NCBI GenBank assembly: GCA_947184155.2 | Contig: CAMXCT020001435.1 | Span: 650,331 to 714,330, forward strand | Length of the DNA: 64,000 nucleotides | DNA from: Cladocopium goreaui | Lineage: Eukaryota; Sar; Dinophyceae; Suessiales; Symbiodiniaceae | Reading direction: 5' to 3' | Shown: one piece after another, positions 1 to 64,000 of the stretch | How positions within the stretch are numbered: the first letter of the stretch is position 1 | How the letters are laid out: each line of letters opens with the position of its first letter | Translations under genes and position numbers: made by a program | The notes under the pieces: model-generated | Databases searched by the model: none | Seen by the model: only the letters and a program-made list of their open reading frames with translations | Told to the model about the DNA's origin: nothing

Positions 1-799
1 CAAGACTCATGAACATGATTGAACATGATTGAACATGCACAACTAGGCAACTGGTGGATGCCCTAGGCATCCCGAACTGCTCTGATGATGAAATTGACCG
101 AATCTGGCGGCATCTGCTCGATGCATTTCTGAATAACCTGAGCTTGTGGAAACGATCCTCCATGCAGAATTCATGCAGTGTCTGAATTACGGGGTGGTGG
201 CAAGTTCCAAGAACTGCTCCAGGGTAGTTGATACGTCTGAAGTCCTTTGACGAATTCCGGCAAGCTCTCATGATCGAATCTCACCGAGCCACATCTGGTG
301 GCCACAAGCAGCTTTCAAAAAAAGGGTGTTCTAGCAGTTTCTAGCATTTTCTACAATCTTCCTGGAGTTAAGAGGTACTTTACCTGATCATAGCAGGATG
401 AAGGTTGGAAGTGCTAGTGACCCAAGGACCCAAGTCTGGAAACCCCTTTGCTGCAGTGACCCACCAAGTCAACCTTGAGTCAAGGCACATGGTTTCCGTG
501 CATGTTCCTTAGCCCAGGAAGCATCAAACGCCATTCGGAGTCGCATCTTACACCCCTTGTCGACCGACTCATGCTCTTGCATAGGTCCATAACCTTCCAA
601 TGTCCCATGATTCATTTGACACTCCGGCAAAACTATGACAGGACTTTGAACGATAAGAAGGTAGGCATCTGATCCCTGTATTTGTGCACCTGCAAATTCA
701 AAGACACCTCCAAACGAAGAAAGCCAGTGGCTTTCTAAACAAACTGTCATCCTCAATTTGGCTACACAAAGCCCATTTTTGGCTGTTTTTCTCAAGAGC

Positions 800-907
800 T
801 CAGAGCTGAGGACGTCCGTAGGCAAGTCTCCGTATGCAGTCGTCCACGTGATCTTCCAACTCCCGGGAGATTTGCTGCTGCGACTCTTTGGAGACAGCAT
901 TAATCGC
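800..907 (-). CDS. Last PUF exon, C-terminal repeat and stop
   Basis: After an acceptor (TTGTTCAG) the minus strand reads 35 codons to TGA at 802-800, ending RRLAYGRPQL. The segment ESQQQISRELEDHVDDCIRRLAYGR fits the pattern of PUF repeat 8, where a conserved aromatic-Gly-Lys/Arg follows the second helix. It is assigned to this gene by position and pattern only, so it is less certain than repeats 1-2. Confidence 0.5.
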   Translation of the reverse strand, partial: AINAVSKESQQQISRELEDHVDDCIRRLAYGRPQL

Positions 908-2126
908 CTGAACAAACCGCAGCATTGCAAGCATTGAACAAATCATAGTTTGCAACAAGCTCAACTTAGCATATCTTAGCATCTAGTGTTGCCTAGCATG
1001 GCTTAACTCGGGCAAAGAGACGATGAACAAGCTGACCATTCAATGAACACATGAACAAATGAAGACGTTAAAGAATGAAGTAAATACATGAGATGAAAGG
1101 AAGCTCAGGAAGAAGCGATGAGAAATGAAGTAATGTACCCAAACGTACACTGAAAAAGTGTCTGAATTTGGCCTTTTGGATGACTCGGCAACCACACTGG
1201 TCCTGAAATGCAGTTGAGTATTCAGTAGCACATTCTACACCACGAAGATACGTCTGAATCTGGACGCTTGTTTAATATGTACGAGATCAGCAAACTCTAC
1301 TTTACATTGACGACTCAATGACGAGAAACATAAAGTGACTTAGCGTTAAACGTCCATCCGTTTTTTCCTTCAATCGCACGCTATGGGAAGTCATTGTAAG
1401 TTTGTTCCGTTGAACAAGCATTGCATGATATGTAACAAATAATACAAATATATGTACTTACATCACATTGCAGTACATATTATATATATATATAATTATA
1501 TTATACATATTATAATATAGGTATATACATACATACAAAATAATATTATACATTTTGGAGCTCGAAGCTGCCATTTCAACTGTCTTTGCAATATTTTGGA
1601 GTTGGAACCTTTCATTTTCCATAGATTTTGCAACATGTTGGTGGAATTTGTAACATTTTGGAGCTGGAAGCTGCCGTTTCAAGGGTATTTGCAGCATTTT
1701 TGAGTTCGAACCTCTCATTTTCGATGGAATTTGCAACATTTTGGTGCTGGAACTGTTCATGTAACATGGGAGTTTGCAACTAGGGTTCATTCGGGGTTGG
1801 TTTTAGGTCTAGTTTAGGGGTTTTGTTTGGTTTAAAGTTGTTTAAGGGTTGGTTTTAGAGTTAGGGTTTATTTAGATTTTTGTAACGGTTAGTTCAGGAT
1901 CTTTTTAGGGAAGATTCGGCAGGCTTGGTTTAAGAGAAGCAGAAAAGCAGGTAAGCAAAGAAGCAGGGAAAAGCAGAAAGCAGAGAAGCTGGAAAAGCAG
2001 AAAAGCAGGGAAAAGCAGGGAAAAGCAGAAAGAGAGAAGCAGAAAAGCAAAGAAGAAGGGAAACAGAAACCCAAAAAAAATGCCCAAGACTGGAAAAAAA
2101 AAACATCCCCAAAAAAATATTCCTCC

Positions 2127-2160
<34 letters not shown>

Positions 2161-5100
2161 TATATTATACAGTATTATACATATAATCATATATATATGT
2201 GGGGTTGTCCAAAATTATGTACCCGAAAACTGCCCTTACGCCGCGCTTTGCGCACCTTTCGCGCCCTTTCGCGCCCCAGCAGAATCGGGACATGGGAATA
2301 TGATCGGGCTTTCGTTTATTTATAGGTTTATAAATAGTGGTATTCAGACCTTTCGCGAACCTCCATCGCCCTTTCGCGGCCTTTCGCCACTGCAGCAAAA
2401 CATACACATCCATATCCGCAGATGTCACTCAGATCTAAAAGCCTTGCATGATTTTAGGACGACTCCCCATAATGTATATTATATATATATAATTATATAT
2501 ATGCATCAATCTGCTTTGGGCACTGGGCTCATTTTGGTCGTGAATTTCACACCGCAACATGGTGGTGGGGCGTGGGATGGGCTATATGGAAGAAAGGGAA
2601 CAGTCTACCAGCAGCAACCGCTACTAGACTTCATCATAGTAACAACCAGAGCCCTAACTACCACCACCCCTCCCCAGCCGGCACAACTTTCCCCATTCAC
2701 CCAACCACGCATTCAGAGTTTACACCAAAGAAAAAGTAATAATCTACGCCCGAAGCAAGAACAAAATTACACCCACAATGAGCCAAAATCTATGCCTGGA
2801 GCCCGAAGCGAACCCCAATCTGCTTCAGATTCAGCAAAATACATTGCATTACATCATATTGCATTGAGAGGCATTGAATACATTCCAGTGGACGTATGTG
2901 TTACTTAGGCTGTTCATATTGCCATACAGTATTGCACCCACCGCGTGGTAAATACATATCATGTCATGTCATGTCATATCATATCATATCATGTCATACA
3001 TTCACGGGCTAACCTAGCGTTTCCCAGGCCTGAGATGTTTTCATGATTACTTTGGACGTGACTCCGCATCACCACAACTTAGATGCATGCAGCTGGACAC
3101 TTTCATACATGTGCAAAACCTGCGACTGACACATATTGATGCACAATGCATGCTTCACTGTGCAACATCCCAGAAGCTTGTGTCGCACAGGACTGGTCTC
3201 GGTCTTAGGGACAAAATCAAGTAAGATTGATAAGATTGTTTGTAGTCAAGTGTGTGAAGGGTTTTTTCCCATGCATCTGGTTGCGGGCTCCTGAGACAGT
3301 TTGGCCACATTGCCTTGCAGAGCCGACACCATGGCCTGCAGGCATGCTCCGACGATGGGTCAGGCGGCCAATATTGGCCAATGATACCTCCAAAAGAGAG
3401 CCTTTCATCCAAGACACCGGAGCTCTAGGACAGAGTCCAAATCCTAACCCTCCCGTCCCCTTCGCCTTCCTCTGCCTCAGAATTCCAGTTTTCACCAAGA
3501 GAAGTGGTATCAGACTCTCAGGATCTCTCAGGATCTCTCAGGATCTCTCAGTTTGTGCTTCATTGTTTTCTACAGTTGGACAACTCACAGACCTGGCCGC
3601 TGGCGTCTACTTCCGCAACCAAGGTGCTGTGCGTCAGCAGAATCAAAGATCTTTTGCACCTCAACAAAGACTCAATTGTGGCAAATCCACAACATGTTTG
3701 CTTGCCAAGAAGGAAGTCGCAACTCGCGCATGAGACAACATGGGCAAATAAAGAGCTGCAGACAAGCAAGAGATGTCTCCACGATGACAAATATTGTAGT
3801 GCAAAGACTAATGCAGCACTACATCCGAAAGCTCTAACCCCAGTTGGCCAGAGCCGCTAAAGGTGTTCCATTGACAAGTATCGGTACCTTTCTTCTTCAG
3901 TGAAAGAAAAATCAGGCAATAATGCAGCAATCAGGTTGTTCGGCTAGTTCGGTACCACCGCAACTCCCGCACCCTTAGACGAAGTTGCTGGATTCACAGT
4001 TGGGTCCCCAGGCCAGGTGGTTGCCGTAGGGGTCCTTTGCCAAGTCTGGTGCTTCAGCACGGATAGCCTGTGCAGGGCATGTAGTCACTACACTCACTAC
4101 CTGACACTATCGGTTGTTGCAGAAACTATACATGCCTCAATCGGATCCTATAAGACAATTCGGCGCTGGACAAACTAGTAAATGGATGCAGAAGTACTGC
4201 CAAACATAGTCCCGTCTGTTCTGGCATCCGCGTTGACACAGCTCCACTGCTCCTAAGATCCCTGCAGCATAGACTCGGTGCTTCGTCTCCTCAGGTGCCT
4301 GTACGGCGGGCTTGTTGCAAGTCATACCACTTGGAAGTTCAACAAACAAATAAAAAATAGAAAACTCCAAGCATAATGAGCCCCAACATGTAGGGTGTTT
4401 CATGAAACCAAGCAGTATGCAGCTCCATGTCTCTCCTCCACAAAACGCCCTGTCATGCACAGCATACTCTCTGCATTTCTCTCGACTCTCACATAGTGCT
4501 GCCTCATCCAGCTTCTGTTGGATGTATCGAGTGCCGTACTGGTCCTTGGAGAAGGGCAAAGCAGGGCATGCATCTGTGGCCAGTTGTCTATGATTGTCCA
4601 TGTACTTATTCTTTTCTTCATGATTTCGCCTCCATCTGTCGGAACGCACCCTTCTATCAAATAGCTATCAGCTCTCGATTCAGCCCTTCAGAGCAGAGTC
4701 CCGGATCATACCAGCACCCCTTGCCTTGGCAAATTCTCCAACCAGGTTCTCCTGGCCAATGCAAGTTGCATGACTTCACTGCGAACAAACCCGGCAAAAT
4801 GCCAACGATATCCAAACAATGCAGTTCTGTGACCATCTTGAATCTCCCTGTCTGGGTGCCTGAAGCACCTCTTCCAGCGGCACTTCTCTGATCTGCCTTC
4901 GCACCTGCCGTGACGAAGTTAGGGGAGCTATCAGAAATCTCTGGAAGCCGTTGGGCTTTTGGAATCAGTTCCGCAGTCTCTTCTGTCCCTTCTGAGAAAA
5001 GACAGTGGCGCCTGGTTGAGCTGTGCACTCAAGGTGTCATCGTCTTCAAGAGCTGCAGCTGGTTCCTCCTGTTTGAACCGAGGGGTGGCAGGTAGTTGCA

Positions 5101-7614
5101 GGCCCAGCAGGTTCCCCATGGCAAATGATCGCTGGAGTTCCTGATAGAACCCGGCAAAGTAGGGCCTTCACAGATTTCCATTTTCTTGACTGGCTGAACC
5201 TAGTATACCCCGTCTTTCATTTCTAATTCTTGACTCCACTTGAGCTCAAACCGCAAAACCGAGAACCCCGGTCTCCTTGGCATTCTTTCCCTGTCAAAAC
5301 TTGACAACACTGTCCACATGGCAAATTGCAAGTCAATACAAGTCCAGCTTAGACTATCTTTTCTCTCGGTTTGGCAAAGATTCAGATTCAGCAAGAACAC
5401 AAACTGGAGACTGGCACATCCTCGTGAGCTTCAATCCTGCCATTCTGATTTCTATATTATTTGTTAAGTGGAGAATGAACCAGAGACGGAGCTCAGCAGG
5501 AATCCTGAGAGACTGAGAGAGAGAGAGAGAGCACATGAGGGAGCACAGAGGCTTAGCTTCAGTTGGAAAGCCCATACTTAAGGCTATCTCTCAACTCAGC
5601 CCTCTTCTACAATACCATATGTTCCTTGGCAATTTGTTGTCACATCTTCAGACATCATGCTCCTACAACAGGTTGGATCAAGATGTTACACCCCAGGAAT
5701 TTTCAGTGAGATCCATGGAGCCAAAATTGGGTCGGTTGGATTGGTGGGTGATCGGTGGGTGTAATGGCCCAGACCCCGGTTCTATCAGGTCTTGTCAACA
5801 CCGGTGTCAACCCCGTGGCACATCATTGCACCTTGGCACGGCGTTTGCCTTTTGCCTCCCGAGGCCCACTGTTTTTGCCTCCTGCAAACACGTAAGGCCC
5901 TTCAAGGCAATCATAGAAACGCAACTGCAGAGGATCTCGATGAAAAGAAAACACATTGTGGAATGGCCAAAGAACGAAGCACCATATCAAATCCAGCTGA
6001 GTCAAATGAATGGTGTTTCAGAAGCCATCTGAATGTCTCATCATACGGCTCTTGGAAATGCTTGTATTGGACCTCTATGTCGTTGAACATCTGCCTTGGT
6101 ACAGCAGGAGTGTCGTTTCAGAGCGGAGAGGGTCCTCCCTGGTCCTGTCTTCTTGGCTTTGCCTCACACAACTCTGATTCCGACATTTCCTGGTCATGTC
6201 ACAACCATCAGCCTTAAGGATTGGGATACCGTTATCTGTATTGCCATTGACATAGCCCATGAGTATGCGCACATCTCCTACAAAACCTAAGGAGCTGCGA
6301 TAAGGTGTCGTGTTGCAGTGTCAATGCACATCGGCTCTCCAAAGTGTCCTAAAAAAGGTGTCATGCAGCAGCATTCGCTTTGGCATCCCGGCATTCTTTG
6401 GAGCTCCTTGCCTCAGCAGTATCCGCCCAGAATCTTGTTCTGGGGAGAGAAAAATAAATTTGGATCTGGATTTGAGCCTAGCATTTGTTTTCTCTGCCTT
6501 CACAGGTTCGCCTTTTCGGTCTTGAAGATTGTTCAAAGGGGAACTGCCATCATCTAGATCCAAACTGTTGCTGCCTCCATGTATTGTTTTTATGCGTTGA
6601 GGTAGAGTTTGGTCGAAGTGGGAGAACACGAGCAAACACAAACCAGCAAACAGCATGTCTGCTTAATACTCAATACTACCAAAAAATATGTGTTACTTGT
6701 GCAAGGAAAGCAAAGGAACTTTACAGCTGTTTGCCTTTTGCCCTAATTCACTCAATACCCTCAACAAACATGCAGCAAAGGTGCTCTGGAACCGGAGGGG
6801 CATGCCCAAACATCGGCATAGCTGGCATTCCTCCTGCCATTCGCGCGACAGGAAGGAAGCACAAGAATTGAAGGCCGGAGCTGAACAAAGAGATTGTCGA
6901 ACGGATGATGTTAGGGTCAATCGCTTGCAATTCTTTGCAATTGTACGCTAGCCAAGCTGACAATTCGACAAACAATGAACCGTACAGAGGCAAATATCAT
7001 CAAAGATCTATATTTTATCAACGACTCTACAGGTTCCACATATTGCCCTGACAACCCACCCCACCACATCCCCTCTCTCTGCTTAGCAGCCTAAGTACGC
7101 CATGTTCATGTTCATATAAGGCTGCATCATATTCTGAGGCGGCCTGAGAGTGACTGGCTGCTCCAGGAATTTGGAAAGTTCCTATGAGCGCCTGACAGTG
7201 ATTCACTACTCTGATGGCTCGCTTGGTCAAAATTGTTGCCTTTGGGAAGGACTACTGCCTTCAGTTAATGTAAACCAGTTCACAGCAATTATGCTCGTAA
7301 AGACAGAGGCACCAGTTGTGTATGGCAATTATCATTATTTTTCGATTTTTTTATCGCAAGTCTCAACCACCACTGTTTCTCTTGCGAAGCAAGTGGACGC
7401 ATATTTTGTTTCAAAGACAAATTTGTCCTGAAAGAGTCATCACCCGTGTCACTGAGTTCCCTGGCATGTATTGACCATAGGGCGGAAGGCTTTGATGCGG
7501 ATAGGGCATAGGCATCGAAGGCATCGAGGGGGGCACAGAGTATGGAGGATACTGCATGAACCTTGGCACAGAGCTGGTGCTTGCTGCCACCTGGTAGAAC
7601 TGAGCCTGAATGTC
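800..7614 (-). CDS. Pumilio/PUF RNA-binding protein gene, multi-exon (partial model)
   Basis: PUF proteins bind the 3' UTRs of mRNAs through about eight 36-residue helical repeats and control translation and decay. Reading the minus strand, short exons with consistent phase encode a Met/Pro-rich N-terminal part (7614 to about 6785), repeat 1 and the start of repeat 2 (4573 to 3620), a later repeat piece (3335-3291) and a C-terminal repeat ending in TGA (907-800). Exons between these, and the true start upstream of 7614, were not found, so the model is incomplete. Several introns appear to use GC donors and one perhaps GA, with AG acceptors usually followed by G; such mixed donors are known from dinoflagellates. 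Introns hold AT microsatellites and degenerate repeats. The family is well supported by two adjoining repeats with correct spacing. Expression and intactness cannot be judged. Confidence 0.7.
1472..2200. repeat. Intronic repeats: AT tract, diverged tandem repeat, TTTAGGG-like tract, purine tract
   Basis: In order: an AT-rich microsatellite (about 1472-1545); a diverged tandem repeat at 1555-1770 whose unit contains GCAACATTTTGGAGCTGGAA; a degenerate GGTTTAGGG/TTTAGGG tract (about 1790-1910); an A/G-rich tract of AGCAGAAA and AGCAGGGAAA units (about 1935-2060); and another (TA)n tract (about 2127-2195). On the PUF gene model these sit inside an intron. Confidence 0.8.
2955..3000. repeat. ATATC/ATGTC pentamer repeat
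   Basis: About nine pentamers alternate between CATGT and CATAT. It is a short microsatellite within the PUF gene region. Confidence 0.85.
3291..3335 (-). CDS. PUF mid-domain exon
   Basis: A 45-base exon candidate encodes AMVSALQGNVAKLSQ, which matches the middle helix of a PUF repeat (pattern xMVxxLxGxVxKLxx). It follows a good acceptor (CTGCAG) and would end at a CAG/GA donor. It lies between the repeat 1-2 exons and the last exon, as expected. The exon carrying the following base-contact helix was not located. Confidence 0.55.
3515..3552. repeat. CTCAGGATCT tandem repeat
   Basis: About 3.5 copies of a 10-base unit lie in a PUF intron. Confidence 0.85.
3620..4573 (-). CDS. PUF repeats 1-2, four exons
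   Basis: Proposed exons are 4573-4503, 4298-4266, 4067-4014 and 3659-3620. Joined in phase they give the classic PUF repeat 1 core FSKDQYGTRYIQQKLDE, then the helix segment APEETKHRVYA, then AIRAEAPDLAKDPYGNHL, then VQKIFDSADAQ. Lengths between the anchor residues match human PUM1 repeats 1-2 residue for residue. The base-contacting triplets would be T-R-Q in repeat 1 and N-H-Q in repeat 2, the type that reads A and U in known PUF proteins. The first three exons appear to end at GC donors and the fourth at a GT donor. The intron between 4298 and 4503 is only about 200 bases. Confidence 0.75.
6785..7614 (-). CDS. Met/Pro-rich N-terminal exons of the PUF gene
   Basis: Three exon candidates are in phase: 7614-7444 (exactly 57 codons after CTACAG), 7133-7091 (43 bases, ending at a GC donor) and about 6833-6793. 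They encode low-complexity sequence rich in Met, Pro, Tyr and Gln, with pieces such as MPSMPMPYPHQSLPPYGQYM and GGMPAMPMFGHAPP. Such disordered N-termini are common in PUF proteins. Linkage to the PUF repeats is inferred from strand and order. More minus-strand protein-like pieces lie at about 6590-6500, 6090-5940 and 5120-4900 and may be further exons. Confidence 0.45.
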
Positions 7615-7624
7615 CTGTAGATGA

Positions 7625-8110
7625 GGACTCACCGAAGGAAGTGTAGAAGAAAAAAGATGAAGGGTGAAAAATAGAAAAGTCGCGAAACACTGTGATTTTC
7701 CAATGTTTGGTGGTTTTGGAAGATTGAAAAGTAGGCTCGACAAAGGGGCGGGTGCGGAGCCATCTAGTCGTATGAGAAATCAAAAATTGCACGCCGCTGT
7801 GGTGGGAAACGCGTTTTGACGTCAACTGGAACTTGAGATGTTGTAAAAGTGCACACCGTTGTGGCGCGAAACGCGTGCCCAAGTCAAATGCTAAAAACAC
7901 CTCGGGATTGGAGCACTTTTGTCAGTTGAAATGTTGGAAAAGTGTAAGCCGCGGTGGCGCGAAGCACGTTTCGAAGTCTAAATATTAAAAACACACCATC
8001 CTCGGAGCACTTTTGGATGTTCAGCTGTTGAAAAGTGCACGCCGAGTGGCGCGAAGCACATTTGGACGTCAAAACTGTTAAAAACTAATGGTCTTGGAGC
8101 ACTAGTTGAG
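7625..8110 (-). repeat. Symbiodiniaceae-type 93-bp repeat module, copy 1
   Basis: On the minus strand, about four diverged units carry the core TGCTTCGCGCCAC...GGCGTGCACTTTT (about 7795-8110; spacing near 70, 84 and 93 bases). They are followed by a unique tail (7790-7625) whose reading includes RTRPFVEPTF and then a pyrimidine-rich stretch. The same arrangement recurs in the opposite orientation at 22.47-23.2 kb. Units are open in several frames, so the ORFs through them are not evidence of genes. Confidence 0.75.
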
Positions 8111-8675
8111 GTTAGGGCGCAGCTTTGCATGACAGGCGCAATGGATTCTGCACCTTGTGAAAAGTGAGCCAAACGTGCGGGCACTCCCAAAAACGATGGC
8201 AGGCGTGGGACGTTGGAAAAGGATCTGCAAAGACACACGTCGCGTGGCAGGCGCAGTACAAGAGGCATATCCATCAGACATGTTAGGAGGTCCGGGCGCT
8301 GATTTCCTGAAAGGGTTGCCTTTTAGAGCATCAGATCTTCAGGTTTGCGAAGATAATTTTGCGTGACAGGCGCAGCACTTCGTATGACCTGGCCTCACGT
8401 TTTCGTGGCAAGCGCAATACTTTAGACAGATGGAATGGAAAAATCGCAAAACACATTGGTACGCGGCAGTCAGCTCTGCATTCAACTTGCCATTTTTGAA
8501 GGAATTCTCGCAGAATTGTTTCGTGTTGTCAAATTTAAAATTGAATACGTCTCGCGGAAATTCTTCGTTTTGGAGCTCAGAAAATACAATTTTTGAGGAA
8601 GTTTCGCAGAATTGCTTCGTTTTGGACATATCAACTTCCACTTTTTGACAGAAGTCTCGCATAATTGCTTGCTTT
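8110..8675. repeat. Diverged short repeats, no gene seen
   Basis: A motif like GTGACAGGCGCA recurs at about 8125, 8240, 8358 and 8402. A second motif, TCGCAGAATTG(C/T)TTCG, recurs at about 8505, 8600 and 8655. I see no coding signal. Confidence 0.6.
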
Positions 8676-10430
8676 CAGATAGTAAGATAGATAGATAGAT
8701 GGATAGGGAGATAAATAGACAACTAAAGTCCTTAAAAAGAAAAAAAGAGACAGATAGATGAATAGTCAGATAGTCTGATAGACAGGTAGCCAGATCGACA
8801 GATAGCCATATAGATGAATAGATAGCAAGATAGATAGATACATAGTATAGATACACAGATACACAGATACACAGACAGAAAGATAGATAGTCCAATCTGA
8901 CAAACAGATAGACAGATAGACAGATAACAGACAGACAGACAGACAGACAGACAGATAGATAGATAGACAGACAGATAGCAGATACATAGATAGAACGCTT
9001 AGGTGGATAGATAGTTAGATGGGTAGTGTGAGAGAGAGAGAGATGAATAGATAGAAAGATTAAAAGAAATGAAAAGATAGACAGCTAGCCAGACAGATAG
9101 ATAGTGACAGACATAGATGGATAAACGATAGATAGATTGATTGATTGATTGATAGATAGATATAGATAGATAGATAGATAGATGGATAGATAGAGATAGA
9201 TAGAGATAGATAGATAGATACATAGATAAAGATAGATAGATAGATAGATAGATAAAGATGGATAAAGATAGATAAAGATGGATAAAGATAGATAAAGATA
9301 GACAAAGATAGATAAAGATAGATAAAGATAGATAAAGATAGATAAAGATAGATAAAGATAGATAAAGATAGATAAAGATAGATAAAGATAGATAAAGATA
9401 GATAAAGATAGATAAAGATAGATAAAGATAGATAAAGATAGATAAAGATAGATAAAGATAGATAAAGATAGATCAAGATAGATCAAGATAGATAAAGATA
9501 GATAAAGATAGATAAAGATAGATAAAGATAGATAAAGATAGATAAAGATAGATAAAGATAGATAAAGATAGATAGAGATAGATAGAGATCGATAGAGATA
9601 GATAGAGATAGATAAAGACAGATAAAGATAGATAAAGATAGATAAAGATAGATAAAGATAGATAAAGATAGATAAAGATAGATAAAGATAGATAAAGATA
9701 GATAAAGATAGATAAAGATAGATCAAGATAGATAAAGATAGATAAAGATAGATAAAGATAGATAAAGATAGATAAAGATAGATAAAGATAGATAAAGATA
9801 GATAAAGATAGACAAAGATAGATAAAGATAGATAAAGATAGATAAAGATAGATAAAGATAGATAAAGATAGATAAAGATAGATAAAGATAGATAAAGATA
9901 GATAAAGATAGACAAAGATAGACAAAGATAGACAAAGATACACAAAGATACACAAAGATGGACAAAGATGGACAAAGATAGACAAAGATAGACAAAGATA
10001 GACAAAGATAGACAAAGATAGACAAACATAGACAAAGATAGAGAAAGATAGATAAAGATAGATAAAGATAGATAAACATAGATAAAAATAGATAGATTAG
10101 ATAGATTAGATAGATTAGATTAGATAGATTAGATAGATTAGATAGATTAGATAGGTTAGATAGATTAGATAGATTCGATAGATTCGATAGATTCGATAGA
10201 TTGGATAGATTGGATAGATTGGATAGATTGGATAGATTGGATAGATTGGATAGATTGGATAGATTAGATAGATTAGATAGATTAGATAAATTGGATAGAT
10301 AAGATAAGACAAGACAAGATAAGATAAGAGAAGATAGGATAGGATAGGATAAGATAAGATAGATAGATAGATGGATAGATAGATAGATAGATGGATAGAT
10401 GGATAGATGGATAGATGGATAGCTCAGAGC
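8675..10430. repeat. Long GATA-family microsatellite (GATAGACA, GATAAAGATA, GATAGATT)
   Basis: About 1.75 kb of near-pure simple repeat. GATA/GACA tetramers (8675-9240) pass into a 10-base GATAAAGATA array (about 9240-10085), then GATAGATT and GATTGGATA units (10090-10290), then GATAA/GATG units to 10425. The minus-strand ORFs across it (SLSIFIYLYL repeats) are translations of the repeat and not genes. Confidence 0.95.
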
Positions 10431-12425
10431 CTCAACCACCTTTCGGTCCATGGGTTCTTTCTCCCATCCATGCATTACAACAACTCACTTCTCCTATAGG
10501 TTTTCTATCTTTGAAACTTCCGCGACTGCCTTGTGCGGTACTACTGGTACTATGATAATCTAGCTTGTACACATACAGAAAATACTTGTACACAGATGTA
10601 TAGTATGAAATATCACATCAATATATTCACGCATAAGTATGTCTGTTTGTCTCTGTCTGTCTGGTCTGGTCTGGTCTGGTCTTGTTTGTACAAGACACAA
10701 CTTGACACAACTATAGTAGACATGAGCAAACCAATTCTTGCTGGTCAAACTCAAAAGCACAGGCAGAGATGAAAAGGTGGCAAGGGCAACACTTACAAAT
10801 CTCACCGAATCTCCCATGCAAAAACCATGAAAAAAAAACGTTGTTGATTTCTCATATTGTCCTGGGTGCCCAGACTGTTGAAAGTCAGGTGCTGCTGCCG
10901 CTGCTGCTGCAGCTGCTTTTGCTTGAGCCCTCAGTCTCTGCCACATGAGTTGCACAAATACTTATGAGGGTGTCTCAGATGGCACATGATACGTTTGTGC
11001 AAATTGTGAATTTGGGACAATTGAATTTCTTTTGGGCCCGATCCAAGGCTGGCATTTTATTGGCATGTATCAGCAGTTCATGGGATTCTGACTTGGATGC
11101 AATGCTCACCAGTAATGGACAAAGCCGCTTGGGTTCCGGGCTTTCGTGAGCCACGCCCACGACCCCGCCCCTGTCCACCCTGGGTCGTAAAGAATACATA
11201 AGGAAACACAGCTGAGACCAGTGAAGCCCAATTCACAATTACTCACAGAATCAACAGCTACGTTGGAACTGTTGCTTCAGAAAGTCGCAAAGCATGGCAA
11301 AGCATGGCAAAGCGATGCAAAGCGCTTGTGACCTGTCAGGACCTGTCAGGACCTGTCAGGAAAGTTGCAGGAAAGTTGATGGAAACTGCGTGCGCCTCCT
11401 CGTGAAAGATTGAAGACTCGATCTTTCGAGGTGAGTCACCATCCTGGCACTGAATCACTGAATCGGCAAATCTATGGAATCTACGTCTGCCGAGCAAAGG
11501 AAGTCAGGTCTTTATGGCAAAGCCGTTGCAAGAAGGGTACATCAAACATGGATCAAAAAGCAGGACGCCTATACTCTATTTGCAGTAGATTTGAAGTCAT
11601 TCTAGTGAATTGATCACCGTGATTTGGCTTTGCTTTGCATTGAGTGGTGAGGGTTTAGGTTTAAAAACCCATTGATGGTACCCAAGCAATCCCTGTGTAA
11701 CACAACAGAGGGTTGCATAGGGCGAATGTGATCACCGTCCAAGGTCGCACCCTGCCCTTAATCATCCTCAACCGCTGGGAGTCGCAATAATATATGCGAG
11801 AAACTGTCTATCCCTCGGCACTCTATAAGCAAAAAAAATACTCTGACAAGGAGCAGATTTTGGAATTGCAAAATATTCACTGATTCCTCCTGCATGGTGC
11901 CAACATTGCATGTCTTCGTCAAGAGATCGGGGGATGCGCATGGATGCGCCTTTGCCATCAACGGCGGCCCAGATGGCCCTGCGGGCAGAAATGCATCTGG
12001 TGGCATGTAATGCAATCAGCTTGAAAACAAACGCTTCCGACCCTGCACAAACAGATGAACAACTTTAACAAAGCCACTGCGTGGCAACTCCGCCTGGATC
12101 AATTTGCATTGGAACGGGCCTCAGCGCATTGAAACATGACATAAGAAATACATAAGACGGATTGGAAACATGTGAAAGAGACTTTGCTCAGCCATGGCTC
12201 AGTGAAGTTTCTGCGCTGTGATGCAACAAGATCAACAAGTAACAAGGCCACACTTAGCTCAAACTCTTGGCGCCCGACCCTCTCAGAGCATCATTGGCTG
12301 CGCGTGCTGCAGCCTCAGACCGTACTGTCGGAAAAGAGGATCTTGATATCATGACAATGACGCCCTGTTCACAACTCAAAAACCAGATGCATTTTGAGCG
12401 CACCTAGATACTCAGATTTTACTGC
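10430..12425. other. No confident gene; small tandem repeats
   Basis: This 2-kb stretch has a TCTGG run (about 10655-10682), a GCTGCT run (about 10890-10925; poly-Ala on the minus strand, possibly part of an exon), AGCATGGCAA repeats (about 11291-11325) and ACCTGTCAGG repeats (11331-11362). No family could be recognised in any frame. Confidence 0.6.
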
Positions 12426-12429
12426 ATGC

Positions 12430-13365
12430 AAAGGTATCTCTCTTCTAGTGTGGAACTGCAAGGCGTGCACACTAGACTCAGTAGCCACAATGTCGATTGC
12501 AAAGGTATACACACTAGACACGACCTATCAGTAGCCACAATGTCGATTGCAAAGGTATACGGTATACACACTAGACACGACCTATCAGTAGCCACAATGT
12601 CGATTGCAAAGGTATACACACTAGACACGACCTATCAGTAGCCACAATGTCGATTACAAAGGTATACACACTAGACACGACCTATCAGCAGCCACAATGT
12701 CGATTACAAAGGTATACACACTAGACACCACCTATCAGTAGCCACAATGTCGATTACAAAGGTATACACACTAGACACCACCTATCAGTAGCCACAATGT
12801 CGATTACAAAGGTATACACACTAGACACGACCTATCAGTAGCCACAATGTCGATTACAAAGGTATACACTAGACACGACCTATCAGTTGCCACAATGTCG
12901 ATTACAAAGGTATACGCACTAGACATGACCTATCAGTAGCCACAATGTCGATTACAAAGGTATACACACTAGACACGACCTATCAGTAGCCACAATGTCG
13001 ATTACAAAGGTATACACACTAGACACGACCTATCAGTAGTCACAATGTCGATTACAAAGGTATACACACTAGGCACGACCTATCAGTAGCCACAATGTCG
13101 ATTGCAAAGGTATACACACTAGACACGACCTATCAGTAGCCACAATGTCGATTACAAAGGTATACACACTAGACACGACCTATCAGTAGCCACAATGTCG
13201 ATTACAAAGGTATACACTAGACACGACCTATCAGTTGCCACAATGTCGATTACAAAGGTATACGCACTAGACATGACCTATCAGTAGCCACAATGTCGAT
13301 TACAAAGGTATACACACTAGACACGACCTATCAGTAGCCACAATGTCGATTACAAAAGGATGGTC
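12430..13365. repeat. 50-bp satellite array, about 18 units
   Basis: The unit contains GGTATACACACTAGACACGA followed by CCTATCAGTAGCCACAATGT and CGATTACAAA. Copies are nearly identical. Deletion variants lacking two bases (GGTATACACTAGACACG with TTGCC) occur at about 12860 and 13215, each followed by a GGTATACGCACTAGACATG variant. This shows that a block of about 350 bases was duplicated within the array. Confidence 0.95.
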
Positions 13366-13369
13366 ATTC

Positions 13370-15290
13370 AACATAAAACCGGCAAACTGGCAACAACACA
13401 GCAACACCTGAGTCACCCTGACACTGGCAGTGGCTGCAGTGCCAGCCCCAGAGGGGAGAAAGTTCACATCAGCCATCCTAGTATTGGAAGAAGATCTTCA
13501 CACCATCGTTGAGACATGTGTATATACATATATGTATATATAGACTGTATATAATTATATATATGTATATATATATTGTATATAAGCAGCAAGATTTCAA
13601 CAGCGATTTATTGCACAGAAATTTGCACGTTCTGCACTGAAAGGCCAATGACTACATCCTTCTGGAACGGCCTTTACCAACATCCTCCCTGTTGCCGCTT
13701 CACAAAGACACCAAGCTGCACTCCTCTGCTGTGGACAGAGCCGATATGTCTTCAGCGGCTGAGCCAAAACGGCCACGATTTTCATCAGCCGATACTCACA
13801 AATGTCATATACATATCATACACAATATTGATATATATATATACAAATACTTAACTTATATATACTCATATTGTATTTCATACTCGACATCCCACAATGT
13901 CATTGTCGTACAAGGCACAAAACGAGCCTGCCCCCTGAGAGCAGCACTAGCGAACAGTGGGATTTACATGACTTACATGCACCAGAGAATGTCAAACCAT
14001 CACAGCAACAATGACTTTTTAAAGTCACAGCGCTGATGCTTTGCTTGGCCAATTTTTGGACCTTGGAACCTCAATGTGCTTGCCCTACAGAAAAACAAGA
14101 GCTGGGGGCAGAACTGGTCTCACTTCTGGTCTCGGAGCACAGCCTAAGGATAGGCCCGGAATATTCGCAACAATTCATTGCAACTACCATGGACTTCACG
14201 TCCATGTCCAATTGATGTGCTGAAACTCAAAACACGTCAAAAAGCATCACTTGCAACCTATGCTTCCCCTTAAAGGTATCTACATGTTCATCATCCGCTA
14301 GGCAGGTCCTGTGATGGAAGTGTTCCTCCCGCGCTTCTCTGCATTTCTCCATGTACTCGAACACGCCAAAAACTCATGCTCTTCTCAGTGTCGCACGTTT
14401 TCACCTGCGCCGCCCACGCAAGTGACTCCACTCAAATGCCCTACGAACATTCACCTGCACCTGGATATGCAGTTTTCGAATCTAGTTGCTACCAATTCGG
14501 GGGAAATCATAAAATAAAAGCCCAGGCCCTGCGCTAAACGCAGAACTTTTACCCAGAAACTTAGTCCCTAGTATGCCGCGGACTCCTTGTCGCCTACCTC
14601 GTCACATCGGCAGATTTGATGGATCTTGATGCAAAACTCCTGGCCAGTCAGGGAGTGTTTGACCCTGATACATCTGAAAAGCAGGCAGCAAGCATTCTCT
14701 GTTTTGTTGGTAGTGAAAGCCACACTCAAAAACTTTGCAATGCTGTCTTGGGCTGGGTTCCTGGAAGCATATCATTCCTGAGATGCAACTCTCCAAAGCA
14801 AATGACTACGTCCAGGAGTGCAGCTAATTCGTCATTTCTCCTGACTCATCTGGGCCACTTGTTCTTCCAAGCCAGCGAAGCGTCGAGCCTTGCATCATGC
14901 AGCTTCCCGAGCACTTGATTTCGGCGGTTCCGGCTCTTCCGGCGATAGCAAATGCGTTGTGAAGCAGACCACTCTAGTGAAGTTTGGAAAGGTAAGACTT
15001 CTGTCAAGTTGTCATCCTCTCTCTCTCTCTCTCGATGAAACAAGTCTACATACAAGCTGCAAAAGTTGTTTGGTTCCACCTTCTGCTAGTTTGATTTTCT
15101 GGTCGGGTCTAGTCTTTGACACCCAATTTCCCCTCTCAAAGTTTGGTATTCACACCAACTCCTCTCGACGTTGCTCAGTTGCCATCAGCGCCTTGCCACA
15201 AGAACGCCGTTTTGACTACACTGTTGCAAGTTTCAAGCAATGGATTACTTCAATGGTGCTAGGGGGGGTTCTGAGTACCAAAACATCAGA
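13370..15290. other. No confident gene; AT tracts
   Basis: TA-rich microsatellites lie at about 13515-13585 and 13825-13875, and a CT run at about 15013-15034. A minus-strand piece near 14920-14850 reads as a possible short coiled-coil exon (ARRFAGLEEQVAQMSQE) but has no supporting neighbours. Confidence 0.5.
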
Positions 15291-15294
15291 ATGG

Positions 15295-15392
15295 CATATG
15301 TATGTATGTATTGTATTGTATGGTATGTTATGTATATGTATATGTATATGTATATGTGTATGTATATGTATATGTATATGTATATATGACAT
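15295..15392. repeat. GTATAT microsatellite
   Basis: Hexamers GTATAT with GTAT variants. Confidence 0.9.
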
Positions 15393-16655
15393 ACACAGTT
15401 GTATCCTCTAGCCGTGCGGCTAGCACAATTCCCATCCATTTCTTGTCTTGATGCTGAATATACACAAATGATCACCAATTCTCTAAGTGGCAACTCCCAA
15501 ATCTCTTGAACATCTGCTACGCGTCCAGGACTTTTTGATTCCGCAACTTCTCAAAGTGCGAGAACGAAGCCTCACTCTCAGGCTCTGAACCGACTGTATC
15601 CCCCATGTGAACGGCAAGCTCACTTCTTTCCCAACCGACCCTGACAGCAGAATCACTATAGAACGTCTCAGGGGTTGAGACTTGGTCCGCAAACCTGTTG
15701 CAGGGTCATGCAGCGGGACTTAACCCAACTGATTGCAGAAATCGGCCGGTAGTCTTTACAACTCTGCAAGTCTACAAGGCTATCATAGGCTTGCAAATAC
15801 ATTAATCAAGAACACGAGGGAAAACTACCACATCTTCATGATTAAGTTCAAAACAGAAAACGAAAATCTACCCTCGATCAAGCGCACGCAGATTAAAAGT
15901 CTGAAATGTGTACATGCCCGCTGCAGCGACGCGCTACAGTTCGGTCGTGAGTGAAGTTCACTCTGTGTGGCTATGCCTGAGGTTGTTCCGCCAAAGGTTC
16001 CTTGCGCAAGTGCTCTGTGAGCGAGTTCAAATCAAGAATGCATTGAGTAGTGCAACACAGCCAATGCAAACCAAGCCTTGACACCATCTCACTGGTAAAC
16101 TGGTGCAACAAGGCTGAATAATCAGTACTGCGATACATTTTTTGGCCATGACTAAGACTCTGAAGTTGAATAATTTAATTCCAATGCCCTGTCCCAAATA
16201 CCGATACTCTTCAATATCCAATTGAGGTCCTGCATATGAGGACCTGGAGCTTTGCTGTGGATGTCAGGACTTACCTGGCAAGTTGAGTTTGCCAGATTAT
16301 CGTCGAGATCTATCTTTGCGAAGTTGTCAAATGCACATCAACCCAGGTCCCGAGGAAAATGCTGCCACAATCAAAAACATCAGCAGAAGACAATTTGGAT
16401 TCTCTTTGGAGTGAAACTTTCAGCTCCTTTGGTACAAAGGTATCTGATGCACATGTTACCATGCTGTATTTAGAACATCAGAATCATGTATCTGGCATTT
16501 ACCTACTTCTGACCACACATCGACGACAAATTGCTGCTCCTTCTCCCCTGCCTCTGGCCAGCGGCCCCAAAGAATGCCACGAGTCCAAAAGAAGAGAACC
16601 GAAGCGGTGCCCCAGCCCAGGCCCAAGACTACGCCAAAATCCACAGCCTTCAGCA
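15393..16655. other. No gene or notable repeat seen
   Basis: No long protein-like reading frame, RNA gene signature or tandem repeat was recognised. Confidence 0.5.
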
Positions 16656-16735
16656 TCTTGCACATGCGATGCACATGCGATGCACATGCGATGCACATGC
16701 GACATGCGCATGACGGCATGACGGCAGGTCTGGCA
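16655..16735. repeat. 12-bp tandem repeat GCACATGCGATG
   Basis: About four copies of GCACATGCGATG end in ATGCGCATGACGGC variants. The reading frames across it are repeat translations. Confidence 0.85.
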
Positions 16736-18435
16736 TCAACACCAAGACAGAAAAGCGTAGGAATACCACTGCCAGAATCACGCAATAAAATAAATGCAAT
16801 ACAAGAGAAAACTCCAGAATGCCTTACTTCTCTTCAAATAGATATTCGTATTGCTTTGTCAATTGGACGCGAGGTTGTTGCTGTTTCCGCTGTTTCAACC
16901 ACCACATTCAGCTCTGCGCTAAGGTTTTTCTTTGCCCTCCAGACCCGCCTGTCGCCATGGGTAGGGTAAATGTGGCACCTTGGAGCGTTTTTAGGAACCA
17001 GAAAAAAAAAACAGTCTTATTCTTCGAAACGCCACAGTCTCCACCGGCACTCCGGCACCAGTCTGGGCTCCGTGGCCATGTGATGTGACCAACCCAGCAA
17101 GGATTGTGGCTACCAGAAGACGGTAGAGAACCGGATCCATCATTCTTATTCCATCCGCGCATCAGGGAAGGGAATGCACTGTGGATCTGTTTAGCGCACA
17201 GGCCTCTCATGGCATGTCTTGAAACACCAAGGAGCAGAAAGCGCAAAGCCAGGGATCAAAATCGCCACCTTAGCTCTGAGGCTGACTGAAGTAGACACAT
17301 CAACACGCTTGCATTTGACGCCGGTCTTGTAGTTGCTTGTGATGCAGCACCATCAAGAATCTGTGTCCTGTCGCTTGTCACTTGATTTTTCTTTCAGAAT
17401 TAACCGCACCGAAGTGTTTGGGAAATGGGCTTAAAGGTGGTCTTTCCTGTGTCTTTTTGCAAACAGAGGCAGGGGCTTGACTATCTTTGGCCAAGCATCC
17501 AGCAGCCAGCTCTTGCAGAGGCGTTTTGGTGTAGCACAGATCAGGCCAGCTACAAAGAAGGGGGCCAGAATCAGTTCCCAACACCGGGAGCTGCCTCCAA
17601 GCAAGGCAGCTCCACGACAAATCAGAAGTAAAAGGAAAGGTTAAATTTGGCCAAACTATGGAACTAGTGCCCTCTGGAGGTGCTACCACCTTTTGTTCAT
17701 GATGACAAACAAAGTACTGCATATAACCGCGTGTACATACTTGCCTTCTCATTCAGTCAGAAGGAGACTTCATTTGATTCATTTTCACGGGAAATTGTGA
17801 TTTTGTGTTTATGTCAGCAATCTGCCACACCTTCTGCGTTGTGAAACTATCTATCCAATGGTTGCTAACGAACCTCTTCTCCAGGTCTTGTCCGTTCCCT
17901 TGTGCTCCTGTTTGCCTGTCATCCTCTGTGGTTATATGGGTACCCATATGTTTGGTCTGGCCCGGCTCATGCTGGTAACTCCAGGTGGCAGAAGTTTCTC
18001 AGTCCTCTCGTTTTTGGATTGTATGGTTTGCCCTGTGCAAATGGCAGCAACAGCATCCATTCAACCCATTCCCATTGCCTCTCAGTGTACTTGCCTGGTG
18101 TTCTCTTGTCACATAAACAGCTTGTCTGGCCCTATACGTGCCGGAGTTTCAGCTTGGCTGGTGAGGTACATGTGTTTTTCTCATATTTCCTTGCATAGGT
18201 TGTCCCACTTGAGTGCATGTTGCCAGTCACAAGCTTGCAAACTTCAAGGTGGAACGCGAGGTATTTAATTCTGGCCAAGATTTGGCCTACTGACCTCCAT
18301 CATTATTCTCTATCGTATCTCTGTTCTTGTTCTCTGTGCTGCCTAGAATGCCACGGCCAGATCTAATTTTTGTATAGGAACAATTGTGTAAGAAACATAC
18401 TCGGATTTTTGTTTTATTTTTGTTGGGGGGTCTAG
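16736..18435. other. No confident gene
   Basis: Short ORFs occur on both strands but none has a recognisable domain. An A-rich run lies at about 17005-17018. Confidence 0.5.
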
Positions 18436-18439
18436 ATGC

Positions 18440-20075
18440 CAGCTAGATGCTGCCCTCCTTCATTTTTCAGTGGATTTCTCGATGGTTTCATCGATTTTTC
18501 CATGGTTTTTATTGATGGCTTTCATCTACTTCGGAGGTTTTCATTGTTGTTCCATCGTTTGCATGTTTTTTCAATCCATAGTCTTTTATCGACTGTTTCC
18601 ATGGTGTTCATCAAGGGGTAAGGGACGAAAGCTAGCTTGGCAGGGTGATGGGCATGAATCACAGAAGGTAGCGCAGCGGCGGTCTCTTTTGGGCGACGCG
18701 GAGGGTCATGTTCAAAGAGAAGCAGAACGATGCAGCCTTCGGCAGCTCTCACACACACATACTGAATGATATGGTTGAACCCGCGACCAAACTGCTTCCG
18801 AACCAGCCCGGGGAGGGGGGACGGGGGAGGGTAGTTAAGTGAGAAGTCATGTATGTTGGAGGGAACAAGGATGAGAACATATGATTCTTGCCTGCTGTTG
18901 CACGAAGCAAATGAAGACATTCAGCATAGACAAGATCATGACAACTGAGTCGGAAAATTCAAAGGTCCACCTTTGGCACCGGAGTGGACCTTTGGAAGCG
19001 CGGGAAGACATCACGCAGTGCGAGGCGACAGTTTAGGACGACAGATAGATGTGCGCACGCGACATGACAATGGAGCAAGGCCAAGGTTCCAGACAGCGTC
19101 AAGTGTGAAAAGGGCAAAGTTGTGAGGGTCTAACGTGAAGTGTAAAGTGTAAAGTGCAAAAGCGTACAGATTAAAGTGTGAGTGCCACGTGTAAAAGTAG
19201 AGTGTGGAGTGCCAAGTGTAGAGTGTGAAGTGTAAAGTGTAGAGTGTGGAGTGTGGGGTGTAAAGTGTGAAGCGTAAACTTTAGTGTGTAAAGCATGAGT
19301 ATGGAGTGTAAAGTTTAGCGTGTAAAGTGTGGAGTGTAAAGCGCGTTAACAGTTAAGTGTAACATGTCGAATGTGGAGTGTAACGTGTAAGGTGTGGAGT
19401 GTGACGTTTAGCGTGTGACGTGTGGAGTGTAAAGTGCGTTAACAGGTAAGTGTAACATGTCGGGTGTGGAGTGTAATGTGTAAGATGCGGAGTGTAAAGT
19501 TTAGCGTGTAAAGCGTGGACTCCAGAGTGCGAAGTGTAGAGGGTGGATACCAGTGATCGTGCCAGTGCTTTTTACTGACCGTCTCCCGGGAGGGGTTGAG
19601 CCCACGACCAAACTGCTTGTGAAAGGAGGGGGGTAGGGAGCTGAGAAGTTTCTCGCGATTGGAGATTCCATCCCCCAATGCCTTGCTAAAGCAGGATGGA
19701 CTTCAGCTAGCAGAAGCTAGCTTTCGTGATTTTGAAGGTTTTCATCTTTTTTTTTTCCATGAGGTTCATCGAATTATCGATGGTTTGTATCGATTTCTGG
19801 ATTATTGTTTCGATGTTTGCACGGTGTTCATGGATGTTCCAAAGATTTTATCGAGTGTTCAGTGATCTTTATTGATTTTTTTGGATAGTTCCCATCGATT
19901 GATTTTGGAGGATTCATTGGTATTCCATTGTTTTCGGTGATTTCTCGATGGTTTTCAATGGTTTTCAGTGATTTTTTGATGGTGTCCATCGATATGTTGA
20001 TGTTGTTCGTCGATTTGTCCCATGGTTTTTATCGTTTTTTTTCGATGGTGTTCATCGATCTCTGGTGTTCACCCG
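18440..20075. repeat. Diverged TCGATGGTTTTCATCGATTT repeats and a GTGTAAAGT array
   Basis: Imperfect 24-30-base units built on TCATCGATTTTTCGATGGT occupy about 18470-18605 and 19735-20070. Between them an array of GTGTAAAGT/GTGTGGAGT units runs from about 19125 to 19530. A motif, CGACCAAACTGCTT followed by a G-rich run, occurs at about 18782 and again at 19600, so the region looks like a duplicated composite repeat. Confidence 0.75.
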
Positions 20076-20139
20076 TGAACATGTAGAATGTAGGTCGAGG
20101 CACAACCGTGTTGGATGCATACAGTTTCATTGGGTGTTG

Positions 20140-20265
20140 TCATAGTGTTGGTTTAGGATTTATTTAGGGTTGGTTAAGGGGTTAATCAGGTTGGTTTAGG
20201 ACTTATTTATGCTTCAAGGTTTATTTAGGGTTCGTTTAGGGTCCATTTAAAGTTTATGACTTCTT
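20140..20265 (+). repeat. Degenerate TTTAGGG telomere-like tract
   Basis: Spaced copies of GGTTTAGG, TTTAGGG and GTTTAGGG with point changes. Arabidopsis-type TTTAGGG is the telomere repeat reported for dinoflagellates, so this may be an interstitial relic. A similar tract lies at about 1790-1910 and a weaker one near 25585-25725. Confidence 0.5.
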
Positions 20266-21945
20266 ATTCTCATATATAATGCTGTAGGTTGAATATGGTA
20301 CTTAGGGTGTGTATAATGCACAACATCCACCTTGTGAACATGTAGAATGCAGGTTGTATGATATAGGTATACACAGTTATAGCGCTAAGAGATTGAACCA
20401 GCACTGTTTTAAAGATGCTTAAATGCTGGCCAGAAAAGTTAAGGCCACAGAAACCCGAGAAACCACAGAAAAGAAACAAAAACTATAGAAAGCAAAATAA
20501 TAATAATAAAAATAAGAAAAAAGCAACAAGGCAATCACAGGAGCCGAAAACGACAGAACGCTTGGAAACCAAAGAAGCCACATCATTCAAGAAGCCGCAG
20601 AAACAAAAGCCAAAAGCCAATCCTTCAAACAAAAAAAAACTCTCAACAGTCGGACCATAGTCTGTCTCGTTTGTATGCAAAGGTTCATACAATGTCTCCT
20701 GCAAAAACGGTCAGATTCACGGCCGAAAGGGCTTTGACATGTTCAGCCTTTGGAACAAAGACAAGCTTTTAGTGAAGCATTCACCCAAGAAGCAGTCTGG
20801 CATAGTCTCGCAATACTGACTGGGTATCCTCTTCATGCTGGCTGCTGGCTTAGGAAGGTGTCCCACACAAAGCCGGAGCCTTTCAGCTCACGAGATCGTC
20901 GGACCAAAAGGGGAGCAAAACTCATCTGAAAGGCACGAATTCCTTCGACCAAAAGAAGAGCAATGCCAATGGACGCCTCAAGTCTTGGAGGATCAGTTCA
21001 TCGTAAGGATTGAAATTCATTAAAATTCCTTCCCTTCTGCAGCACCGCATCCAATGTAACAAGGAGAGTGGAGAAGGAAATACAAGAGTAGATTTCTACA
21101 GAATACAAACCTTGGCCAACATCCCAAGCAACTTTTTCCCAGCCCCATAGCCATAATACAAGCTGGACATGTGAGATTACTACTTCCAATTCATGTTTTC
21201 AAATGTCTTCCGGACTGCCAAGCCACAAAGCCAACCCATTCCCCAGTAGTCAAGTTCTGAGCACGGAATGGCTCCATCGACCTCCCCAGCTCCATCAGGA
21301 TGCAATCCACAAATATGTAGATCCAAGCTCCGACCCCTTGGTCAGCAAAGAGATATAAGGAGAATTCAAGAGGTATGTGGTGTTCTTTGGAACCGAAAAA
21401 AAGAAATCCAAGACCCGTCCAACCTCAAATTGTGGCAGAAGGAACAAGTCACGAGCAGCACAAGTCTCGCTACAGGAACAGGTACATCATGATCTCTCAT
21501 GGTACATCCCTTAAAAGATATGTCATAATATGTCACACAACAAAATTGTCTTTCGCAGCTTGGTCTCCCCAGATTTGGGCTGCCACAGCCAAGCATGGTG
21601 GCGCCATGGGCAAACAGCAGGTCCGCAAGGCTACCGAGATCTACCGAGGCTTGATATCTTCAAAATGACCAGGGCTAAAATCATGGGAAAAAATAGTTTC
21701 AATTGTCTGCAGTTGCTGTGCAAATAATTTCCGTTTCGGATGTGCTCGCTGTGCTTTCCATTGAGACGTGTGTCGGATGACTATCCGCCGAGTACATCCT
21801 CAGGTCACATGGTGCAGCAGTTGTTTCAGCTGCCCACAAGTTTGGACGAAGCGGCGGGATTCGGGCAATGTCAAGACATAATGATATTGTTTTGTAAGGA
21901 TAAGTAACAACAATCCCAAGCACAAACACACGCGATGTACCATTA
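20265..21945. other. No confident gene
   Basis: Contains an AAT/AAG-rich run near 20495-20525. ORFs are short and no domain was recognised. Confidence 0.5.
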
Positions 21946-22460
21946 ACACCTATTAACATCTACTAACATCTATTAACTATTAACATTTATTAACATCTAT
22001 TATCATCTATTAACTTACCACAATTCAAGATAGCAACTGTTCTCAGCTCACTACTGCGCACATCTGTTTTTTAACACGAGGGGAATTCGGGTCAGGCGCT
22101 GGACGACGGCGGGGTTAGGCCCCTCCGGTGAGAATAGATACACACTTGATCGTAGCCAAAAGGTCGAGAAGATTGGGTCGAGGATCACCAGTCCATGTAG
22201 TGGAATGTAGTGTAGTGTAATGTAGTGTAGTGTAGTGGAGCGTAGTGGAGTGTAGTTGCGCAGTCGTAGTTGTAGTTGTAGTGTGGTGGGGTGTAGTGTA
22301 GTGTAGTGTAGTGTAGTGTAGCGTAGTGTAGTGTAGCGTAGTGTAGTGTAGTGTAGTGTAATGTAGTGAAGTGTAGTGGAAGGTAGTGTAGTGTAGTGTA
22401 ATGTAGTGTGCTGGAGTGTAGTGTAATGTAGTGTAGTGTAGTGAAGCGAAGCGAAGCGAC
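21945..22460. repeat. CTATTAACAT repeat and GTAGT microsatellite
   Basis: About six imperfect decamers (21945-22015) are followed, after unique sequence, by a pentamer tract of GTAGT with GTAAT and GTGGA variants (22195-22455). The tract abuts the 93-bp array. Confidence 0.9.
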
Positions 22461-23270
22461 ATCTGAACCTCCAAAAGTGGTCCAAACCCCTGGTGTTTTT
22501 AACATTTTGACTTCGAAACGTGCTTCGCGCCACAACGGCGTGCACTTTTTCGACATCTGAACCTCCAAAAGTGGCGCGAACATGTGGTGCTTTGTACATT
22601 TTCACTTCGAAATGTGCTTCGCGCCACAATGGCGTGCACTTTTTCGACATCTCAACTTCCAAAAGTGGTCCGACAATGGTGTGCTTTGTACATTTTCACT
22701 TCGAAATGTGCTTCGCGCCACAATGGCGTGCACTTTTTCGACATCTCAACTTCCAAAAGTGGTCCGACAATGGTGTGTTTTGTACATTTTGACTTCGAAA
22801 CGTGCTTCGCGCCAAAATGGCGTGCGCTTTTTCGACATCTCAACTTCCAAAAGCGTGCTTCGCGCCACAACGGCGTGCACTTTTTCGACATCTCAACTTC
22901 CAAAAGTGGTCCGAAAATGGTGTGCTTTGTACATTTTGACTTCGAAATGTGCTTCGCGCCACAACGGCGTGCAATTTTTAATCTCTCATCTGGCCAGCTG
23001 GTTCCGCACCCGCCGCTTTAGCGAGCCTACTTTTCAACCCTCCGGAGCCACAAATCATTGGAAAAACACAGTGTTTCGCGACTTTCCTACCTTTTCGCGC
23101 GTCTGCATCTTCTTTCTTCTGACTCTTTCTCTTCTACTCTTCTCTCTTCTAATCTTTCTTTTCTCTCTGCCTCTGCCCTGCTCTGCTTTTCATCTGTCCA
23201 TATTGTCGGAAGTTTGACTTCTAAACTTCCTTCGATTAACCTCTATTCTCATCGATCTACTTCCACAGAC
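22460..23270 (+). repeat. Symbiodiniaceae-type 93-bp repeat module, copy 2
   Basis: Six units, one truncated to 54 bases, have cores TGCTTCGCGCCAC at about 22521, 22615, 22708, 22801, 22855 and 22949. They are followed by a tail reading NLSSGQLVPHPPL in one frame and then TC-rich sequence to about 23270. All three plus frames stay open through the units (for example VCFVHFDFE and TSKCASRHNGVHFF), the kind of sequence I recall in many unnamed Symbiodinium protein entries. I treat it as a non-coding dispersed repeat. Confidence 0.75.
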
Positions 23271-26225
23271 CCGTAGACATGTCATGAAATGCCTGGCAAA
23301 CTGGCCAGGTTAGAAGCGGTTGCCAGCTCACGACACCTCCTGCTAGGTTTCCTGCCTGAAGCTCCACGGATGGTGACCTGAACTTGCGGGAGATCTGCTG
23401 TTCAAATCAATTCAACACAAGATCAAAGAGAATCTAGCAGAATCTAGCAGTCAAGCATTTTGAGACTTGTTAGATGAAACTAATACAAACGAAACAAGGT
23501 GAAAAGGCAGCATGACTATTGGAGGGGGAGTGTGTTGAAGGGGATAGGTTATATTAATTTATATTTGCACAGATATGATGCGCATGCCTTGAGGATGCCT
23601 TCAGGATCCTTGAGGCAAGGATTGGCATATTTCACCACAGGAGTCGGTCCCAACCAGGCGATCAAGGGGGCTGACTAAGCCTTTTAAGATCTTTTAAGCG
23701 CTTCCACGGCCGCATCCATGCATAAAAGGTGGAGGAGATAGGCTGAATTTCAGAATTCTGGCCTATAGCAGCTAGGGGTTGAACCCTTTTGAACATCTTT
23801 GCACGTCGACTGTCGGACGTGCAAAGTTTGACATCATTGGATTCAAATCTTCATTGACATCCTGCAATGAGAGAGGGGGAGAGCGACAGCGACACCAAAC
23901 AAATCATCAGGATGTGCCTGGAGAGGTCCACAGTACCCTGGTTGGGAAGATACACGTATTCAAACAGTACATAAGAACGGTCTCAAACAGACACTCTGTC
24001 CTATCTTGTCCTCCAGTGCCAATCCCCATGCACAACAACAATCATTGGAAAAACATGGAAAAACAACTACATACAAATGACTCAGTTTAAGACAATCGAG
24101 TATGTGCGACCATGCAGACATATGCATCTGAGTCTTCTACACACCATATTGCTAAAACTACCATAATCAACGGCATGTATTCACAAGACCCCGTATCAGT
24201 GAGATGATTTCTACAAGTTTTCATTTGCTTGCGGAACGCACTCCTTCATGTGACATTTGCTTGTCAAAGTACTGTATATGAATATAATATAATGTGCCAA
24301 ATTGTGCCAACAAATTTCAACCTCTGCTTGAAAAGAATCGTCCAACTCAGCTCCCAAACAAAAACTGGGTTTCAGGCGTCTTCACCGGCCAGGTACTTGC
24401 TGCTGCGCCTCTCAGCAGCAGGCTCCACTTCTTGTTGTAAACTTGACCCACTAAGCCACTAAGCCACGAAGCCATTCCTCATGGTGATGGATAAAAACTG
24501 ATGAAAATGGATGGCTATGCAGTGGCACAAGTTAGCTGTGTTCAATTTCAGTTTCCACAGCGCAAATCTACCCCATCCAGACAGAACTCAGAGAACCCTC
24601 CAAAAGGTGGCCTTTTTCACCAGTCCTTGGTGCAAAGGAGTCCTAATTTCAGCGCATGCATGCAGGCAAGCAGGTAGGTAGGTATGTGGGTATAGTCGGA
24701 TTAAGCGTTCCGCGCAGGGTTTCATAGCCAAGCGGGTTTCATCCCAATAGGTTTGGGGTAGGGTTTCGGGGTGTGGGGAGCTGAGGCCGCCTGTGTGCCC
24801 ACCTTACATCTGTCATCTGTCATTTGGAAACAAAATGTGCTGAATGACAAAACGTGTGGGCTCTTCACGGTACGAAAGCAAGAAATATCTATGTGTCTAT
24901 TATGTCTATGAGAATGTCTATGTAAATTTGTATGCATGTCTGTATGTATGTTTATACGGATCTATGTTGCTATATATATATATAAATATTGAATTGACTC
25001 CAATTAAGATAGGGACCGCACTTCAGATTTTTGAGCACGGACATATTCTGATCTAGCAGCACTGTATATGCCTGATACTTAATCCACCTTTGTTTGACAA
25101 AGCCACCTATATAGGTTTGTTTGCTTTGGTCACAAAATAAAGATCGTGCTCTTGGCACCCCGGCAGATCAGGGGTCTCGCCATTCAATATGCCCCTTGCT
25201 GGTAATGGGTTTGCTGCAATTCGACGGGGGGTATGCCAAAATTTGACATGGCTGAATCATAATGAATCTGCAGTTTTTGTTTGTTTGGAATTACCAGCTG
25301 GAGGGAATTGACGACAAAAACAACCATGCTGCATTGCAAAGGTTTTTAGGGAGCCTCCAGGTCAGCTGCTTTACATATGCACCCGGCAAAAAAATAGCAT
25401 TATGTGTAACGTCGTGCACATGTCTTCTCCCGCCAATCGAGTCAATTTGGGATGGAAACAATCTGTGCCTCAAGGTGGCTTCCAAGATTTGCACACGATG
25501 TTGCAGATCAAGACGTTCACCCTCTGCCTCGACAAATCAAAGCAAGTGAAGAAAGTCTATTTAGTAAATTCGACCGAAAACATAGGTTTAGTAGCATTAC
25601 GCCCAGACACCTAGTCTCGCCCAACATCACTTTCAGGTTTCGAAGTTTTTGGGAATTAAGGTTTGGGCGTTTAGGTTTCAGAGTTTTGCACGTTTAAGGC
25701 TTGGGGCTTAGGTTTTACCGTGTCAGGGTTGAGGATGACTTGTATCAATGACGCCCACAGTTCACCTACCCGAGTCTTGCAGGAATGCCAAAACGACCCA
25801 CTACTTACACTGTTTTGAGAGTGCCTCGGGCAAGTTTAGGTCTTTGGCCGTAGCATTACATTAAGGATGTTGCATGTATATTAGGTAAATGTTTGTTGAA
25901 GAAAAACATAGAAAAATTAAAGTAAACCCCAAAAATGAGACAAATCATGTGTTGGGCGGATTCAAAATGAGTTTTTAACGGTGGTAACGACCACAACAAA
26001 ACAAGCAATAACCCGATGCCAGAATTAATGTGAATCATGGCGTGCCTTTCGAAATTCTGCAGCAGTGCGCCGAGACAAACCAGTCCTCGCTAAGTTCGAA
26101 GTAAGAAAAACGGATCGAAATGGTTTGCAGTTGCAGAGCAATGGTCATTATGTTGAACATGTTTTGCATGTACAACATCGGAAAAAAATCAATGTGAATG
26201 TCAACGTGCAATTCTGGTCCAATAT
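23270..26225. other. No confident gene
   Basis: A short TA tract lies near 24970-24988 and degenerate TTTAGG motifs near 25585-25725. Short ORFs carry no recognised domain. Confidence 0.5.
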
Positions 26226-26317
26226 TTAACTGAACGTACTAAATTTATCAAACTGCGCATGCCATTCTTTTCGCAACATTTTCGTCAAAATTACATGGGT
26301 TTGACAAAACCCACTTT

Positions 26318-26665
26318 GTGATTTTTTGTCTGTCAGGCAACAATGTGCGCGTTGACATGCCGAGGACAACAACTGTTTCTGAGAACGGAACAGTTTTTGT
26401 TCCAAGCTGGTGGCAAGCGATGCCTGTGAGCACTGAGATGCACGTGAATCAACGCCATTTCCAATCACACATAGATCTGAACGTGCCTGGGAACTTATCC
26501 AACAAGCATATCGTGCCAACGTTTCATCCACCATGGCAATCAGATCGAAATCTAGAACAGAAACAAAAAATGATCAATATGGCATTGACAATCATGCAAC
26601 AAAAACATCCATGTTGTGGTGGAAAACTGGTGAACAAACGAATGGTTTTAAAATTTGACGCATGA
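26318..26665 (+). CDS. Unidentified protein-like ORF fragment
   Basis: A 115-codon frame opens at GTG, with no convincing start, and ends at TGA. Its composition is protein-like, with short stretches such as VSTEMHVNQRHF and QSDRNLEQKQKM, and nothing repetitive. I recognise no family. It could be an exon or an element remnant. Neighbouring frames give no continuation. Confidence 0.2.
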   Translation: MIFCLSGNNVRVDMPRTTTVSENGTVFVPSWWQAMPVSTEMHVNQRHFQSHIDLNVPGNLSNKHIVPTFHPPWQSDRNLEQKQKMINMALTIMQQKHPCCGGKLVNKRMVLKFDA

Positions 26666-27136
26666 CATCTTCGCATGACCCGTGGAAAATGAATCTAGCA
26701 CCAGTTTCCACATTTTTCCATGTTGTCATTTTTTCTTGGTTGTGGTTGTTGTGGATCGTGGCTGGTGCAAGGATGCTAGACAAATGGCGTGGCAACAATT
26801 GACTGTACTTGCGTTCGCACAGACAGTTGCGCATCATCAGACACCGTAATCTTGGACAAATGATGCTACTACCATAGTTGGAAAACCGCCCAAATTGATG
26901 AATGTGTTTTCCCTACACCAAAAATTTACGAACAATTCAGTTTTCGCGGTCACAAACCATGCAATTTATTGGGTTCCAACGCCGATCATCAAACACCCTG
27001 GTGGTTGCAAAAAAAATGTCAAAACGACAAGACTGGTGAAACGCATCCAACCTGATTTTCCTTGCAAAATTGTATCGACCATGTTGCATTCATGGCGTTT
27101 CTGCCCGATCAGATTTGTTGCTTTCATTTAATGAAG

Positions 27137-27722
27137 GATTATGAGTCTTGGAACCGCAGGCTGCAGCATACAACTGAAGGAACTGACATCTTGCAAGGCA
27201 AATGTGATGTTGACACTCAAGAGGATCGCACTCACGCCTTTTTGCAAATTGGGACTGCGATACTGGCCTGTCTTCAGGCTGTGGGTTTGGCCACAAGAAT
27301 TGGCCTAAATGTCCAAGAAAACGACAAGTTGAGTCTTGAGCGCTGCCAAGTGCCAGTTTGGGTGGCAGAGGGCGGGGCAACTTGACAGCACTCAAAATAG
27401 AAAGATGTTCTGAATCCACCATTGCTCAAAAATTGTAAATGATTCACCAGTGATTCACGTTGTCAAATGTCAACATGCAAGACATGGATTGTGACATGAA
27501 GACTGTAGCAACACCGTTGAGCCAGCCTGTTGAAACGCATCCAATTCTTCCTGCCACTCATAAGTCACTATCATTCCATGACCGTTTGATTATGAGTCTT
27601 GGAACCACAAGTTGCAGCATACAACTGAAGGAACTGACATTTTGCAAGGCAAATGTGATGTTGACACTCAAGAGGATCGCACTCACGCCTTTTTGCAAAT
27701 TGGGACTGCGATGCTGGCCTGT
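27137..27722 (+). repeat. 135-bp direct duplication, 27137-27271 and 27590-27722
   Basis: Two copies about 453 bases apart differ at only a few positions and share TGATGTTGACACTCAAGAGG. Each is also preceded at a distance by GAAACGCATCCAA (about 27042 and 27531), so the original duplication was longer and its left part has diverged. Confidence 0.85.
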
Positions 27723-27829
27723 TCTTCTCCCTACCTTCCAGCATAAGCCAGTAACGCAGCCCAACATTGAGACGCATCCACATCGCAAACGCAAGCACCA
27801 AGTTCCAAGACCCGTTCAACTTTCAGCCT

Positions 27830-29230
27830 TGACGGCCCATCGGCCATGTTTGAGTCTATAGGCACCCTGGCGTACCAGGGGGTGAGCTGCTTCTCACACT
27901 CCAAACCAAACGTAGCAACTAAGATCCGTTTAGCAAGCCCATTAGTTGTATGCCCTGCAATCAGCGCGTCTCTGACAGCATTGTTGTCTGTATATCACCA
28001 CTGCATCGGAGATCACATCACCCCAAACGTAGAAGGCGCAGAAAAGAGCGAAAAATTCGCACTCGAAGATAGCATTCTTTTTGCCAGTAGGATTCAAGGA
28101 CTGTATCATGTCACAAGACAACTGCTTCGAGAAAAACTGCACAGGGGGTAAAAGAGCACCGCACCGATGCCAGAGAAGGTTCCGTCGTCAGACGGTTCAT
28201 ACGACGCGTCAGTCTGGAGAAACCACACTGAGTTTGAAGAAGGGCGAAGTTCACGCGGTCTGCCAAGTTCTAGGAGCTTCACATGTAACCGCAGAGCCAT
28301 GATTGCCTTGTCATCAAGCTTGGGTGTTCCACAACCATATGCGTGTCATGCCACGACTGACAAAGCCCTCTTTGCAACCCGTCCAAAGATGTTACCTGCA
28401 GCAAACTGCAGGCGACCTCGTAGTTTCAACGCCTCATGGCGTGTCAAACGACGCTCCTTCAGAATTTCAAGCAAGGACTGGATGAGCTCGTTGCGCCGGC
28501 TCTCTGTATTGCTAATTGTCACCAAACCATTTTGCAGCGCGCTTACATTGATCACAACACCAAGTGCTTGAAACATCTCAGCAAAGTCAGGCGGCCTTGC
28601 TCCGGACTCAGCAAAGTCCCAACCAACCAATTTGAAGAACATGTGGATTCAATGTGGATGCCCTAGGCAACTGCATTCGTCTCCTCATCTGGCGCACGGA
28701 CAACAAAATCGTCGAAATAGTTGGTGGTCAGGACTGTGAACTCCTTGACCAAAAGGAACCACACGCTAAATGAAGCCCGCAAAAACGAATGGACTGACCT
28801 AACAGCTCCAAACGGAAGCGCGCGCATCCGGAACGCGAAAATTTCCTGGGAGATCGGGTGTTGAAGTGCGCTGGTCTGACTGCGCACTGTCTGTATGCCC
28901 CAACCAAATCAAACGTCCTGCCTTTCCACCTGTACCGCTCTCCAGTGGACCCCATCGCCATGTCACAGGGCTCCAAAGACATCCAAAGTATGGGGCTTTG
29001 GACTCTCGCACGTCTGAACGCAACTGTTCACGGAGGACCGTGTGAAGCCATCGATGCAACGGATTTTCTGACCCTGTTGCATCCCAAACCTCTCACTGAG
29101 AGGGTAACTGTCAGGCACATCACACAACTTGATGGGCCCCACCAAGGTGGCAGCGTCAACCTCTTCCAAAGTCTTGCGCCACACTTCATCAGCATGTGGC
29201 ACGGCACCCGCGAACTTTTGGTGCAACACA
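27830..29230 (-). pseudogene. Reverse transcriptase-RNase H pseudogene of a retroelement
   Basis: Read across several frames on the minus strand, the parts of a retroelement polymerase appear in order: a fingers region with KTLEEVDAATLVGP and RFGMQQGQKIRCIDGF (29229-28990); motif A DLVGAYRQ (near 28900); motif B RALPFGAVRS; motif C YFDD (near 28715); a connection region LQNGLVTISNTESRRNEL with LRGRLQFAAGNIFGR; the RNase H start LQTDASYEP (near 28210); and the RNase H end VPIDSNMADGPSR (near 27845). Frames change several times, so it is inactive. The connection and the final SNxADxPSR motif resemble DIRS-like and related elements abundant in dinoflagellates, but the exact class is not certain. 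Its N-terminal end abuts the RNase H-polymerase ORF at about 29,230-29,260. Confidence 0.8.
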
Positions 29231-29239
29231 CTCCTTTCG

Positions 29240-30864
29240 TTAGCAATTCCCCCCGACGATGCACCATCCGAACCCTCGATACAGATTGTAGGCCAATTCG
29301 ATGGCAGTTGTACGCACGAAGATGAATTGGGAGGAGCTGGATATGTTGTCTATGTCATCGAAGGTGGTCGGTCTCGCGTAATTGCATGTCGGTCAGTCGC
29401 TCTGCCGCATTGTTCAGATAATATAGAAGCAGAAATCATGGCCTGCTTGTATCTTGTTGAAGAAGTTGCTGTTGTCGTTAAGCAGCGTTTATCGAGCCGC
29501 GGCCTAATGCCCAAGGTAGTCATTCAAGGGGACATTCTCCCTGTCATTAAGTACTTTCAATTTGCAGGCCGTCTTCGGAGGATAGATATGCACCAACCAT
29601 TGGAAAGCATCCGTTCAACCGTGAGTCTGCATCTCCCGGGTAGTCTATTCATATACCTGCCGAGAGTGGCCAACGGCATAGCAGATGACTTGGCTGGACA
29701 AGCCACCCAGTTCCTGTTGGCTAAATATAGGCGCAACCCCGCTACCTTCAATCGGAATGCTGGACCGGTGTCCATCAAGCCATCATTCCCAACGGGCCTC
29801 TTTCAGGTCGGAGGCTTTCACATTCAAAGTTTTGATCAAACCTGGAGCCAGCCCATACTTACCCTAGTAGAGAGGCCCAGCATTGATCACGGCCTTCTCC
29901 GAAAACATGTGACCCTCCACCCCCATCACCGCCAGCTGATCGAATCCTATCTCTCTCCGTGTCTCCCGCAAAACTGCAGTATTGAAATTGACTATTCCCC
30001 CAAAGCTGCTGACAACTACGGACGAAGATATTGCTGCACCATAGGAGGCCAGCGACTACCGCGTGCTGCCAGGCTGTTATTGTTCGGACAGAATCACTGC
30101 GAAATTGACCTCAAAGGATCTTTCTATGAACTTGTTCGACGCCTGGGGCTACGTTTTGCGCCCGATTTGGTACCCCTCCCAACCATCGATGAGTTCCGCG
30201 CGCAGCTAGCCCGAGACCCCTATATTCAGAAAGTTGAAGCAGTCTGCCCTGACACCATCAAGCAACTCCCATTGAGAATTATCAATAGCTCCCTAGCTGC
30301 TACATACCGATATCTCAGTTCTCTGGTTGACGACTCCCCAGTGCGAGTGTTAGCGCAATCCTCTGCCAACTCGAGTCTCTAAGTACAACCCTGACAACTC
30401 AGTTGCTACCGCGTTTCCGCCCAGGTTTCCTGGTCAACCATAATGACAGCGCTTTTCGATTGCTAGAGCACTTTGAAGCCACAATTGTTGAGGACACCAT
30501 TCGTGCACTCATTGCCCGCCACCCAACACAATCTTTGGTGTGGCTACACGATGGTTTCTTGGTTGCTCCCCCGCCCCCTGAACAAATGCTAAGGCAGATC
30601 GAAAAAGAAGTTCTATCCAATCACCAGCTTTACCTTGGTCAGACATGGTTTAAAGTTACCTCCCTTAGCACAGCACGCGAGGCATATGTAGACACCCTCA
30701 AGCATACCGCCAGTAGCCATGCCCTGTCCCTCACCCGTCGCGCACCCCACAGCTCCCAACGTAAACACCGCAGTGCTCAAGGATCGCCCCATATCTGCGC
30801 CACGCCTTTGGAAGCCCTTGCCAAACTGCGTGCTCGACGCGAACGCCCGACGGGAGTGAGTTAA
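29240..30864 (+). pseudogene. RNase H domain fused to a family A/T7-like polymerase palm, one frame break
   Basis: The first frame (to TAA at 30382) encodes an RNase H fold: FDGS, then DNIEAEI, then VIQGD, then ANGIADDLAGQA, supplying the expected D-E-D-D set. It then reads YGRRY, RLPRAAR, CEIDLKGSFYELVRR (motif A-like) and TIKQLPLRIINSS (motif B-like). The second frame, one base back, is open from 30331 and continues with VEDTIRALIAR and WLHDGFLV, which resembles motif C (HDxF/HDE) of family A DNA polymerases and T7-type RNA polymerases. The pieces line up as one protein with a -1 frame change between about 30331 and 30382. The second frame has no ATG nearby. I find no convincing start: the earliest ATG (29132) lies in sequence antisense to the RT pseudogene, so the 5' end is probably lost. 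Confidence is high for RNase H and moderate for the polymerase. Confidence 0.6.
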
Positions 30865-31660
30865 AATCAAGACCAACCCCATGACCTAGCCTACCACTCC
30901 CCAGGCAGCTTTAGGCTGCTGCAACGTAGTTATTGCTGACTGAAACCTCCTGTTCTCAGGTAGCCCTCATCAGCTCACTACCTTATCTGTACCCACCCTC
31001 TGCCGAGTTAGTTCTCATGCCTCATGTACATTGGTCTTGTCCGGTGGGGTTGGCTCCCAGGGGTACCCTGGGTAGCCCTCCCCACCTTTGCAAGACCCAT
31101 GGGGACATCATAATACTAAACCTTTAGCCTCGGGTAGTCAATGACCCATTCCCTCACTCAGCTAACGAGCCCAGAGAGGTACATGCGCACCAGCTTTAAC
31201 CTGAAGGATTTCAAAATAAGGACGACTATTTGCGGCCCACTAATGATATGGCACTGCAAGGGATTAAGTAGTCCTGTGGATAAGACCCAGGGTCAGCCGT
31301 CCGCGGAAACTCAGCTAAGCTCAAATACCAATCTGCAAATGCTAATAGATTGACAGGCTGTAGTAACTGCTCAACACGACTATGTCCACCTCCCAGTTGA
31401 CCAAAAGTCCATCCCGCAGTATCGCTCCACTATGCTTTTACCTCCTGTTTGCCTCTTTCTGGGTGTTCAGAGGAAATCAACCTCCCACCCTGGGGAAAAG
31501 GTGGGGGGGAAAAAAAAAAGAAAAAAAACAATACAACTACAATACTCTCTGTACTCCTGCTCCTTAGCAAACACAGGCATCGTAAAGCATCGTGTGCAAC
31601 ATTTTGCCCTGAAAGGATGGATTAGAAGTGAGATCATCGCTATGTAACTGCCATACGACC
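30865..31660. other. 3' flank of the polymerase ORF with palindrome and A-rich tract
   Basis: No gene is seen. A palindrome CCCAGGGGTACCCTGGG sits at about 31058-31074. An A9-G-A8 tract lies at about 31510-31528 after a G run. The tract could be the tail of a retrotransposed transcript that includes the RNase H-polymerase ORF, but no target-site duplication was identified. Confidence 0.4.
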
Positions 31661-34600
31661 ATTTCTGTTCCCAAGGGTACCTTGGGTAATGGAGAAACAT
31701 TTTCAGTGACCCGCATCGAGTTGCTAAGGCTCCTTCGGACCGATATAAAATACGTCAAAGGCAGTGGTAGCTTGTTGCTGCCCTTGAATCCCGTTTGCCG
31801 TCTGTCCGTAGATAAGTCCTGTACCATACTATATATTCGACCCTCCGATCTACCTGCGCATTGTTTCCACGGCACATGAAGTTTCAAGGTGCGTTTTTGG
31901 AGTCATTAGCTTCGGGTCGTCCTACTCGAGTGCCATACTCATGGTAAGGTGCAGCAGGTCACGCTGAGTAATACTACCCTTCGGCGCTACTTGCCACCTA
32001 CATTGTTTCCCTTTCGAATGAAGCATTTCGTAATAATAACGAATGGATGACCTTTCCCTGTTCACGCTCAGACGCCAATTAATGCTGGGTAGTTACTGAT
32101 GACACGCATGTCCCAGGAAAAGATATATCTTCTCCGCTTTAACCAGCATGGTTACCCTCAACGCACTACCCAAGCGTTCAACCCCTCATCTCCCACATAG
32201 TAGCTAACCCTGCGAGTGGATGTGGTAAACGGGCCCAATGGATAAAGGTTGCTCCCAGAAAGAACTGTTGCCCACTTTGCTAGTCCAGATTATCGCATCA
32301 AAGAGGGCCCTGTTCCTAATAGTTATTGCCCTGTTGGCAGCATCGCTAGGCTGAGCAACACTTATGCTTAAGGTCCTTTTTCATTATATCATCCTGCCAA
32401 CTGGCGCACGATCTTAATAGAGTTGTAGCATTACCAGCCACGTGGCCATAAGAAATTCCGCAGAATACTCCAATCCATGAAGGTTGCTCCAGGGTGATGG
32501 ACTTCACTTCCCACATGCCACCGCTGAAGATCCTGAGCCATGCACCACCGACGCAGAACAGAGAAGTACCACGCTGACGCCCCCCTCGCGCAGTGTGATA
32601 GAGCCGGTAGGACATTATGTGCTGCCAAGTTAAAGTAGATAGTGCTCTCGCCGCCCATGGCACCTCGTACTCAGAGCTTGATATAGCCTCGAGTGCTAGC
32701 AGTTTAGGACAGCCGCTGTTCCCAAGGGTACCTTGGGTAATGGCGAGTCTCCAACTACCACTTTGCAATGCGGCACACTGTTCCGAACCGGCGTCAGCAA
32801 GTCCTAGCGCTGGTGTCCTGGACGGAGTTTAACCAGAGCAGCAGGCATTGGGTTGCGATAGCTCGCATACATGTGCGCCAAGTAGGCAGCTCGTGAACGG
32901 GCTTGCTTGTGTCTGCCAAGGCCCATGGCCTAAGGATCAGGTTTGTGGGCTACAAGCGTAGCTCCAAAATCCATTGGAACGGAGCAGCGCTAACTCCGTG
33001 GGCTTCAACGATCAGTGAAAAGTAGCTGGCCAGATTTTCTGGCAAATAATTTCTTGCACAAACCAGCCTCTCGGATAAGCCACCTTTTTGGACATCGCAA
33101 GATTTCACAACGAGGGTCAAGGACCATTTCAAATGTTGATGGAAGTACTTCCGCGCATCGATGAACTCAGGCCCTTTCGGATTGGTACAAGGCACAGAAA
33201 GGAGCGGTGGCTACGGTGAGATCTCCAGTTGCCGCATTTGAATCGGAATCGCCATCTGTCCGAAAGGAAGACGTGGAAAATGCTATCTTCCTAGACCCTC
33301 TGTTGTACTCGACAATTGTTTTTACCGCATGGTCTCAAAGTTCTTACCATGTTTCGGGCATCCCATTTGGATGGTTTTGATTGCGAACCCTGTGCAAATA
33401 CTGAGTGACCATTCAATTATTCAATAATTTTTCAGAGGTTGATGCACTCTTTAGACATGCTGAAAGCAGTGGCTGCACTGGCTGGTGCTTCCTAATTACT
33501 GTTGCCATGGTTCCTGCTAGCATCTTGACATTAACTATCACTGCTTGTTTACTTTTTTGGTTGCAAAGCTCAACAAATTGACCGCAAAATAATTTATCTC
33601 CCTGTAACCTAGAGGGACTAGACAGGACCTCAATTACTGAACACTGCTGAAGACCAAAAGTCTGCGTGAGATGGAAAGTTCACTCCCTTAGAACAGCCCA
33701 TTGTGCGTTAAGTAGGCAGCTCGTTCACAGGAGTGCTTGTTTATGCCAAGGCCCAGGGACCAAGGGAGCAGTCTACTGGATACGAGCGGGGCATCTTGAT
33801 GGAATTACGTCCCAGGGTCCAGACAACAGAGCAGCACTAACTCCAGGGGTTTCCGCAATCAGAGAATGGTAGCTGTTAGTTCCTGTCTGTACAGGTAAAT
33901 TTTTTCCATGCCAGCCACTATCCCCCCTGCCTAAATTATCCAATTGACCAGGGGATGTATCTGATTAGGGCCGCCCACTATGCTTGGCAACCGTCCGCCA
34001 TTCTAAGGTAATTATACCCCATCGGTGTACCCTCATCCCTGGTTCTGAGCCAAAGGGGTGTCTATCTAGTCATTGGCTGCCCGTAAGTAGTTGTCTGGTT
34101 GATGGCACGGCACTAAATACTACTACAGTATAGTAACGGCTTAAACATTTGACCCTTTACTGCCACAGCCCAATCTAGGTCCCCCAGTATGATGGACGAC
34201 ACTTCCCTGTCCACGCTGTCAGATGCCAACAAATGCTGGGTAGTTATTGCTGACTCGCACGTCCCAGGGAAAGATATATCTTCTCTACTCTAACCATAAT
34301 AGTATCCACCAGCACACTACCCACGCGCTCAACTCCTAATCTCCCAATATCGTAGCTAATCCTATTGGTGGATGTTTCATAAAACTGGCCAAATGATTAG
34401 CGGTTGCTCCCAGGGATAATTGTTGCCCATTTGTCCTATGTCCGGTTTACCACATTGAGGAGGGCCCTGTATAACGATCTACATGACACACCCTGCTCTT
34501 GATAGTTATTGCCGTGTTGAAAGCATCGCCATGCTGAGCAAACGCCTATGCGTAGAGTTGCTTCTCACTATCACTGTACCAGCCAGCGCACTACCTCTGC

Positions 34601-36300
34601 CTAGTTATAGAACTCCCATCAATGTGGCTATAAGAAATTCCGTGGAATCGTTAAATAAATGAGGGTTGCTCCCGGGTGATGGACAACACTTCCCACATGC
34701 CACCGCTGAAGATCCAGGGCCATGCACCGCCGACGCAGGATGGAGAAGTACCACGATGACGCCTTCCTCGTGCAGTATAATTGAGCCGATAGGACATCCA
34801 GTGCCGCCAAGTTCCAGTTGATAGTGCTCTCGCCGCCCATTGCACTTCATGTTCAGTGCGTAATAGAGCTAGAGTACTAGCGGATTTAGACAGCTGCCGT
34901 TCCCAAGGGTACATTGGGTAATGGCGAGTTTTTACTATTACTCTGAAATGCGATCCACTGTTCCCAACCGATGCCATCTTGGCGTTCTGTCCTTAACTCG
35001 CGCTGAGATAGCCTCTGCCTTGCCCCATATCGATGGGGCATGCAGCAGTGAAGCTCCCATTTGTCAGCAAGTCTTGGCGCTAGTGTCATGGACAGAGTCT
35101 CACTAGATAGCCAGGAGCAGCAGCAGCGGTGGCCACGGTGAAATCTCCAGTTGCCGTAGTTGACTGGCAATCACCATCTGTCCAAAGGAAAGACGTTGAC
35201 AATGCTGTTTTTCATAGCCCCCCCGTTTTTCCCGATGATTATCCTTTGCTGCAGGATCTCAAGGCTATCTTTTTGTTTGTTTCAAGCACATCCCTTTGGA
35301 AGGTCTTGATTGCGGGCTTTGTGGCAAATAATGGGTGGCCATTTAATTATTCAATGACTATTCAATAATTTTCAGAGGTTAATGAACCCTTCCGACATGC
35401 TGCCAACAGCTGCAGGCCAGGCTAGAGTTTCCTAAATTCTGGCAACACAGTTCCAGTCAGCGTCTTGCCACTCGTTATTATAGCCTGTTTGTCTAGTTAC
35501 AAAGCTCACCAAATTGATTGCTGACTAGTTTGTCTCCTATCAATCTCGAGATACTAGGCAGGACCTCAGTTACTGGACACTGACAAGGCAGGGTGTGCAA
35601 CAGGCCTCGTGACGCAGCGCGTGCAACATGGTGCCCGGGGAGAACAGAGAAACTCCACGATGACGCCTCGCACGAGCAGGATAGTTGAGCTGGTAGGACA
35701 TCCATTGCCGCCAAGTATGGGTAAATAGTGTTCTCGCCGCCCATTGCACCTCATGCTCAGAGCTTGATAGAGCCTAGAGTGCTAGCAGTTTCGGACAGCT
35801 GCTGTTCCCAAGGGTACCTTGGGTAATGGCGATTCTCCAACTACCACTTTGAAATGCGGCACACTGTTCCAAACCGGTGCTATCCTAGTGTGCTGTCCTT
35901 CAGTCGCGCCGAAATAGCCTCTGCATCGCCCTCCAGAGATGGCGGCATGTAGCTGTGAAGATCTTTCGTTTTTCCAGCAAGTCCCTTGGCGATGTACAGC
36001 ATTTCGGACCGTATTCGTGTACAGGGCAGCACGTAGCGCAACTGTTGACCATGGTCGTGCCTTAAACCAGCAGCTCTCCCTTTCCCCACCTCGTTCAACT
36101 TCTGCCTATAAGTCTGCAGTGCCAGGTGGAGGAAACCATGAATGACCTGGACAACATAGGGTTTGATGACATAGGGTTTTCCCGCACTCCACCTTCAAGT
36201 AGTCCCGCATGCCCTCACCCCTCGCTGTGCCCCTCACATCGCTAGGAACATGACACATGTGTCTGTCTTTCCTCTACTGTTCCCAAGGGCACCTTGGGTA
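31660..36300 (+). repeat. Palindrome-bearing repeat region upstream of the ORF cluster
   Basis: Non-coding DNA built of diverged direct repeats. Blocks at about 32.04-32.83 kb and 34.19-35.10 kb align over most of their length (offset near 2.16 kb), and a shorter block lies at 35.57-36.0 kb. Within or beside the blocks, TTCCCAAGGGTACCTTGGG followed by TAATGG recurs at about 31670, 32718, 34900 (one change), 35804 and 36280. The arms CCCAAGG and CCTTGGG are perfect complements around GTA. Further shared segments occur at about 33.20-33.45 and 35.12-35.40 kb, and at 32.87-33.02 and 33.71-33.87 kb. Function is unknown: promoter, structured leader or satellite are all possible. Confidence 0.75.
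32950..33195 (-). pseudogene. Antisense fragment related to ORF A
   Basis: An 81-codon minus-strand frame contains NLASYFSLIVEAHGVSAAPF, close to ORF A's SLAFLLPLIVEAHGLLPPKP (near 37420-37480), with weaker similarity on either side. It ends at TGA/TAG with no full gene around it. It appears to be a decayed, inverted piece of an ORF A relative lying inside the repeat region. Confidence 0.45.
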
Positions 36301-36936
36301 ATGGTGAGGGCTCCATTTTCACCCTACCAGGTACTCATCTCTCATGGTTCATCCCCCTTATGACTGTCACTTTCTTCCCAATATCCCGGCCCCATCTATG
36401 CTACCAACATTTGTACTCCTTGCTTTTGTCCTCCTCATTGTCCATTGCTTCTTGCCTATCTTGCACAGATTGCCACCTCCTCCTGTCATATGCTGCGGCT
36501 CCACCACGTGCCCCGCCCCGTGCTACTCACTCCGGTGTCATGAATCTCCTACTGAACCACAATACACTGCCCCTCCAATCCTGCCACCGGTCATATGTTG
36601 TACATATTTCCTTCTGTTGCAGTGTCTGGTATTTTGTTGACTGAGCCTGGACCTAACATGACTCTCTCCGTCAGCAGCCATTGGTTCGAACTGTGAGGAC
36701 ACCGCACCTGCATAAGCCAGTGTTGCTTGGATCCTCACTTTTACTCAACTTCTAATTGCTCGCCCGTTCATTTTCCTTTAAGCCGACACGGGGTTCCCGT
36801 TGTTTGGCCCCTGCCCGTTTCCCGGTGTTTGGCCGCTGCCACGCAATAGCGAGTGGTTCCTGTCGTTTGGTCCTACAAGCCGTGCAACTGCCTCCACTCT
36901 GAAGAGTGCTGCCACTGCAGGGTACCTGCTGCTGGT

Positions 36937-38508
36937 ATGCCGAAGCCAAACCCTTTTCCGTCTGGCCCAATCAGTGTTTCTGATCAACACCTACTGGACA
37001 TATCGGCTGGAATGAATTGGAACATGCCAGCAGCCAGCAGCGTTCGCTTTCTTGCAGTGAGGGGCACAATATGGGTAGGTGATTGCCAGACAACATATAA
37101 TTTCACATTGGTAGAATACCACTTGCATATTGACGAGGTACCATGGATCATTTTTTCGACCCTCGCCGACGCCCTTGAGACAGAGTTTGACCCTGCCTTC
37201 TGGGATACCGTAAATTATGGCCGAAAAGAGCAGTGGGGTTTTCTTGAACCACCCTGGGATGGAAAAGTCTACGGTGCTGCACCACAGTATGCCCAAGTCC
37301 GACTATCCATCTTTAATCGTGACGCTCACACCATGCGTGTTGTGCAACCGTTTGTGTGGAACCATACTCACCTAAAAGTTCACCCGAACGGAGCAATGGT
37401 TTTCCATGACCAAAAAAGCTTAGCCTTCCTGCTGCCTTTGATAGTAGAAGCCCATGGGTTGCTGCCGCCTAAGCCATTGTTCTGGGTCAATGAAGACAAT
37501 ACCATCCCATTGTGGAGAACCACCCTGTGGACGCATGAAGAAACCATCCAGTGGTTAGCTGAGACCGGAGAGCCGTACCCGCAGGAACTGCGAGATGAAC
37601 TCCAGCCGCGCATTGACCAACTTAAGCCTTCACAACATGCGAAACGGGCACTGCCTCCGCCTCCGCCGGTACCGACCAGGTGGGCGGAGCGATCCGCAGC
37701 AAAACAGCCAGCACAAAAAATGCAAGCAGATGCTCCACCGGACCCTAAATGTACTCAGAGCACGCCACAGCAAGTGGCTGACCGAGAGCGGCAATACATG
37801 GAATTGCAGTCTATTATTCATCAAGCAAACCAACAAACGTTGGCAGATAGCCGACCAGCGGCGACCAGACTGACCCAAAAACCAGCCAGTTTGCTGGCCG
37901 CAAGTCAACAAAGCACAGACAATGCAGCAACGGCCGCATCGTCCAATCCCAGTACAGGCGTAGTGGCAGAAGCTCCAACCCCGCAGCAAAGCAAGTCACC
38001 TGACAAAATCAGTGCACAGTCATTATTTCACAGAAGACCAGGCCCACCATCGGCCCTGCCTGCGAACAAAGCGCAAACGGATACCCCGGGTACCGGCGTG
38101 TTATCCTCTGACTCTCACTCTGCAACTCACAGCAAAGATGATGAGCAACAACAACCTCCGGAACAGCTCGCAGCCCACGACGACACATCAACAGAAGAAT
38201 CGTCGCCTGCAAATACACCCAAAGCATCGCCAGAGACTCAAGCGACTGACACTGCTGGTGCTAGCAGCCCTGAGCCCGCCAGTGACTCCATGCAGGACGT
38301 CGACCTCGCCGCAGCGGACATCCCAACGTTGCAGAACATGGAAAAGACAGCCTGTGAAAGAGTGGCCTCCTGTGAAACGCGACTCCTCAATGCCCGCGAG
38401 CACCTTACTCGCATTAGAAAGCGCCTTAAAAGAATGCAAGATGCCCACTCACCAGGCACTCCGCAACCCTCTCCTGTTGCAGATATGGAAATGGAAATCA
38501 TTGACTGA
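36937..38508 (+). CDS. ORF A: N-terminal globular domain, disordered middle, C-terminal coiled coil
   Basis: The frame is open from 36853, but the first ATG is 36937, giving about 523 residues. Residues 1-220 look globular and rich in aromatics (for example VPWIIFSTLADALE, KEQWGFLEPPWDGK, PLIVEAHG). Then come a Pro run (LPPPPPVPTRW), about 200 residues rich in Pro, Gln, Ser, Thr and Ala that are probably disordered, and a basic coiled-coil-like end (NMEKTACERVASCETRLL to RIRKRLKRMQ). I recognise no family. It lies 650 bases upstream of ORF B on the same strand and has no introns. A relative is found as an antisense fragment at 32950-33195. A structural or nucleic-acid-binding protein would fit, but that is speculation. 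Confidence 0.65.
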   Translation: MPKPNPFPSGPISVSDQHLLDISAGMNWNMPAASSVRFLAVRGTIWVGDCQTTYNFTLVEYHLHIDEVPWIIFSTLADALETEFDPAFWDTVNYGRKEQWGFLEPPWDGKVYGAAPQYAQVRLSIFNRDAHTMRVVQPFVWNHTHLKVHPNGAMVFHDQKSLAFLLPLIVEAHGLLPPKPLFWVNEDNTIPLWRTTLWTHEETIQWLAETGEPYPQELRDELQPRIDQLKPSQHAKRALPPPPPVPTRWAERSAAKQPAQKMQADAPPDPKCTQSTPQQVADRERQYMELQSIIHQANQQTLADSRPAATRLTQKPASLLAASQQSTDNAATAASSNPSTGVVAEAPTPQQSKSPDKISAQSLFHRRPGPPSALPANKAQTDTPGTGVLSSDSHSATHSKDDEQQQPPEQLAAHDDTSTEESSPANTPKASPETQATDTAGASSPEPASDSMQDVDLAAADIPTLQNMEKTACERVASCETRLLNAREHLTRIRKRLKRMQDAHSPGTPQPSPVADMEMEIID

Positions 38509-38509
38509 C

Positions 38510-39150
38510 CGTACAGACAGCTAGCACTGTGTGCACCTGACTGTGTGAAATCACCTGATCAGTGCCATTTCTAATGCCGCCTACTCCGTAGATGCGCCAA
38601 GAGAAAAGCAGCTGCGTGCCAGGCTAACACCCCCCAAACCTGCAGTAAGGGAGAGTACCCACTTAAGTATGACCCCCATAAACTGGAGCAAAGGGATTTA
38701 TGGGTTTTTCAATCTTTTTGAACTGTCTGCGAAGTCTCCTTGCTAGGTGTGTGTCCCAGGTCCTGTCACCGTTGGTCACCTCAATGTCTGTCGACCTAAC
38801 ATGTACTTTGGGTAAGTAGGTTGCATAAACTGTTAGTGGCTCAATTGTTCGCACTGCAGCTTTTGTGGCTCCACTAGTTTTCATAGCTAGGTCAGCCATC
38901 TGACATCAATTCGCACACTAAGGTGTAAGACAAACCCTGATTGTTTTGCTTCCTACCTGTTTCACCTCCAACGCATTGGCCCTGCAAGGGGGAACCCTGA
39001 CCCCGGGTGCCGGGTGTTCAGGGTTTCCTTAGCCTAGCCAATCCTGTTGATATACTTTTGCACTCGCTGCCCGTATAGCATTCACTATCTTCGGCTAGTC
39101 ACTTGGCACCTGACACCCGGGCACCGGCTGTTCAGGGTCAAGCTGGCGTC
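38510..39150. other. Spacer between ORF A and ORF B with a 25-bp direct repeat
   Basis: A repeat of form CCCGGGTGCCGGGTGTTCAG at about 39002 recurs with three changes at about 39115 (CCCGGGCACCGGCTGTTCAG), just before the ORF B start. The repeat could mark a duplicated leader. A minus-strand ORF in the spacer is listed separately. Confidence 0.6.
38663..38899 (-). CDS. Small basic ORF in the A-B spacer
   Basis: ATG to stop, 78 codons, with ordinary protein composition and a basic stretch (LARRLRRQFKKIEKP). It is antisense to the cluster. I recognise no family. It may be a real small gene, a remnant, or chance. Confidence 0.3.
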   Translation of the reverse strand: MADLAMKTSGATKAAVRTIEPLTVYATYLPKVHVRSTDIEVTNGDRTWDTHLARRLRRQFKKIEKPINPFAPVYGGHT

Positions 39151-39153
39151 AAC

Positions 39154-40650
39154 ATGCTGCAACAGCTTATGACACCAAATAGGTTCATTTCCTTGACGTC
39201 GCCTGACCCTGATGAATCAGAAACAGACATCGAACCAGCAGAGCCAACCGCTCCAGATAACACAGTCGAGGATGTGTCAATGCACAGTGATACAGAATAC
39301 TTTGACGCCCTCGAGACGGATGATGACGTTCCATATTTCCAACAAGGGACTGAGCCTCCCCCAAGGGAGAAGTGGGAAATTGCCGCACCTATCGATTTCT
39401 TGAATGTTCACGAGGTCACACAGTTAAGCCACCAGCTTGACCAACTGTTCCTCTCGCAAAAAGAAGTTGAGACCCCGCTCGGCATGGATGACATAAAACA
39501 GAGGTGGAAATGGGACGATGTCGGCTCCTGTCGAATGCCCCGGTCACCCCTGACATACCCTGCACTCATGGTGGACGAAGGGAACGGCATCCAACGACCC
39601 GCAGCCAGCCAGGTCCATCATAGAACGCTCTTCCAGTGGATAGCAGATAATCTCTCATGGTTACCTCAGTATGCCACCGTATATGTTTATGTGGACAACC
39701 GCAAACTGTCAGGCACTGACCCTCCAGCCTACTGGCCGCATTTTGCACCCTGGATCAAAGGCCGATGTACAGTGACTGGCCCTTACCAGGAGAAAACTAC
39801 TGCGATCCATTTTCCCATTCATGCTGACACAGGTTTGCATCAGGTCCATTATACCTGGGCTGGTGCCGCAGCTCTGGAGGCGCTGTGTTTAATGTTCCCC
39901 ACTGTAAATTTTGCTCTCATCGACTCTGACTGCGTGCCAACCTCATTGTTTGAAGTAGCCGAGCTCGTCAATCTCATGACGGATAAGGCAAGCAGAGCCG
40001 CAGCAATGCAACATAACACAATGGCCAGCTCTAACCAGTGCCCTCCAGCAGTACTCCTTGCCACAGAAGCCAAAGCCGAACTTAATGCCGGCTTGATCAT
40101 TGTGACAGGGCACATCCCGACTGAGGCACCCGATGTAGAAATGGCCCAAGCAACCCCGGAAGCAGACATGCCACCAGCCCCTGCCCAAAGCTCCTCTCCG
40201 AGTGCTGCACCTGCCCCAAAGGCACGACGAATAGCCCACCCTGCCAATCGCACAGCAGATGATTGGGTTACCGCACTCCAGGATAGCAGAGCCAGTTTCC
40301 TAGCTACAACCGCTGTGCCAGAAGACCCTGCGGAAGCAATGAGGGGAGGACTGCTTCTCACCCCCTACTCGGCTGTAGAGCTAGAACCCCACTTGACTGG
40401 ACACATGCATGGGCAATGTTGGGCGAATGGGCAGGAGCCATTGCATTCCCCATCCCGGAGCGAGGAGAATGGCCACGTCACGGGGATGGCCGATACCTTA
40501 GACCGGACTTTGCCGAGCGGACCCCGCCATTCCTTACCTGGGCACGCCCCATTTTCGAACAAGGTGCACTCTCCCCTCTGTCAGTTTTCCCAGCCGACTT
40601 CCCCATACTTTGTCTTCCAGGAGACAAACTGTTCCAAAGCAAGGAGTTAA
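39154..40650 (+). CDS. ORF B: GT-A glycosyltransferase-like protein, probably read on into ORF C
   Basis: The frame opens at TTG 39103; the first ATG is 39154. The N-terminal 70 residues are acidic. A domain at about residues 100-330 contains TVYVYVDNR, TWAGAAALEALC, FALIDSDCVPTSLFEV and ELNAGLIIV. A hydrophobic strand ending in D-x-D, with a downstream N-A/S-G-hydrophobic motif, is typical of GT8-like GT-A glycosyltransferases, where the DxD binds metal and nucleotide-sugar. A Pro/Ala-rich linker follows, then GGLLLTPYSAVELEP near 40380. After that this frame loses protein character while the frame one base back (ORF C, open from 40287) reads on with DWTHAWAMLGEWAG. The true product is therefore probably B and C together, by programmed -1 shift, unseen intron or assembly error. 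No classical slippery heptamer is visible. Confidence 0.6.
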   Translation: MLQQLMTPNRFISLTSPDPDESETDIEPAEPTAPDNTVEDVSMHSDTEYFDALETDDDVPYFQQGTEPPPREKWEIAAPIDFLNVHEVTQLSHQLDQLFLSQKEVETPLGMDDIKQRWKWDDVGSCRMPRSPLTYPALMVDEGNGIQRPAASQVHHRTLFQWIADNLSWLPQYATVYVYVDNRKLSGTDPPAYWPHFAPWIKGRCTVTGPYQEKTTAIHFPIHADTGLHQVHYTWAGAAALEALCLMFPTVNFALIDSDCVPTSLFEVAELVNLMTDKASRAAAMQHNTMASSNQCPPAVLLATEAKAELNAGLIIVTGHIPTEAPDVEMAQATPEADMPPAPAQSSSPSAAPAPKARRIAHPANRTADDWVTALQDSRASFLATTAVPEDPAEAMRGGLLLTPYSAVELEPHLTGHMHGQCWANGQEPLHSPSRSEENGHVTGMADTLDRTLPSGPRHSLPGHAPFSNKVHSPLCQFSQPTSPYFVFQETNCSKARS

Positions 40651-43600
40651 CCATAGGGTATAGTCTGCCACCTATAGTGCACGCCTTCCATGGGAGCAAA
40701 GTAGGCCTAGGACAACAACTCCGACAGTGGCTAAACAAAGGGCTGCAACCGCTTGCTGTGTCGCTCATAGGAGTCGACGAGGCACCACCGTTGTGGACAC
40801 ACCCCACAGGCTGCGATTTTGTTAGAGGGAGTAAACTAATCGCCAAGCCGCATGTCCTGCAAAACAGAAGCCTTACCAAGCTGCAGGTGTTGCTTCTTCA
40901 GAGTCTGTGGACGCCGGTGGAAGCCCCCAACAACAACAATGACCATACACCTTGGTCCAAGACTTGCGATCCTGCCAATGTTTTCTGCGGTCAGCATGCG
41001 AGCCTCCAGCTCCCCAGTGCCCCAATCCTCCCCCTGCTGGAAGCGCTGCAACGGCGACTGGGCATTGACCCTGGCAACGCAGAACTAGCAATCAACGAAG
41101 TGCTTGCTAGCCATACTGACCCCCAATACACTGCTTGGAAACTCACTGTCATGGATAACACCTCCTGGCAACTCAATGACGCTGACCCAGGGTCCCTGGA
41201 AGTTCAGTGCACTGGGTTGGGTGGAGGAGAACTCGATGAAGACTGGGACGTACTGCTAGCCTGCAAAAAGGAAGCACATGTTTACGGGCCATCCCTGAGC
41301 AAACAGGACGATTGGAATGCAAGAGCTGGCACAGTAGCAGGCACTGCTCACACACAAGAATACTTGCTCCTGCACATCGCCATGTTTCCCATAGGTGCAC
41401 ACTTCTGGTGCCGCGTCTTAGGCATGCCCAGTGCGAACCAATTGCAAGCGCAGATTATCAGTCGGGCCATGAAGCTGTTGCAATTCTGTCCCATCATCCC
41501 AGCACACAGGAAACCACCGTGGCCCGGGTACATACATGGCCTGCGACTTTTCACTAAGTTGCTAGTTGCACACCCGCTAGTCGGAGTATGTCTGCCCCCT
41601 GAAATCCGCCCAGTCGATCTTCTGAGATTAACAGGATACATGGTAGGCTCCATCTACATTCGGGGGCACAGCGCTGGCTCGTACGCAGGAATGGTATGGG
41701 AAACTATCCTCTCAGAATTCCCAGATGTTGGTGGCAAAACCGTGCTAGCAGCCATTGCGCTACCACCATCGCTGCTCACGACATGCAATTTATCTCAGCT
41801 GAGAGAGATCCACCTCATTCACCATGCAGATGACAGGCTCTGCGTATGGAACCCGTCAAACCATGACATCAAGCTGCTTAAGCAACGGGGCTTTAAAATT
41901 ACGCATATCACAGGATGGAGAGCGTACCTCGGTACTGCACAACATAACTACTCGCATTGGACAAGAGTTGCCCTCCCAGAAGGACGACCAGATATGGAGC
42001 AGTTAGAAGGTACCCCTGGAGTGCTCCCCTTCGAAGTGTACTCACAGGCTCCCCTCCGACTGATCTCATGGTGCAGCTTTGAGCTCTCAAGAACTGCCAG
42101 AAAACTCCTGCGTGAATTAGCGGAAATGTGTGAGCTACCTGAAACCACGACACAGGCACTTGTTACACACATTGCTGCCCACAATTCAGAGGTCAAAACT
42201 GAGCAAGAGGCAACCCAATACTTAGCCACGTTGGCAACAGTCACCATCTCCTCAAGGTCCAAGTTGCTCAACTATACCACTATGGTACAACATTTCCTCG
42301 GCACCTTGCAATTGCCCCTGGCTGTCTACATGTTAGACTACTACTTGCCCATGCTCAGTCCAAATGAAGGCTATAATGAAACAGGGTTAACAATGCAAAG
42401 TGCAGGCCCTATCCGGCAACCATCGCAACCCATCGCCCTTGAATTCCTCTTCAAAGGCAGCGAGTTTGGACACTGGAAAGTTAAAGGCGGGCAGGATGCT
42501 TTCGCGTTCCGACACCCAAGCCTGGGCAAAACTGAAGTGTTCAGCCTGCTGGCCAGCGATGCGCACCATCACAAAGTCAGCCCCATTGGCACGGGTAGGC
42601 TCATTGCCATGGTGGGTACAGCGGACGCACTAGCTTATGATGGAGATGACCTTCAAATCCTTTTTGGCTTGGTCCTCGCCATCACGCCACGCGCAGCCAA
42701 AAAAAAGGATGAGCTGGCTGCCTCACGCATATACAGACAGTGCAACCCTAAATTCATCGAAGTTGCTTTCCTCTCAGGACCGGCCATTGAGTTTTTTGCA
42801 AAGGAACAACTCGAAGCCCTCCAAGACTGGTATAGTGCCTCCGGCCAGCACCTGGACCCCGTTGACGCGACCGTCCAGGGGCAGAACAGCCCGGTCCCCC
42901 AGACCTTCTTTCTCGATACAATGTGGATGTTCGGATGTACTAAGCCTACCCGTGAGCTTACCGCGGTTGCGCAAACCCCCCCGTGCAGGTACCACCTGGG
43001 ATTAGGCATTTACAATGTCCAAACAGCAGTAGAAGGAATGGAGGGCAACAAAAGATCACATTTCTTGCATTTGTGCGGCCAGTTGCTCCGCCTAGTGCTA
43101 ATTCCATGTCACGTGGAGGGCGAGCTTCACCCTTGGACTCGCTCCACTGCACTTTCCTTTGCCGCTGAGCTTGACGGACACGTTTTAGGCACACTCTGCG
43201 CAGTGACAATGGCGTTGCTCACCAACCGGCTAGATCTGTGCATCCAAGGGCTTTTCGGAGCAGGCAAGTCGAAATCGATGGCAATCCTCATCCTGGCCTT
43301 GATTGAAATCGACACTACCGACAGCCTCAAAATATTGTTCATTTGCAAAGAGAACTCCGGCACTCGATCCTTTGCGGACCTCCTCCTATGGCTCGACCCC
43401 CCGTCGGGGGTGTTTGGGCGCATAGGTAGGCTGGTGGGAGACCAAGAGCGCAACAAAAGCAGTTACTCGCACACGAAATTTGATATCCACCCGAGAGAAA
43501 GAAGGCAAATGCTGAACAAGTGTCAATTAATATTAGCCACCGGGGGAACGGTAGCCCAGGATCTTACCATGCAATGGTCCACAATGAGTGGATTCATGCA

Positions 43601-46600
43601 AGAGCTCTCCCTCCTGGTCATTGATGAAGGCCAGCAGTACGGCACTGACCGCGAAATTGCAGTTATCAGCCTGCTGAAACAGCAACCCCTGGTCCTGTGG
43701 ACAGGAGACTCGGAGCAGACACCTGGCGGTATTGATCGGGCAGCTCGCAACGCCAAACGGGCACGACAACTACTGTTAGCCAAAAAGCATGGCCTGCGAA
43801 GCGACCGCAACTACTACATGCCCGCCAACCTTGCCGATGCAATGATCCGACTGCTAGATGGTTCGGCGAATGAAGGCTTAACGGCTCTTAGTCAAATCCT
43901 CAAACGAGGCCAGTCCACATTAGGTCAGCTATGGACAAGTCACCTCTCGCCGCAGGATGAGGAAGACCTCAGGGCAGCCAGCACTGTGCTCCCAGGCCTC
44001 AAAGCCGTATTTGAAGCAGCTCAACCAAATATGCAACGACACTCCCGATTCGTAGACTCGGAACTGCTGGCGGGTACCGCTCTCAATTTTCCACGGTCTC
44101 TCGTGCGCCTTGCCTGGATTTTGCAGCATGCCGCTACCCTCCTGCCCATGGCTGGTGACATACAAGCAGTATTAAACTCTCAGACCGCCGGTGTAAGCGA
44201 CATCCATGCCTGGGGGTTAATGCTTCCGTCCAGCTCCAGGGTTAGTCCTGTGACATACCATGCAGTGGTTGCAGTTAGATATCCTAATCTTTGCAGGAAG
44301 ATCAATGGCCTATGGGAACTAGGAAGTTTTGCTTCGGGAGGCCTTCCCGACAAGCCACCCGGGTTCCAACTAGTGCTCTGGGATACTAATGCTAGGATCA
44401 ACGGTTTGGTAGCGACGGATTTAGAAACTCTAGTGTCAGAAGTACTCAGCCCCTTTCCTCACAATGCTGGATTTGCCGATGGGCTTTTCACAATGACCAC
44501 AGCAACTGATCATAAGAACAATTTGAACCGCTCCGTGCTCAAAAGAGATTATGTCCGCACCCTGCGTGTAGAAACAATAGCCAATTCGGCAGGAGGAACA
44601 GCGCAGGTATCAATCGTAGCTCAGCCCAGTATTGGATTTCTCAACACTAAGTATTACTCCAATGGCTCTCCTACAGAAGATACTGAAGACTGCCTAGGCA
44701 GAATCACTGTCGGACTCACTCGGTCCAAATCGTTAACCCTGCTGGTCTCCCCACTAGACATGATGGGGCTCATGGGCATGGCACAGGTGATTGCTGCAAT
44801 TGCATATGGCATCCGGGGCCTACGGAGAGGAGAAACGACATGGAGATGGCCAGACTTTGACCCTGACCCAGTTCAAGAGAATCTCGCACAGTTGAGCCGA
44901 TGGTCACTGAATTCGGCACCAACCTGGGAGTTCCCTCCCCTTGCAATCGCCAATCAATACTACGATCAGCAAGCTGACGAAGTGAAGCGAGCAAGATACC
45001 GTCTGATATTGGTGCGAGGGTCAGACCTTCGATGGCTAAACAGGGAACGCTTCCAAGAAGTTGAAGCAGGCTTACGAACTCAACACAAGTGGCTCCCCGA
45101 GCAAGATCTCCCTTTCTCTGAAGTTGTCCTATATGCCTACGCTGCTGATCGCACACCCTTTCCCACCTACGTGTGCCTACCCTCAGGACTGTACAAAGCA
45201 CGCACCGGGCACATAGTAGCACAGACGGGCCCAGACCAGGAGATCCTGTCCCTGCCTGGCATATACTTCTTTGATGGATGGCGATTACACCCGAAGTTGC
45301 CGATCCCAGACCACTTGCCACGCGCAAAAGAGGCGCCAGTCCGAGGTACCGCCCTCAATGCACCTGCCCCAGATACGGAACCCAAACGGTCGCCAGAAGA
45401 AGAAGCACGAGATATCCTCGCAGTAGCTGCCAAGAACCAGCCCGAAGATGGGCCAAGCACAAGAAGAGCAGCTGTTCGCGCATGCAAGTACTTACGAGCC
45501 ATGGTCAGCCAATATGAAACCACCATCCAAGCCGTGCACAGTGCCGCCCGCACCCACACGCAAAGAAGCAAAGGCACGGTGGGACCTGCAGTTGACTATC
45601 GCCCACAAGGAGAAGCCCTCCCCGTCATCTCGGCGGACCTAACCTCCGAATTGTTGCATTGTCTATCCACGCTCCCAGACCCATGGCCCCTAGCTAAGAT
45701 CACCATAGACATGGAGAAACCGAGCCAATGGGTCTCAAAGTTGTGCAGACTTTATTTTGCTGACGAGTATGCCAAGCGAACAGTTGGATTGCCCTCGCGT
45801 AGGCATGTTCCGGACATCGCGGGTGCACTGCGAGCAGTTCAAGCCATCCTCCCTAAACTCGAAGTCAAAATGATTGAGTTCTTAGCTGAATGGATGGTAA
45901 CTCTTCTAATGCCAGCCTCGCACGTATTGGAAGTGAGGGCACCTCACCTTTCCTTTATGATGCTTAAGGAATACTGGTTTAGAGAACTTTATCTAGGCCT
46001 GAAAGTCACAGCGTCCTTCGACCGCTCTGAATCATACACTAGAGTGATCGATGGTCAAGTAAGATGTATCACGCCTGAAGTCAAGCCGCAGAACCTACAG
46101 GTTATCTGGAATGTGCAGTTCATCACAGTCTTTGTGCCGGCATGGATGATCCCGCCCGTCTATCATAGCCTGCGCAGAGAAAGCATTAAAACTACAAGTT
46201 CTGCAAGTCCCATAGGAGTCCAGTCAGTCCGTCCCACCTGGTTTGAAGACACAACACCCAGGGACACTACATCCCAGCAACCTCAAGACCCTCAAAAAGA
46301 GCAACCCCAGCCACTGCATGGGCTGAAGTTAGTCATCAAAGAAGAGGTGCTACCAGCGACTGACCAACCACAATTCCAGTCACTTGAGCTGCTGGCTGGC
46401 AGAGGTCTCTTAGCACCTGACACATGGAAGTGCAAACGTGCACAAGTCAGCCTTAAAGCAACTATCGATGTCCCAATGTTGGGTACAATCATAGAGGAAA
46501 ATGGTGACGGACTCCTGGAAGATTCCCATATGCCTGTGGGATGGCCACTCCACATTGATGGCGCTGTCAGACAATGCTGTATTCACAGAGCTGCTAGCTT

Positions 46601-47282
46601 ACAAGAATTAGATGATATGCTCAAAGAATATGACATGAAAAGGGATTCAGTAGAAATCAACCGTGACGCGCCCCAATGGTCCCATCATGCAGTATGGAAC
46701 CGAAAGTATATGGAACCGAGCCCAGGATACACACTGGAGCAACTATGGGCCGACTCCGAACCTGCCATAAGCAAAAAAACAACCACGTCATATGATGTAC
46801 AAACAAATGACGTGCAACGTGCAGTAGCGGCCATTCAGCACTTCCCATCCCCCGTTCCCCCTGATAGCCCCTTCATAAGAACACTAGGGACACCGGCTGC
46901 CCTAAAAGCCCCACCGCAGACGGACACCCTGGCGCAAAGAGCTCTAGAAGAATGGGAACGCACTGTGTGTGAAAACAAGGCAGTGGCAATCCTCGCCGAG
47001 ATCCAAGCCGGCCGACCAACTATAATCCATAAAGATGGGGGTGAAATGCTCATTGCCATTGTCCTTGATAGGCCACTGGCGGAAGCGAAAGCACTAGTGG
47101 ATGACCCTGCGGCATTCGCTCGCGAAATGACGCGAATCCTGCGTGACAAACAAACCCACCCGCTTATTGCCCAAATGATGAAACCAGCGGCAAGCAGTAA
47201 TCCACCCTCCGCCGCTGCTGCAGCCAGTGGTGCTAGTAGCAGCAGAGAGCCTCGCGCTGCCTCACACGAGCAGTTCCAGTGA
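40416..47282 (+). CDS. ORF C: giant alpha/beta-hydrolase-like plus superfamily 1 helicase protein
   Basis: From ATG 40416 there are 2,288 uninterrupted codons. Residues 1-380 are unassigned. At 410-515 a hydrolase-like set appears: IYIRGHSAGSYAG (nucleophile S419), HHADDRLCVW (acid D472/D473) and HNYSHW (base H510/H514), with the usual strand spacing. At 940-1440 there is an SF1 helicase: GLFGAGKSKS (K951), LLVIDEGQQYG (D1070-E1071), LWTGDSEQTPGG (D1098) and VGLTRSKS (R1436), nearest in style to Upf1-like enzymes. The remainder has a conserved PGIYFFDGWRLHP segment, then YWFRELYL, VPAWMIPP and a Ser/Ala-rich end. An edge-truncated paralogue at 59.4-64.0 kb keeps the acid, base and helicase motifs in the same order. 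No membrane segment or signal peptide is evident. Its role is unknown; replication or mobility of an element is likely. Confidence 0.8.
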   Translation: MLGEWAGAIAFPIPERGEWPRHGDGRYLRPDFAERTPPFLTWARPIFEQGALSPLSVFPADFPILCLPGDKLFQSKELTIGYSLPPIVHAFHGSKVGLGQQLRQWLNKGLQPLAVSLIGVDEAPPLWTHPTGCDFVRGSKLIAKPHVLQNRSLTKLQVLLLQSLWTPVEAPNNNNDHTPWSKTCDPANVFCGQHASLQLPSAPILPLLEALQRRLGIDPGNAELAINEVLASHTDPQYTAWKLTVMDNTSWQLNDADPGSLEVQCTGLGGGELDEDWDVLLACKKEAHVYGPSLSKQDDWNARAGTVAGTAHTQEYLLLHIAMFPIGAHFWCRVLGMPSANQLQAQIISRAMKLLQFCPIIPAHRKPPWPGYIHGLRLFTKLLVAHPLVGVCLPPEIRPVDLLRLTGYMVGSIYIRGHSAGSYAGMVWETILSEFPDVGGKTVLAAIALPPSLLTTCNLSQLREIHLIHHADDRLCVWNPSNHDIKLLKQRGFKITHITGWRAYLGTAQHNYSHWTRVALPEGRPDMEQLEGTPGVLPFEVYSQAPLRLISWCSFELSRTARKLLRELAEMCELPETTTQALVTHIAAHNSEVKTEQEATQYLATLATVTISSRSKLLNYTTMVQHFLGTLQLPLAVYMLDYYLPMLSPNEGYNETGLTMQSAGPIRQPSQPIALEFLFKGSEFGHWKVKGGQDAFAFRHPSLGKTEVFSLLASDAHHHKVSPIGTGRLIAMVGTADALAYDGDDLQILFGLVLAITPRAAKKKDELAASRIYRQCNPKFIEVAFLSGPAIEFFAKEQLEALQDWYSASGQHLDPVDATVQGQNSPVPQTFFLDTMWMFGCTKPTRELTAVAQTPPCRYHLGLGIYNVQTAVEGMEGNKRSHFLHLCGQLLRLVLIPCHVEGELHPWTRSTALSFAAELDGHVLGTLCAVTMALLTNRLDLCIQGLFGAGKSKSMAILILALIEIDTTDSLKILFICKENSGTRSFADLLLWLDPPSGVFGRIGRLVGDQERNKSSYSHTKFDIHPRERRQMLNKCQLILATGGTVAQDLTMQWSTMSGFMQELSLLVIDEGQQYGTDREIAVISLLKQQPLVLWTGDSEQTPGGIDRAARNAKRARQLLLAKKHGLRSDRNYYMPANLADAMIRLLDGSANEGLTALSQILKRGQSTLGQLWTSHLSPQDEEDLRAASTVLPGLKAVFEAAQPNMQRHSRFVDSELLAGTALNFPRSLVRLAWILQHAATLLPMAGDIQAVLNSQTAGVSDIHAWGLMLPSSSRVSPVTYHAVVAVRYPNLCRKINGLWELGSFASGGLPDKPPGFQLVLWDTNARINGLVATDLETLVSEVLSPFPHNAGFADGLFTMTTATDHKNNLNRSVLKRDYVRTLRVETIANSAGGTAQVSIVAQPSIGFLNTKYYSNGSPTEDTEDCLGRITVGLTRSKSLTLLVSPLDMMGLMGMAQVIAAIAYGIRGLRRGETTWRWPDFDPDPVQENLAQLSRWSLNSAPTWEFPPLAIANQYYDQQADEVKRARYRLILVRGSDLRWLNRERFQEVEAGLRTQHKWLPEQDLPFSEVVLYAYAADRTPFPTYVCLPSGLYKARTGHIVAQTGPDQEILSLPGIYFFDGWRLHPKLPIPDHLPRAKEAPVRGTALNAPAPDTEPKRSPEEEARDILAVAAKNQPEDGPSTRRAAVRACKYLRAMVSQYETTIQAVHSAARTHTQRSKGTVGPAVDYRPQGEALPVISADLTSELLHCLSTLPDPWPLAKITIDMEKPSQWVSKLCRLYFADEYAKRTVGLPSRRHVPDIAGALRAVQAILPKLEVKMIEFLAEWMVTLLMPASHVLEVRAPHLSFMMLKEYWFRELYLGLKVTASFDRSESYTRVIDGQVRCITPEVKPQNLQVIWNVQFITVFVPAWMIPPVYHSLRRESIKTTSSASPIGVQSVRPTWFEDTTPRDTTSQQPQDPQKEQPQPLHGLKLVIKEEVLPATDQPQFQSLELLAGRGLLAPDTWKCKRAQVSLKATIDVPMLGTIIEENGDGLLEDSHMPVGWPLHIDGAVRQCCIHRAASLQELDDMLKEYDMKRDSVEINRDAPQWSHHAVWNRKYMEPSPGYTLEQLWADSEPAISKKTTTSYDVQTNDVQRAVAAIQHFPSPVPPDSPFIRTLGTPAALKAPPQTDTLAQRALEEWERTVCENKAVAILAEIQAGRPTIIHKDGGEMLIAIVLDRPLAEAKALVDDPAAFAREMTRILRDKQTHPLIAQMMKPAASSNPPSAAAAASGASSSREPRAASHEQFQ

Positions 47283-47611
47283 GCCACATGAAGTGACGCA
47301 GAGACCCCAAATTTATCATCCATGCATTTAGCGTGTAACTTGCTTCAGGTTGAGCGGGGTTGTCACCATGGGGTACTCATGGTTGATGGCCACCTGCTAC
47401 AATTGCCTATGCTGTCAGCATGTCGGAGCCAATCGGGGAAGGGAGGCGGTAGGGGGCGGATATCTTAATCCTGTTCTGGGTTTTTAATTTGTATTTGTTC
47501 ATGTTGTGCTACCTTAATTGTTGCATGGTAGTTTAGTGCGATGTCAAAGTACATCAAGCCATGGCGCCCGTTGCTGTCTTGCTCAGGCAATCCAGTACCT
47601 GCATTGCTTGA
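47283..47611. other. Spacer between ORF C and ORF D
   Basis: 329 bases with no gene or repeat seen. Confidence 0.5.
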
Positions 47612-48067
47612 ATGCCACCTGACCATATGAGCTCAGTGCAATCAAGTGAAGTAGTATGCCTGCCTCAAGAACCCCAGACTCACAATGAGGCACAGGATCT
47701 CCTCCTACTGCAGGACTATGTGCACAGACTGACGAATACTCTCAGAACTTTGGAAGACACCCACGCCGTATTGCAGCAAACAGAACTCCTTGCAGGTGTT
47801 ATCAACGAGCAAGACTGCAGAGACATTCGCACAGCCTGCTGTTGCATAAGAAGTCTGCGCATTCGAGTAGAAGCCCGTGCCAATGTTACGGAACGTGAAG
47901 TGATTAGTCGACAGCTACAGCTCATGCATGCGAGCGTACAACATTACCGGACTGAGGACCTTAACACAGCTGACACAAGTTGCCTGTCCAGAACCTCGTT
48001 TGAACACTTTGAGGATAGACCTGGTCCTTGGGCAGAGAAAAACGCTCGTATTCCTACACCAAGGTAA
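47612..48067 (+). CDS. ORF D: small helical protein
   Basis: ATG to TAA, 151 residues; an alternative start is Met6. Residues 25-120 are predicted by eye to be helical and partly coiled (AQDLLLLQDYVHRLTNTLRT, LQQTELLAGVINEQDC, with CCCIRSLRIRVEARA). No family is recognised. It follows ORF C on the same strand, as small ORF D' follows C' on the minus strand, although D and D' show no clear similarity. It may encode an accessory factor of the element. Confidence 0.5.
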   Translation: MPPDHMSSVQSSEVVCLPQEPQTHNEAQDLLLLQDYVHRLTNTLRTLEDTHAVLQQTELLAGVINEQDCRDIRTACCCIRSLRIRVEARANVTEREVISRQLQLMHASVQHYRTEDLNTADTSCLSRTSFEHFEDRPGPWAEKNARIPTPR

Positions 48068-48102
48068 CTGAGCTAGCTACCATGATCACCTGACCGCATT
48101 TA

Positions 48103-48450
48103 ATGCAGTTGGTTTCAACACTTGCTAAGTTGACCGCTCGAGCTGCGCAACGCTTGCAAGCCTGCATCCATATTGTCGAGCTCGCCCTTCGCGAACTCGA
48201 TCGCATTGGATTCAGTTTTGAAAGCGGTATACACCGCCAGAGTGCACTGCAACTCCCATATATGGGTACAATCTCCCATATCACGAAGCTGCATAGCATG
48301 AGCACTCGCATAGTGAAGCTGCTCACAATACCGGTGCAATATGATGATTGGAAAAGCAGTACTGAGCGGACTCTGAGGGTACCTGAGTGCTGTTACCGCG
48401 CCGTCTTTTTCACCTTAGATCACGTTTCACCCCTTGTTTCACGGCGGTAG
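48103..48450 (+). CDS. ORF E: small protein downstream of ORF D
   Basis: ATG to TAG, 115 codons, one frame back from ORF D and 36 bases after its stop. The first half looks helical (STLAKLTARAAQRLQACIHI and LALRELDRIGF) and the rest is less regular. No family is recognised. It may be a separate gene or a broken extension of ORF D. Confidence 0.4.
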   Translation: MQLVSTLAKLTARAAQRLQACIHIVELALRELDRIGFSFESGIHRQSALQLPYMGTISHITKLHSMSTRIVKLLTIPVQYDDWKSSTERTLRVPECCYRAVFFTLDHVSPLVSRR

Positions 48451-49820
48451 TTTCTCACCACTTTGTTGTGACCCGGCGTTGTCGGTGTTTGCTTCAAAGT
48501 GTCAGGGTGTAATGTCATGCCGTGAAGGCGCTCGTTGTGATCTCGGGGATCCTGGCTGGGGGGATCCCTGGTTTCCGCATTGAGCCTTGTTGCTTCCCGC
48601 ACCCTTCAAGTGGCCCATGGTGATTTCGTCTTTTTTGTTTGTTGTTGTTTAATTTTATGGGCCTGTCAACATGACACACAAGTTGTCATCTGCATGCGCT
48701 GAGATGATAACAAGCTATCACCTCTCGCCTCAACAGATCTGTTTCACCCATAAACTGGAACCTGTCACGTCACGGTTTTGTGGCCTTGTGGTTGTTTTTC
48801 TTTTGTGTGTTTTTGGTTTGTTTGTGTTTTGTTTGTGTTTGTTTTGGTGTTTTTGTTTGCTTTGGTTTTTTGGTTTTCGGTTTCTGTTCTCCGTTTTGTT
48901 CTCTGGAACGTGACAAAGCCTTTGGACTATGTATCGGTCCTCTTCCAGTTTACTTTTGCGGCCACTACAGCATCGGCCCCTGCGTGAATTCAGTAATTAA
49001 TCTCATTTGCAACATGCTTGGATAGATGTTGAACGACCTGGCGAAAGCCACACGGCGTTGGACGGAAAAAAGGTCACTGCACTGTGCAACTTCACCGATG
49101 GCCGCAGGGGAGAACTTTCAAGGCGACACCAGTCCTCTGAACGCACCCAACCAACTGTGAACCCTGTTTGAACTCGTCAACCACTCCCAAGTCTGGTCAA
49201 CGGCCTTGAGCATGGCCTCCCAAAGGAGGATATTTTTGCCACCAAGGACTGCGGCAACTTCAGACTCTTGAGAACACTCTCCTCACTGCGTAGTGAGGCC
49301 AAACGCTTCAACCAGAAGCCAAGTCTGCCAGGCCTGTAGGAGACACGTTGTTGTGCATCCATGATCTGAATGCTTGTCAACTGTTTCCTTCAAGACATCA
49401 GACAAGCATGACTTTAGAGTAGCAGGATGCCCAAACTTCACCATCTGTTGTATGAAAGCTTCCATGGAACTCCCCAAATTTGCGTTTTACACACGCCAGT
49501 CCGTTGACCTTCAGAGCTACCGCACTTTAACATGATCCTATCAATTTCAATCCTGTGCAAGTTGCTGTCCTGACACCCAAGCCCCCCCACTTGTCGAAGG
49601 CAGCAAGGAGGGAACCACTTGAAGCAGCTTGGAGCCCTTAGGCAACAAAGTAGCTGCATTCACTTCAACCGCTGGGAGCTTGTGCCGCACACACAATCTG
49701 TCCCAAACGAGCTGGACATTCCCAGTTGTTTCAAACATGCCGTGACGCGGCCAGTGCCCGCAAAAATCCACAATAAGACAGCACGAGCAAGCGTGCTGAT
49801 GCGGCTCCCTTGTCACTACC
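48451..49820. other. 3' flank of the ORF cluster; GT-rich tract; no confident gene
   Basis: A strongly G/T-rich tract (about 48770-48900) lies downstream of ORF E. The C' units also have a G/T-rich tract near their 3' end on the coding strand, but I see no clear homology between them. Minus-strand ORFs at about 49280-49850 are short and unassigned. Confidence 0.45.
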
Positions 49821-51265
49821 ACCTCCTGGCAAGTGAAGCACATCATCATAAGGTTAGCCTCATAGGCACTGGGAGGCTTGTTGCAATCGTAGGAGCCATA
49901 GATGCTTCAAATCCTCTTTGGGCTGGTCCTTGCCATCACGCCACGCTCATCCAAAAATAAAAACGAACTACCTGCCACCCGCATACACAGGCAGTGCTAC
50001 GCAGTCCGAAGGGCTTCCAGACAGGCCACCAGAGTTCCAGCTCGTGCTTTGGGAAACTAAGGCTAGAATCAATGGGCTAGTAGCTACAGACCCAGAGACG
50101 CTCGTGTCAGAAGTGCTCATTCCTTTCCCCACGAATGTCGGGTTCGCCAATGGACTCTTCGTAATGACCACTGCAACAGATCACAAGAACAACCTCAACC
50201 GTTCAGTGCTCAAGAAAGATTACGCCGCACTCTCCGCGTAGAAACAATAGCCAACTCAGCAGCCTTGGCCGAATCACTATCCTTAACCGTATTCCCCGCT
50301 CGACATGATGGGGCTTATGGGCATGGCTCAGGTTGTTGCGACCATAGCATATGGCATCCGAGGCCTTCGAAGAGGAGAAACAACATGGGATTGGCCTGAC
50401 TTCAACGCCAACCCAGTACAGGAAAATCTTCCACAGATGAGTAGATGGTCTCTGAACGCAACACGTGCATGGGAATTCCCTCCCCTTCCAATCGCAAACC
50501 AATACCATGACCAACAGACCAATCAGATGAAGCGAGCGAGATATCGTCTGATATTGGTGCGATGGTCAGATATGGAAATTTGACACCCTGTGGGAATACT
50601 CTTTGGGTTAAGGGTGAAGCGACATGCCATTCATCATTAGTTGTATAGTTTGTACACAGAGGATACGTGGAAGGCTACTACAAGAGTTCATGACGCGATG
50701 ATACTGCAAAGAGATCATGGAAGATTGGTAGAGAACACTCTACTTATTGCAGGTCCTTCTCAGTATTCTTATTTTGTCTGGCTATGGACCCGATATATCA
50801 TCAAATATGAATCGTATTCCTCGGGTCATTAGCGTGCAGGGGTATATTGACGACAACACGATTGCAGGACCAGGACATGATGACATAAGATAAATGACGA
50901 ACCAAGAGGGGGTTATCACTTCTAAATTTCAATGAATTATATTCGCTTGACCAAACACCCTCTATAATATATGCTTTGTAAAGCCATTTGCGAATGGCTT
51001 CGCTTAAGTGCATATGAAAAAAAAACTTAGAAAATTATGGAGGCAGCAACCAAGCAACAGTTAAACAGCAGCAAGTTTATCACTGTTTTTGTGCCCGCAT
51101 GGATGATCACCCCGGTTTACCACAGCTTGCGCAGGGAAAGCATCAAGAACGCGAGTTCCGCCAGTAGGTGTCCAGTCTGTCTGCCTGACAGTCCCTTCAT
51201 CCGTGCTTATTGCCATTGTCCTTGACATGCCACTGGCGGAAGCGAAGACAGCGATTTTATCGGCT
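49820..51265 (+). pseudogene. Eroded ORF C copy with several internal deletions
   Basis: Segments collinear with ORF C are joined by deletions. 49835-50000 matches 42560-42735. 50005-50265 matches 44335-44590. 50265-50310 is a collapsed version of 44590-44765. 50305-50580 matches 44760-45035 and includes DMMGLMGMAQVVATIAYGIR. 51065-51180 matches 46110-46225 (FITVFVPAWMITPVYHSL). The last pieces match 46859-46880 and 47047-47090. Helicase motifs I-III are missing and frames change, so the copy is dead. The matching parts are close at nucleotide level, implying a source similar to, but not identical with, ORF C. Confidence 0.85.
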
Positions 51266-51957
51266 ATCCTCTCACAAAAGACACTCATACTTGCACGAGC
51301 CGAAAAGTGTATTGGACTGACTCCTCGAGAAGCTTGCCGTATCCTTAACGGAACTGACTACACACCCATATGCTCATTGCTGGCACTGGAGTGTAATTGT
51401 AGGTGCAAAACAGCTCTAGTAATCAACAGCCCGCTTCCAAGTTGGGTGCTCCGTCAGTTGGATCAGTCTGGATTCGGAGCACACTGTATCCAAGGTGTTG
51501 CGATCTCACTCGGGCTATTACTGCTGGGGCGTGCCCAATTGTCTGATCGCAACTTATGGACAGCAACTACACATCCTACTACCCTGAAACAAATCAATCC
51601 TAAAGCTGCCGAAAAGTTTATACATCGGCTCAGGCTGTTTCGGCAGCCAATCCTCTCTGTTGTCTCCAAGAGTATTGCCTTTAACACGTTTGCACAGAGC
51701 GTTGTACTTATACTACATCCTACTTTGGGGCTGCCACAGAAGATCTTCAAATGCTGCGGGCGGCAGCAACTGAACTCCTACTAGGACGTAGTTGGATTAG
51801 ACAGGACCTCCTTGCCTTTGTATTTCGATTCTGTAAAATTGCACCATTACTTGACCCTGGCGTGAGTATCCTTGTGTCTGCATTAGGGCTGTTTCTGCGA
51901 AAAGGAGGCAAGGTTCATGAACTTTATGTTGAGGGCCCTCCGGCAGTGAACAGACAA
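51265..51957 (+). CDS. Unidentified protein-like frames, possibly another element remnant
   Basis: After the ORF C relic, one frame stays open to 51784 (GLTPREACRILNG, VINSPLPSWVLRQLDQSGF, ISLGLLLLGRAQLSDRNL). A second frame, one base back, continues from about 51730 to 51957 with ELLLGRSWIRQDLLAFVF and ALGLFLRKGGKVHELYVEG. The two could be one protein with a frame break. No start codon and no family is recognised. It is cut off by the poly(T) boundary of the minus-strand retrocopy at 51958. Confidence 0.35.
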
Positions 51958-51968
51958 TTTTTTTTTTT

Positions 51969-54115
51969 CTCCGGTTTGGCCGATTCGCACTAGGCACGGT
52001 CCTTACAATAGCGTAAGCGGTGAAAAGCATTTAGAAAAAAGGACTCGTGTGGTCCAAAAACGCGGGCAAATCATCACATCAATACAAACAAAAAGCCAAA
52101 ACAAAAAACGCAACCAAAACGACCCGCAAATCCCCCAGCCAGATTTGCGTTTCGCCAAAAAGCAAACAGCGAAGCAACAAAGAACGGGGCCGGGCCCAAA
52201 CAAGAACCAAACCAAACAACTTGAGATTTGCCTTGAATACAGTGACCTAAGCCACTGTATCGTCATCAAAAGCATGCAAACTAATTAAGTGCGGCAGAGC
52301 GAAAAATATAGTACACGATCACCCAGATTCTAATCATCCATACAGCCGTGACTGTCACTCCAGCTCTCTGAAAGGTAGGCAAAGCAGGAATAGCTGACAG
52401 TACAGCTCGTATCAGTTGCCATTCTCATTGTCAAAGTTGGTCCTATGATGATGAGTGAAGTTGGAGTCCAATCTCTGTAGTAAGATACTGCCGCAGTGGT
52501 GATGTGACTCAATACCCCCCTCAAGGGGGGTAGGGATTGACAGCCTGTAGGTCATGCAGGACAATAACTGTAATTCATCCCAGATGCTGTCATATCGTAG
52601 GAAGCCAAGAGGACCTGAAACGGTGCCAATGGTGAAAGATCTCCGCAGATAAAAAGGATCCTCTCCGTAAGGTCATTGCAGATGAATAGAATACACTCGT
52701 GCAGAGGGGAGGCTTAAGCAAAGAAAGATTGCTACTCAGCGACCTGTACACAATTGCGCCGCTCGCACATGGCAATCGAGCTCAAGCCACAAACTTGAAG
52801 AGGTGGCTAGGTTTGCTGTACCAGCACCAGATTGACTAGCAGGATTCACAAGGTGTCATCGTCCCAGCAAAAACTGCTGCAAGTCAGATGTTCCAGAGGT
52901 TCGCAGTGCATCTCACATAGGGCCACTCTCCCCTAGAGTGAGCCATGAGCAGAATCACAACGTCCCATCAGCGCACCGATCCATGTTGGCAGGCTTTGCT
53001 GCACTAGGGCGCTCCAGACTGAACAGCAGGAAGCACTACTGGACAGCGCCAGTAGTGCTCACTGCAGTGCAGCCTGGTCCATGGCTCTACCGGGGATCTA
53101 CCGCCCCTCCCGGAAAAATCGTAGAAACAAAACAGAGCGAGAAGGGCCCTCCCCAGACAGCCAACGAAAAAGCCACATGAATCAAACAGCCCAAAACCGC
53201 AAAAGGACATAAAGGAGGTAAAACGGAGAGGAGGGGACGGTGACAGGAATCTGCCCCACCGCAAACGAATTCAGAGTAACTAGAGATAAGACCAATGTAG
53301 TGAAGGTGAAATGACAGAGCAATGATGTAGAGCGGTTACCTCAGTATCCAGGCAACAGGTAAACCAGAAGACACAACAACCACCAAAGAGAACCCTGCCA
53401 TCATGGGGGAAAGCAAATCACAAGAGGGGGGAGAGGCCAAAACAAAACACACACAACGACACCGGCCACACAGAAGGAGCGAGGAGAGGAGCCAGGAGGC
53501 AGCAGAGGACAGAGGGAGAGGGACACACCCGCACCAGAAGGGGTACAAACGTGCCTTAGCGGAGTTCAAAAAAGGGGCCAAGGATCATACAATGATGAAT
53601 GCCTCAGTGAGGGTGCACACAGCACTCCAACAACACAGGAAACATGGTGTAGAGGGAACGAGCCCCACACAGGGCCAAAGGCCTTTAGTGCCATGAGACA
53701 CAATGAAGAGGGGAAATCAATGCACAACAATCACTCCAAGCACAGAGGCAAGGCAACCAGGCCGTCGCCGGAAGCAACGATACCCAGAGGGAGGGACCAG
53801 TAAAACCTGGACCAAGGCGCCAAGGAGGAACATCCGAGGGGGAGTGAGGGTCACGTCAGGCAGGGAACAGTAACCACAAACCGAAAAGGACAGAAAAAGG
53901 CACCAACACCTAATGTAGCTCTGCGGATGGCAAAACCTATGGATGAGTCAGCGAATTCAAGTGCCTTGGTTGGTAGAAAGGGTGGGGGAGTGGGTGGCTA
54001 ATCAAGACTACATCTGGGGACAACAACAGCATCTTCACCCATCGATGATTGTCAGGCAAAGACTGTGAGAAAGCGAGTGCGTGCACTAGGCTTCATGGCA
54101 GAGGCAACCTTAGTA
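51969..54115 (-). other. 3' untranslated-like region of copy 1, with hairpins
   Basis: The region matches 56370-58510 nearly base for base. Stem-loops visible are CCCCCC-TCAA-GGGGGG (about 52513-52530); AGCACTACTGG-ACAGCG-CCAGTAGTGCT (53032-53059); CGCAAATC...GATTTGCG (about 52124-52148); and ACAGTGAC-CTAA-GCCACTGT with one mismatch (about 52239-52258). Plus-strand ORFs of 80-97 codons occur in both copies but are antisense to the unit and not supported. Confidence 0.6.
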
Positions 54116-56361
54116 CTCATCGCCTGGGCGAGCTTCTCTGCCAGTCGAATTGTGAGAGCCCTAGCTGTTTGCATGAGGACATCCTCCACCTTGGCACCTT
54201 GCCCGCGCAACCACAGTTCACCGGCCACACTCAGCAAGACGCGCGCAAACTTTTCTTGGATGGCAATCAAAGACAACGTCAGTCTCGCCTGGAGCCACAG
54301 CGGCGGGAGAATGCCAAGGTTTTCTGGTATGCAGAAGGGGTTTCCGTCAGGTTGGATATTGTCAATTAATATTGCTAGCTTATCAGCTGCGCTCAAGATC
54401 TCGTCCTCAGAGGGGTCTTCAGCTGCTTCAGGTATGGGTGGACACCATGAGATGGTAGGGTCTTCTGGATCACTTGCTCCATCGGTAGAAGCTGCTTCTT
54501 CATCCGAGGAGGGGTCACTCACTGTGTCTCTTGCACCCTCCGGGCTTGCAAGTTTCATAGTGCCTGGATCAAATTGGCGATCTAGTGTGGCCAAAAGCTC
54601 AGGTTGCAACCGATGGGCATCAAAATAATGGATACCAGGGATTACCACGAGTTGTCGATCCTGTATACCAGCATGAAAGAAAACCTTGTGACCTCTGTGT
54701 CGATGAACGAGGGCTGGGGACCCATTGTAAGCTGCACACAGCCAGAGGGGAGATCTGTAACCATCCGCGGCGTAACCATATAGGTACTCACGATCAATTG
54801 AGCAGGGGAAAAATCCGCTGGTCGTCAGCACATGGTCACGTGTGCGGGACTCTAGCGCTGCGAGGACATTAGGGGGAAGCCGTAGCCTGTCTCTGCATGC
54901 CACTACCAGCCGATATCGTCTCCACGCTCGTGTGCCATTGGTGGTCACTATCATGGCAATAGCAAGGGGCGGTTTATCTTGGGGAGTAAAGGGTACCGAT
55001 AATCCCCAGTCCAGTATGGCACATCTGTCGCTGGGGTAGTTTGTAGGGCCATGGTACTGAATGTCACGGGCTTTCAACGTGAAGTATCCGTAATGGTAAA
55101 CCCCTATTGTCTGGGCCATTCCAATCATGCCTGCCATGTCAAGAGGCGAGACAATATAGGTATGGTCAATGGCTCTTGTCAGCGCTACAGTTGCCCTTCC
55201 ATAGCAGTCCTCGCGCTCGTCTGCTGTTGAATCTCTCCGTCCTCCACTGAGAAAGCCTACCCCTGTTTGAACAATGACAGCAATGCGTGCTGTCGCTCCT
55301 GCAGCAGAGGAGGTGGTGGAAACTCGCAGCCCACCATACCACTCGGTTTGAAAGCCATGTTGGAGTAGCAAATTATGTACAGCCGTACGATTGCATAAGA
55401 CAAGCAGCTGCGAGGTCGCTCCCTGTTGCAAGTTACGATAATAATTCTTCAGGTAGGTACAGAAGGCAACCACATCCTCAACTGCAGACCTGAGATCCTT
55501 AGGGGCTTTCCACAATACTGTGCGGAAGCCTCCAATGGCTACAGTGGACTCATGTGGCACGAAATGGCCAATGTAGATATGGTTGGACTCATGGAGGACT
55601 AACTCCGGATATCGAACTGCAACGATGGCTTGGTAGGTCAGCATTGAAACTCGTGAACTGTTAGGGAGAATGATGCCCCATCGATGAGGACCACAGAGTC
55701 CAGCTGCTTCAAGGGTCGTGGTGCACGCAGGTACCCCAAACTCCTCTGGTGCTGTGGCAATCAGCAAGACTGCGAGCACCGCTGCAATGAGGCTGCTGTG
55801 TGCATCCAACTGGCACGAAATTCGGCAGTGGAACACCCGCCTTAGGGCGACAGGCAGCTCGTAATCTTGCGGAGTGGATGTCCATGGGCCACTGTGCGGC
55901 TTGTTTGCAAGTCTCAGCAGACTGAAGAGCTCTGACTCCGGATCTTGGCTCGCATCAGGCCACAGCTGAGCTACGAGGGCTGCCATTCGTGCTGGTGGAA
56001 AATAGTCGCCGGACTTATCAAGTGCTCGGAGCCCCAACGGCCGTTGCAACAGTTTACGTCGATTGACCGCCGCTGCTCGGCCTTTGGATAGCCCTCCTGG
56101 AGTTTGCCTGTGGTCTCCAATAAAGACAGTCAGCATTGGCTGTTGTATGGCAGCAAGAGCTGCAATCTCATGGTAATTGCCATACTGTTGACTTTCGTCC
56201 ATAAAGGCAAGCCAGGTGCGTGAAATCCAATGGCCAAAAGTGGAGTAGCGCATCGCCATTTCCGCCGTAGCTGAGCCACCTGTTGCGATGAGTATATTCT
56301 TATGTGAGATGATTCTGTTACGGTCACTACATCGGACGTCAATTTTGGAGGCGTACGCCTC
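54052..56361 (-). pseudogene. C' helicase fragment in copy 1
   Basis: About 769 codons are open from the truncation point to TGA. The fragment begins after helicase motif I, so it has no Walker A. It keeps AFMDESQQYG, FIGDHRQTPGG, VALTRAIDHTYIVSP, the YGYAADG and PGIHYFDAHRLQPEL segments and the acidic DPSSDEEAASTDG stretch. Because of the 1,479-base deletion its C-terminus switches after AEKLAQAM to TKVASAMKPSARTRF. About seven amino-acid differences from copy 2 are visible over some 750 residues. The GTG at 56391, upstream in the poly(A) zone, is not a real start. It cannot encode an active helicase. Confidence 0.8.
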
Positions 56362-56369
56362 TTTTTTTT

Positions 56370-58510
56370 CTCCGGTTTGGCCGATTCGCACTAGGCACGG
56401 TCCTTACAATAGCGTAAGCGGTGAAAAGCATCTAGAAAAAGGACTCGTGTGGTCCAAAACCGCGGGCAAATCATCACATCAACACAAATAAACAAACCAA
56501 AAAACGCAACCAACAACGACCCGCAAATCCCCCAGCCAGATTTGCGTTTCGCCAAATAGCAAAACAGCGAAGCAACAAAGAACGGGGCCGGGCCCAAACA
56601 AAAACCAACAAATCAACTTGAGATTTGCCTTGGACACAGTGACCTAAGTCACTGTATCATCACCAAAAACATGCAAACTAATTAAGTGCGGCAGAGCGAA
56701 AACGATAGCACACGACCACCCAGATTCTCATCGTCCATACAACCGTGACTGTGACTCCAGCTCTCTGAAAGGTAGGCAAAGCAGGAATAGCTGACAATAC
56801 AGCTCATACCAGTTGCCATTCTCATTGCCAAAGTTTGTCTTATGATGATAAGTGAAGTTGGAGTCCAGTCTCTGTAGTAAGATACTGCCGCAGTGGTGAT
56901 GTGACTTCAACACCCCCCTCAAGGGGGGTGGGGATTGACAGCCTGTAGGTCATGCAGGACAATAACTGTAATTCATCACAGATGCTGTCATATCGTAGGA
57001 AGCCAAGGGGACCTGAAACGGTGCCAATGGTGAAAGATCTCCGCAGATAAAAAGGATCCTCTCCGTAAGGTCATTGCAGATGAATAAAATACACTCGTGC
57101 AGAGGGTAGGCTTAAGCAAAGGAAGATTGCTACTCAGCGACCTGTACTCAATTGCGCCGCTCGCACATGGCAATCGTGCTCAAGCCACAAACTTGAAGAG
57201 GTGGCTAGGTTCGCTGTACCAGCACCAGATGACTAGCAGGATTCACTAGGTGTCATCGTCCTAGCAAAAACTGCTGCAGTTCAGATGTTCCAGAGGTTCG
57301 CAGTGCATCTCACATAGGCCACTCTCCCCTAGAGTGAGCCATGAGCAGAATCACTACGTCCCATCAGCGCACCGATCCATGTTGGCAGGCTTTGCTGCAC
57401 TAGGGCGCTCCAGACTGAACAGCAGGAAGCACCACTGGACAGCGCCAGTAGAGCTCACTGCAGTGCAGCCTGGTCCATGGCTCTACCAGGGATCTACCGC
57501 CCCTCCCGGAGAATCGCAGAAACAAAACAGAGCGAGAAGGGCCCTCCCCAGACAGCCAACGAAAAAGCCACATGAATCAAACAGCCCAAAACCACAAAAA
57601 GACATAAAAGAGGGAAAACGGAGAGGGGGGGACGGTGACAGGAATCTGCCACACCGCAAAAGAATTCAGAGTAACTAAAGATACAACCAATGTAGTTAAG
57701 GTGAAATGACAGAGCAATTATGTAGAGCGGTAACCTCAGTATCCAGGCAACAGATGGACCAGATGACACAAAAACCACCACAGAGAACCCTGCCAACATG
57801 GGGGGAAGCAAACCACCAAAGGGGGGAGAGGCCAAAACAAAACACACACAACGACACCGGCCACACAGAAGGAGCGAGGAGAGGAGCCAGGAGGCAGCAG
57901 AGGACAGAGGGAGAGGGACACACCCGCACCAGAAGGGGTACAAACGTGCCTTAGCGGAGTTCAAAAAAGGGGCCAAGGATCATACTATGATGAATACCTC
58001 AGTGAGGGTGCACACAGCACTCCAACAACACAGGAAACATGGTGTAGAGGGAAAGATCCCCACACAGGGCCAAAGGCCTTTAGTGCCATGAGACACAATG
58101 AAGAGGGGAAATCAATGCACAACAATCACTCCAATCACAAAGGCAAGGCAACCAGGCCGTCGCCGGAAGCAACGATACCCAGAGGGAGGGACCAGTAAAA
58201 CCTGGACCAAGGCGCCAAGGAGGAACATCCGAGGGGGAGTGAGGGTCACGTCAGGCAGGGAACAGTAATCACAAACAGAAAAAGAACGAAAAAGGCACCA
58301 ACACCTAATGTAGCTCTGCGGATGGCAAAACCTATGGATGAGTCAGCGAATTCAAGTGCCTTAGTTGGTGGAAGGGGTGGGGGAGTGGGTGGCTCATCAA
58401 GACTGCATCTGGGGACAACAACAGCATCTTTACCCATCGATGATTGTCAGGCAACGACTGCGAGAAAGCGAGTGCGTGCACTAGGCTTCATGGCAGAGGC
58501 AACCTTAGTA
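56370..58510 (-). other. 3' untranslated-like region of copy 2, with hairpins
   Basis: Homologous to 51969-54115. Here ACAGTGAC-CTAA-GTCACTGT (about 56636-56655) is a perfect 8-bp stem. CCCCCC-TCAA-GGGGGG (about 56914-56930) is kept. The 11-bp stem of copy 1 is imperfect here (near 57428-57455). A G/T-rich tract on the minus strand (about 56560-56470) precedes the A8 end. Confidence 0.6.
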
Positions 58511-58950
58511 CAAGCTAAGCTCTCAACGGGACAGCTCGTGCAGAAAACGGGTATTAACGAAGCCATGCGGCCCGATCTGTTATGCCTAAGCTGGCACTCG
58601 CACACACAGCCAACTGTGGCTCCCAACTGATGGAGAGATCGGGGTTGGTTGGAGCCAGGCATGTGTCGCATGCTGAACCTAACAATTATAAATGGGGAAA
58701 CTGTGTCTCCTGCTGCATACCAGTGCACCTGTCACGTCTTTGGACAGACACACTGGGTATGAGCAGTACACTTAAAGTAGATGTGACAAATGAACCAATT
58801 AGACACGTAAGTCATCTTCCACCACCGTGATTGATGAAACAAAAGCCAACCAAAGGGTGAAAGCCCCGAGTGAAACAGAAAAAGATAAGGGGAGGGGAGA
58901 GGGGGTGGACATACGAAGGAAAGTGTGATACTGGGGGGTTGAGCTGGGGA

Positions 58951-59325
58951 TCATGTCATACCTCTCGTGAAATGTTCCAAATGGTGTTTTTTGTCTGCTG
59001 TAATGGTGTCATACCATTCATTGGTGAGCCCAAATGAAACTGGGTTCACTGCTTGCTGGGCAGTAGCACGCTGATGAAGCGCTCTGAGCGCCCTTCGATG
59101 TTCATCCAGATCTTCCGGAGGGACCCTGCGGCGGACTCGCCTGTCTGGGAAGTTTCGTTCCCGCAGGTTGGTTTGCAAGGCATGTTCCGCTATATAGACT
59201 GCTGGTTGCTGGAATAAAGCTCGCTCCGCAAATCTGTCGAGGTGGACTGTCCACTCAGCAAACATGTGGCTGTGTGGCAGTTGCTTCCTGAGTCGCGCCT
59301 CTGTTTGATGAAGGCTCCCATTCAT
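58951..59325 (-). CDS. ORF D': small basic protein downstream of C'
   Basis: The first ATG is at 59325, 34 bases after the C' stop, giving 124 residues to the stop at 58951. It is rich in Arg and His and helical by eye (SLHQTEARLRKQLPHSHMF, RRRVPPEDLDEHRRALRALH). No family is recognised. Its position mirrors ORF D after ORF C. It lies entirely within the segment missing from copy 1. Confidence 0.45.
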   Translation of the reverse strand: MNGSLHQTEARLRKQLPHSHMFAEWTVHLDRFAERALFQQPAVYIAEHALQTNLRERNFPDRRVRRRVPPEDLDEHRRALRALHQRATAQQAVNPVSFGLTNEWYDTITADKKHHLEHFTRGMT

Positions 59326-59358
59326 GTGCCACAATAGTAAAAGACTGTAGTTGGATGG

Positions 59359-62300
59359 CTAGTCAAGTGGACACAGTGTGGCTGTTTCTTTCCATTTTTC
59401 AGGGGTAAGGCCTTCTGAAGAGGGAATAATCACTTCAAGAGTAGTACGATTCGATCCAAGGGGTTGGAGACCTCGCAGCATACATGGTTCAACGAGCCCT
59501 GTGGTGTAACCATTGATGAGCTCCTGGAAGCTTCCAGCCATTTGAAAGTCTTCATCCAACCCCAGGTGAAAACCAGGCAAATTTTTAGCAACAAATTTAA
59601 CTGCTTGGAGCAGCTGCTTTTCTCCTTCCACGGGAGTCTCGTCATAGGAACGTTTCGGGCACGTGATGTTGATTTCTTGAGGTTTCTGTGCATTCTCAGG
59701 AGCATTCTCGAGGAGTTTGGGAGCAATTTTACTGGCCCAACTAGCCGGAAACCATGCCAAGAGGGCAGAGGCGCCACTCGTAAGGTCCACTAACCCAGTA
59801 GTGCGCCGATGCGGTCGATCTGTGACTAGGACTTTCACAGGGCCACTCGGCGCTCGACTCCGATTCACTTCAGAGCTCTCGCGGGCTGAGCCAATGAGTT
59901 CAGACAGGATGGGCCGAAACCAGTAAGTGGCATACAAAAGGCATTCAGTTTCTGGAGTCACCATGGATTCAGCCAATCTCATCAACGAGCTCATCGCCTG
60001 GGCGAGCTTCTCTGCCAATCGAATTGTGAGAGCCCTAGCTGTTTGATTAAGGACATCCTCCACCTCCTTGGCACCTTGCCCGCGCAACCACAGTTCACCC
60101 GCCACACTCAGCAAGACGCGCGCAAACTTTTCTTGGATGGCAATCAAGGACAACGTCAGTCTCGCCTGGAGCCATAGCGGCGGGAGAACGCCAAGGTTTT
60201 CTGGTATGCAGAAAGGGTTTCCGTCAGGTTGGATATTGTCAATTAACATTGCTAGCTTATCAGCTGCGCTCAAGATCTCGTCCTCAGAGGGATCTTCGGC
60301 TGCTTCAGGTATGGGTGGACACCATGAGATGGTAGGGTCTTCTGGATCACTTTCTCCATCGGTAGAGGCGGCTTCTTCATCCGAGGATGGGTCACTCACT
60401 GTGTCTCTTGCACCCTCCGGGCTTGCAAATTTCATAGTGCCTGGATCAAATTGGCGATCTAGTGTGGCCAAAAGCTCAGGTTGCAACCGATGGGCATCAA
60501 AGTAATGGATACCAGGGATTACCACAAGTTGTCGATCCTGTATACCAGCATGAAAGAAGACCTTGTGACCTCTGTGTCGATGAACGAGGGCTGGGGACCC
60601 ATTGTAAGCTGCACACAGCCAGAGGGGAGATCTGTAACCATCCGCGGCGTAACCATACAGGTACTCACGATCAATTGAGCAGGGGAAAAATCCGCTGGTC
60701 GTCAGCACATGGTCACGTGTGCGGGACTCTAGCGCTGCGAGGACATTAGGGGGAAGCCGTAGCCTGTCTCTGCATGCCACTACCAGTCGATATCGTCTCC
60801 ACGCTCGTGTGCCATTGGTGGTCACTATCATGGCAATAGCAAGGGGCGGTTTATCTTGGGGAGTAAAGGGCACCGATAATCCCCAGTCCAGTATGGCACA
60901 TCTGTCGCTAGGGTAGTGTGTAGGGCCATGGTACTGAATGTCACGGGCTTTCAACGTGAAGTATCCGTAATGGTAAACCCCTATTGTCTGGGCCATTCCA
61001 ATCATGCCTGCCATGTCAAGAGGCGAGACAATATAGGTATGGTCGATGGCTCTTGTCAGCGCTACAGTTGCCCTTCCATAGCAGTCCTCGCGCTCGTCTG
61101 CTGTTGAATCTCTCCGTCCTCCACTAAGAAAGCCTACCCCTGTTTGAACAATGACAGCAATGCGAGCTGTCGCTCCTGCAGCAGAGGAGGTGGTGGAAAC
61201 TCGCAGCCCGCCATACCACTCGGTCTGAAAGCCATGTTGGAGTAGCAGATTATGTACAGCCGTACGATTGCATAAGACAAGCAGCTGCGAGGTCGCTCCC
61301 TGTTGCAAGTTACGATAATAATTCTTCAGGTAGGTACAGAAGGCAACCACATCCTCAACTGCAGACCTGAGATCCTTAGGGGCTTTCCACAGTACTGTGC
61401 GGAAGCCTCCAATGGCTACAGTGGACTCATGTGGCACGAAATGGCCAATGTAGATATGGTTGGACTCATGGAGGACTAACTCCGGATATCGAACTGCAAC
61501 AATGGCTTGGTAGGTCAGCATGGAAACTCGTGAGCTGTTAGGGAGAATGATGCCCCATCGATGAGGACCACAGAGTCCAGCTGCTTCAAGGGTCGTGGTG
61601 CACGCAGGTACCCCAAACTCCTCTGGTGCTGTGGCAATTAGCAAGACTGCAAGCACCGCTGCAATGAGGCTGCTGTGTGCATCCAGCTGGCACGAAATTC
61701 GGCAGTGGAACACCCGCCTGAGGGCGACAGGCAGCTCGTAATCTTGCGGAGTGGATGTCCATGGGCCACTGTGCGGCTTGTTTGCAAGCCTCAGCAGACT
61801 GAAGAGCTCCGACTCCGGATCTTGGCTCGCATCGGGCCACAGCTGAGCTACGAGGGCTGCCATTCGTGCTGGTGGAAAATAGTCGCCGGACTTATCAAGT
61901 GCTCGAAGCCCCAACGGCCGTTGCAACAGTTTACGTCGATTGACAGCCGCTGCTCGGCCTTTGGATAGCCCTCCTGGAGTTTGCCTGTGGTCTCCAATGA
62001 AGACAGTAAGCATTGGCTGTTGGATGGCAGCAAGAGCTGCAATCTCATGGTAGTTGCCATACTGTTGACTTTCGTCCATAAAGGCAAGCCAGGTGCGAGA
62101 AATCCAATGGCCAAAAGAGGAGTAGCGCATCGCCATTTCCGCCGTAGCTGAGCCACCTGTTGCGATGAGTATATTCTTATGTGAGATGATTCTATTACGG
62201 TCGCTACAACGGACGTCAATTTTGGAGGCGTATGCCTCTCCTTTGCCCTCCTCCATGCGTCCAATTAGCCTGCCGAAGTTCTTGATTGTGGGGGGCGCAA

Positions 62301-63999
62301 GATCACTCACTTGATCCGCTAGTGCTTTGGCAGCTACATTCTCTTTAGTGTAGACGATTGCAACAAAGTCATTCAGTTCGCAGCTTAGGGCAATGAGCAG
62401 GACCGCAAGGGACCGCGTTTTGCCAGCACCAAAAACCCCTGCAATACATAAGTCAGATCTTCCAGTCATAATGGCCAACAAGAGTGCAATTGAGACTGTC
62501 AGGACATGTCCATCACCGTGTGCTGCTAGAGGAAGGAGATGTTCACGATAGTAACTATCATGGGCCCCATCCATCGAGATCGCAGCTGGTGTCAAAAATC
62601 TGCTCAGAATTCTGACTAATGCATCAGTCAGTTGCGTTTTGCGCTCGCTAGCCATACGGCGAACAGGTATATGCGGCTGCACAATGCCCATTGCCAATGG
62701 GAGGCGCGACTGATTAGCTTGTGCAAACACTAAGAGTTCATGGCGGCTGCGTGTGTCTCCCAGAAAGGCCAACTCTTCCCAGACAACGGCCATGGACGGG
62801 TGGTCTTCAATGGGTTTCAGCCAATCCTGTGCAGGATCAAAATAACTCATGGTTCTAAGATGCAGATCCAAAAGTCGCCCACAAAAGGTCCGAGCAATAG
62901 GCAGAGAGACAATAACCAGCTCCAGCATCTTTGGGGCAATGCGCTTGAGCGCTCTTTGAACAGGGTTTTTGCTAGTTCCGCTCGACATCACCTTCTCGTG
63001 TACCAATGCTATGACACAACGCTGCTGATTGTCTGGCAACTGGAATATACCCAGTAGGGCTCTGCCTGCCATCACGTTCGCTTCCAGGTTGCCCAGGTTC
63101 CCAGCTTCACAGAGAGCACGCGGCGAAAGCGCTGGAACATCGGAAGGTGCACTAAATAGCAGGAGTGGGGCACCATCAGTATGTAGGTGGATGACATGAA
63201 ATCCGGCATACGCCTCATATTGATAGGTAACCTGTAGCCGTGTTCCAGTCTGTCCTCGCTTCTTCTGCTGAGCAAGTTCTACACTGACCCAAGGCTGTAG
63301 ATGTTGGAGCTGCCGTCCCGCATGATACGCGTCTAATTGCGGAAGCACCATGTCCAGGAGGAAGATGAGGGTGCGCAGGGAAAAGCCTCGCAGAAATTCC
63401 GCCAGTAAGTTGCGGACTAGCAATCCTCCCTCATCATGGGACCCTCCCGGTGTGGGAATCATCGCAATCAGGGCCGCTTGCAGTTCAGCTTCCGTTTCAG
63501 GCTGGCCATCCCGGATATCCCTTCCGTCAATGGGCACTGTGTGCAGTTCAGTGTTCCCTTCACCAGCTGCTACTAACAGAGAACTTAGAGTTGTCTTGAG
63601 ATGTTCAGGAAGGTCAAAGCTAACCCATGAAAGTACACGCAGCAGACCCTCGCAACGTACCCCATGTGGAATGACTTGAGGGGTAGTGATTTGTAGTCTT
63701 TGGACTTCATGAACCCCTTCGTCAAGATCAATGAAGAGCAAGTGGCCATAGGAGTGTTTAGCACGTCCACTCCATGTGGGGTGCCCTTCTATCAGGACAA
63801 TCTGATAGTTGAATTCTGTCAGAGAGTCAGGTTTCCACACACAAAGCCGGTCCTCCAGGCAGTGCACCAGTGTGACTGTGCGTTCGCCTGTGGCAAGTCT
63901 CATCATCTCTGGTGGTGTCGCAATCGCAGCAACTTTGGTGAGGCCAGGGAACACTGCAAACGCACTCAGGATCTCATGGACAGCTAGGCCCGTATAGGA
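59359..63999 (-). CDS. C': paralogue of ORF C, hydrolase-like plus SF1 helicase, 5' end outside the window
   Basis: The frame is open for 1,546 codons from the window edge to TAG at 59361-59359. Its first visible residues SYTGLAVHEILSAF align with the residues right after the nucleophile elbow of ORF C (GHSAG-SYAGMVWETILSEF). It then keeps AAIATPP, EDRLCVW (acid) and HSYGHL (base). The helicase has GVFGAGKTRS (62439-62416), AFMDESQQYG (about 62084-62056), FIGDHRQTPGG, DCYGRATVALTRA and SPLDMAGMIGMAQ. Further collinear segments are PPLAIA, YGYAADG, PGIHYFDAHRLQPEL and YWFRPIL. An acidic DPSSDEEAASTDGESDPED stretch is specific to C'. The GTG at 63954 is not the start. The many conserved motifs and an intact frame suggest past or present function. 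Confidence 0.8.
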   Translation of the reverse strand, partial: SYTGLAVHEILSAFAVFPGLTKVAAIATPPEMMRLATGERTVTLVHCLEDRLCVWKPDSLTEFNYQIVLIEGHPTWSGRAKHSYGHLLFIDLDEGVHEVQRLQITTPQVIPHGVRCEGLLRVLSWVSFDLPEHLKTTLSSLLVAAGEGNTELHTVPIDGRDIRDGQPETEAELQAALIAMIPTPGGSHDEGGLLVRNLLAEFLRGFSLRTLIFLLDMVLPQLDAYHAGRQLQHLQPWVSVELAQQKKRGQTGTRLQVTYQYEAYAGFHVIHLHTDGAPLLLFSAPSDVPALSPRALCEAGNLGNLEANVMAGRALLGIFQLPDNQQRCVIALVHEKVMSSGTSKNPVQRALKRIAPKMLELVIVSLPIARTFCGRLLDLHLRTMSYFDPAQDWLKPIEDHPSMAVVWEELAFLGDTRSRHELLVFAQANQSRLPLAMGIVQPHIPVRRMASERKTQLTDALVRILSRFLTPAAISMDGAHDSYYREHLLPLAAHGDGHVLTVSIALLLAIMTGRSDLCIAGVFGAGKTRSLAVLLIALSCELNDFVAIVYTKENVAAKALADQVSDLAPPTIKNFGRLIGRMEEGKGEAYASKIDVRCSDRNRIISHKNILIATGGSATAEMAMRYSSFGHWISRTWLAFMDESQQYGNYHEIAALAAIQQPMLTVFIGDHRQTPGGLSKGRAAAVNRRKLLQRPLGLRALDKSGDYFPPARMAALVAQLWPDASQDPESELFSLLRLANKPHSGPWTSTPQDYELPVALRRVFHCRISCQLDAHSSLIAAVLAVLLIATAPEEFGVPACTTTLEAAGLCGPHRWGIILPNSSRVSMLTYQAIVAVRYPELVLHESNHIYIGHFVPHESTVAIGGFRTVLWKAPKDLRSAVEDVVAFCTYLKNYYRNLQQGATSQLLVLCNRTAVHNLLLQHGFQTEWYGGLRVSTTSSAAGATARIAVIVQTGVGFLSGGRRDSTADEREDCYGRATVALTRAIDHTYIVSPLDMAGMIGMAQTIGVYHYGYFTLKARDIQYHGPTHYPSDRCAILDWGLSVPFTPQDKPPLAIAMIVTTNGTRAWRRYRLVVACRDRLRLPPNVLAALESRTRDHVLTTSGFFPCSIDREYLYGYAADGYRSPLWLCAAYNGSPALVHRHRGHKVFFHAGIQDRQLVVIPGIHYFDAHRLQPELLATLDRQFDPGTMKFASPEGARDTVSDPSSDEEAASTDGESDPEDPTISWCPPIPEAAEDPSEDEILSAADKLAMLIDNIQPDGNPFCIPENLGVLPPLWLQARLTLSLIAIQEKFARVLLSVAGELWLRGQGAKEVEDVLNQTARALTIRLAEKLAQAMSSLMRLAESMVTPETECLLYATYWFRPILSELIGSARESSEVNRSRAPSGPVKVLVTDRPHRRTTGLVDLTSGASALLAWFPASWASKIAPKLLENAPENAQKPQEINITCPKRSYDETPVEGEKQLLQAVKFVAKNLPGFHLGLDEDFQMAGSFQELINGYTTGLVEPCMLRGLQPLGSNRTTLEVIIPSSEGLTPEKWKETATLCPLD

Positions 64000-64000
64000 C

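Follow-up and report, generated by a model that had tools for sequence, protein, structure and literature searches.

A giant glycosyltransferase-like, hydrolase-like and helicase protein is probably the 3′-most ORF of an APE-type LINE in a dinoflagellate nuclear genome

In Symbiodinium, the available text on SymbioLINE-Dnmt describes a LINE with a DNA methyltransferase ORF located upstream of the reverse transcriptase (RT) and maintained under purifying selection (PMC5890265). An SF1 helicase of viral type is present in the retrotransposon polyprotein of insect LINEs, according to the accessible part of that report (PMC6338049). Terminons, giant Penelope-like elements of rotifers, are often 5′-truncated and carry accessory ORFs, including esterases/lipases; their RT is Penelope-like, without an endonuclease, and neither a glycosyltransferase (GT) nor a family-A polymerase is named in the available portion of their description (PMC6431247). 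TV-Pol is a family-A-type polymerase of mobile elements that has two catalytic Asp and a conserved hairpin Arg; the available account describes it from viruses, a plastid and bacterial elements, without nuclease fusions (PMC2579912). According to the accessible text of PMC7617806, it is unclear how LINEs, human LINE-1 included, begin and complete second-strand synthesis.

Against these accounts, as far as they are available, the element analysed here resembles SymbioLINE-Dnmt as a probable dinoflagellate LINE with an additional enzyme ORF under constraint, but its GT-hydrolase-helicase ORF lies downstream of Pol and a predicted family-A polymerase lies within Pol. No methyltransferase was present among the Pfam matches of its ORF0 (632 aa, lacking its 5′ part). 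It shares an SF1 helicase with the insect LINEs; here, however, the helicase belongs to a separate ORF of ~2,705 aa that also encodes two further enzyme-like parts. Giant size, 5′ truncation and accessory ORFs recall Terminons, yet an APE endonuclease and an RT of LINE type set the element apart from Terminons and from Penelope-like elements in general. The hairpin Arg and the two catalytic Asp are shared with TV-Pol, whereas the domain stands behind a LINE RT and RNase H and the RxxxK spacing is absent. Compared with the T7 DNA polymerase / DNA polymerase I fold, identity is 11%, no exonuclease domain was seen and the domain is embedded in a LINE Pol. A literature search confined mostly to open, non-preprint papers found no LINE described as having a family-A polymerase, nor any with the GT-hydrolase-helicase order seen here.

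The BC protein and its copies

The window, a 64,000-nt stretch of Cladocopium goreaui DNA, contains two overlapping ORFs, B and C (Table 1). ORF B has its ATG at 39154, in a frame open over 39079-40650, and ORF C (40416-47282, 2,288 aa) belongs to a reading frame that is open from 40287 onward. The two are halves of one protein of ~2,700 residues, hereafter referred to as BC. The initial annotation had proposed a single product of this size, and copies elsewhere in the same 1.17-Gb genome bear it out: an uninterrupted frame of 2,727-2,740 codons was found at 12 of the 21 places scored (out of 6,397 first-look candidates). Four further places are equally long with one or two stops, and five are shorter, including the window copy, which is frame-shifted with the switch within 40287-40650. 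Counted from MLQQL, the 12 intact proteins have 2,702-2,710 aa. P0005, a database protein of 2,707 aa, shares 62% identity with ORF C over 99% of the latter and covers ORF B as well. The same domain order recurs in a second family, E2, at 28-35% identity.

Sequence searches of Pfam, PHROGs and PDB with BC returned weak helicase matches and no other; none of the named families in them covers the protein, in agreement with the initial view that it belongs to no obvious one. Clusters matching BC, E2 and Pol, containing as many as 1,018 sequences, are nameless among the matches listed. An Rfam search of window positions 28000-52000 gave nothing at gathering score. Separately, 172 exact spliced-leader copies were counted, which fits a dinoflagellate host.

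The BC coding sequence is under constraint. The dN/dS ratio is 0.087 overall and 0.05-0.19 by region, values that are biased low because the copies were selected by protein score; in one E2 pair not selected by score it is 0.17.

Table 1. Features of the element copy in the window (positions are those of the window)
Feature	Position	Strand	Basis
Pol ORF remnant: RNase H and first part of family-A polymerase-like domain	29192..30340	+	ORF 29129-30382 (P0027); matches to C6004 copy
Family-A polymerase-like domain, second part, in a different frame (broken in window copy)	30337..30861	+	98.9% identity to C6004 copy, residues 168-342
Spacer, ~6 kb, internal repeats D12, D14, D15, D18	30862..36852	+	Without long ORF
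ORF A, 551 aa, middle low-complexity	36853..38508	+	ORF scan; 552-codon equivalent frame in C6004 copy
ORF B, N-terminal part of BC; tail beyond frame switch out of frame	39154..40650	+	ORF scan
GT8-like DxD (DSD)	39922..39930	+	Motif comparison among relatives
GT8-like NAGLIIV	40084..40104	+	Motif comparison among relatives
Overlap of both open frames, containing the frame break of the window copy	40287..40650	+	ORF scan; single frame in 12/21 scored copies
ORF C, remainder of BC	40416..47282	+	ORF scan; genome copies
GT8-like EQGAL, inside ORF C	40557..40571	+	Motif comparison among relatives
GT8-like late His motif HAFHGSK, inside ORF C	40680..40700	+	Motif comparison among relatives
Putative hydrolase nucleophile elbow GHSAGS	41664..41681	+	Motif comparison
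Putative hydrolase acid motif DRLCVW	41832..41849	+	Motif comparison
Putative hydrolase His motif QHNYSH	41940..41957	+	Motif comparison
Helicase motif I GLFGAGKS	43248..43271	+	Motif comparison
Helicase motif II IDEGQQ	43620..43637	+	Motif comparison
Helicase motif III GDSEQTPGG	43704..43730	+	Motif comparison
Helicase motif VI GRITVGLTR	44697..44723	+	Motif comparison
3′ untranslated region	47283..49065	+	End at 49071 common to three copies
A-tail (6 A), fixed 3′ end of element	49066..49071	+	3′ ends of 20 copies

The element that contains BC

The element would span ~25 kb and is ordered as ORF0, Pol (APE endonuclease, RT, RNase H, predicted family-A polymerase fold), spacer, ORF A, BC, 3′ untranslated region and A-tail. 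This order was put together from partial copies, of which C2223 was read except for 6.5 kb in mid-element and the 5′ end. The window copy is 5′-truncated, with no RT part upstream of 29192; its Pol remnant, P0027, matches PHROG 531 RNase H (2.5e-5) and, below the cut-off of that family, RVT_3 (9.6e-4). In L050, Pol matches the Pfam families RVT_1 (1.6e-14) and Exo_endo_phos (4.6e-10), both above cut-off, and the best PDB matches of the RT profile were R2 retrotransposon proteins (4.8e-6). The spacer was found in the C6004 copy and for the most part in C5970 too. A Pfam search with ORF A gave no family at E <= 1.

All 20 copies compared at their 3′ ends terminate in GGACGG followed by 6-10 A, with differing flanks, and 863 exact 3′-end matches were counted against 0 in the control. 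The 5′ ends differ among the window, C5970 and C6004 copies. No repeat framing the element as long terminal repeats would was seen among the 20 listed of 27 window repeat families, the window copy being 5′-truncated. The element is assigned to APE-type LINEs because its RT is of LINE type, an APE endonuclease is encoded in the same ORF and a fixed A-tailed 3′ end is combined with variable 5′ truncation. We consider it likely, the copying model given below included, that BC (~2,705 aa) is the 3′-most ORF of a giant LINE of this type in the dinoflagellate nuclear genome. The giant protein would then not stand alone but be the ORF at the 3′ end of a LINE present in many copies, a context that the initial annotation missed.

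A single host gene was rejected on the 863 3′ ends, the A-tails and the differing flanks. Long open frames under constraint would suit a multi-copy host gene, but we regard this reading as extremely unlikely: the same A-tailed ends stand before varied flanks, copies are 5′-truncated, and insertion into related elements occurs in both orientations (in eight of 20 3′ flanks the first sequence is a like-oriented related element, and in four an oppositely oriented one). Template jumping as the origin of head-to-tail chains was considered and dropped, since insertion into older copies fits the flanks equally well.

The spacer, ~6 kb of repeat-bearing sequence between Pol and ORF A, and the C5970 copy, which begins at window-equivalent 31343, just past the Pol part, could also be read to mean that BC, with ORF A, is a separate mobile element lying beside a LINE or captured by one. 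We hold this to be improbable, as the window and C6004 copies each have Pol and BC in one contiguous stretch, 6 of the 21 BC places have a same-strand Pol 7.6-10.0 kb upstream (with 100 of 748 Pol candidates scored), and a short A-tail follows BC at the 3′ end, as in LINE insertions. At C3669 and C685 the listed Pol match is 16 and 25 kb off, respectively, outside the usual distance. Both borders of C5970 were read; they are A-rich and ambiguous for target-site duplication.

Enzyme-like parts of BC

Of 10 proteins tried, 8 have each of helicase motifs I, II, III and VI, in this order; the remaining two, P0043 and ORF B itself, do not include the helicase region. Weak Pfam matches of this region were to DEAD, AAA_30, AAA_19 and Viral_helicase1, and P0033 has a precomputed AAA_19 annotation; a PDB profile search with the region gave no match. 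From these motifs BC is predicted to carry an SF1 helicase, for which the "Upf1-style" label of the initial annotation is tentative. An ordered hydrolase pattern (elbow, acid, His) occurred in 8 of 8 proteins tried and in 1 of 2,000 shuffles of P0005, and BC accordingly patterned would have an alpha/beta-hydrolase triad on a putative fold.

The ordered set DxD, NAG, (D/E)Q and late His, which we take to mark GT8 / GT-A enzymes, was used as the test for a GT in BC. The strict pattern was found in three of five relatives tried and in none of 2,000 shuffles for each of two sequences; P0012 has DSN for DxD, and P0007 deviates just before DxD. All four motifs also stand in order in a family 39-40% identical over the GT region. 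EQGAL and HAFHGSK fall within the first 100 residues of ORF C, so that the set is split over B and C. These motifs point to a GT8-like part, likewise of putative fold. The clear helicase motifs and the hydrolase set of the initial annotation were thus recovered across relatives. Its GT call, ranked weakest there, has gained from the four ordered motifs and the related family, and its implied confinement of the GT motifs to ORF B is corrected.

Structure prediction of the GT and hydrolase stretch, which the initial annotation had proposed, gave a model with a pLDDT of 35. In a Foldseek search with it, 49 of the 50 listed rows were alpha/beta-hydrolase-fold proteins, none at E <= 0.001, a hint for the hydrolase only; no GT-A enzyme was among the rows listed, which is uninformative either way. 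The low pLDDT, the DSN of P0012 and the Pfam and PDB sequence searches with BC, in which no GT or hydrolase family matched (for the GT part, no PDB profile match and no Pfam match with ORF B and ORF C searched separately) would all suit inactive parts, that is, structural or nucleic-acid-binding folds retaining some motif residues within an otherwise correctly read LINE. Set against this are the motif order kept in E1 and E2, dN/dS of 0.109 and 0.119 in the GT8-like and hydrolase regions (from the same low-biased sample) and the hydrolase-fold rows. We think inactivity unlikely, while giving it appreciable weight.

A family-A polymerase fold in Pol and a proposed route for copying the element

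A model of the family-A-like Pol domain had a pLDDT of 83.3. The first 31 Foldseek rows, and all 50 VIA rows listed, were family-A DNA polymerases. The catalytic Asp of motifs A and C are invariant over a 14-row alignment, from which P0059, with motif A kept and motif C missing, was excluded. An invariant Arg and an invariant Lys occur with a sequence separation of 21 residues, in place of the RxxxK of the O-helix; therefore only a family-A fold is claimed, and no named subfamily such as TV-Pol. On the model, Pol is predicted to carry the palm and fingers of a family-A DNA polymerase.

Endornaviruses have an SF1 helicase beside a glycosyltransferase, and the pairing in BC resembles theirs. Family-A-like polymerases are known, in the available text, from mobile elements and from viruses such as Sputnik (PMC2579912). 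Both points would agree with an integrated virus or its descendant, bringing polymerase, helicase and sugar enzymes; the APE endonuclease, LINE RT, A-tails and 5′ truncation speak against it, and none of the genes in the stretches read was recognisable as a capsid gene, with ORF0 and ORF A lacking an assigned function. We rate this origin as very unlikely.

If the element is taken as an APE-type LINE, the combination of polymerase and helicase suggests that it provides for second-strand synthesis itself. Pol would nick the target and copy the element RNA starting at the A-tail by target-primed reverse transcription, RNase H would remove the RNA and the family-A domain would carry out second-strand DNA synthesis. 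The SF1 helicase of BC might unwind the very long RNA template or hybrid, or strip proteins, enabling copying of ~25 kb. The GT8-like and hydrolase domains would most probably act by modifying a component of the host or of the element, an accessory or counter-defence role being a guess; DNA-base glucosylation was considered as a possibility. A bolder proposal is that this LINE lineage, with a helicase and a DNA-dependent family-A polymerase of its own (the latter following RT and RNase H), completes both strands of the insertion without host replication enzymes, while its GT and hydrolase have nucleic-acid modifications or defence factors of the host as targets, the whole forming a virus-like, self-contained replication kit; we offer it tentatively, with the balance somewhat against it.

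The element may bring much of its own copying machinery. If so, the second-strand step would become directly testable in a LINE that has a family-A polymerase built in alongside a large helicase ORF. LINEs could then attain ~25 kb with multi-enzyme accessory ORFs under constraint, and a class of huge proteins, nameless among the matches listed (the BC, E2 and Pol clusters), would be accounted for.

A single coding region spanning ORFs B and C

ORF B and ORF C are the halves of a single coding region (BC), the 3′-most one of a giant APE-type LINE family, E1. In the window the two frames differ, with 40287-40650 open in both on the ORF map. The genome (1,165,616,438 bases in 6,202 contigs) was searched, and the best 21 of 6,397 BC candidates were scored. 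An uninterrupted single frame of 2,727–2,740 codons was found at 12 of these places; four more carry a frame of equal length with one or two stops, and five, including the window copy, a shorter one. Twenty loci were fetched for comparison and the 12 intact ones kept (eight dropped); their proteins, 2,702–2,710 residues long, start with MLQQL. A database protein of 2,707 residues is 62% identical to ORF C over 99% of the latter. The single-frame copies and this relative thus bear out the initial annotation, which had proposed one B + C product of about 2,700 residues.

The mean dN/dS of BC was 0.087 (64 of 66 pairs, dS > 0.03), ranging from 0.05 in the helicase region to 0.19 in the first 75 residues, with 0.109 and 0.119 for the GT and hydrolase regions; these values are biased low because the copies were selected by protein score. 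A window pair of the related family E2, not selected in this way, gave 0.17 (779 codons, dS 0.125).

Domain motifs of BC

The N-terminal part of BC contains, in this order, DSD, NAGLIIV, EQGAL and HAFHGSK, which we take to be the GT8 motif set. Since ORF B encodes DSD and NAGLIIV whereas EQGAL and HAFHGSK come from ORF C, the frame break splits the GT8-like domain. The motifs are retained in E2 proteins (P0043 and P0030) at 39–40% identity in this region. A strict GT8-like pattern matched three of five relatives tried and none of 4,000 shuffles; the misses have DSN (P0012) or a change immediately before DxD (P0007). PDB profile searching returned no GT match. Hydrolase motifs follow, G(H/F)SAGS, DRLCVW and H(N/S)Y.H, their pattern being present in all eight proteins tried and in 1 of 2,000 shuffles.

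Helicase motifs I, II, III and VI were found in eight of ten proteins tried, the other two being without the helicase region. In Pfam, ORF C matched DEAD weakly (4.2e-4, under its cut-off), and among 14 members there were weak matches to AAA_30 (seven), AAA_19 (five, best 1e-5), DEAD (four, best 5.2e-5) and Viral_helicase1 (two). The protein P0033 has a precomputed AAA_19 annotation. No helicase match was obtained by PDB profile searching.

Element ends, upstream Pol and neighboring sequences

Comparison of the window with two further copies revealed a common unit that extends far upstream of ORF A and stops at 49071. All 20 copies whose 3′ ends were read (window, C5970, C6004 and 17 others) end in GGACGG followed by 6–10 A and then differing DNA. 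A 34-base 3′-end pattern has 863 exact genome matches (435 + 428; reversed control, 0). The 5′ ends vary: the C5970 copy starts at the equivalent of window position 31343, right behind the A-tail of an E2 element; the C6004 copy starts within the RT, part of which is lost; and no RT part was found upstream of ~29.19 kb in the window copy. On C2223, ~24.6 kb separate the L050 start from the A-tail end, including a ~6.5 kb middle part read as the equivalent stretch in the window and C6004.

The L050 stretch contains a 2,036-residue open piece of Pol, out of a 2,066-codon frame, with Pfam matches to Exo_endo_phos (4.6e-10), RVT_1 (1.6e-14) and RVT_3 (5.2e-4, slightly under cut-off). A profile of Pol relatives matched R2 retrotransposon proteins in PDB (E 4.8e-6). 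ORF0, upstream of Pol, gave no clear Pfam family over its at least 632 residues (best, ABATE, 0.056). With 100 of 748 Pol candidates scored, a same-strand Pol lies 7.6–10.0 kb upstream of BC at six of 21 BC places (C536, C2223, C1348, C2730, C1040, C1435); Pol matches are listed for C3669 and C685 at distances of 16 and 25 kb from BC.

Longer E2 relatives retain the BC motif order, and 9 of the 30 E2 candidates scored (of 4,885) have stop-free frames of 2,551–2,630 codons. The window holds two E2 copies head to tail: directly behind the first one's A-tail (near 56362) comes a 5′-truncated second copy, which ends at 51958 in an A-tail of its own. Downstream of the 20 E1 copies (L027-L043, window, C5970, C6004), a related element comes first in the same orientation in eight and in the opposite orientation in four. 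Nesting is heavy in these flanks, possibly through template jumping.

Coordinates of features in the window and in fetched stretches (L050, L026)
Feature	Location	Strand	Description
ORF0	L050:3-1901	+	at least 632 aa, runs off piece; few-base overlap with Pol frame
E2	window 51958-64000	-	28% identity to ORF C, ~1,290 aligned columns
61-nt repeat, five copies	window 31637-36309		spacer between Pol and ORF A
E1 BC-like fragments	window 49822-50570	+	70–79% identical to parts of 42545-45025 (E1 BC coding region)
LINE RT fragment	window 51709-51957	+	33% identical to C-terminal part; adjoins E2 3′ end
GATA-type tandem array, 10-bp	window 8748-10422
50-bp tandem array	window 12478-13356
94-bp tandem array	window 22457-22979		inverted relatives at 7667-8034
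939-codon frame	L026:927-3740	-	zf-CCHC (zinc knuckles) 8.9e-5

Most of the five 61-nt repeats contain the perfect palindrome CCCAAGGGTACCTTGGG; Rfam gave no match to them. The BC-like fragments just downstream of E1 represent an older or different relative. The L026 frame is probably the gag of another retrotransposon. The 21-mer of the dinoflagellate spliced leader has 172 exact genome matches (reversed control, 0), in keeping with a dinoflagellate host; the size of the genome agrees with Symbiodiniaceae.

A LINE with additional enzyme-like domains

Other LINEs carry extra enzymes, among them SymbioLINE-Dnmt of Symbiodinium (PMC5890265) and insect LINEs with an SF1 helicase (PMC6338049). Terminons are giant retroelements with esterase/lipase ORFs (PMC6431247), and TV-Pols are family-A-like polymerases in mobile elements (PMC2579912). 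Among the papers listed in the literature searches, none was on a LINE with a family-A polymerase or with the GT-hydrolase-helicase order. E1 is a LINE by each test completed, with an architecture for which these searches gave no description.

These data show the order of the genes, the motifs, how many copies there are, constraint on BC and, by structure prediction, a family-A fold. In the proposed mechanism, EN-RT would start target-primed reverse transcription at the A-tail, RNase H would remove the RNA, the family-A domain would synthesize the second strand and the BC helicase would unwind the exceptionally long template. As a guess, the GT and hydrolase parts may have a role in counter-defence or modification.
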